Positions 1 through 64,000 of a DNA stretch of 64,000 nucleotides are shown piece after piece (positions within the stretch are counted from its first letter, which is position 1; every line of letters begins with the position of its first letter). The DNA comes from Siphlonurus alternatus (taxonomy: Eukaryota > Arthropoda > Insecta > Ephemeroptera > Siphlonuridae). Position numbers and translations under genes: made by a program. The stretch covers positions 26,378,118 through 26,442,117 of the forward strand of contig OX463780.1 in NCBI GenBank assembly GCA_949825025.1, read 5' to 3'. The notes under the pieces are model-generated. The model was given only the letters and a program-made list of their open reading frames with translations. It did not search any database and was not told the origin of the DNA.

Positions 1-476
1 GCGCACATTAAAAACACATTTTCTTGCAAAATAAATAATATAAGCCCTAACTTTAACTCTTAAATCGTTTATTTGAATATTACATAGCAATTTGCTTTTA
101 TTTTGTCCATTTTTCAAGCATAAATGTCCTACAACATCACTAAAATTCACAGAGCAAAAAAAAAAACAAATGTCCCTTTGGCGCGTTCGTGCAATTATTT
201 TCAATCTGCTGGCTAGAGGTGGCAGCACTTTCTGGCTATCAGGGCTATGCTCCATTGGGATGGAAGTTATAACCCTGCTGGCTATCAGGATGCATTTCGA
301 TGTGTTTTTAAAACCCAAAAAGGCGCACTAATTTTAAAGTAGTTTTCTTGACGACTTCCATTCATCTCTGCAGCATTGCCTTATGATGACCATTGACCAG
401 AAATTTGACCAATAAATTGCAGACATTGCAGCAATTCCACATATATTATGCCAGTTATGCCACATGACAATATGCT
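1..476. other. AT-rich stretch without a recognised gene
   Basis: Nothing with coding character is visible; the 79-codon open frame here has no homology I recognise and no splice context. A short phrase, GCTGGCTATCAGG-like, recurs between about 208 and 292, suggesting an old local duplication. Confidence 0.5.
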
Positions 477-494
477 GGGGGGGGGGGGGGGGGG
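477..494. repeat. G18 homopolymer
   Basis: Eighteen consecutive G residues on the plus strand. It is a simple repeat that could form a quadruplex and is prone to length error in sequencing. Confidence 0.95.
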
Positions 495-734
495 ATAAAT
501 ATATGGGGAGCAGTCACAAACGACCATGAGCCTCGATCGTTCTTTTTTTCCAATTTTTTATCCTGGGTTAAATAAACCGAATGCTAATTAATTATTTTAT
601 AGTGTACTTAATAACCATTTCTAACATGGTATGTACAGTATATATACTAAAAAATTTAATCCAGGCTAAGTACCATATATTACCATGTTTTATAATAATC
701 AATTCAATTAACCCAGAATAAAAACACATATTAA

Positions 735-1090
735 AGGCATACAGGCCTCAAATTAAAAATTTGACCGTCACAGAGAGTTGCTTGAGTACGCTGACAATCA
801 ACATTTGGATTATTTTTTCAGTGCGCGATGCAGCTGCATGAGCGGAGGCTGCAAAGTAAGGATGCAGGTACTTGATGACGTCAAAATGACGTCACAACGC
901 ACAACCATGGCATACATAAGCTGCCATGTTTTTTGACGTCATTTTGACGTCATCAAGGACCTGCATCCTTACTTTGCAGCCCTCGCTCATGCAGCTGCAT
1001 CGCGCATGGAAAAATAATCCAAATGTTGATTGTCAACTCAAACAACTCTCTGTGACTGTCAAATTTTAAATTTGAGGCCTGTATCCCTTC
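735..1090. mobile_element. Foldback MITE with four CRE-like octamers
   Basis: The two halves are near-perfect reverse complements: AGGCATACAGGCCTCAAATT at the left end pairs with the reverse complement ending in GAGGCCTGTATCCCTT. The left end is preceded by TTAA; the right flank reads TTCA, possibly a mutated TTAA. The centre carries TGACGTCA at 876-883, 887-894, 934-941 and 945-952. It has no coding capacity, so it is a non-autonomous DNA transposon or relic. Confidence 0.85.
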
Positions 1091-1515
1091 AAAGTGAGGC
1101 TACAATGCTTTTGTTATTGCTCCTTCCTCCCTCGCCAATAATTTTATCTTTTAATTGTGATAGCAATAAAATTTTATAAACAAATTTAAAACGTGCTTGG
1201 ATGTTATACTTTTCAATAAATTATTATTATCTAACTCATTGATAAAATCATTGCAATAATGTTCGGTAGAAATGTAAAACAAACATCTTATTTAATATAT
1301 TTTTTATAAAATACAGTAATTAAAGCATATTAAAATTAGGTATTTCTCACAGCATATAATAAAATTATTGCATTGTTGGTAAGAATATCTTAATTAACTG
1401 TTTACAGTTTCAACTAACTTTATAATGACACTGATGAGTGATGACAATGGATCATCAGAAATTTTTGTTTTTCTTTAAAAATACACTGGCATTCTTATTA
1501 CGTTTGCATGTAATA

Positions 1516-1521
1516 TTTATT
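1516..1521 (-). promoter_or_regulatory. Poly(A) signal AATAAA of the alpha-glucosidase gene
   Basis: TTTATT on the plus strand reads AATAAA on the minus strand, about 56 bases past the glucosidase stop codon. Position and sequence suit a cleavage/polyadenylation signal; transcript ends were not observed. Confidence 0.5.
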
Positions 1522-1576
1522 AAATTATTACAGCTAGCCATCATTTACATTCTTTAAAGTGTGTATGATCCAACAT

Positions 1577-13813
<12,237 letters not shown>

Positions 13814-14169
13814 CTGAAGGAAACATGATTTCACATTACATTATTCATTATAATTATAAAAGCATTGTTAAAAATAAGTTTTCTTTTCTTATCTTTGCTG
13901 CATTATATATTTTATTCCTTAATTAAATCTAAATTAATGTACGCATGGTAACGCATAATGGCATATAATTATATTCTGTACTTTGTCACGGTTTTCTGTT
14001 ATGTATAATTTATATATCTGATTGAGTTTTCAACATTTTTAAGAAATTTTATATAAAGTATAGAAAATTACTATATACATTTTTAAAAAAAAATTTAACA
14101 TCCCCATTTAAAGAATCTCTAGTCTATAGGTTGTACTTTAAAAAGAAAAATACAATAGAAAACTGCATT

Positions 14170-14337
14170 ATAATAATACCTAAAGCCGGTATTATACAAG
14201 ATACAATTTTGCATACAATTTTTCCTTGCAAGAAAATTTCATCTTCATATAAACAAATTAATGGAATTGAAGTTTTCTTGAACGGAAAAATTGTATGCAA
14301 TAATTAGAAAAATTGGACCGTGTAATACCGGCTTAAA
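14170..14337. mobile_element. Short MITE with TAAAGCCGGTATTA termini
   Basis: The left end TAAAGCCGGTATTATACAAG pairs with the right end CGTGTAATACCGGCTTA, and both arms also share a complementary ATTTTGCATACAATTTTTCC-like block. About 168 bp, non-coding. Confidence 0.7.
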
Positions 14338-14920
14338 GGCCCCCATTACCTTTCACTATATGACTACTGAAATACATTTAGATACCTGTATTGATCCTCA
14401 TAGTACATTTTTTTTTTTTTACTTTGGGTCAATTAAAAAAATTAAAAAAAAATCAAATTATATCGCCGAAAGCACGCAAGAGGGAGTTGCAACGTTGCAG
14501 CTAGGAGGAGATTAGGGGATGCAGGGGAAGTAGGAGGTGGGCGACAGGCTGGGCGGGAGGGGAAGGCTACTACCCTACTACCTGCTATGATCTGCTGGCT
14601 GCAGTAAAATATTATAAAAAAGAGAAAATAAACTTTTACTAAACCTTGACAATATTATTGTATTGCTGAATATATAATAAGAGGGAGGATAAGTTACAGA
14701 CACTAATTGATATATTCGTTATATATTTATTAAATTTATTAAATCATTTTACATATACAGACAACAATTATTGTTTCATTTTTTTAATCACAGTATTTTT
14801 ACTTTTTTTTTTTTTTTTTTTTTTTTTGCAATGTACGTTGAAAATATTAGTAATATAATAAGTATACATTTAAAATGCAGCAATGAGTTTTAAATTATTT
14901 CGTAACACTATACATATATA

Positions 14921-15315
14921 AGGTCGAGCGTGCGTGGCGCAGTGCATTGACCGGTTCTCGTTAGATCACCGAAGTCAGGCTACGTCGAGCGTGGTTAGTA
15001 CTTGGATAGGTGACCGTTTCAAGTAAAAATACGCTGCTCCCTCCCTGGGGAAAATTCGTCTCGCTTTCCACCCAGTGCAGTGATGTTGTTGTATGTGGTT
15101 CCCCAGGCTTTGGACATCGCTTTGGTCCATTGAAAAAAAGTTGAGGAGTCCGTCCTGACTGAGGTTTTCCACGGTTCCCTCAGCCTCACCTCAGTGAATG
15201 CTGGGACGCGTAACAGGCCGTGGCCACCATCCGTTCCCTACCTTATCCCTACTACCCAATACCCCACCGCGAGCTGTAAGCTAGCTCTTAGGGGTGTATC
15301 CATGGAAAAAAAAAA
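14921..15315 (+). mobile_element. 5S-rRNA-derived SINE (SINE3-type), plus orientation
   Basis: Starts AGGTCGAGCGTGCGTGGCGC and contains TTAGATCACCGAAGTCAGGC followed by GTTAGTACTTGGATAGGTGA, clearly like the internal promoter half of 5S rRNA. A unique body of about 280 bp follows, ending in an A-tail (about 15305-15315). It matches the copy at 2710-3093 along its length with scattered differences. It lies upstream of the first well-supported glucosidase exon. Confidence 0.87.
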
Positions 15316-16178
15316 TCTATAATATTCAGATGAGTGAAATAACAACTTGGGCTTTTTTACATCTATTTTTTTGTAACATCCTCTAATTAATTTTAATTAG
15401 ATCGCTCAATTTAATTTTTCATTTTTTGTAGCAATCAGAATGCCAATAAATACGTTTAATATTAAATACGCAAATTAATGTGTTTTATATGATTTCAAAA
15501 ACAAAATTTAATTCATTGTATAATTTTTCTTTTAATGTACGTAATATTGTTGTTTGTCGATATTGAATACTGATTAGTAAGGGATAGCTTTAAAAACTTG
15601 CTTTTTCGCATAAAGAGTCATAAAATCTGCCTCTGTCATCTGTCTGGGTGCACCCCCCGCCGTCCCTTCTTTCCATTCTTCTCTGCATGCTCCGGCGTGT
15701 GACGTCATCGCAACCGGCAGCAGTCACCCCCACCTCTACTCCCTTCTACCTAGCTCGTTGTTGTCAAATACCCGAGGGTAACCTTGAGATCATCGTTACC
15801 AGATTTTTTCTATTTTAGTTGCTATTTTCTCTCCCATGCATTTTTTTTAATTTTTTTTTTAACTCCAGAGTGTTTAGAATCTTAATATAAAAATTAAAAA
15901 TGGGTCAACATGCCGTTTTGGTGTAATGGGCCTTTAAGATATAAAGAATTTATTAATTATACATTGAATTTAATCATACACATATATTTGATCAAGCTAA
16001 CACTGATAATTAAATGATAACGCCCCAGTGATCGCTTCTTTTAATTGCACAGAGAGTTGAATTGCAAACATACAACACGTTCTAGTTATAATCATTTTCT
16101 TCCGACTTAAACTTTTTCTCGTTCAAACAACATTATTCAGTAGATCATTTAAAGCTTAGTTATTCTCACATATATTAC

Positions 16179-16260
16179 CTTTAGCCGAAACACCATCAGT
16201 AGGTCTCCAAACGTCGACGTTCTGATGGATGATGGATCTTTCACTGATACAGGCACTCGG
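16179..16260 (-). other. Possible 5' exon of the alpha-glucosidase gene
   Basis: On the minus strand this ends in a good donor (CTAAAG then GTAATATATG at 16178). Spliced to 13813 it gives two readings. The ATG at 16195 would lead through MVFRLKNTT into MLLLLLLAVAVPSAL, a convincing signal peptide, but that frame then meets TAG. Another frame stays open into the trefoil but has no start. The exon is therefore only a possibility; its 5' limit is not defined. Confidence 0.3.
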
Positions 16261-16346
16261 ATAACGAAGCCTTATCTCTTACTATCAGCCATGCAAGGCG
16301 TGACTATATACTCTATAATACATGGCGTGATCTTTGCAAATGTAAT

Positions 16347-16540
16347 CACACTAAATTTTTAGATGCTGAATTGGTTTTCAGTACTTTTTGTCAGTACAAA
16401 ATTGCTCCAGTCAGTACAAAATTTTCCAGTTTCGTCTTACATCCAGCACTTTTTACCTATAAAACACTTATTCCAAGTACAAATTTGGTACTGAAAAAAG
16501 AGAGTCAAAAAAAGTACAAAATATTGACTCTCTTTTTTCA
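16347..16540. mobile_element. Half copy of the CACACTAAATTTTTAG foldback element
   Basis: Closely matches the left arm of the 11660-13381 element, then stops just after the hairpin centre (TCTCTTTTTTCA) and runs into unrelated sequence. The right arm is absent, consistent with deletion after hairpin cleavage or replication slippage. Confidence 0.82.
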
Positions 16541-17660
16541 TTAATGATTGTGTAAAATGTGTTGTTATTGAATTAATGGAAAGGTTGAGCGTTTTGCGCA
16601 CAGACTCGTAAAAATATAGGCTAGCTGTTGCAATCATTGTCAATAAAATATGTATTGAACATTTATAATATTAATATAATTAATTAAGTATATTATGTAT
16701 GTTCGCAAATACATATATTAATAAAAGGAGATCGAATTAAGATTTTTGTTTAATTTGTTTCTTTAGAAAAAACAGACATAATATAATTATGTATTACATT
16801 TAATCAACCCCAAAAGATGAATCAGAAAAACACTAGGAGTTAATAAAATCTTTGCCAAAATTTAAAAATGAGGATGAGGCCTAGTTAATTATTTAGTCTG
16901 TTTTTTCTATAATATATATCTAACAAGCTTTTACTCAGGAATAGAACCTATATAGACCTCATGCACGAACGGAGGGCACATAAACGGTAAAAATTTAAAT
17001 ATCTATGGTACAGTTCATCTTTTTACTGCTAAATTATAATTATGCAATTAAGATATGTCTTAAGAGGCCCTGCATGGTAGATAAAAGAATTATAATAATT
17101 ATAAGCACTATATATTATATGTCATTACCATATTATCAATTATGATCTGCATCAATAAAAGCAAGATAAGAAATTGAACTTTATTGAAAATTTGACAAAT
17201 ATATTCCCCCGCTTTCCCCGCCTGCAGCTCTTATATTAATATTTTAACGCGTATAAAACAATGATTTTAAAATGAAATTTTAATCACTCCTGTAAAGTAT
17301 GCAATTTTCACAACAAGTGTGAATTGCAGCACAGTAGCAATCAGGCGCTATAATGTACTACTAAAATTGAATTCAACATGGAAACTTTTAAAACGGACAA
17401 AAGTATAATTAAATTATACACAATATTCATTGCGTATAATTCTTTTTTTTTTTTGTTAAATAAATACCTCTCAAACCTCGTCGATCGTATAATCTCATGT
17501 ATATATTAATTATACGCGTAAATCACGCTTTTATTATGATAATAGTATTATTATACAGATTATACTTATTTTTTATGAAATTATATAAATAAATTAATAA
17601 ATATTATAATTATATATTAATATTATAATATTAATATTATAATATTATAATATAATAATA
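16541..17660. other. AT-rich spacer
   Basis: I see no coding exon, RNA gene or clear element. The last 80 bases before the LINE are almost pure TA/TAA repeats. Confidence 0.5.
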
Positions 17661-17662
17661 TA

Positions 17663-18385
17663 GGCCTCGTTTCGGTGAACGACGGTACCACCCCGGGCGA
17701 GGAGTCAGGCCTCGCTTCGGTGAACGACGGTACCACCCCGGGCGAGGAGTCAGGCCTTGCTCCGGTGAACGACGGTACCACCCCGGGCGAGGAGTCAGGC
17801 CTCGCTTCGGTGAACGACGGTACCACCCCGGGCGAGGAGTCAGGCCTCGTTTCGGTGAACGACGGTACCACCCCGGGCGAGGAGTCAGGCCTCGCTCCGG
17901 CGAACGACGGTATTGCCCCGAGTGAGGAGTCAAGTCTTGTTTTGGTAAACAATAGTTTGCCTGAATTAGGACCACCCTTACCAGATCCTGTATGTTCTCT
18001 TGAATTGAATCAAGATATTATAGATCTGAACTCATTACATCCAAGACTCAAAGCTTTTTTACTAACGATTTTAGATAATAAATTCCAATTTACAAATGAT
18101 CTATTAAAAAATGATGAAACCGCTGCTAAGAAAAGTGCAATTAATTCAGAAAAATCAATTAATGAAATTTCATCTGTTGTCTCACCATCCATTATTAGTA
18201 AAAATGATACTATTAATGATAATGTTTTGAGTTCAAATGTTGATAATTTTAATCTGGCATCTCAATTGAAATCCCCCATTAAAAATTCTCAGGAAGATAC
18301 ACAATCTTCCCCTGTGAGATCACGGCTCCGTGCCAGTACACTAAACAGTATCTCCACCAAATTGCCCAACAAAAAAAAAACTTAA
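17663..18385 (+). CDS. LINE ORF1 protein with N-terminal 15-residue tandem repeats
   Basis: The open frame runs without an ATG from the edge of the element to TAA at 18383-18385. It begins with five near-identical copies and one diverged copy of VNDGTTPGEESGLAS (45-bp units at about 17667-17930). A low-complexity polar region rich in N, S, K and I follows. No zinc knuckle, RRM or coiled coil is obvious, so assignment as ORF1 rests on position before ORF2. The repeat block is GC-rich and CpG-rich while the rest is AT-rich. The missing ATG suggests 5' truncation. Confidence 0.7.
   Translation, partial: GLVSVNDGTTPGEESGLASVNDGTTPGEESGLAPVNDGTTPGEESGLASVNDGTTPGEESGLVSVNDGTTPGEESGLAPANDGIAPSEESSLVLVNNSLPELGPPLPDPVCSLELNQDIIDLNSLHPRLKAFLLTILDNKFQFTNDLLKNDETAAKKSAINSEKSINEISSVVSPSIISKNDTINDNVLSSNVDNFNLASQLKSPIKNSQEDTQSSPVRSRLRASTLNSISTKLPNKKKT
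17667..17930 (+). repeat. 45-bp in-frame minisatellite in LINE ORF1
   Basis: About six units, each containing GAACGACGGTACCACCCCGG. Unit length is a multiple of three, so copy-number change keeps the frame. The last unit is diverged (GGTATTGCCCCGAGTGAGG). Confidence 0.95.
18371..18380 (+). promoter_or_regulatory. A10 run at the ORF1/ORF2 junction, possible frameshift site
   Basis: Ten A residues lie just before the ORF1 stop (18383-18385). ORF2 is in the +1 frame relative to ORF1 and is open back through this run. A slip here would fuse ORF1 to ORF2. A sequencing length error or transcript slippage at the homopolymer would look the same. Confidence 0.4.
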
Positions 18386-21300
18386 TGTTCAGGTTCACTC
18401 AGCCCCATGTAATATTAAAATTCTTCAGCTTAACTTACCAGGCCTAAAAAATAAATTACCAAAATTTGAGTATTTTCTTGAAATGGTTGATTGTGATATA
18501 ATTATATTATGTGAACATGGGCTGAATGAATCTGAAATTATAACAATAAATTTTAAAAATTTTATGATAGTTTCATATTACTGTAGAGATATTCAAAAAT
18601 GTGGGGGAGTAGTAATTCTATCTCGTAAAGGTTCAAATATAAATGATATTAAAATAAAATCCATTGAATCAGTTTTTGAATGCTGCATAGCGAAATTAGT
18701 AATTAACAATACAACAAACATTTATTTTGCTTCTATATATCGCCCACCTAATATATCTAGAGTGATGAAAAAAATTCAGAATTTTGACAACACAGAAAAT
18801 AATATAAAACCATTCTTAAAAGAATTTGAAATGTTATGCAAAAAATTAATTAAATACTGTAAAAATAATGATGATTTTTTTATTATTGCGGGTGACGTAA
18901 ATCTTAATTTATTTATTGATGATGCAAATGTAATTTTATATAAAGATATACTGGACTCATACAAGTTGGAAATTGTTAATAGTTCCGCTACTAGAGAAAC
19001 AATGAAAACGGCTACTTTAATTGATCATATTATTAAAAGTACATCTGCTATTAATACTAATTATAAAACTGAAAAAACAACTCTGTCGGACCATAACTAT
19101 ACTATAGTCACAATAACATTAAATAACTCGAAGAACATTGATAAAATACAAGAAAAACAATTTTATTATAAACGAATATTTGACAAATGCAATTTAGATA
19201 ATTTTCTGCTCCTATTAATTCGTGAAGAATGGAATGATTTATTAAATCCTGATCTCAATTCAAATGAGAGATGGTCAAAATTTCTTGAAATTTTTATTTA
19301 TCATTTCAACGAGGCTTTTCCTGTTGTTAAAAGAAAAATTTCAAGTAACAAAAATAAACCTTCCTGGATACTCAATAACCCCCATCTTTACGAACAAGGG
19401 ATTTCTTTAAAACGCTTACACTATGATGTAAAATTTACTGACCCAAATTTAGAGTCTACTTATAAAAAAGAAATGAAATCTTATAAACAAAATATGGCCA
19501 CCGCTAAATTTAAAGAGAATGACCATGAAATAAAAGGAGCTAATAATAAAATTAAAGCTACGTGGAATATAATTAATAAAGAATGCAAAACAAAGAAAAC
19601 AAATGTTAATAATAAGAATAATTATGAATTATGTATAAATAGTGTAACGATTACAGACCCCAAACTAATTTGCAATTTATTTAATAATTTTTTTGTCAAG
19701 ACAATTGAAAATATAATAACAGAAAAATTTCCTTTTAATTATTCTAATACTTTAATTATTGTCGATTCTGATAAAAGTAAAACGAAATTAAATTTTAGTT
19801 CGATAGACCCGATTTATATTTTAAATCGAATGAAATCCCTTCCTAATAAGTATGCAGCTGGCCCAGACGAAATACCATATACTGTTGTAAAATATTGTGC
19901 TTCTGTTTTGTCTGTCCCTTTATCTAATTTAATTAACCATTCAATATCAGATGGTATATTTCCTGATTGTTTAAAGGATTCTAAGATTTATGCAACTCAT
20001 AAAAAAGGCCCAACTTTCATTATTGATAATTACAGACCAATATCAAATACATCTGTTTTTGGCAAATTATTTGAGAATACATTAGACGATCAAATTACGG
20101 ATTATCAAACAGAAAATCATTTAATTGCTCCCTGTCAACATGGATTCTTGAAAGACCGTTCTACTGATACAGCACTATTTGATCTTTTAAGCCACGTTTA
20201 TATGGCAATAGATAATAAACTATTTTGCGTTGCAATATTTTTTGATTTATCTAAAGCGTTTGATAGTCTAAATAAAGATGTATTATTGAATAAATTTGAT
20301 AACATGGGAATAGGAGTTTCGAGTCGTAATCTATTAGATTCATATCTAACTAACAGACAACAATATGTTGAATTAAATTCAAATTCTAACGGCCAAAATA
20401 TTACATATAAATCAGACAAATTACCGATTACACTTGGAATTCCTCAAGGAGGAAAAATGTCAGCCACATTGTTTAATACAGGAACAAATGACTTATCAGA
20501 TCATGTCAAGAATGCGGTATTAGTAAAGTATGCTGATGATATTACAGCTATAATCACAGCAGAAGCCGAAGATGAATTAATTCGTAAGATTAAACTTACT
20601 ATTGAAGAGGTACATACATGGTGTACAAATAATAAGCTAATATTAAATTCAACTAAAACCGAATACATCCAATTTCATTCCCCTAGACAAATCCCTTTGA
20701 ATAGTTATTTGTTGCAATTAGCCGGGAAAACAATTAAAAGAGCAGAGTCTGTTAAGTTTCTTGGTCTACACATTAATGAAAGTTTGGATTGGTCTTTACA
20801 TGTAAATGCGATTTGTAAGAAGATAAATTCGGCCAATTTTATGTTATATACAATCAGGAATCATGTATCTCATGAAACCTTGCTAACCATATATTATGCG
20901 TATGTTTATCCACATTTGGCATATGGCATAATAAATTGGGGATGTAAATCGGAACTATTGAATCGATGTTTTGTTTTGCAAAAGAGAGCACTTAGAACGA
21001 TTTTAAGAATACCAAAAGGACAGTCGTGTGTTTCACATTTTAAGGCTAATAAAATGTTAACTGTCCCTTGCATTTATATTTTAAATTGTGCCTCATTCAA
21101 AAAAAATCATCCAAATTTTTATGTTCAGAATGATGGCTATCATGACTATAATACTAGGAATAAATCGAATGTAGTTACTGAAAGACATAACACACAATTT
21201 TTCAAAAACTGTGCAATGTATCAAACAGCAAAATTTTATGAATTTTTACCAGCATGTTTGAAAGAAATAAAAACCAGTAAACTTTTTCGCACAAAATTAA

Positions 21301-21386
21301 AGAATGTATTGATCAATAAAGAGTTTTACTCTATTAAAGCTTTTGAGAGTAATAAAATGTCTGAAAAAGTATTATCAGGATTATAA
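18381..21386 (+). CDS. LINE ORF2: apurinic-type endonuclease plus reverse transcriptase
   Basis: Nicks target DNA and reverse-transcribes its own RNA at the nick. The first in-frame ATG is 18483 (967 codons), but the endonuclease starts upstream: [13 protein letters not shown] at about 18416-18455 is the usual first strand with the catalytic Asn. Endonuclease motifs follow: [39 protein letters not shown] motifs: [71 protein letters not shown], catalytic KYADDITAI, then [12 protein letters not shown] and a C-terminal [10 protein letters not shown] block. These place it in the CR1/Jockey group. No internal stop is present. Confidence 0.92.
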
Positions 21387-21427
21387 AATAAACAAAATTA
21401 TAAATTTACATATACATTGTATTGACT

Positions 21428-21496
21428 GATATATATATATGTATGTATATGTATATATACATATATGTATGTGTGTGTATATGTGTATGTGTATGT

Positions 21497-21534
<38 letters not shown>

Positions 21535-21551
21535 ATGTGTATGTATGTATG

Positions 21552-21598
<47 letters not shown>

Positions 21599-21602
21599 GT
21601 TC
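21428..21602. repeat. TA/TG microsatellite in the LINE 3' UTR
   Basis: Mixed TATATG/TATGTG repeats between the ORF2 stop and the unique 3' UTR. All open frames here are repeat artefacts. Confidence 0.95.
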
Positions 21603-21799
21603 CACATAAACTAAAATTTATCAGTATTAATGGTGACTTTGGCTTGTATTTTGTTTTTATTATTATTGTCAGTGATTGTGTTTGATAGTGTTAAATAACT
21701 TATGTAAATGTGTTTAAGTTTGATGTTTTTATGTTGTATTTTGTCCAATTTTGACTTGAACATATGTTTGTCTTGTACAACCAAAAAGAAGTTCCAAAA

Positions 21800-21830
<31 letters not shown>

Positions 21831-22025
21831 TATGATAATAAAATATAATGCAGTATATATATATATATATTATATATTATATTTTATTGGTAAGCCTATA
21901 TATATGTTACATTAAGTGCTCTGATGAAGTATTAGTTGCTGTTCATAATGAAATATGATCTGATTAATCTTTTTGGGGTGAGTGGACACTATTGTGAATG
22001 AGATATCGTTTTTTCATCATGTCAC

Positions 22026-22026
<1 letters not shown>

Positions 22027-22086
<60 letters not shown>
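22027..22086. repeat. (TA)n microsatellite
   Basis: About 60 bp of nearly pure alternating TA with one CATA interruption. Confidence 0.95.
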
Positions 22087-22088
<2 letters not shown>

Positions 22089-22744
22089 GGGTTGTGTGTT
22101 TTACTCTCTTTTTTATATAATAATTAATATACTGATAATCAATAAACAACTATTATTATTTTATAAGTGTTCAGCCATGGCACCCAATGTGATTACTATA
22201 TATATACTATACGCACGTCCAGCTAGCTCAAATAATTACATTGGATCATGTGGATAAATTACACGTGTAATTGTATACTTCATGCATTGGGTATCCTTAT
22301 TGGCGACATTTTGGCGTTGACGCGTCACGCAATTTTTTTTCAACGCACAGCATTATAAGTTTTGGTTTACAACCATGATATTTAAATTAATAAATATATT
22401 GGTTCAATCTAATACTATAATAACTAGCAACTCGGTAGCAAGATTATATTGACTCTCGATCTCCATGCAGTAATTTTGCTAGCTGATCCTCCTTTTTACA
22501 TTAATTTGGCCCTAAAAAATATCATTAGCTTGATTTATTTATATATGATTTTTTTTCCAGCTCAATTTATTTATTAATTATATAAAAATATATTTTATGA
22601 AAATTTCAAAATGGAAATAATCTATAACAAATTAATTAATTTACTGCACACGTAAATTCTCAATCAAGTTGGCAGACAGAGCTGTGCATGCACATTAAAT
22701 TGGGACATGACTGATGTATACTAGTACGTTGTGTGTTGCATGCG

Positions 22745-23370
22745 TTTACGTATCAGAAAACACAAATCGAAACCAACGAAAAGATAAACTCAGGGAGGAG
22801 ATCCCCTCTAGCCGTGGAGTCACACGGCACAAGGTCACCCCGTGTCCACAATGTCCACATTTGTGATTCAAAGTGCATGATAGAGGGCCATAACACATCA
22901 AAGTGACACGTAATATGTCGCAATAGCATGACGTCCTCACTACACGGCCACGACAACACACCACGCACCAACACTCGAACACACGGTGATTCAAAACGCA
23001 GACCACACGACACCGAAGAGCCCAAATTTCCAAACGTAATCTCACGGTCGGCGTGCACTGCCGAAACGGTGTCCGGTGTCCGGAACCGAACACGACTCGG
23101 CAGCAACAAAAGTTCACCGGGCAAAGACCTCCACCGCCCACGGCCAGCGCAGGGCACCGGAAGAGCTCGGAGGCCGAATAACCCCAAAAATCTAAATAAA
23201 AAAATTCACTCCCAGCCCCCCCCCCCTCCCCGGACGTGGATTTTTATTATTTTCCTGGTTATGGCGGCCACCCCCAGGAAAAGTTTCGTCGGGTTGCGCC
23301 GAACCCAGACGCTCTCCCAAAGGAATTAATAAAGTGCGTCCCAGCATAGGAAAACGCTGGTTAATTTTGG
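22745..23370. other. CpG-rich island of unknown nature
   Basis: Roughly 600 bp that is much richer in G, C and CpG than the AT-rich DNA on both sides, with dense ACG/TCG steps and a C10 tract at about 23217-23226. Open frames exist on both strands (133 codons plus, 144 minus), but I recognise no domain and no splice-site arrangement. It could be a promoter with first exon, the 5' region of a mobile element, or transferred DNA. I would not call a gene. Confidence 0.45.
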
Positions 23371-26300
23371 GGTCCCGAAAGTGATGTTTAATAATATAGA
23401 ATATACAGCAGCAAGTATAATCTGCATGTATAAAATAGCCTATATATGTATAGCTTGTATTATTGTGTAGGATAACTATAAATAAGATGAACTTTTTTTT
23501 TTAACTTTTTATATATTATAGTGCAATCACAGTTATAGTCACAATAAAAACAATAATAAGTAATGTTCAATATTAAAATTAAATAAATAAATAAGTAAAT
23601 AAGCAATAAATAAATATATCTCAAAATTAAAGGTCTTCTGTTTCCTGCAAGTTTTGTTATATAATTAATTTAATTGTCTTTTATAGTTAGATAAATTAAT
23701 AATTTAAATAAATAAGAAATCCTCAGATCTAAAAAGGCAATTAATAAATTTAAAATTTTATTGAAATGAAAGAAAAATAAACTTATATTTTTTTTTTACA
23801 TTAATTTATTTGATGATTTCATAGATTTACACACATAATTAACTACAATCGTACTCATACAGCACTACATATATGATGGTGGTAAAGTTATTATAATCAC
23901 AGCACATCAAATTTCTTGCCAGCCTATAATAAATAGTAGCAGCAGCAGTAGCAGCAATTGATTGAAATCAGGGCATCACATACAAATTTCCACAAAGGAA
24001 AATAATAATTGAAATCTATGACGAGTAACAATCACTACATATATCTATAATTGTCAATTACATACTATCAACAGCAGATTTCTTACAAGTCTAACATCAA
24101 GTGAGGAGAAGATGCAGGAAAAGTAAGGGGAAAAAAGTTTTATCCCTTATATATTATACATAATGCATATGCATTAATTTGGCGAGAGAAATTGGGTTTC
24201 GTTTTTCTCCCCATTTTAAATGTTTTTTTATAGAGAAAAGTAGAGCCAAAACATAATTAATTTGCCTCTCTGTATCTTCTCCTCATTAAAGAATATACTT
24301 TTTTGATAGTTCAACTTTTAAAAAAACACTGCACATATATTTTATTATAAACATATTATAATAAAATCATAAAACTTCAAATCTAAATATTACATAGTGA
24401 CAAGCTCCAAGTTAAATGGTGACATTAACAAATTAATTAAGCTTATATTTTACAAATCCGATTAACAGCAAATGTAGCAAAGCATTGTTTGTCATTTTTT
24501 TATAGGAATTTCCAGGTATAAAACAATTAACAACATTTGCTGCTAGTCCATTTTGCCACGGCACCGTCAATGTAATTATGTGTAATTGCACATTGTTTTT
24601 GTGATGTTAACTCGGTTGAGCTGTAAAATCTAAAATGATTTTAAAGTGTAAAATAATAAAGTTGCACTTTGGCTTATAAAATGGTCATGTAAATTTAAGA
24701 ACTACATGAACTTTACCCCTGCCTTATTTGCAGGTTCTGCAGATCCAAGAGACATCTAGAGATCCTGATTTTCAATTTTTTAGGAGAGGTAAAGAGAGAC
24801 ACTATCCATCCTAAAGAAGTTTTAGTCCCTCGTGCTTTCATAGGCTGCATGGTAATGCCCACAAACAGAGTTGGGGTAAAGTCATTGCTGTCCAGAGTTG
24901 TAAATAAAATACATTGATAAAAGACTAACAGTTGGAAAATTGGAGAAATGAAATTAATTGTACTCGTCTCAAAGTAAATCTCTATAAGCATGCACATAAC
25001 AACATCTTGCTAAATTATTGAATAGCTATCATAATTCTACACAATTGATATAAACATAATAAATGTACATTACATTACATTAAAGTAGAGGCCTTTGGAT
25101 ACAAGAGATTACAACCATAACAATATAAATTAGCAATTTTAATTACTTTTCTGTTTTTGGTTATTCTTTCACGATAAAAAATTCTAAAAACAGAGTATGT
25201 AATAATTTGATCAAACAAAAAGCATAAAAAATCAGTTATCTTTTCATGATTTTTGCTTTTTGCATTGGCTGAGACAAACAGAAGGGTGCAAAATTTGAGC
25301 CCTTCTGACCTAATTTAATTGTTTATTTAATTAAATCCTTGCATACTTCATTCTATTATGGATACAACCTATGTTTGTAAGTTTATGTTTTAGTAAATTT
25401 AAAAATATAGCTATTACTAAAGTTCAAAGATTCTATACCGTATATAATAATAATATTGTGTGTACATGAACGGAAGAATAATTTAACTCTTTTGAATTTA
25501 TAACATACATTTTTTGTTTCACAGCATCATTGCACTAACACTCAACAATTTAAATTTATTTAGAGATATTAATATTAATTAACTCCTTTGACTAATTAGG
25601 AGTTATTTTCTCTACAATGTTATTCTGTAAGGGAGACATTTTTTAAACTGGCGGCAAGTTTGGTACAGAGAGGAGGCAGTGTTATTTTACATTTTACTTA
25701 TTATTAACATCAACACACTTATAATCTAAACTGGTGTTCACAAAAACTATGTTATGATACATTTGCTTCTCATTGGCTCATTAGCTTTTTATTTTATGCA
25801 ATTAACATTAGGCAGAATTAAGAAAATTCAATAATAAAAATTTATTCACATCTTATTTCGAAACTAAATTTTTCACATAAACTGAACCTTTCACAGTAAT
25901 AAAAAATTTTGTTCATTATTTTTCCAGAATTTTAGGAGCAATAATCTGGAATTATAACAAAGTTGTAACAAATTACGGTTTAATTTTGAAATTATATCAA
26001 ACCTTTTTTTGCTATTATTCTATTCAATATTTATAATAATTATTTTGCTTGAATCTTGGTCAAACTAAAGTCTTAATTTTATAACAAATCAGGCAATCAA
26101 CAAAAGTGTCCATAACTTAATATCCCCACACAGCATTTGATTGGTATCTTAATTTTTCATTAATTAGCTCCTTATTATTTGACAGAAAATTATAGCGGGT
26201 TATTAAGATATGATGCAACAAACATAATCTTTAAAATTATTACTTCATATGGAATATTTACGTTCTTTAATCTTTACAATATCCAACACCGAGTTTCAGT

Positions 26301-27950
26301 TTTGAAACCATCTTTAAATACAGTAAGCAATAAATTAAACAACTTTCATTTTACACACAGAGGTGCAAATACCACATTTGCATATTGTTAACAAAGGGGA
26401 AAAAAAAAAAAAAGGTTTTTGGTATAAATGAACACTAATATTTATAGATTTATGTACACCGGCCCACCGGGATTAAAATTTAAAGAATATTAAAATTTCA
26501 ATGAATGTTTAACTATATAAAATACGTTTTATATGTTATTCATTTTTATACCTATACATTTAACTAGCTTTGTAAAAAATATCTAAATATTATTATTTAT
26601 TTTTAAACAATAATGGACCAAAAATATTTTTAATCAGCCAGCTGACTAAAAATAAAATAAGTAAATTCAAAAATATTTGGCACCTACTGGTAGAAGCACC
26701 TTAATAAAAATACCAGCAAGACATGGAGAGACCAGGTCAGCTCTGTTTTGTACACAGGAACACATGAGGTAGGGCTATGGGAACACAGGTCACAAGGAGC
26801 TTGCCGCCAGACAGTATATTATGTGATAGCACCTCAGATTAACAAATTGGAATATTGTACAGTGAAACAGCAACATAAAAAAATCAAGTAAAAATAATAA
26901 GAGTATTAAAATAAAAAAAGTTACAGACAGGTTTCAGTTGTACAACTTAAATTATCATTACGAAGACACAACAGTACTGTTGGTCCCATAAAAAAAATAA
27001 TAATAAAAAATAAAAAAAATATTGTTATTTTTACTATTTTAAATTTAAATCACAAAAAGGACCATTTCACTGTAAGGACAGTTAAATCCTGTACTCCCAG
27101 AATTAAAGTTATTTTTTGGTTATTTTCGATTGTAGGTTAAAAAATGCAACAAGAAATAAAAACAGTTAGAAAAGCACAATTTGGATGCACTATCAACAAC
27201 TCACTGAACAAGTAACATAATGAAAAAGAAAAAGTTTTAAAAGTTAACAACCATTTTTTTCCTTAGCTGTACATACTGAATGCTGATGAAAATAATAAAA
27301 AGACAGGGCAATTTTTAATGTTGCAATGTTTCACTTTTAATACAATATTCTCAAGATATGAAATTTTACAACCTGAGGTGCATTATGTTGTCTAAGAAAA
27401 CAAATAAAAATATTGTACGATAATTAATTAAGGTAGAGTACGGACATACTTAACTAAATGTTAACCATTCACATTCAATTTAATTTTGATTTCTAATTCT
27501 TTTCCTAAATACAATTTTTCAATCAATTATTTCAATCACAATTATAATTTTATCACAATGCAGATCAAATTGGCAATTTTTTTTATGGGGGGAGGGGTAT
27601 CATCAATGTATAATTGCACAGAGTACATATATTATATTTAATGCACATAGCAACTACATATATTTGTAGCTGTATTAATAGCTACCTACCTTTATGATGC
27701 TGTTATATCAATAAATTAAAATAAATAAGTCATTAAATTTAATAAAAAAAAAAAAAAACATCTAAAACAAATGAATAAACACAACCAAACAAACTTCTAC
27801 GTAAACTATAAGAGTATTTAGTTACAATTGGTAAGTATTTCTTAGAATCTCAGTTTGGTGTCCATAAAACTTCCAAGCTGGGTAGTAATAAAACTAAAAT
27901 TAATTAACAATATATGTATATAACAAAATGCGTGTTTCATCAAACACACA

Positions 27951-27986
<36 letters not shown>

Positions 27987-28590
27987 AAAACAAAATATTA
28001 AAATGCTGAAAAAAATAATTATAAAACAAGAAAAACAATTTAAAAGGCAAAATAAACTGTACTGCCATTTTTGGTAACTTTTAAAACTTAATCTCAAAGC
28101 CTTCATTAAAATAATAAATTAAAACTTTTGATCATTGCACCATTGACATCAATAATATGTACAGTACTAATTGAAGAGAGTATCCAGTACAATTTCAAAA
28201 AGAGACGTAATAGAGAACGTCTTTTTGAAATTGATTCCTTAAACGAATCTGCTTTGAGTCACATTTTTCTGCAGCATTTTGTGAAATATGTCATACTTTG
28301 TTTATAATAATTCTGAGGGAGCTGAGATAGTCAATTTGTACAAGCAATAGTATTTGGAAATAAGGCAAGGTAACTTATAAATGACAAAATAATATTTTGT
28401 GGATTTAAGTTAGCCAATCAGGTAGGTACTAAATCAAAATTTTAGCTTACACTTTTTGGTTTAAAAATGAACTAATTACGTATATTATCAAAATAACTAT
28501 GATTGGCTAAAATGCACCAACATACACTTCATATATTAACTTTAATATTAAAAGTTAATTTATGTCAAATTATTTTAATTACAATTATTC
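23371..28590. other. Long gene-free AT-rich interval
   Basis: No exon, RNA gene or complete transposon could be supported in about 5.2 kb. The segment at about 24708-24745 (GAACTTTACCCCTGCCTTAT) resembles 5098-5115 and the complement of 53600-53625, so it is probably part of an old dispersed repeat. A- and T-runs at 26399-26413, 27747-27759 and 27952-27980 are simple repeats. Confidence 0.5.
28191..28232. repeat. Short imperfect hairpin
   Basis: AATTTCAAAAAGAGACGT pairs with ACGTCTTTTTGAAATT around a short loop, with one 2-base bulge. It is possibly a tiny MITE remnant. Confidence 0.5.
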
Positions 28591-28596
28591 TTCATT

Positions 28597-28602
28597 TTAT
28601 TT
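28597..28602 (-). promoter_or_regulatory. Candidate poly(A) signal of the MMD-like gene
   Basis: AATAAA on the minus strand about 72 bases after the stop codon of the MMD-like gene. Confidence 0.4.
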
Positions 28603-28673
28603 TGAGAGAATTATTCACTGGCTACGGTAACAACTGGGAGATTTGGCAGATAACAAGATTCCCAGACATGGCT

Positions 28674-31600
28674 TTAGGCGGTAACCGTGTCGGGAAAGAG
28701 GTGGTTCAAGATTGCAAAGTAGTGCACCCCCGCACCCATCACCACGAAGAGATGCCACATGGCGTGGGCACAGGGAATTCGACCATCCATCTTGAAAAAC
28801 ATCACCCCGAGAATGTAGAATATTCCACCCATCTTGAGCTCAGCCAAGCCGGGGAAGTCCTGAACAAGAAATACAAAATTATTAATATCAGAAAAAAAAG
28901 CATAAAACAATCACAATAAATGTAAGGTTTTTTAAATTTTATTTCTGGAGCTAGGTATTTCTTATACAGTACTATTTTTTGCTTTCGAACGATAAGAATT
29001 TGTTTATTTATTTTTTTACAAACTGTATTTCTGTCTCATTAAAATTGATTACAGTACTGTTTTAGTGGACAAATAAAATTCAATAAAAATTCAAATTAGA
29101 CAATAAATTATTGGTTCTAAATTTTGAACAATAATACTACAATACAACTCATGTATCATGCTTGCTTTACAGAACTTTCTAAAACACTACAACACTAGTG
29201 ATTCAAAAGTGGAGACAACTCACGCTGGAGACGATAGCCAGAGCTGGAGTGATGCCCATGATGAGATAGAAGGTGGTCTCGAGCCACTTGAAGCGCTCGT
29301 GGAAGATCTGCTGGTATAGAATGCCCATCGACGCAGCCAACCACACCATCCACCAAAGTTCCGCAGCCCAGCCTCCAGGGGACAGTGGTCGTAGCGTCAG
29401 CCACGGGAAGTATGAGGCCGCAATGAACACATATATCATTGCACGGTCACTGCGGTGTAGCACGTCTTTTAAGTGCCTGTGGGAACAAAACATAACTGTA
29501 GGTTATAATATATTCAGTAAACTTTTCATTTTATGAAGCCTGAAGGGACCCAAAACATAAATTCACAAAACATAAACTCACAAAATTGAAAGTATTAACT
29601 TTGAAAGGCCTATCTACAGTATATATACGTAGTTAACTGGGACCGACATATATATAAAAGATGGCATGTGATTGTACTGTGTTAATGGTATGTCTGAGCA
29701 GCAGTGTGCCTTTGGTAATATGTGGTTGGTTACCAATGGCGGAACTTGTTTTTCAACATTGTTCACAGTGCTCTCTGGGGCTCCTAATACCCAGTCTGCA
29801 CGCCAGACAGTTAAGTACCGTTTCTTAGCGGGGCACGTATGTTATTTGCACAACATTCCGCGGTCTTAATCACCCCAGCGGAGTATAGACAGCCGTAAGC
29901 TGCCTTCCTCCTACCAACTCTTTCATCTAGTAGCCAGTCACACCCATTCCAAGTCGCGAAAAGTCTGCCGTATTCGGGATTTGAACCGGGGACCTCTCGG
30001 ACGAGAGCCAAGTGTACTAACCACTACACCAAAGAGCAGTTAAAAAAAAAAATATGTGGTAATATGTGAGATTTCATTAAAACAATGAAATGAAGGCATT
30101 GATATTTTTTTCTTACCATTTAATAATTATGTTGAAAACTAGCTATCATAATTTGTGTTTTATGTATTATAAAATTCAATTTAATAGAAGAAAACTAGAA
30201 GATATGGTATTAAATTTTATTCAGACATGTCTAGCATGCAAGAGTTACATACCCATGTCCGTGACAGAAGAAAACTGAATGGAAGAAGGTTGAGACGGTG
30301 AAGAGGGAGACGAGGGCAGCTCCGTATATCAGCGCTGACCAATACTGAGGCCAGTTGGAGGCCCGACGCACCAACGCCAGGCACGCCCACATGCTGGGGG
30401 GTACCCACACCTGTGACACAACACAATAATCAACACAATATTTTATCCCTCATCTACCCCCCTTAATTCCCTACAAAATGGCTGAAAACGTCTAGGGGTT
30501 GTGCCCCAAAACACAATATTTTGTCCCCAAAAATAATGTATCCTAATTTCCTTCAAAATGGCTGAAAATATAGGGTCTATCTACAGTATGTGCCCTAGGC
30601 ATAGAAGGGCCATATTGGAGGGGAGAGGAAGGTTCAAGTAAAGCCCCTAGAGTAGAATTGAAATAAAATGTGACGCTCATAACTAAAAGACTACATTTGT
30701 ACAGGAGAAAGATAAGAACAACATTATAACAAATGCTCTCTGGGTGCGCATGATGTCAGAATATAAGCCCTATTTTGCTCGACACGCTTTTCGAGTGTTA
30801 CTGTAATTACTGGAACTCGTAAAAGGCAGATGGAGGAGGGATGTGATTTTCAATAAAAAATCATCATTTATATGACCAAAATAATGCACTTTCTAAGTAT
30901 TATCAGAGAATTTTCTGCTCTGCTGAATAATTTATTTTACAAAATATTTCAACAAAATATGGTACAAGTACAGTATTTATCAATGAGAGTATTTGAAGAC
31001 GTCAAAGCATAATATATGTACTATAACCTTGATAGCAGCAGAAAAATTATTTGTCAACTTACCCCATGTGTAATAACATTGGCAATGTGCTCAATTGGAG
31101 TAGGGTTATAGGGTCTATTTGGTGGTGCCTTCTCGTTCATCCATTGGCAACTAGAAAAATGAGCAAAACTGTAATGATACATCAAAAAGACATAATAATA
31201 CAATTTTATAAAACAAAATCAATATTGATGGTGCTTAGCAGAGTCTACCGCCATTGCTCAAACTGACTTCTGGCAAATGACACAAAGCTGCCAAAAAGAC
31301 AAAAAGAATGACAGTTTTTACTGCCAGGTGGCAAAAAGAACTAACAAAGACATCCAGTTACAATGTAGTTCAGTGTACATATAATGTATTAGGCACCTAA
31401 CAACAAGGTTGTCAGGTTTCCTTTTTAGTTCTTTTTGCCACCGGGTGCATGGTTAAAGTTGTTATTCATTTTAGTAGCTTCACATCATTTGCTAGAATAA
31501 GTCAGTTTGAGCAATCTTGGTAAACTATGTTAGTTAGAATTGTTGCAGCATCATTGATAAACAGTATACGGATCCAGAGGGGGGCCGCCCCCCCCCCCTC

Positions 31601-33110
31601 CCCCCGAAATTTTGGATTTAACATGGGCGATATATTATGCATTTCTCCCACTCCATTTTTTTTTAAACATTGGCATTATGAAGAGCGCACCCCCTTAAAT
31701 TTTTTTCTGCAAGGAGCGGATCCAGAAAAAAATGGGGGGGGGGCACTTTAAAAAGCCAGTGTTAAAAGAATTGGAGTGGGGGAAATGCCTATATTATTGC
31801 CCATGTTAAATCCGAAATTTCAAGCCCCCCCCCCCCTTGATCCGCGCCTCTATGAGACTCCCTCCCCTCTCCCCAAATGTTATTTATTTTATTTATTTAT
31901 CTCAAAGGAGCTGAGAGAAAGCAACATTAATTATTGTGACGATCGAGATCCTCAACTAATTTTCTGTTTTACAATATAATAATAGACCATAATTTTTGGA
32001 TCTGGGAAGAAAAAGAAGAATTATAAATTAAATTATAATTGTGCAATGGAACAATTTTGAGACTTGAAAAACATATATTTAATTTATATACAATATTACT
32101 GCAGCAGCTGCATTCATTGCTGATGTATTACGCAATATATTATTTGTGAAATAAATTACTATATGTACAGTATGTATAATAATATACATAATACAATATT
32201 GATATTCGACGGGCGTTAAAATATACATACCATATATTGCATAACACAGTTTAACTGTGTGTGGTATATAATTAAGGTCACATAAACATGACATAGAACT
32301 GTATTGAAAATATTTATTTAAATTGACTTATTAAAATAAGAAAGTACAGTATGCAAATAAGTATTGGTAAATAATTATTATGCAATATACAGTTGAACAG
32401 TATAAAATATCATATCTCTATCCTATCCTAATCATCCAGTCACCTAGCTTACTGCATGCTCTTATCCTTATAAATCGATCCAAAAACGGTTGTCGGGTAC
32501 CAAAAGGTGTATGGGCTCCGGCCTTTCCTAGCTGACCGCCCTCCGTCACGGTCTATACAAGTTCTACTCTTGAGTAGAAAAATTATTAGACAAAAGGAAA
32601 AATTATTTAAAATAATAATAATAAATAGAATGCATTGCATGTATGCACGTATTACATACACTACATGTGTGGTACACATTAAAAATCGTTATTAATTGCG
32701 CAACTTGATAGGTAAAACTCAATTTTGATTGTAAAGGAGAATGTGGACCCTAAAAAAAAATTAGCACTTCAGGTAGTACTGTATAAGGTAATGCAGCTGG
32801 ATATAAAAGGTGCAGGTAAACCTAATTTCCTGTGGTCCTTTGACATTACATTCATGTCTTTACTGTACATCATATAACAGCAGTACACAGTACATTTATG
32901 GTCCCACTTTAAGCATGCATGCCCACAGTATAATAAGGACATGACTAAAATCCCTGCATCAGGGATTTATAATACTGTGCAACTCTATAAGTCATATCAA
33001 AAATCATATTCTGTATTATTTATAACAATTGATTATAATACTCACCACTGCAAAGACTTCAAAGTATCTCTCCAAAAAGATGATAAGGAAGACATAATCA
33101 AGCTAGCCAT
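28674..33110 (-). CDS. MMD/PAQR10-11-like seven-transmembrane protein
   Basis: Member of the progestin/adipoQ receptor (hemolysin-III-related) family, closest to monocyte-to-macrophage differentiation factor; vertebrate members sit in Golgi or lysosomal membranes. Exons: 33110-33046, 31150-31063, 30410-30253, 29476-29224, 28859-28674. They join exactly in frame to 249 codons plus stop (human MMD 238). Conserved pieces in order: [18 protein letters not shown] (cytosolic N terminus into TM1), [15 protein letters not shown] with the conserved Ser and His, [17 protein letters not shown] with the conserved Asp, and [20 protein letters not shown] with the two conserved metal-site His residues. Start: ATG at 33108-33110; a second in-frame ATG follows at codon 6. 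Introns hold a retroposon (29725-30057) and foldback elements. Which MMD paralogue it corresponds to is not resolved. Confidence 0.93.
29725..30057. mobile_element. tRNA-like retroposon with 11-bp target duplications
   Basis: Flanked by GGTAATATGTG at 29714-29724 and 30058-30068. On the minus strand about 30037-29967 reads as a tRNA-derived head: A box TGGTGTAGTGG, an anticodon-arm-like segment with CTC (Glu type), and B box GGTTCAAATCCC (29977-29988). An A11 run lies at 30042-30052, at the tRNA end, which is the wrong end for a normal SINE tail, so the inserted transcript may have read on the plus strand. It is not a functional tRNA because the acceptor stem does not pair. Confidence 0.7.
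31250..31530. mobile_element. Foldback element in MMD intron 1
   Basis: Left arm CATTGCTCAAACTGACTT and GGTGGCAAAAAGAACTAA have reverse complements on the right (TTAGTTCTTTTTGCCACC and AAGTCAGTTTGAGCAATC). Non-coding. Confidence 0.75.
31565..31860. mobile_element. Hairpin MITE with GC-rich ends
   Basis: The left arm (CGAAATTTTGGATTTAACAT and onward) is the reverse complement of the right arm (ATGTTAAATCCGAAATTTCA). The ends are long G/C homopolymers next to GGATC, so the exact termini are unclear. The end sequence GAGGCGCGGATC resembles hAT-type MITEs. Confidence 0.7.
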
Positions 33111-33988
33111 GGCCTACTAAGGCGTTAATTTGCTGTAGGCTAGGCTAGAAAAACTTGTGTGGGTTTTTGATCTCCTCTATGGCTGCTTTTTAGAAGAGAG
33201 ACGACATTTCACCCCTTCTCACAACGATATTACTGGGCCAAATAGACTGCAGCTGTCACGAACATCTTCCTCTAAATGTAATAAGTGCCTGCCAACGAAA
33301 TACAGACTTAGCCATTGTTATCAAAACATTTCAATGTCATTTTTTTCCCCCCTATTACAAAGCTATTATGCTGTCTAAAAGCTAAGGGACGTTATGGTAA
33401 AGATAGATTCAAGGCAAAACATATGTTTTAGAGACCTTGAGTTTAATATAGAACTAAAAACTAGTATAATGTTAATTATTTATGATATCAAAACTTTTGC
33501 TTACCTCATAATTTGAGCCTAAGTATAAAACAAAAAAATTCAATAACTTTACAACCACATCTTCCTTGGACGACAATCAATCAGCTCATCAGCTGGTCCA
33601 GCAGCCGGACTTTCTCTCGACTTCCTCTCCTTTGCAACTCCTTTGCCGGCATTTGATTGGTTAAAAGATTGGTGTTCTGCTATTTCATTGGTTGAATGAT
33701 TTTAGCGCTAAGATTTATGATTCATTCAAGTAAAAAAATCAAGCCACTCCTTAATTATTCCTTCACCTTGACCAACATTTGTTAGCAGCATACAACATAA
33801 TATATGTAATTATATGTTTGTACAGGCTATAAAGGGAAAACTTAGATACATATATAGTAAAATTTAAATCAGACTATTTTTGTATTTATATTTTTTATTA
33901 TGTTCATAAAAGAATCAAAATAGGAGTATAGATATATAATATATATAGCTTCTCAGTTTTTCAGAGCTTCACAAAAGGTCTAGGGACG
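33111..33988. other. Upstream region of the MMD-like gene
   Basis: No coding exon seen. It should contain the MMD promoter; no TATA box stands out at a convincing distance from the ATG. Confidence 0.4.
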
Positions 33989-34162
33989 TTAAGGGTAAGG
34001 TAACGCCACTAATGTTAAAAAAAATCCCTCACACAAAAATTATGAAAATAATTTAAAATGTTCTCCTCTACACCCCCTATCAGTAGCTAAAATATCAGGT
34101 ATACAAATACGATCTAGTTTTTGAGTTATGAATTTTTAAAGTTGACTATATATATACTTTAA

Positions 34163-34572
34163 GGGCATTGGGTGTAGCACCGGTAGTTGGCAACACTGAC
34201 GTATCTTCACCATGTTAATTTTTGATCATTGCTCCTCGGAGTAATTTTTATGCTAGAGCTAAGCTGATTGCTGTAGTATCAAGATAATTAGTAGCCCAAG
34301 TGCACAATTTGGCTAAATAAAGCCTGATTTAAAGAAAAGTATTTTTAGTAATTTTTTAAATTTGCATGCATTTTTCTAAAATATATAAAAAACTACTTTT
34401 CTTTAAATCAGGCTTTATTTAGCCAAATTGTGCACTTGGGCTACTAATTATCTTGATACTACAGCAATCAGCTTATAGCTCTAGCATAAAAATTACTCCG
34501 AGGAGCAAGGATCTAAAATTAACATGGTGAAGATACGTCAGTGTTGCCAACTACCGGTGCTACACCCAACCC
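34163..34572. mobile_element. Inner palindromic element (second level)
   Basis: Near-perfect inverted repeat of about 200-bp arms: TGTAGCACCGGTAGTTGGCA pairs with TGCCAACTACCGGTGCTACA. It lies inside the TTAA-flanked element at 33993-34923. Confidence 0.88.
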
Positions 34573-34573
34573 T

Positions 34574-34710
34574 AGTCGAAAAGTAAGAGTGCTAAGTGAT
34601 AATTTGAGCAGTAGTTAAGTAGTTGACTACTTGTTTTTAAGTAGTCAACTACTTGTTTTAAGTAGTTGACTACTGCTCAAATTATCACTTAGCACTTTAT
34701 TTTTCGACTA
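34574..34710. mobile_element. Innermost palindrome (third level)
   Basis: AGTCGAAAAGTAAGAGTGCT at the left pairs with AGCACTTTATTTTTCGACT at the right; the core is made of repeated AGTAGTTGACTACTTG units. It directly abuts the second-level element. Confidence 0.85.
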
Positions 34711-34927
34711 CGGAATGCCCTGCTTAACATGGAGAATAAATGAAACTTCCATGTTAAATTAGTCAACTTTAAAAATTCATAACTCAAAAACTAGGTCGTA
34801 TTTGTATACCTGATATTTTAGCTATACTGATAGGGGGTGAAGAGGAGAACATTTTAAATTTTTTTCAGAATTTTTGTGTGAGGGATTTTTTTTAACATTG
34901 GTGGCGTTAATACCTTTATACCCTTAA

Positions 34928-35780
34928 GTGCCACTGTCTTTCATAAGCAATTAATACAGGCACAACAGTGCATGGCGTTTTAAGGTTTTAAATTCATCCC
35001 CAGAACTCACGAAGCTCAATTAATCCTGTTTTGTTTGTTTTTTGTCAAATTTACAAGCATTGCAATCTCTGCATGATCGTCTCTTACATTGTATTATACA
35101 TTATACTGAATTGTACTTTTAAATTTATACATATACTTTAAAATTATTACTTACAAAATGTATTTATTTAGCACAGTACCGTGATAGTATTTGATTGTAT
35201 AAATAAGAAACTCAGATCATTATGTGTTTAGATTTTTTTATTACAATATATTATTATTTTAACATTTATAGGTAATTTTTTTTTAGAAGAACAGTCAAAT
35301 AATATAATTTATATCATACTAAAATTTAATGAACAATGAATTTAAAAAAAAATTAAAAAATAAGCAGCTGATAATTTTAAGAATTGTAAGATATTGGTAC
35401 TATATAACATATATATTTATGCTTTATTTTTAATTTCAATCAAGTTCCAAGCAGTCTTTACAGGGCTTTCCATCCACTGCACCCCTTAATTATATCATGT
35501 GTAAAAAGTACAGTATATATTATATAATTAGAGGTGATAATTTTAATTTAAAAACAAAAATTATACTACTGATTTTAAATCCTTAATTATTTAAAAATCT
35601 AAATATTAAAAAAAAAAAAATCTATAATTTAAACCAAAACAGTTGAGAATTTTTTTACATTTTTTTTTCTATGCTATTTTTCTTATTAACATTATCAATG
35701 ATATATATTATACAGATGATGGAATGACATTTTGGCAGTTTCTCCAGGTCTATGTTTAGGTACGAGGAAGTAGCAAATAG
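34928..35780. other. AT-rich spacer downstream of FIBP
   Basis: No exon or element seen. This contains the expected 3' UTR and poly(A) region of FIBP, without a clearly placed AATAAA just after the stop. Confidence 0.4.
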
Positions 35781-35785
35781 GCAGT

Positions 35786-38700
35786 TTACAGGTGGTACAT
35801 TCTCAAGAGTATTGAGGAAAGAACGCTCATGTAACGCTCCCAAGCAGCCTTCAGGTCAGCCTCTCTGCAGAAAAAATTACATATTTTAGTAACATAAATC
35901 ACTGGACATGTTTTACTGAGGCTTTTTGAAGAACACTTTTGTCAAATTTAACTTAAAATATTAGGCCTGTTCGTAAACCCTGGTCGGTGTACACTTTCTG
36001 CACCCAATCGACCTTATATCGCATGTACATATGGTCGATTGGGTGCAGAAATTGTACACCGAGCAGGGTTTACGAACAGGCCTATTATATTTATTTTTTA
36101 AGTGTTAGGTGGCGAATTTAAATTTCTTATAAAATTTCAATCAATGAAATTTTAATCAATGTTTGCAGTCTAAATATTGCTTGAGAATTATAACCAGCTA
36201 GCATTAAAAAACTTGTCTTGTAATGACTAGAATATTTATTGCACTGTAAATGTAAATTTGAAGATGGTGTTTTTCGAAATAACACAAGAGTATAGAATAG
36301 TCTCAATAATATAAAAGCCTGACTTCTTAGCTAAAAACCAAAAAAACATTTCAAATATAATACATTTAAAAATTTCCTCGTTAAAATTATATAAATATTT
36401 ATTTTGATGACCCTAGTCAGTTTACTGATATGAAACATCCTGTAGAACTTTGAACTTTGAACCTACTTTTCAAACAGAATAGTGAGAGAGCTACTGTATA
36501 CTACCCTGTATATATACAGATAACAAAAAGCATTGATCTTTAAAAATTCTAAAGTTGTCACCATATCAAAATTCATCTAAGAAAATAATCTAAGCCTGAC
36601 CTTTAAATGTTGTGTGATTAAAATATTGAATATAACCAATTTGAGAGCATGTTACAGTTAAAATTAGTTTGAACACAGAAAACTGAAAATTGCACAAAAT
36701 ACTAATTACTTTTTTAAACTTTGGTTTTTACAACTTATATTATTATATTTTAACTGCCTTAAAATTATCTGCTGCTTGAATTAATACATACTGTAACGCT
36801 GCTTTTCCCTGTTATATATTACGAAGTGCTTGAATAAAAGAAAGCATTCGGTTCAACAGTTATTTGAATTAAATGTTGAAATTGGTTTCGCAGTTGACAG
36901 TATATTACTTTAATAATTATTTGGAAACTTTATGATCCAATTTACTGTATTTTACCAATAACTAAACATTAATTACAAAAACAATCTACTGTATTTTCTA
37001 TTTTTTATAACAACTAGAAAAATTATTTACCTGAGGGCATCCATCTCGAGAGCTGCCTGGGTGTAAGCTGAAAGGAAGATTCTCAGGTCCGAGTGAGACC
37101 AGCGAGCAGCATGCCACGGCTCCAGGCAGCGCTCCACCACATCAGCGAAAAGTCCTCTCATCTCGCGACTTCGGTGAAGGCCCCCTGCGATGCCCAGCAG
37201 AGCACGAGTGTAGGTGCGAAAGTTGGTCTCCACGTCCTGGTAGATTCTCTCTAAAAGCTGAGGACGGACCTTGCCACACACCAGGCTGGAACATCAGGAG
37301 GTCAAAGTTAGTAGTGGAGAAAGGGAACAGGTCTGACGGACGTGAAAATCATAGATGTCTAGTGAAGTTCTTTTTAAACAGGCAATTTTATACATCAAAG
37401 AACTTAAAATGCATTTCCGATAACTATAATACAAAAACTTTTGATAGAAATATAACCATTAAATACTATGAGCATAACAGTTATTACAGCACACATGCTC
37501 CAGTCTAATTTATTTCTTTTTTTTTTTTTTTTTTTTTTTAAATGCATTCTACAGCGATGATATATGTAAATTTTAAATTAACAAAAAATTTATGTAAAAA
37601 GTCATACCTAAATGAGTAAACCAATTAACAAAAATTGTTAGTTACAATGCAAGTTTACTATGTATTTTACACATTACTTAAAAACTGATGGAACTGTTAT
37701 TAATTTTTAATTGATTAAAATTCTACAGTAAGCCAGTATACATACAAAGCATTCACTTAAAAGGTAAATTCACTATGATGGAAAAAATGCTAGAGCAGAT
37801 TCCTATGTCATATGTAAATGCTTACAAATTATGTACATTTGAGTTTTCAAAAATCTGATATACATACAGTATTTAATGGACTTGTTGGGAGTTGGGTAAT
37901 ACTAGTGGTTTGCAATGTTAATTTCATCACTAATAACTACACAGTACCCTACATTTAATTTTCTGTATGGGAATTCAGATTTAAAACGGTAGCTACTGTG
38001 GCATGTAATAGTATAGTGAGACTCACTGCCTGTGCTCCTTGTCCTTGTCCATGACGACTCGAAGGTCTCTCAGGTCAAGCAGGAACTCTCGATCAAACTC
38101 TGTGTCGTCCTGGTCCGGTCCTGGTTCGTGGCACGACCAGCCGCTGATGAGGGCATGAGCGCAATGCACCAGGTCCTGCAGGTTGAGGTACTGCAACCTC
38201 CGCTTGCTGCACTCAAACCTCATGCTACCCAGGAACACCACGGCTGCATACACCCTGCATATGCACGAAGTAGTGTGCTCAACATTCATCCCTCTACTGG
38301 TAATTCATCTATTACTGAATAGACTATAATGATGTTACTTCAAAAAATACAGTAGTTGTACCATATTTTGAATACTGTACAGTGTTTTTGAGATTGTTTG
38401 CTTTTATTTATATTAAGAATTATATTTGCTAACTATAGCATGTTATGTTGTTGTATATGGAACTGCGTAAAATTAGAAAGACAAAAGTTCAAAGGAAATG
38501 AAATATTATTAAAAATTGATTATGAATTTGAAATTAGTATATTGTTCAAAACTGAACAATGCAATCACTCAGTAAAATGAGCTCACACTCACGCAAGTTC
38601 TTGAACAAGATTTACTGTGAGCACTGCAAATACAGTAAAAACTTGTCATTACATAACTTGTTGTTAGGTAAAACTTGATTTTGAGTAACGGAGAATCCCA

Positions 38701-41048
38701 TCAAAAATAATTAGCATTGTGTGTATAGGAGAAACTAACTTGATATAAGGTAAACCTAATTTTCTGGGCCCTTTGACTTTACGTAATAACAATTAAGTTT
38801 TTAAAGTATTTTACTTGCTATTTTTTATTGCTGACTGTCCTACAATCACAATGTTGCCACCCACCTAGCCTGCTCCTCAGCCAGCAGGAAGTTTTCCTTG
38901 ATGTTCTGTACCACAAGGCCGGGCATCTCCTCCACCAATTTGCTGACTCGCTTGGCATTGTCAAACTGTCGACTGCAAATACACCCAACGGGAGAAAGAT
39001 TTAGCTACTGTGCTAAAATGCAAAAAAATATTGGGTTTCTTCTAAAGCATAGTACTGTTCCCCCAAGTTTTATTTGTGTGCTTCTTTTGAGTGAATAAAA
39101 ACAGTTTCAAGCCAGCTGCAATTTAAGGCTGAAATCTAAATGCTGTGTTTATTTATAAGCATTTTTGTTTGGCATGCTCCCAATAATACTGCACTCTCAA
39201 GCACCACATACAGTACAAACTCTGTGGGTCTCAGCCAATAAGAGCTAGCTTAAGCACCACAAAGCGTGCACACATCAACTTTTTTTTTGAATTTTGTTAG
39301 ACTTGACAAGGATTAGAATAAATCTTACTGCAAGTGCGGGAATATTAATTATATTACGGCAGACACACCATAGGTCTCAACCATGAGACTACCATATTAC
39401 TAGGTGTGCACCATAAACAAAAAAAAAAAAAAAAAAAGTTCATATTTATTAGGTTCTTAAATGCTAGTTATTTAACTTTTTTATGAGTAATATTTATAAA
39501 CTTTTGCAATTCATAAATATGTATTGTAAATAATGTAAAAATCAATAAAAATACTGTATTACAGAGAAATGCCCTACAGTGACATACCGACAAGAGAATA
39601 AGTTGATGTTGGTCTTCTCGCTGAAGTCATCAAGGTCTTTTCTGTGGCGAGACGATAGCTTTTTGCCAAGCAGCTCTCGAAATACCTCATCGTCATACAT
39701 GTAGTATCTGGAAACCAAGATAGCAGTTAAAAACTTTAGGTACAATTCTTCAATAATTGAGAAGCAAGTGTATTTTGTACCAAATTGCGTGTGCTTTAGG
39801 ATCTTTCTTGAATGCCCAACCTCTCACTAATAAAGCTACTTCGTGAATCTTACTTCTCTATGAGGATCTTCCTGGTCTGTGGTTCTATCTGGAACTGCAG
39901 CTGCTCAGACAGCTTGGTAGGCGTGTGCAGTAACTTCTCGAGCAGTCCGTATGTGCGGTAGTGGTCTTGCACCTCTGACTGCAGCAGTTCTTCTGATGCT
40001 CCTGTCTGCTGTAGTGTGCCGCGACCAACCATAATCTCCAACGCCTCCTTGGCTGTGGTGGTAACAAATAAATGTTATAGTTAACGCTGGAGTGGAGTAT
40101 ACAGACATGAGCAAATTCTGTACGAATATATTTTATGTATATTGCATATACAGTACACTGCTGGGGGTAGAAAAGGCCAAGGCACTACATAGTACTTATC
40201 AATCATTTTTAAACATGGAAGCAATTTTTTTAAGCAAAAAATACATAATTAGAAACATGAAATAATACACCTAATGTACATATAATGTTTTTAGCACATA
40301 GTAAAGTCGTGATGAAAGAAAATGCTTCTATATACACTACGTTTATATGACGGTGTTTAATGCGTATTCGTTGACGACGGATAATGTTATTCTTATGAGT
40401 CGTCGTCAGTGAATACGCATTAAACACTGTCATGTAAACGTAGTGTATGTTTAACAAACTTATTTGACCAGTATTAGTGCCTTAATTGTCCTTTTCTCCC
40501 CCCAGCCGTGTACATATATGTATATGCATAATATATACTGTACTGTACATATTATATGATACACTGTATTATACTGTACAGTACTGTATGCATACCACAT
40601 TATGCCTCTCAATAAACATTATACTGTTCAGTACTGTACATCTGCATGTATGCATACATGCACATATTACACGCCCCATAAATATGCTGCATTAGATTAA
40701 TCCAAACAAAAAGGGGGCGTGGCAAAATATTTTTTCTTCATTCTCTCTCCAGCTATACGACAAAATTTTGCATTTTTTTTTTAAAGCTTTATATTATAAA
40801 CATAATTTTTAATAGTTAAATTTCAACTAAATTAATAACAATTTTTATGGCAATCTACACGTGCAATGATGCAATCTATAAATAAAGGTCCGTCGGCTCA
40901 GGACGCGCAGACCTGATTGTTTTCATACGTTTTATCTTTCACGAGACTCTTTTTACGTACGTGCAACACCATCCACCCAAAGCTGATATATTTCATGATC
41001 TATTAACGTATAATTACTAACAAATACGTCCACAGCTGAAGGAAACAT
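35786..41048 (-). CDS. FIBP: FIBP: acidic FGF intracellular-binding protein homologue
   Basis: FIBP binds internalised FGF1 in vertebrates; it is a conserved animal protein of cytosol, nucleus and membranes. Exons: 41048-40961, 40052-39854, 39707-39588, 38972-38865, 38254-38027, 37285-37031, 35864-35786. All phases join, giving 358 codons plus stop (human 357-364). Landmarks: VDVFVSNYTLIDHEIYQLWV in exon 1, QTGASEELLQSEVQDHYRTY, LGKKLSSRHRKDLDDFSEKT, SCRRQFDNAKRVSKLVEEMP, KRRLQYLNLQDLVHCAHALI, and the C-terminal AAWERYMSVLSSILLRMYHL. The start is ATG at 41046-41048 (minus strand). Only one base separates it from a giant transposon at 41050-49245, so the native 5' UTR and promoter lie beyond 49254. 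Transcription would have to start inside the element or be lost. Confidence 0.95.
35965..36085. mobile_element. Short foldback MITE
   Basis: GGCCTGTTCGTAAACCCTGG at the left pairs with GGGTTTACGAACAGGCC at the right. CCAATCGACC and GGTCGATTGG form the inner stem. About 120 bp, in the last FIBP intron. Confidence 0.85.
40332..40447. mobile_element. Short palindromic MITE in FIBP intron 1
   Basis: TACACTACGTTTATATGACG pairs with TGTCATGTAAACGTAGTGTA, and GTGTTTAATGCGTATTC pairs with GAATACGCATTAAACAC. About 115 bp, ending in TA on both sides. Confidence 0.85.
40496..40660. repeat. Dense TACAGTA/TACTGTA region
   Basis: Overlapping TACTGTA, GTACAGTAC and TATGCATAC motifs make this stretch almost entirely short palindromes. 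Similar clusters occur near 32340-32900, 55010-55110 and 56040-56120. I know of no function; it may be a compositional habit of this genome. Confidence 0.5.
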
Positions 41049-41124
41049 TGGAACTGTCTGGGTCTACGCCGGTCGTAGACGCATTAAATCTACGCCGGAA
41101 CTTTTTCAATGTTCAAAACATCCG

Positions 41125-41191
41125 TGACGTCACCCGACGTAGCTCTATTAAACCTACGTCGGTTGTATGAAACATATGATTAATGACGTCA
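41125..41191. promoter_or_regulatory. Two CRE-like TGACGTCA sites next to the FIBP ATG
   Basis: Octamers at 41125-41132 and 41184-41191, in the terminal repeat of the giant element. On the minus strand they lie about 77 and 136 bases upstream of the FIBP start codon. The mirror-image pair is at 49104-49111 and 49163-49170. They could act as promoter elements for FIBP; this is inference only. Confidence 0.4.
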
Positions 41192-41548
41192 CTGATATAA
41201 CAAATGCAATAAACGAGGCTGAAGTTCAAATTTTTTACTCGATCCAATGACTCGATCGTACGTGTAATTATATATTATTATAATTTATTGTAATAATTGT
41301 AATAAACGGTATTTTAATATGCAGAGTCTATAATATAATATAGTAATTTTTTTTATATTTATTTACTGTAAATATAATATATATATATATAGTGTATATA
41401 TATAATTAAACTAAATTATTAATATATATTATTAAATTATATGTAGCAATTATAATATATATAAAATATATACTAAAAAAAAAAAAAAAAAAAAAAAAAT
41501 AATTACATAAGGCAGTGCAAATGAAATTAAGCGGAGAGGGGTATTTAA

Positions 41549-42229
41549 AGTAGCTAGAGTGAGCGATTGCATTTTTTTTAATATTTTATTTTCTAAAAAT
41601 AGTTTAAGCTGCCCTTTATTGAGAAATGAAAACCAAAAAATTCCATCTCAAATAGTACGTTATTTCACCACAAAAAATTCCCAAAGTTGGTGTTTCGGAG
41701 GCCTTTGACGTGCAGCCTTATATGGAACATATATAAAACCGCGTTTTACTCCAACATTTTCTGAACTATATGCTACCATTTAAAAAATACCTACGTAATC
41801 TATATGATGAATTCTTTAATGGATTTTTAAATAAAAAAATATTTTACGGAGCCGTTTTTTCGGAAAAAAATCTTTAAGTTTTTGCGGGTATTAATTCCCA
41901 TAAGGATTTTTATGAGTTTTTTCCAAGAAAACGACCCCGTAAAAAAAATTTTATTTGAAAATTCATTAAAGAATTCGTCATAGATTACGTAAGTATTTTT
42001 TAAATGGTACCATAGTTCAGAAAAAGTTGGAGTAAAACGCGGTTTTATGTTCCATAATGCCGCGCTGCACGTTAAAGGCCTCCGAGAAACACCAACTTTA
42101 GGAATTTTTTGTGGTGAAACTATTAGAGATGGAATTTTTTGGTTTTCATTTCTCAGTAGAGGGCAGCTTAAACTATAATTTTTAAAAAATAAAATATTAA
42201 AAAAAATGAACTCGCTAGCTCACTCTACT
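41549..42229. mobile_element. TTAA-flanked hairpin nested in the giant element
   Basis: Flanked by TTAA (41545-41548 and 42230-42233). Ends AGTAGCTAGAGTGAGCGA and complement. It shares the internal words AAAAAATTCCATCTCAAATA and CTAAAAATAGTT with 56829-57476, so both belong to one family. Confidence 0.85.
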
Positions 42230-42268
42230 TTAAAAAAAACTTTCCGGCAAAAGAAATAAAAGCGTGAA

Positions 42269-42594
42269 TGGACAACATACATGAAAAAATTTTATTGCAG
42301 AAATGGATAAAGGGTGCCAAATTATGCTACTCTGAATTTTTTCAGATTTTTTTGAGACCCGGGACTATTTTTAAATAGTTATTGAAAGTCCTGTGATTTC
42401 AGTTGGCACCTCTGAATTCTTAATAAAAAGGATAGAGACTGGATACGCGCTACTGACGCCTCCAGGGCGTGGCCGCACTTTCAATAATTATTTAAAAATA
42501 GCTCTGGGTTTCAAAAAAATCTGAAAAATTTCAGAGTAGCATTTGGTACCCTCTATTCATTTCTGCAATAAAAATCTTTCATGCATGTTGTCCA
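42269..42594. mobile_element. Hairpin element (TGGACAACATACATG ends)
   Basis: Arms TTTTATTGCAGAAATGGATA and TTCATTTCTGCAATAAAA are complementary. The same arm sequence flanks the separate foldback at 49585-50785, so the family has another copy outside the giant element. Confidence 0.85.
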
Positions 42595-42639
42595 TTATAG
42601 GCGAAATATTATATTAATCGAAATTCCTTATGAGAAATT

Positions 42640-42955
42640 TACCCACAAAAATTACAATGAGATATAGTAGAATATGAAAAATTTAGTGGCTTGATTGCCT
42701 TGATCGAAAGAACGAAGGGGTAAAAATATGGTACTGTGAATTTTTTCAGATTTTTCTGAGACTGGAAACTTTTTAAAAAAATTATGCCCGTGACGTCATA
42801 AAATTAGACTTTTAATAATTTTTTAAAAATAGTTCCCGGTCTCAGAAAAATCTGAAAAAATTCACAGTACAATATATTTTTTTACCCCTTCTTTCGATTA
42901 CTAAGCCACTAAAATTTTCACATTCCATAATAATATCTCATTTTTTCTTTCCGGA
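42640..42955. mobile_element. Hairpin element related to 42269-42594
   Basis: GGTACTGTGAATTTTTTCAG pairs with CTGAAAAAATTCACAGTAC. The word TTTTTCAGATTTTTCTGAGAC links it to the neighbouring hairpin. TGACGTCA occurs at 42791-42798. Confidence 0.82.
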
Positions 42956-43620
42956 AAAAATAGTCCCGTAAAAAAATATAAACCCCCCTCAGATTTTGTT
43001 TAAAAAAATCTGATGTGTTTATAGACTTTATAGGAAGGCCTAAGAATTAAGGACGTACCAAGATGAATTATAAATATTTTTGAATTTCGTATATATAAAC
43101 TAAAAAGTTAAAGCGATATTACGAAATAAGCATAAAATGGTCCCCTGGCGCACTGTTGTATATTATATAGAATAGAAAATATATTTTTTGCGGTGAGGTT
43201 TTTAGGCAAGCCCATTATATTCTTGCACCTATTATATATATAGTGCTCGGAGCCAACTTTGCGTCGCTGCCGTTTGGCAAATATATTTTTTAATATTTTT
43301 TATTGTGAATTTTTCTGACCAATATTACAATTGCTAGGCTATAACCGTGGTACATATTGCAAGGAACAAAAATTAGCCAAGCATGCATTTTTTTATTAAG
43401 GTCTGTACATTATCAAAAAAAAGCGCAACCATGACAAATATGGACATACGTCTCATATAATTCCATTACTGTCTTTTGATAATTGTGTTATTTTACAAAA
43501 TCAATACGATTACTTGAGCATTGGGTTATCTTTATATAGTATAGGAAAAAAATATATAACAATTAAATATTAGAAATATTTTTGGCATGCTACCATGCTG
43601 TTGCATAGATCATGACTTAA

Positions 43621-43890
43621 AGTAGAGTGAGCGATTTAATTTTTTTGAATGTTTTATTTTCTAAAAATAGTTCAACTCGCCCTCTATTGAGAAATGAAAA
43701 CCAAAAAATTCCATCTCAAATAGCTTCACCACAAAAAATTCCCAAAGTTGGTGTTTCGGAGGCCTTTAACATGCATCCTTATGGAACAGAAAACAGCTTT
43801 TTACTCCAACTTCGTCTGAACTATGGTACCAATTAAAAAATTTGTACGTAATCTATGATGAATTCTTTAATGGATTTTCAAATAAATTTT
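43621..43890. mobile_element. Half copy of the AGTAGAGTGAGCGA hairpin
   Basis: Preceded by TTAA (43617-43620); matches the left arm of 41549-42229, then runs into a (TA)n tract. A second half copy lies at 47897-48270, also after TTAA, in the same orientation. Confidence 0.75.
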
Positions 43891-43915
43891 TATATATTTA
43901 TATATATAAATATAA

Positions 43916-43916
<1 letters not shown>

Positions 43917-44002
<86 letters not shown>

Positions 44003-44004
44003 AT
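43917..44004. repeat. (TA)n microsatellite
   Basis: About 85 bp of alternating TA inside the giant element. Confidence 0.95.
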
Positions 44005-44689
44005 TAGAACTATTTCACGTCATAGTGGCCACTTACACCACCAAATATTAAAGTTCTTTGATTTTGATAAATATCACAAGACATTTTTGTATAATGAATC
44101 TACAAAAATGCTTTTGTATTTTTCAAAAATATTCAAAATTGAGGGACTATGGGCAAATATGAAATGGCGTCAGAATGCAAATGTAGCAAACGGCGGCTCC
44201 AGTAACTCGGAAAATATTATGCATATAGATTAAATTTGATTTTTTCTATGGATGCACAACCATATGTGTCTACAACATCCTGCTTTCAGATTTTCTCTAT
44301 AGGTTTTAGTTTTTTTGTTATACCGGTTCCCGTAAGCCAAGTATGACGTTTTTGAAGCATTTGCTTTCCGCAGCCCAAATATAGGCTAAATTTTTTTTAA
44401 ATAAAAAATTGATTCTATATAGCTCCTAAACATCTCTTCTTACCATATAACTCCTAAAAATAAAAAAAAAAAAATTCTCAACTAATGGCACAGTAAACGA
44501 AAAAGGGTACAATTCGTTAAGGTACCTACTTTGCGGGCCAAAAAAGTCGATGTCATTCAAACTTTAGGAGAATTTTAATGACACGACTGGAATCCTCGTA
44601 TCTTAATTAGTAAGAATCAAAAATAATCTCGATGTACCTCTCGAGTATTTCCTCGCAAAAGCTATACTGGGGTAACTCCCTCTATACGC

Positions 44690-45890
44690 ACCGCGTGCGC
44701 ACCTTGTCATCAGACCAGTGATAGCACGCCGCGGCCGAGTGCTGTTGTGTTTATTGACATGAAACTTACGCAAAAATAATATTTTATTGTATCTATATGG
44801 AATAACCTTGCAACTTGCTACTAAATTACGTCACTGAGATAATTTTCCTTTTCCATTTGCTATTATAATTAAGATATTAGGTACGTGGGATTGAATTTTG
44901 CGTAAAAATGGTAGCAAATATCGTCGCTTCAGAATGCAAATCACATAATTACAAAAAAAATTGATGGGACTTTGACCCTTATGTTCTAGTAAAATAAGGT
45001 TTAAAATTGCATCAAATTTTTTTATAGTTACGTGATTTGCATTCTGAGGCGACGATATATAGAAGGAAAATTATCTCAGTGACATAATTTAGAAGCAAGT
45101 TTATTTCATAGATGCAATAAAATATTATTTTTGCATAAATTTCATGTCAATAAACCAGGAATCGGATGCAGATGCAAGATTCACACGGATGCGCAAAAAT
45201 GGGCTTGCATCCGCATCCGTGCATCCCAGATGCACAGGGAAAAATGAATGCATCCGGATGCGCATCCCAGATACACGGGAAAAAATGAATGCATCCGGAT
45301 GCGCATCCCAGATGCATGAAAAATAAATTTGCTTAATTTGCATCCGGATGCGCATCCACGAATGCACGAAAAATAAATTTGCATCCATTTAACACTTTTT
45401 TTCCTCTTTTTTTTATCAGGTTTTTTGCTAAAGGCCTCTAAATAAATCTTAAACACGAGTCATTTTTTTAACATTTATTTGCCACTTATCGTTTAAAATT
45501 GCAAGAAACAAAGTGTATTATAAAAACCAAAGATCGGATGCAGATGCAAGATGCACACGGATGCGCAAAAATGGGCTTGCATCCGCATCCGTGCATCCCA
45601 GATGCACGGGAAAAAATTAATGCATCCGGATGCGCATCCCAGATGCATGGAAAATAAATTTGCATCCAGATGCATGAAAAATAAATTTGCATCCGGATGC
45701 GCATCCATGGATGCACGAAAAATTAATTTGCATCCGGATGCGCATCTCGGATGCACGAAAAAAATGCGTGCATCCGGTCCCTGCAATAAACACAACAGCA
45801 CTCTGACGTTTCGTGCTATCACGGATTTGACGAGGTGCGCACGCGGTGCGTATAGAGTAGTACTATATAAAGGGAGTTACCCCAGATTAA
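44690..45890. mobile_element. Third-level inverted repeat
   Basis: GGGGTAACTCCCTCTATACG at about 44670 and GCACCGCGTGCGCACCT pair with the complements at about 45825-45885. A smaller hairpin (44757-45155) and a minisatellite (45160-45790) lie between. Confidence 0.85.
45160..45790. repeat. Palindromic GCATCCGGATGC minisatellite
   Basis: Many repeats of GCATCCGGATGCGCATCC with spacers such as CAGATGCACGGGAAAAA and AATAAATTTGCATCC, in two blocks (45160-45390 and 45535-45785) separated by unique sequence. The core GGATGCGCATCC is palindromic. The open frames here, up to 126 codons, are repeat artefacts. Confidence 0.93.
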
Positions 45891-45892
45891 TA

Positions 45893-47027
45893 TCAGGTCA
45901 GTCCAATAAGGAGATGGGCTTGGGTCAATAGATTTCGATGAATTTCACATATGTTACACATCTAACCTATAGGTTTTGATGAGGTTTGGGCATTATTTTT
46001 TGAAATTTCAAAAAAACCCGAATTTCAGGAATTTTCAAAAAATCAATAAAGAGGACAATCTCGAGAGATAAAAAAATTTGTATCTTAAATTCTGCTCCAC
46101 ATAGATTTATGATTTAAATTTTTTCAAGTTTGTAGTCAGATTGCCAAACTTTTTTTGCATCGAAAATTTTGACCCTGAAATTTTATTAAGGTCAAATGCC
46201 AGAGGTCAAACTACAAAAACGTATAACTTCATACCAAAGCACATTGTTAAAAAAATCAAGATATATATAGGTTTAAATCCTTCTATAAAAAACCGTTTTG
46301 AGAAATTCAAAATTTTGAAATTGCGTTTTTTTTTATTAATTATTCCGAGGTTTTTTGAAAAATATTTTCAAGTTTTGTCATGAATTTTACACAGGTTACT
46401 CATCTGACCTAGGTTGATAAGGTTTGAAAATATTTTTTTTTTTAATTTGAAAAAATTATTTCCTAATCTTATCAACCTGGGTCAGATGAGTAACCTGTGT
46501 AAAATTCATGACAAAACTCGATTTTTTTTTTCTAAAAACCTCGGAATAATTAGTAAAAAAATTCGTAATTTCAAAATTTTGAATTTCTCCATAAATTTGA
46601 AACCAGTTTTTTTATAGAAGGATAACCATTGTTTAAAACCCATATTTTGATTTTTTTAACAATGTGCTTTGGTATGAATAAGTTATACGCTTTTTGTAGT
46701 TTGACCTCTGACTTTTGACCTTAATAAATTTTCAAGGTCAAAATTTTCAATGCAAAAAAGTTTGGCAATCTGACTAAAAACTTGAAAAAATTTAAATTAT
46801 AATTCTATGTGTAGCAGAATTTAAGATACATTTTTTTTTTATCTCTCGAGATTGCCCTCTTTATTGATTTTTTGAAAATTCCTGAAATTCGTTTTTTTTT
46901 TTCGAAATTTCGAAAAATAATGCCCAAACCTCATCAAACTAGATTAGATGTGTGACATAATATATGTGAAATTCATCGAAATCTATTGACCCAAGCCCAT
47001 CTCCTTATTGGACTGACCTGATATTAA
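45893..47027. mobile_element. Large hairpin with about 550-bp arms
   Basis: ATATCAGGTCAGTCCAATAA at the left faces TTATTGGACTGACCTGATAT at the right. Complementarity continues inward to a centre near 46450. It sits between the third- and second-level repeats. Confidence 0.92.
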
Positions 47028-48917
47028 CCCCCAGTATAGCTTTTGCAAGGAAATACTCGAGAGGTACATCGAGATTATTTTTTATTCTTACTAATTAAGA
47101 TACGATCGAGGATTCCAGTTGTGTCATTAAAATTCTCCTAAAGTTTGAATGACATTGACTTTTTTGGCCCGCAAAGTAGGTACCTTAACGAATTGTAGTA
47201 TTGTACCCTTTCTCGTTTACTGTGCCATTATATAGTTGAGAAAAAAAATATATTTTTAGGAGTTTTATGGTAAGAAGAGATGTTTAGGAGCTATATAGAA
47301 TCAATTTTTTATTTAAAAAAAATTTAGCCTATATTTGGGCTGCGGAAAGCAAATGCTTCAAAAACGTCATACTTGGCTTACGGGAACCGGTATAACAAAA
47401 AAACTAAAACCCATAGAGAAAATCTGAAAGCAGGATGTTGTAGACACATATAATATGGTTGTGCATCCATAGAAAAAATCAAATTTAATTTATGCATAAT
47501 ATTTTCCGAGTTACTGGAGCCGCCGTATGCTACATTTGTATTCTGACGCTATTTCATATTTGCCCATTGTCCCTCAATTTTGAATATTTTTGAAAAATAC
47601 AAAAACCATTTTTTTAGGTTCATTATACGAACATGTCCTCTGTGATTTAATTTTATTAAAATCAAAGAACTTTAATATTTGGTGGTGTAGTACTGGCCAC
47701 TATGACGTGAAATGGTATATAATATTCGATGTTGCTTTTAGAAGGTTAGCTATATAGTACATTTTTGGAGCTATAAGCTTAGTACTCGAAAAATACATGA
47801 ATTAATTTATATATTATAGACGTACCAAATAATCGAAGTAATGAAGTACGTATATGTACGTCATGCAGACCATGCAGTTTATTATATATTTATTAAAGTA
47901 GAGTGACGATCGAGCGATTGCATTTTTTTAACATTTTATTTTCTTCCGATAAAAAATTCTTCACCAAAAAAATTCCCAAAGTTGTTGTTTTGGAGGTTTT
48001 TTAAATTTTTAACATGTAGTCTTACATGGAACAGAAAACAGCTTTTTACTCGAAACTTATTAATTAATTGGTCCAAAAAGTTCCTATCTAGCTATAATAT
48101 ATAATGAATTCTTCAATGCATTTTCAAATATTTTTTTACGGACCATTTTCCTGGAAAAAAAATTGGAATTTTTGTGGGTTTTAATTGCCCATAAGGAATA
48201 TTTCAATGGGAATCTTTGACCTGCCAATTTGGTCGCCATATTTTTACTGGAAGATATTCGTATGTTGAAGATCAGCAGATTTTGACACCATGGGCATATA
48301 TTGCGCAAATTTCCCGCTCCAAAATCAGAATTAATACAAGTACCGCGATTTTTTTTTAGAGTTTCTTTTTACTTAAACTGAGCTGGGGTCTGTGGGGTTG
48401 CAAATAATATTTTAATAGTGGCAAATGTAAAAGGTTATTGACAATACGTGATTTTCAATTCGGAAACAGAACTTGTGTAAAGAATTAATTAACAATACCG
48501 CGATCGAAAAATTGCTGCGTATAAATATAATAGGATCTTACGTGTAGTGCGCCCAATCTGTTCTTAATTGTAAAAGTATAATGTTAGGACAAAGGTCGCG
48601 ATGACGTCAAGGTCACAGCTTCCCATTAATATATAATTATATATATTTCACTCAATTCACGTACGCTTTTATTTCTTATGCCAGTTTTGCCGGAAAGTTT
48701 TTTTTTTTTTTTATACCTTCGTCGTCACTTAATTGCACTATCTGCATGCCTTTTAGTTAAATTAATTTAGTATATGATTATATAATATAATATATATTAT
48801 ATATATAATATTATATAGTATATATATTATAATATATATATATAATTATTTATATACAGAATTAATTTTACAGTTGCGAATTTTTAATAATATATTTTAA
48901 TAATTTAATTATGATAT

Positions 48918-48949
<32 letters not shown>

Positions 48950-49254
48950 AAATATAATATATTTACAATTAATAAATATAAAAATTACTACAGACTCTGC
49001 ATAATACCGTTTATTACAATCAATTATAATATAATTACACGTACAAGTCAGTGGAGTAAAAAATTTGAACAATTAGCTCCGTTTATTGCATTTGTTATAT
49101 TAGTGACGTCATGAATCATATGTTTTATACAACCGACGTAGGTTTAATAGAGCTACGTCGGGTGACGTCACGGATGTTTTGAACATTGAAAAAGTTCCGG
49201 CGTAGATTTAATGCGTCTACGACCGGCGTAGACCCAGACAGTTCCGGAAAGATT

Positions 49255-49584
49255 ATTAAATTTGAGTACCACACACACCGTCTACAAAACAATCTACAAA
49301 ATATTTTTTTTATTTATTTTTTAAAACATGCGTAAGTAGCATGCGTTTGTTTTTTCTGGTTGCAACAGCGCAGAATTTAAAAAATAAAAAAATTCAAAAA
49401 TTCGTAGAGAATTCATAAAATAATAAGGTAAATAATTTAACTATAATAAACATTTAAAATTTCAGATAATATAACATTGTAATTTATTTTAAATTTAAGT
49501 ACCCAACAAAATAATCAAGTAATTCTAGAAAAAGCAGAGAAATTAGAATAAAGCTGTATAATAAAATAAAGCTAATGCTAATAA
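49255..49584. other. Former upstream flank of FIBP, now displaced
   Basis: If the giant element is removed, this AT-rich sequence lies directly upstream of the FIBP ATG, so it should hold the ancestral FIBP 5' UTR and core promoter. I see no clear TATA box or CpG enrichment. Confidence 0.5.
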
Positions 49585-50785
49585 TGGAATATCGACCTCA
49601 ATTTTTTTATTGCAGAAATGGATAGAGGGTACAAAGTTATGCTACCCTGATTTTTTTTCAGATTTTTTAGAGCCCGGGAAGTATTTTTAAAAAATTATTG
49701 AAAGTCCTTTTTGTGACGTCACGCGGCGGCAAGTCTTATCCAGGGCTAATCCTCTATTGAACCGGGTAAATAAAGTCACTCCCAGAGACACCCTACAGAG
49801 ACCTCCGTGTCTTATGGGTAGAAATTTGAAGAACCTTGAACTTAGTTCCACCGGAATTCCGAGTGGCCACGCCACTATAATATCAACCAATCATCATGGG
49901 GTGTAGTCTGTAATAAGTTCTGAACGTTCAGAACCTTCGATTTAGCGTTCCGAAATTATGTTCAGAACCATTTCCGAGGTTACCCGAAGTGAGTCAGCTG
50001 AATTCAAAAAAGAGGTTCCGGGTGTTGCGAACTTTTCCTCCGAACTATATCAGAACTAGAGTCAGCTGATCACAATGAAAGTGTTCCGTTATTTGATGTT
50101 CTGAAGTTAATGTTTTTGTTCAGAGTCAGTCCGTAATCTCTCAAATGTTCTGAACGTTCTGAACCTAATACGGAAGACACCCATGGTTTCATTATTAATG
50201 ATGTCATTCGAGCTGGTCAATCACTGATCACAAAATCGCCGATTGGCCATTTCGGATGACGTCACTGATGACGAACCCAACGGTGAACGGTGATTGGTCG
50301 ACAGTAGTGTGGCCACTCTGAATTCCAGTAGAACTAAATTCAAGGTTCTTCAAATTTCTACCCATAAGACACGGAGGTCTCTGTAGGGGGTCTGAGTCAC
50401 TCCCGACCGTTACAAAAAAAAAAAAAAAATTGATTGTTGAAATTTGTAAACAACAAGCAAATGACCCCTTTTTAACCAATAGTAAAGCGTTTCAGCAAAA
50501 AGGGTTACTTCTAAGCCAATCAGAATCCAGAATTCGGTCCTCATAAGCCGGAATAAGGGAGTGACCATACCCCCTATCAATAGAGGATTAGCCCTGGTCC
50601 TATCCTTTTCTTAAGGAGCGGTGTCTCGTGACGTCACAAAAAGAACTTTCAATAATTTTTTAAAAATAGTTCCCGGGCCCTAAAAGATCTGAAAAAAATC
50701 AGGGTAGCATGACTTTGCAGTTTGCACCCTCTATCCATTTCTGCAATAAAAAAAAATTGAGGTTGATACTCTATTGTTTAATATG
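49585..50785. mobile_element. Foldback element with nested foldback inside
   Basis: Outer arms 49590-49725 and 50625-50760 (CAGAAATGGATAGAGGGTAC and complement) are the same family as 42269-42594. The inner arms 49735-49885 and 50300-50400 plus 50560-50610 (GACACGGAGGTCTCTGTAGG and complement) form a second palindrome. The inner right arm has an extra insertion of about 160 bp (50402-50560). TGACGTCA sites lie at 49714, 50257 and 50629. Confidence 0.87.
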
Positions 50786-51531
50786 AAATTTCCTTCCCCC
50801 CCCCCCTCCTTCCCAGTCAATTAAAGAGTTATTTATTTTAATCATGTGTTTCTAAACTTTGTGCATACAGTATATGTAATTATATCAAGTATGCTGTGAA
50901 AAAACAAAATTTGGGTCTCTTATTTTTATTAATTAATTTTTTGCTTTGGTACAACTGTTTAAGTTAATTTTTTGCTTTGGTCCAACTGTTTAAGTTAAGT
51001 AAAAACAAACAAAATGGAAGAAAAAGAAGATCGAAATTAAGGGGAGAGTGGATCTAACACCTAATTAACTCAAAATAATTGGGTTTTAATGTTTATATAT
51101 CATATTATAATATAAAAACGACAATCAATTTTCAAAATTAGTCAAAATATTAACCTAAATAGTGTATCAGTGGCGGGGGGCTCTGTAGAATACTTAATTT
51201 ACTTATATATACTAAAATACTGCATTCTATTGATCATATAATATGTAAATGAAATATTTGCTGTCTGAAATAATAACACCAAATTTATAATAGGTTTAAT
51301 AATATAAAATATATTTTTCATTTATTCGTACATGCATACACTTACATAATATTAATTTAGTCTCATTTTTGTATCTTAATTACGTACTGTAATTGAACAC
51401 AATCTTAGGAAATTGAGCTGTTACAAACAAATATTTGTTATTGAAAAGGAAAAAACAAGGTAACTGATGTAAGCTAATTCACTGCAACGATGCACTGTAC
51501 CTGAGTAGAGATACTTGCTGGTGACAAAAAG
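50786..51531. other. AT-rich spacer downstream of APLF
   Basis: No exon seen. A 29-bp unit (TTTTTTGCTTTGGT..AACTGTTTAAGTTAA) is duplicated at about 50938-50997. The APLF 3' UTR should lie here. Confidence 0.45.
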
Positions 51532-54500
51532 CTAGTCGTCTGGTGTCCAAGATTCATCCACATCAGAGTCGTCAATGAATGAACCGTCGTACGAGTCATC
51601 ACTGTCGTCAGAGTCCCAGTCTGAAACAGTCATAGAAGTTTTTATAAGTTAAGTGTATCATGCACTATTACATAAGACTATATAATAGAAGGGCGTGGGG
51701 AAAAAAGGTTGCAGCTTTTGATTAAAAAAAATTGTCCTTGCTTTAATAATTTTTTGATCCAACCCTTCAAGTTAAACTTTGTTATACAGTAGTAGGAGTA
51801 ACAATACCATATATATTTTTATTACTATTAATATATATTTTTTGTGCAAACTATTTAATTTTAGGTAATAATATAAAGACTATTTAGCTAACTGCTTTTG
51901 GACAATTAGATTTGTGGAGTTAAAAATAATGACTGTAAATTGTAACTTCATAATTAAACTTTGACTTTATCTTATTTGGAGGGGAAAAAATTAAACTGAC
52001 AACAATAAAAAGTACTCATAAATGTTAGAGAGTAACATGACATTTATGACATTTACACTGTAACAGAGATCTCCAGACCATATCTCTGGTTAGATGAATG
52101 ACAATTAAATTTGATCTCTCAGTTAGCTGTTATAAAATGTATTGCTAAAAGACATGAACATTTGTGATTTAAGTCAATTTACCCTGCCGTTTCGTCTTCT
52201 TGCCTTTAGCCTTGCGTGGCTTGCGTGCTCCTTGGATAGGTGGGGACTGTGGTGGGGAGGTGGGAACTGGGGGCTGAGTATGGTCGTAATCCTTCTTGTG
52301 CTGAGGGTTAGCACGGAAGCAGCTTGTGCCGAAGGGGCACACTAGCAGCGGCGCAGGGGGAGGGTAGTCAACGTCTCCGGGATGGCTCATGTCCACCTTG
52401 TGCTGAGGATTTCTCCTGCACACACAAACAATATATCTATTAGTGGCTACGTCAATGCAAAATAATGAATAAAAATGTTCACTATATTTACGGAAACTAC
52501 TGTATATAATACAAACAATTTAATGCAATATAACTTAAGAAAGGCGTTTGTTACTATTAAATATAATAGCAATTCATATTAAGTCTTCAGTATGTCTATA
52601 CTTTTTCAACAAAACAATCCACCTACCTATAAAGTATAAATACAAATACTTGAGTGTACAGTATTTATTCACTTTCACTAGTTCACTACTGCATTGCTTG
52701 AATACCAAGCCTTCATTATAGTGACAAAATGAAAAAGAAGAGTAAAAAATACTATGGATTTCTAACCTATAACAGGCGGCTCCATAAGGGCAGACTGGTC
52801 GCTGGACCGCAGCTGCTGCTGAAGCGACAGAATCTTCCTCCTCATCACTCAACGAGTGTAATGTAACACTCTGAGGAACAGCAACGGCACTCACAAGAGA
52901 AGGGTCTGGAGGAGGGGCCACGGCCGAGCTTGCTTCTCCACTCTCTTCCTCCTCATAGAAAGTATCATTAGACTTGTCTTCAAGATTTTCTTCATTGACC
53001 TTTGTGGCTTTAGAACTAGCCTCTTCATCAGACTCAAGGAAAGTGTCATTGCTTTTTTCTACCTCATTAGGTGTGCTGGTGGCCGCAGTATTTTTACACT
53101 CAGCCTCTTCTGGCTCACTGTCACTCAACTTTGCTACATTCGATGTGCCAGCGACAAGTTTACCACCTTTAGGCACCACCTTTTTCTTTTTGATTGTTTT
53201 TTCTTCTGCTGGTGTCTCAACAGTGCCATTTTTCTTGTCTTTCTTCAGTGGCACTTTTTTTTTAACAACAGGAATCTCCTCTTCATCCTCACTGTCATCC
53301 AGCCAAGCAGGAAGTTGTCTCTTCACAGGAGTCTGTGATCACACCGGCAGAAACAAGAATCAGTTAATGGTTAATGTCCCAAAAGTCAACTGAAAAATTA
53401 TTATTTTATGTATATCATTTAAACTAACGGACCCAAAATTTTTAGAGCTAGCATTTTTTTTTGCCAGGCATTCTACAAATGCTTGGTGAAATTGAACTTT
53501 CAAAGATGGCTAGACTGGGTCCTCTACTAACGTAAGTCTTATCTCCCTCAAAATCTGCAAATCTGTATCTCTGTCTCTTGTGAACTACAGTGCCAGTAAA
53601 TGAGGCAGGAGTAAAGTTTATGCTCTAGTGAGAGGTACATGTGGCAGTTCTCTAATTAGTGTTTATGTCACTTATATTCTGATAAATGATCATTAATATG
53701 ATAGAACAGATGCTACAATAGACATTTGACTTTTGTTATATGATTAATTTCAACAAATTAGATCAGATAAATGTATAATATACTCTTTTCTCAAATGTTA
53801 ACTGTCTACTTTAGCTTCCGGTGGTTTGTTGTAAAGTGAATATGTAACTATGTATACAGTATTATGATCTTTTTATTTAGTTAACTAACCAAAATTCGAG
53901 TCTTTTTCTCTGGTACCGGTACTTGAGCACTCGAAACAGTAGGACTTTGCTCAACATTCAAAATCTCGACTTGGTATCCAGGGGATGAGGGCATCAAGAA
54001 GAACACATCCCCATTCTGCAGCTGTACTGTCTCATCCTTTTGCAGGATGGTCAAATTTGTATCCCCTCTACGACGATATGAGAACAGCTTTGTACTGTGG
54101 ACCTGAAGAAAAAAAAAGCATACTGGTATATCAAGTTGTGGCTTACTTAGACCAAACAATTTTGACATGACAACAAAACTTTACTACAAATTTAAATTAA
54201 TAAAGTTAGTAATTATGTTTACAGGAATAAAATTTTGATAATTATAATAACAATTAATGTTTCGATATGAACTTTTCCAATTTTTTCTTTAGACGACTTT
54301 GTCTCATTTGTCAAGATCCCACCACATAAATGACAAAAATTCAGTATTCAGAAGGCTTTCAACTGTTTCAATGGTATGGACAGCAGCTGGAATTTGATGG
54401 ATAAGTGGGATTTTTTTATTATAAAAAAACTTGGGCAGAAATACAGTAGTAAAATTAGTAAATTTCTTCTAAAAATTAAGTACAGTAGGTGATTTTAATA

Positions 54501-56361
54501 AGGCTTATTTTAGTAAGTTATACACAATATTAATAGCTTTGTTTCACTGAATTACAATAAACCATTTATCACATTAATTACAGTATTGACCTGGTACATT
54601 TCAGTCTATAAAACTGCATGCATAACTAATAAATTTCAAAATTTTAACTAGTGTCTTACACTGGTCAGTCCAACTTCTTCTGCTTCTTCTGATCCTCTGG
54701 TCAGTGTTCCCTGCTCGCGGGGCACTTTCATATTTGCACACTAAAACAAGCATAATTTAAATGAATAAAGTTAACCTTTTCAGTAGCTTATTATGCACCC
54801 AGATAATGGGTATACAAAAAGAATGAAATTTTGTACGTATTTTATCCTTTATGGATAAAATTCTTTAATTTTATTGTCACCTTACAGAAATTATGTAAAC
54901 GGAGCACTCTATAGTTCCTTGTTTAGATAATTAACACATAATTATGCATATTTATACTGAGTCCGCAGGCACATCACCAAGTATCATAATACCACAATGC
55001 ATACACAATGCATATACAATGCATACAGTGTACATTCCAGTACCGGGGGTACTGCCACTGCCCATTAATATGTGATACATATGCATATTATGAGACTGTA
55101 TTAAGGTGCTTTCACATACTCGTAAATTGTTACGGACTCCGTTGAAATGCAGCAAGCTTTTCACATAATATAATTATATACTCATTCTACAACAGCTGCT
55201 GTAACGAAAAGTCCTAATTGTAAATGTCATAGAAAAATCAAGGTTAGCTTGAATTTTTTATCCTAACCTTGATTTTTCTATAGACTGGCCCGAGTCTGCT
55301 ACGTAGCATCATAGAACTCACCACACAAAATGGCGAGGCTCTACGGCATGCTGCAGGATAAAGTACATAACACATAATCGAAAAGTTCATCTGCGACACA
55401 CCACAGAAAAATCAAGTCGAGCTTGATTTTTGTGGTGCCTTACGATGTTTCTGCAGAACCTGCGGGGCATGATTCGAATCGATCCATATCAATGAGAAGC
55501 TTTAACATTGACGACACAATTCTCTCAGCCAATGAAAATCTAGCGCGCGAACTGCGCGCGACGACATGTTCTATCAAGCTTCCTATCCTTTAACCCAGCG
55601 GTACCTCGTTTTTAATTTTTTCCGACGGTTCTTATGAAGGGCAAGATTAATAATTCATATGAGCCACGGGAAAGATCACTTTACACGACATATAAAAAAT
55701 TTCGAGATTTTGTGCAGCATAGAATTTGAATGAAAAAATAAATAAGATTTTTCTCCTAACAAACCTTATGGAGCGTTGTCAGAATGCGGCGCTGCGGCAT
55801 TTTTACGTTGAAGCTTGTCATTTTAGAGTATGCATATACAGTATATGTATGCATATTATATGATACAGAGAAGATCGCTCCTCCTCCTCCTCCCACCTCC
55901 CATAAGATACTGTACATACATGCAATTAAGGTGTTAATTACCATACCAACTCCCCCCCCCCCCCCCAACGGATTATCTCGTCCATATATCTTACGTATGC
56001 ATACTCCATTCCATCACCCCGACTCCCTCCCACCCCAAATTCTGTACTGTATGTATGCTGCATACATAAATACAAGTAGAGATAAATTTAATAACATACT
56101 GTACATTTGTACAGTATGTATGCATATGCATAATATACATACATCCTAGTTTTGTTATGAAGTTTCATTTTTTACATCCTGAATAGCATAAATTATAAAC
56201 CACCAATATTACCAATAATAACAGCTCGCAATAATAATTACTATAATTAGTAATAATTTTACCTTTAGAAACTGTCTGCCAATAATAGTGGAACCCGTCG
56301 GAACTTCAAAGGACCGTGGTTCATCGTTTAAGTCCAGTAGCTTCACGTTTTTTCTCATCAT
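51532..56361 (-). CDS. APLF: APLF: aprataxin-and-PNKP-like factor
   Basis: DNA double-strand-break repair scaffold; acts in non-homologous end joining, binds Ku, poly(ADP-ribose) and histones. Exons: 56361-56263, 54740-54660, 54102-53890, 53332-52767, 52415-52183, 51620-51532. They join in frame to 426 codons plus stop (human 511). Residues 1-105: FHA-like domain with GR at 28-29. Residues 132-141 (TPVKRQLPAW): Ku-binding motif like vertebrate KRxLPxW. Residues about 145-310: acidic/Lys-rich linker. Two PBZ fingers have perfect C-x5-C-x6-H-x5-H spacing: C312, C318, H325, H331 and C346, C352, H359, H365. Residues 399-426: Asp/Ser-rich tail (SFIDDSDVDESW), matching the histone-binding acidic tail. 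The start is the first of two tandem ATGs. The FHA Ser normally in the xSRxH/Q motif is Pro here (KVPREQ). Confidence 0.95.
55225..55445. repeat. Two related small hairpins
   Basis: TAGAAAAATCAAGGTTAGCTTGA with TAACCTTGATTTTTCTA (about 55229-55281), and CCACAGAAAAATCAAG with CTTGATTTTTGTGG (about 55401-55437), each fold on themselves and share the word AAAAATCAAG. Probably remnants of one MITE, in APLF intron 1. Confidence 0.55.
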
Positions 56362-56828
56362 CTACGAAACAATATTAACATATTTCACAGTTATGGGTAT
56401 AATTTTTATCCTGTCTCATGAGTCTTATCCTTTGCTAATGATTTTTTACCTTTAGATCCTTTTAATCGTCACTTTCTTGACAGCAAGGGCTTGCCTTCCC
56501 AATTTTCCCGAGTTCCCGCTGGTTTCATCAGCTGTGTTCGTTTAAAAAAAAAAAATAAATGAACCATGACCATGCGCATGAGCGCACATGCGTTTGTTTT
56601 TAATGGCGCGCAACGGCACATACTTTTAATTTTTTTTTAGCTTGCAAATTATAAAAGCGCAGCAAACATTTTTCTGAGGATATTTATATATATATATGGG
56701 AACTTAATTTGAAGACTCTCAGGCTCAGTCTCAGCTGAAGACCAAAACATCAAGTATATATCACATTCCTTTAGAGACTGCGGATCGACCTGCAGAAAGA
56801 TTCGATTCAGCAGACAAAATTAAATTAA
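56362..56828. other. Upstream region of APLF
   Basis: No coding exon seen. The promoter of APLF is expected here. An A10 run and a TATATATA tract are present but not convincingly placed. Confidence 0.4.
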
Positions 56829-57476
56829 AGTAAAGTGCACACGAGAAAAAAAAGTTGAGTTAGTGGTATCTAAAAATAGTTCAAGTGGTCCTCCATATGG
56901 AACTGAAATCAAAAAAATTCCATCTCAAATAGGTTCTCCAGAAAAAAATTCCAAAGTTTGAATGAGCGCGTCGCTTAACATTGGGCCTTACCGGACAAAC
57001 ACCCTCAATTATCTCGAAAAAATACTGCGTTCAGTGGTATAAAAAAAATATAGCGATGTTCTATGACTTGAACTTTAACCACAAGCAAATTTTGAGCATT
57101 TTTTTTCGAATCAGATTTTCCGTAAAAAAATCTTGAAAATCGTCCATGTTAAATTATCATAAGAAATTTCCAAGATTTTTTACAGAAAAACTGATTCGAA
57201 AAAAAATGCTCAAAATTTGCATATGGTTAAAGCTCAAGTCATAAAACATCGCTATATTTTTTTTATACCACTGAACGCAGTATTTTTTCGAGATAATCGA
57301 GGGGTTTTGTCAGGTAAGGCCCAATGTTAAGCGACGCGCTCATTCAGACTTTAGAATTTTTTTCTGGAGAACCTATTTGAGATGGAATTTTTTGGATTAA
57401 AGTTCCATATGGAGGACCACTTGAACTATTTTTAGGTAGTACAAACTCAACTTTTTTTTCTCGTGCGCACTTTACT
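56829..57476. mobile_element. TTAA-flanked foldback element (AGTAAAGTGC ends)
   Basis: Flanked by TTAA at 56825-56828 and 57477-57480. Arms of about 320 bp are near-perfect complements (AGTAAAGTGCACACGAGAAA and complement; GGTCCTCCATATGGAACT and AGTTCCATATGGAGGACC). It shares internal words with 41549-42229. Confidence 0.93.
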
Positions 57477-57627
57477 TTAAGACGCTATATAATATGCATA
57501 TATATATCAGTGACTTTAGAATATTAAATAATAATTGTAATATATGATGCATTGAATGTTATATATATCTATTTCACTTTTCGGACTTTTTTACCTTTGC
57601 CGATGTTCGATGGCCTTCATCTGTTTA

Positions 57628-57629
<2 letters not shown>

Positions 57630-57669
<40 letters not shown>
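57630..57669. repeat. (TA)n microsatellite
   Basis: Forty bases of alternating TA. Confidence 0.95.
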
Positions 57670-57674
<5 letters not shown>

Positions 57675-58007
57675 ATATGTTATTGCGATGGTCTGCACTT
57701 ACTCTATATAGTGTTCGTGCACGTCACTAATATATATAACACTAGCATGTAATATATATATACACATATATATCACTACGTTTCGAGAGTCATGCAACCG
57801 CTCTCTTCCTCAGGTGATCTGAGACTGAGTATGTTGTACCTAGAGTACTTAAGAGATACCTGATGTAAGACTTTGAGAAAAGGTCGGGGAGAAGGGATCT
57901 ATAGCTATTAATTAAACTAAATATAATAAGAAATAATTTACTAAAAACGACACTGTTGGGTCAGATGGAAAGAGCTGAATTTATATTTTATGAGGATTTC
58001 AGCGGGA

Positions 58008-58028
58008 GAGGGGGGGGGGGGGGGGGGG
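58008..58028. repeat. G-rich homopolymer run
   Basis: A G-run of nearly 20 bases inside an AT-rich spacer (57477-58848) in which I see no gene. Confidence 0.85.
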
Positions 58029-58402
58029 AGAAGTTTAATTTGACTAAAATTTCACTTTTTTATCTTACTGAATGCCATGTGCCAATTTGACTGACCCGAG
58101 GAGCCGAGGACCCCACAATAATGGACGACCTAAATGATTTTATTTTTATAAAGCAAAATTTGCAGATTTTCTGAGCAGTACATAATACATATGGAGCATA
58201 TTATACAGTGGTAAAAAAAACAGCTGACCGACAATGAAACGTACGTACGGTATACAATTTATTTTATTTCATAAAATGTAAGGAAATGAAAAAAAATGCT
58301 AGCCAATAATTAAAAAAAAATAATAATAATAAAAAATTAATTTTGTAATAACAAAAATAAAATGTTTTATTTGTCCCATGGTAATATACAGTACAATTAC
58401 AT

Positions 58403-58406
<4 letters not shown>

Positions 58407-58461
<55 letters not shown>
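58407..58461. repeat. (TA)n microsatellite
   Basis: About 55 bp of alternating TA. Confidence 0.95.
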
Positions 58462-58462
<1 letters not shown>

Positions 58463-58848
58463 TTATTGATATTAACCCAAAGAAATGCACTATATTGTAT
58501 AAAATATAAAATCACGTGTACTATAATTATAATAAAATATATTTAGTATAAAATATAAGCAAAGACTAACTTATATTAAAATGTATTACCCAGACGACTG
58601 AGCACTGCACCGCAGTTCACATATATATGTGAGACATAATTAATTCTCTGTTATTACACATTTTTTCAGTTGTTGTAGATTTTATAGCTTTTTATACTGC
58701 AAAAATATAATCATAATATATCAAATTTTTGTAACACATTTTCTCACAATATAGCCTGGGCACCACAGAGAGAGTAAAATATGTTTTGATCATCCGCTAG
58801 CTAAAATAAAATTAACAATTCAAAAACTGCAACATCTATAAGATCGAG

Positions 58849-59691
58849 ATGTCTTCCAAGACGCCAGCAGAAGATTCGAGTACTGAAAATAAAAAACTCG
58901 AAGAGAAGATATCTGAATTAGAAGAAATTATTGAAGAGCTTCAAAGCAAGGTAGAGACTGCTGAAATGCAAGGAGCTAGAGAGAATGCATTGCATACTCA
59001 AATTGGTACTCTGGAGAAAATGGTAACAGAGTCTAACACCAGCATCAAGAATCTTCAAAAAGAAGTTAACAGCCTGACCACACGAATTGAAGGACTCACC
59101 ATAGACCTTGGAGCATGTTATCGAGATCTCCAGTCCTCCGAGGAGGTAAACTTGGAAATCAAGTCCGAGGCAGTGACATTCGAGGAGCTGCAGTCTGTCA
59201 TTCAGCTGATGAAGCAGGAAGAAAACAACCTACGGGTAATGAATGACCAACAAAAGCAGAAAATCCTGTCTCTTTAACGGTACGGAGACAACTTCAAGGC
59301 ACTTGCTGCTCGGGTGTTACAGGAGACAAGTTGTGATCTTGTAATAATGGACCCTTCTTTGAAGTCAAGTGTGGGGATGTTCAAAAAGTCCAAGGAGCAG
59401 TATGACAATTTACTAAAGACAAACATTGATGATGTCGTCAGCATCCCCGATGAATTAGAAGAGACCATGTTCTCTGTATATGCAGAAACAAGTGAAAATC
59501 CTGCAGAATTGGAACAGGTTGTCGAGACAGCTACTGCAAACGAAAAAGTTGAAGAAAACAAGTGCGGAAAATGTAAGAAGAATTTTTCAACAAAAGGAAA
59601 CCTGGCAAAGCACAAAAAATATGTTAAGGGTAAGGTAACGCCACCAATGTTAAAAAAAATCCCTCTCACAAAAATTCTGAAAAAAATTTAA
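58849..59691 (+). pseudogene. Intronless coiled-coil plus zinc-finger ORF, broken by a stop and a MITE
   Basis: One reading frame starts at ATG 58849 (context AAGATCGAG ATG TC) and is open for 142 codons, stops at TAA 59275-59277, then continues open in the same frame to the end of the insert. The first part is a strong coiled coil (ENKKLEEKISELEEIIEELQ). The second part has YGDNFKALAARVL and then a Cys/His finger: CGKCKKNFSTKGNLAKHKKY at about 59560-59622. At 59624-59627 a TTAA marks insertion of a 347-bp foldback, so the last codons are read from transposon DNA. The TAA could come from CAA by one transition. It could be a decayed single-exon gene, a retrocopy, or a mobile-element protein; I recognise no family. 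Confidence 0.6.
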
Positions 59692-59974
59692 AATGTTCTC
59701 CTCTACACCCCCTATCAGTAGCTAAAATATCAGGTATACAAATACGATCTAGTTTTTGAGTTATGAATTTTTAAAGTTGACCAATTTAACATGGGTGTTT
59801 CATTTCTCCATGTTAAAGTAGTCAACTTTAAAAATTTATAACTCAAAAACTAGATCGTATTTGTATACCTGATATTTTAGGTACTGATAGGGGGTATAGA
59901 GGAGAACATTTTAAATTTTTTTCAGAATTTTTGTGAGAGGGATTTTTTTTAACATTGGTGGCGTTACCTTACCC
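59628..59974. mobile_element. TTAA-flanked foldback MITE inside the zinc-finger ORF
   Basis: TTAA at 59624-59627 and 59975-59978. Ends GGGTAAGGTAACGCC and complement; arms of about 165 bp. Same family as 33993-34923 but without nested insertions, so it shows the basic unit. Confidence 0.95.
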
Positions 59975-60382
59975 TTAAATGTGCATAAAAAAATTTGCCT
60001 ACGCCGTAGAATGTCCAAATGTTGTGTTCCATTCTGCAGAGGGTGACTGTTTTTGTATTATTATTATTATTTTTTTTTGGTTCATTGAAGTCATTTTAAA
60101 CCTTTATTAGCATATATGTATCTAACAGAATTTCTTTGACCAAAAGTTGAATGTTAATTATTTAAACTTGGTTTTCTTTTCTCAATAATTTAATATGTGT
60201 AACAGCTAGTTGTATAAGAGAGTTAATTATAGATATTAATTGCTGAAGCAATGAAGACTGTGTTGTTTCATATGATTACAATGTTAACCAAATTATGCAT
60301 TCCATTGTTGTAAATTATTAATTGGTTTCTGTATTTTTATTTCAAACAATATTATTTAAAAAACAATGCAATTGATTTGTTT

Positions 60383-60549
<167 letters not shown>

Positions 60550-61012
60550 GGGCGGCTCGTGCCCCTTTTCCGTGGGGGTGCTGCCTGACATGGGACCAGC
60601 AGAACACCATGGGGGGTTTGGGGGGCGGAGCCCCCCAATGGCCCGCCGCAGGCGCGATTTTTTTTAAGGACACGCCCCTTTCTTAGGGTAAAATTATGAC
60701 AAAATCATATAATAATGCTCTCAACAAAGAAGCAGAAATTATCTAAAAACAAAAAATGCCTGCATTTTATTTATAATTTGTTATGACATGCACTTAGGCG
60801 AGCCCTTTTGAAATCGTGATTGAATGTTTCAAACTTAATATAATATCCAATTTTTAATTATTTTTTTTAATTCATAAGTATTTTCACGTGGTAAGAAAAA
60901 TATATAAAAATAAATATTGTTTTAAGCCTTTTTTTTTAAATAATAGTGTCAATCAAACTGCATTGTTAATATGAAACCTGAATGTCTGGTATAATTTTTA
61001 CGCAATGTATAT

Positions 61013-62381
61013 AATGAACATCAAATAAATCGATCATGGTATATACAATATGTACAAAATTAGGCGACAACCAGAATCTAATATAAATTTTTAATGACAA
61101 AATTTAATAAAAAAATAACAACTGAAATTTTTATAAGAAAAAATTGCATTATTAAACATTATTTCATTATTATTAGTATTTATTTAATTGAGAAAAAAAT
61201 AATCGTAATCCTGTTAAGGTAGAGATAACATGGATCAGCTGACCTAATGCTAAAAAAATCTCAGTCATGAAAATTACGAAAAAAAAAAAATAATAAAATG
61301 TTCTCCTCTACATCGCCTATCAGTATAGCTAAATTATCAAGTATACAAAACTGAGCTAGTTTTCGAGTTACTAATTTTTAAAGTTGTTGAATGTTGACTA
61401 ATTTAACATGGAGATGGAGAAATGAAACTTCCATGCTAAATTAGTCAACATTAAAAATTAATAACTCGAAAACTAGCTCGAATTTGTGTACCTGATATTT
61501 TAGCTAGTGATAGGGGATAATGTAGAGGAGAATATTTTATTATTATTTTTTTTTCATAATTTTCATGAATGAGATTTTTTTAGCATTGGGTCAGCTGATT
61601 CGTGTTATCTCTACCTTAACAGGATTACGATTATTTTTTTCTCGATTAAATAAATACTAATAATCATGATACAACTATAATAGATAGGTCCATCAGCCCT
61701 ACGAATTTGGACTGATCTGCGCATTTTGGCCAAAAACACCCAAGGTGACGTCACTTAGTGAGCTCAAAACAGCTGTTTTGCTGCACGAGGGGCCCCTACC
61801 GGAGCAGAGTTTTTGTTCAACATTAGCGAGAACGTTGCTTTTTATCTTATCTCAAATTTGATATTTATTTGCAATACTACAAGCCAAACCGGTTGCAGTA
61901 ACGTATTAAAAGAATTTTTAAACACTGCAATTCGCAAGCAATCTGGGGTAGAAGTTCGTATCTTTGTTCATAAAGCATACAAAGTTGCTATTGGCTGTGC
62001 GCAGATTAGTCACCTAGCGTTTGCGCAGCTTCATTTGGATTCAAGCTTTTTTAACATACACACTTTGCAGAGCCTTGCGCAGTAGACTACTAACATTTAA
62101 AACTCGTCTCTGCGCAGCTTTTCTAAGCCATGGCTATTAATTTACGGAAAACTCTATAATAGAGCAGAAAAAATTAAACGTATGCACCGTGCGCATGGGA
62201 CGGCCCTGACTAATAATAATGAAATAATGTTTAATAATATAATTTTTTCTTATAAAAATTTCATTTCTTATTTTTTTATTAAATTTTGTCTTTAAAAATT
62301 TATATTAGATTCTGGTTGTTGCCTAATTTTTTACATATATTATAGTATATACCATGATCGATTTGTTTGATGTTCATGCAG
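61013..62381. mobile_element. Palindromic core split by two insertions
   Basis: The left arm (61013-61213) is the complement of 61620-61665 joined to about 62208-62381. For example AAATCGATCATGGTATATAC faces GTATATACCATGATCGATTT. A TTAA element (61218-61615) sits at the centre. About 540 bp of unrelated sequence (61667-62207) interrupts the right arm; it ends GGGACGGCCCTG, a hAT-like terminus. Confidence 0.82.
61218..61615. mobile_element. TTAA-flanked foldback MITE (GGTAGAGATAAC ends)
   Basis: TTAA at 61214-61217 and 61616-61619. It is a diverged cousin of 59628-59974: both share GTTCTCCTCTACA and a TATCAGTA..TAGCTAA..ATCA block. Confidence 0.9.
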
Positions 62382-62390
62382 TTCTGATCA

Positions 62391-63540
62391 CCCTATAATT
62401 ACGACACATCGGTATAATTGGCTTGAGCGCGCATATGAGAAACCTCTCGAGCGGTATAACAGATCAAAGATCCCAATTTTTTTATTGTTGTTTTATTTTC
62501 TTTTTAGCCATGCAATATTTCTTTGATTACTATCGCATATTTGCTGCTAAATAATGTACTGCCGGTACACGCAAACCCGGGAAAATAAGCTATATATTTT
62601 TCTCATCCTGGAGTAGTTAACGTTTTCTTATATTTTGTATACTCGTACACTTTTACAACTTGTTTTTGTTTTATTGTTTTATCTTTATGTTTGAATTTTC
62701 ACATTAATGGTATAAAATGCTGAACTGAATAATTAATAAATAAATAAATAGCTCCCATGTATATCGACTTGTTCCTGGTAAACTTATAATTTATAATAAA
62801 ATACATGGTCGCGATTCACGAACGAATTAAGTTATCCAGATTTCTCACTTAATTAATTCGATTGACGTTTAGTGCCATCGAGTTAGACTGGCGCTAACTG
62901 GCGTGGTTAGTAAGAAACCTGTTGTTGTCGTTGTTCGAACGTGAGATCTCACGATTGTTTACATGCATGCACCACTTAATTTTCAAAAGACAAGTGTTGG
63001 TTCTTTTGGGACAGTCATATTTTTACTAAAGTAAAATAAAAGTGCTGGTCTTCATTCCTCAGATGCTTCAATATATTTAGTCAATCTTTGTTAGTATATT
63101 CACTGATGAATGTAATTAAAATTTTGTTAATCTAGCTGCTCAATGAAACCATATTACAGGAAAGGTCTTCGAAGTGTTGTTGAAATTATTCCCGCATGTC
63201 AAATACCACAAGCTCATTGGTTCTGTTGAACCAATGAGCTTGCGGGTACTGCCGATCGCACAGTCCCCGATCGCTCCAAAATCACACGGCTTGAGTGGGA
63301 GTTGAAGAGGAGGAGAATGAGGGTGGGAACACTGCTTTGGGCTACTGCTAGTAGTGGCAGTACCTTCCGCTGGGCAGCGCTGAGGGAATAAATTTACGCG
63401 GCAGCGGCAAAAATTTCATGATTTTAAATGTTAGAACTGATAAAAATTTGCTGGAAAGTTCAGAAAAATTATAGGAATATTTGATGTTTCTAATTGTGTG
63501 TTTGTTTCCAAAATTTCTGGGGGGGCTGCAGTACCGCAGT
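62391..63540. other. No recognised gene
   Basis: AT-rich sequence inside the right part of the hAT-like element, with no ORF or RNA gene. A perfect small hairpin at 63210-63241 is listed separately. Confidence 0.45.
63210..63241. repeat. Perfect 14-bp hairpin
   Basis: AAGCTCATTGGTTC, loop TGTT, GAACCAATGAGCTT. No mismatches. Function unknown; it may be a short insertion relic. Confidence 0.85.
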
Positions 63541-63562
63541 ACTATAGTACGAGCCGCCCCTG

Positions 63563-64000
63563 ATATATATATATATATTATAGCTATTTCACGTACAAGA
63601 CTAAAATTTAACATAATATGTGTGTTCATTAAACTTCATTTACACCAACGAATAAAAAAATCAATTATCCTCAATTCTATATATTATATAAAATTTATAA
63701 ACGATTTTAAAAATGAAAAAAGCTATAACTGCAGTAAGTAACTACAGTGGCATTCCAGCAGAGAGAGGAGGGTGGTATTTTTTCCTTTGGCCGATTGGCT
63801 TTTCAAGCTAAGAAAGGGGCCAATTTTGGAAAAAGAAGGGATCCAACAACGGTCGATTTTGCATTTTTTCCCTTGGGCCGAAAATTTGATAGAAAATCTG
63901 AGTAGTTAGAAGATTTAAAAGTATAAGTAAGCCACATCAAAAATTACTAACCATGCACCTATGGTGCTATAACATAAAAAATTGTCATGGTAGGTTAATT
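63563..64000. other. No recognised gene
   Basis: AT-rich; the 86-codon open frame that crosses the transposon end is not credible as a gene. Confidence 0.45.

What the first reader, a model, noticed from the sequence alone, without database searches (positions are those of the whole stretch)
41041..49254. 8.2-kb nested palindrome inserted at the FIBP start codon
The 9-bp target (GGAAACATT) contains the complement of the FIBP ATG (41046-41048), and the element begins one base upstream of it. The distal target copy (GGAAAGATT) has the ATG changed to ATC. All seven FIBP exons are otherwise intact and in frame. So either the gene is now driven from the transposon end, or the allele is silenced, or the insertion is polymorphic. 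Intact coding sequence after such an insertion suggests a recent event or promoter capture.
Basis: partly seen in the sequence, partly recalled or inferred. Interest (0 to 1): 0.88.

Follow-up and report, generated by a model that had tools for sequence, protein, structure and literature searches.

The report
Young jumping DNA at mayfly gene start
A large piece of jumping DNA with no detectable genes of its own has very recently inserted one base before the start codon of a conserved mayfly gene, which makes it a good natural test of how a gene copes with losing its normal start region, although jumping DNA landing near gene starts is itself a known kind of event.

Summary
Window 41050-49245 is a complete transposon with long inverted ends and a 9-bp target duplication (8 of 9 bases match) whose gene-side copy holds the FIBP ATG. 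FIBP is intact (7 exons, 358 aa), and all six FIBP matches in the assembly lie in this window. Contig lengths identify the mayfly Siphlonurus alternatus, chromosome 3.

The genome changes the reading. The 8.2-kb nested palindrome was not built here: it is one copy of a multi-copy family, without detected coding capacity, that moves as a unit. Two other copies differ from it by only 1 and 2 substitutions over 8.2 kb. The FIBP copy has one private substitution, so the insertion is probably tens of thousands of years old. Intact coding sequence is then expected and says little about promoter capture.

Best reading: a young, probably still segregating insertion allele. Transcription from the transposon end is possible (two TGACGTCA motifs and an initiator-like motif lie within 150 bp of the ATG), but that leader is unusually structured, and expression and population frequency were not testable here. 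Deposited second-haplotype contigs and RNA-seq could decide. The element resembles Mutator/foldback transposons, but no transposase was found and the genome-wide search for one did not complete.

The parts
41041..41049 (.). gene-side copy of the 9-bp target duplication (GGAAACATT), contains the complement of the FIBP ATG at 41046-41048
49246..49254 (.). distal copy of the target duplication (GGAAAGATT), one mismatch; the ATG reads ATC here
41050..49245 (.). whole element, 8,196 bp, one copy of a multi-copy family
41050..41436 (+). left terminal inverted repeat; outer 119 bp identical to the right arm; holds TGACGTCA at 41125 and 41184 and repeats of CTACGYCGG at 41064, 41090, 41154 and (reverse) 41134
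48883..49245 (-). right terminal inverted repeat (82.6% over 391 gapped columns against the left arm)
41544..42234 (.). internal self-palindrome
42267..42596 (.). internal self-palindrome
42656..42942 (.). internal self-palindrome
44001..47725 (.). inner foldback, arms 44001-44672 and 47029-47725 (90.5% with gaps)
45887..47027 (.). innermost palindrome; its centre (about 46440) is where longer copies carry a further 2-kb palindrome
40961..41048 (-). FIBP exon 1 with the start codon
35786..41048 (-). FIBP gene, seven exons from ATG to TAA, 358 aa
49255..49600 (-). flank that was immediately upstream of the FIBP ATG before the insertion; one full-length match in the assembly

Best explanation
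A non-autonomous DNA transposon of a large foldback family, moved by a transposase encoded elsewhere (inferred), inserted very recently one base before the ATG of FIBP, the only FIBP locus found in this mayfly assembly. A 9-bp staggered cut duplicated a stretch that includes the ATG (shown). The gene kept its coding sequence, but its old upstream DNA now lies 8.2 kb away behind a long inverted repeat (shown). The allele is young and most likely still segregating (inferred from age). FIBP output from it is probably altered or reduced, any surviving transcript starting in or near the transposon end (inferred).
For: Borders and duplication; whole-length copies elsewhere with 1 and 2 substitutions; perfect 9-bp duplications at 9 of 13 paired copies and at the 1 of 19 further copies where both ends were found; one private substitution in 8,196 bp, about 42,000 generations, 95% 1,000-234,000, at a recalled rate of 2.9e-9; FIBP coding sequence constrained (4 of 120 invariant columns broken); all six FIBP matches lie in this window; leader from the element end folds at z -2.5 with three upstream ATGs, against z 0.3 for the empty-site leader, taking a start at 41195.
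Against: No second individual, haplotype or transcript was seen; no empty site was found in the assembly. One mismatch in the target duplication is improbable for so young a copy (expected 0.002). Three of 13 paired copies have no clean duplication and one has a 5-bp filler. If this copy was the source of its two near-twins, or if copies convert one another, the insertion may be older.
Confidence: 0.6

Rival explanations
1. Promoter capture: the transposon end now drives the only FIBP gene efficiently, and the allele is fixed or favoured.
For: Two TGACGTCA sites, an initiator-like TCAGTG at 41195 and a CpG-rich end lie within 150 bp of the ATG; FIBP is single-locus and constrained; the element is in the assembled haplotype. 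A rice MULE upstream of PsbS1 goes with higher promoter activity (PMC4178011, passages), and outward-reading promoters near Mu ends are reported (title of Barkan and Martienssen 1991 seen in a reference list; paper not read).
Against: TGACGTCA is common in foldbacks of this window, 16 against 0.38 expected, so it is not special to this site. The leader is unusually structured and has three upstream ATGs, all closed before the FIBP ATG. No expression data.
Confidence: 0.2
2. Splice-out: FIBP is still transcribed from beyond 49254 and the element is removed as (part of) an intron, using an acceptor in the element end.
For: On the gene strand a run of T ending in AG at about 41473-41499 is acceptor-like.
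Against: No GTRAGW donor in 49255-49950 on the gene strand; transcripts would carry inverted repeats able to form a long hairpin (inferred).
Confidence: 0.12
3. Assembly artefact: a mis-join through a high-copy family, or a switch between haplotypes, put the element here.
For: The family is high-copy and near-identical, a known source of mis-joins; the duplication has one mismatch.
Against: An 8-of-9 duplication exactly at the borders and flanks that together make an intact FIBP start region are not expected of a mis-join. The genome paper reports 53-fold HiFi reads and QV 54.3 (PMC11069044, part 1 of 3 read).
Confidence: 0.04

Closest known systems
Mu elements of maize (PMC2774946, abstract and passages)
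   Same: Long inverted ends (about 215 bp), 9-bp target duplications, preference for gene 5' ends including regions 5' of ATGs.
   Different: Plant family; no sequence relation or transposase shown here; this element is 8.2 kb of nested palindromes.
Tm1 Mutator/Foldback elements of root-knot nematodes (PMC3169594, passages)
   Same: Animal elements with long composite inverted ends and mostly 9-bp duplications (45 of 53 with 8-10 bp), non-autonomous copies, nesting reported.
   Different: Tm1 ends are built of 13-15 bp tandem repeats and a transposase-bearing copy is known; neither was found here.
Tetris foldback of Drosophila virilis (PMC4079207, passages)
   Same: Insect foldback without coding capacity, 8-10 bp duplications, assigned to Mutator on that basis.
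   Different: Only three structurally complete Tetris copies were reported; here at least two copies nearly identical to this one exist and 40 end hits were scored.
OsMULE upstream of rice PsbS1 (PMC4178011, passages)
   Same: A MULE insertion upstream of a gene with a 9-bp duplication, present in some lines and absent in others; promoter strength differs between alleles.
   Different: 0.4 kb upstream there, one base before the ATG here; expression was tested there, not here.

Membership tests
Mutator superfamily (MULE) | 9-bp target duplication (mostly 9, 8-10) | tested here: met
   9 of 13 paired copies perfect, 1 of 1 of the further resolved copies, this copy 8 of 9; L010 9 bp with a 5-bp filler, L011, L013 and L022 no clean duplication
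Mutator superfamily (MULE) | long terminal inverted repeats | tested here: met
   about 390 columns, outer 119 bp identical
Mutator superfamily (MULE) | mobilised by a MULE transposase | tested here: inconclusive
   8 ORFs of the element: no Pfam match over cut-off, best PF21227 at E 0.16. The genome search for PF10551 did not complete
Foldback elements | long inverted ends with little or no coding capacity | tested here: met
Foldback elements | ends made of short tandem repeats (as in FB and Tm1) | tested here: inconclusive
   four CTACGYCGG-type 9-mers per arm in both orientations, not a tandem array
hAT and P superfamilies (recalled: 8-bp duplications) | 8-bp duplication | tested here: not met
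   9 bp in every clean case. Merlin, which can make 9 bp (recalled), is not excluded

The most novel reading that the evidence does not exclude
Promoter capture caught in progress: in Siphlonurus alternatus the only FIBP gene is now transcribed from the inverted end of a foldback transposon, with CREB-type TGACGTCA sites in that end giving FIBP a new regulation, while the empty allele still segregates.
Probability: 0.15. Interest if true: 0.7.

Novelty: new member of a known kind. Interest (0 to 1): 0.42.

Why it matters
A conserved, single-locus gene with a datable insertion exactly at its start codon is a clean natural experiment on what a transposon end can do as promoter and leader, and deposited reads from the same species could answer it. 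The family is of some interest too: a recent amplification of an 8-kb element without detected genes, made of palindromes within palindromes.

Tried and rejected
Dating by the two arms of this one copy: rejected. The arm differences are inherited: the right 200 bp of L009, L011, L012, L016, L018, L020 and L025 equal those of the FIBP copy, so only differences between copies date the insertion.

Nested insertions built up at FIBP: rejected, because the full 8.2 kb recurs as a unit.

FIBP as a dispensable second copy or a pseudogene: not supported.

Empty site on another contig of this assembly: not found. The 49255-49600 flank has one full match and one weak partial match (75% over query 126-209, on C6).

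Transposase: 8 ORFs of the element gave no Pfam match over cut-off. The extra segments of longer copies were only read as ORF lists and not run against Pfam. The end pattern GGAACTGTCTGGGTCTACGCCGG has no exact match in viral contigs. A paper search for foldback element + target site duplication + 9-bp + Mutator-like found none. A search for mayfly, MITE and DNA transposon (at least two of three) gave a listing only, in which I saw nothing about this family. TGACGTCA with MITE, transposable element and promoter: one unrelated paper.

Full report
WHERE IT IS. FIBP of the window is closest to mayfly proteins: Ephemera danica 79% and Cloeon dipterum 65%. The genome tool places the window at C3:26378118-26442117 of an assembly of 455,680,777 bp in 102 contigs. 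Contig lengths such as C3 50,231,148 and C11 70,536,023 equal the scaffold N50 and the longest scaffold of Siphlonurus alternatus ieSipAlte2.1 (PMC11069044, part 1 of 3 read), so this is that species, chromosome 3. The paper gives 455.8 Mb in 107 scaffolds, one haplotype, with contigs of the second haplotype deposited apart.

THE OBSERVATION. The element spans 41050-49245. Its arms match over 391 alignment columns at 82.6%; the outer 119 bp are identical and the next 68 bp hold 12 differences. The flanking 9-mers match at 8 of 9; of 400,000 random pairs each, 0.044% in the window and 0.034% in the local flanks do as well. FIBP lies on the minus strand with seven exons, GT-AG introns and no stop in 358 codons. 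Its ATG is the complement of 41046-41048, inside the gene-side duplication, with one base between it and the element. The ATG lies 5 residues before the conserved VDVF motif, where eight relatives begin 4 to 14 residues before it. In the joined empty site the same ATG is the first in-frame start after an in-frame stop.

WHAT IT IS. A 200-base query over the left junction gave 40 scored places (of 198 candidates) at 98-100% identity, this copy included. I fetched stretches of about 10 kb at the first 20 of the 39 others. In 13 of 20 both ends lie on the stretch; 7 show one full end only, L027 with a partial second end. Two copies, L009 and L011, match the FIBP copy over the whole 8.2 kb with 2 and 1 substitutions; L010, L016, L018 and L020 are 0.35-0.71% away. 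L013 and L023 are about 98% identical in their aligned pieces; L012, L015, L025 and L028 are mostly 91-94%; L022 is rearranged. The nested palindromes therefore belong to a mobile unit and were not built at FIBP. Perfect 9-bp duplications flank 9 of the 13 pairs. L010 has the 9 bp with a 5-bp filler; L011 and L013 have no clean duplication and L022 gives none. For the other 19 places I fetched short stretches at a guessed distance; 1 of 19 gave both ends, again with a perfect 9-bp duplication. Coding capacity was not found: 8 ORFs of 92-135 aa from the element have no Pfam match over cut-off, and among the 20 long stretches only L013 (in the flank) and L026 hold ORFs of 200 aa or more, both reverse-transcriptase-like by eye and not run against Pfam. 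The family is thus a non-autonomous foldback, Mutator-like by duplication length and end length only.

AGE. The FIBP copy has one private substitution (42813) in 8,196 bp against six copies. With a recalled insect rate of 2.9e-9 per generation this is about 42,000 generations (95% 1,000-234,000). The tree groups it with L009 and L011 at 100/99 support with end branches of about zero length. Two caveats apply. If the FIBP copy was the source of the other two, its insertion could reach back into the stem of that group (0.002 per site, roughly 0.7 million generations at the same rate). Conversion between copies would also hide age. Arm-to-arm divergence within the copy is inherited and is not a clock.

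WHAT IT DOES TO FIBP. All six FIBP matches in the assembly (7 candidates scored) are exons of this window, so no second gene was found to cover for it. The coding sequence is constrained: 4 of 120 columns invariant in eight relatives are broken, against 1-26 for each relative left out in turn. On the gene strand the last 150 bases before the ATG hold two TGACGTCA and an initiator-like TCAGTG, and the end is CpG-rich (observed/expected 1.77 for 41050-41236 against 0.85 for the window). They also hold three upstream ATGs, all closed before the FIBP ATG. Taking a start at 41195, the leader with 20 bases of gene folds at -53.9 kcal/mol (z -2.5) against -25.0 (z 0.3) for an empty-site leader of equal length. 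The pre-insertion side (49255-49950) has no donor-like, TATA-like or initiator-like site by simple patterns, and its one TGACGTCA (49714) lies in a neighbouring foldback. An acceptor-like T-run ending in AG lies at about 41473-41499 in the element end, which leaves splice-out open. These facts allow transcription from the transposon end and suggest that such a leader would be poorly translated; none shows either.

COMPARISON. Mu of maize has about 215-bp ends, makes 9-bp duplications and prefers gene 5' ends, including regions 5' of ATGs (PMC2774946, abstract and passages), so an insertion one base before an ATG is what a Mu-like element would often do. Tm1 (PMC3169594) and Tetris (PMC4079207) are the nearest foldbacks I saw, and the rice PsbS1 MULE (PMC4178011) the nearest case of an insertion going with changed promoter strength; all were read as passages only. 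Membership in Mutator stays open because the transposase search did not complete.

UNEXPLAINED. One mismatch in the target duplication is improbable for so young a copy (expected 0.002, upper 0.012). L011, equally young, has no clean duplication and L010 carries a filler, so imprecise insertion or repair may be a habit of this family. That is a guess.

VERDICT. A real, well-bounded and very young transposon insertion at the start codon of a conserved gene found at one locus. The kind of event is known; the functional outcome is open and could be tested with deposited data.

Noticed in passing
window, 16 sites: 876, 887, 934, 945, 10569, 15700, 41125, 41184, 42791, 48602, 49104, 49163, 49714, 50257, 50629, 61746: The CREB-type octamer TGACGTCA occurs 16 times against 0.38 expected (60 first-order Markov simulations, highest 3); many sites lie in different foldbacks.
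   Followed up: partly
L015:4384-6439, L019:4495-6971, L024:4516-6562, L027:4505-6555: Four longer copies of the family carry a further 2.0-2.5 kb palindromic segment at the point that corresponds to the centre of the innermost palindrome (window about 46440), as if the element grows, or is trimmed, at hairpin centres.
   Followed up: partly
41041-41049 and 49246-49254; flanks of L010, L011, L013: Imperfect target duplications at some very young copies: one mismatch here, a 5-bp filler in L010, no clean duplication in L011 and L013.
   Followed up: partly
731-1092, 11689-11959, 31606-31821, 33989-34927, 35955-36091, 49580-50778, 56825-57480, 59624-59978, 61014-62377: The window holds many other foldback or palindromic elements, several nested.
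   Followed up: no
18345-21383 (+): Open frame of 1,013 aa with a reverse transcriptase domain (RVT_1, E 1.8e-30), an apparently intact LINE-type retrotransposon ORF.
   Followed up: no
45152-45777: Array of GGATGCGCATCC-type repeats inside the element (two 134-bp blocks 92% alike, 372 bp apart).
   Followed up: no
52160-54180 (-): The next gene upstream of FIBP, on the same strand, has a sub-threshold PBZ zinc finger match (E 7.6e-4, 19.8 bits against cut-off 22.7) and looks like an APLF-type DNA-repair gene (name recalled).
   Followed up: no
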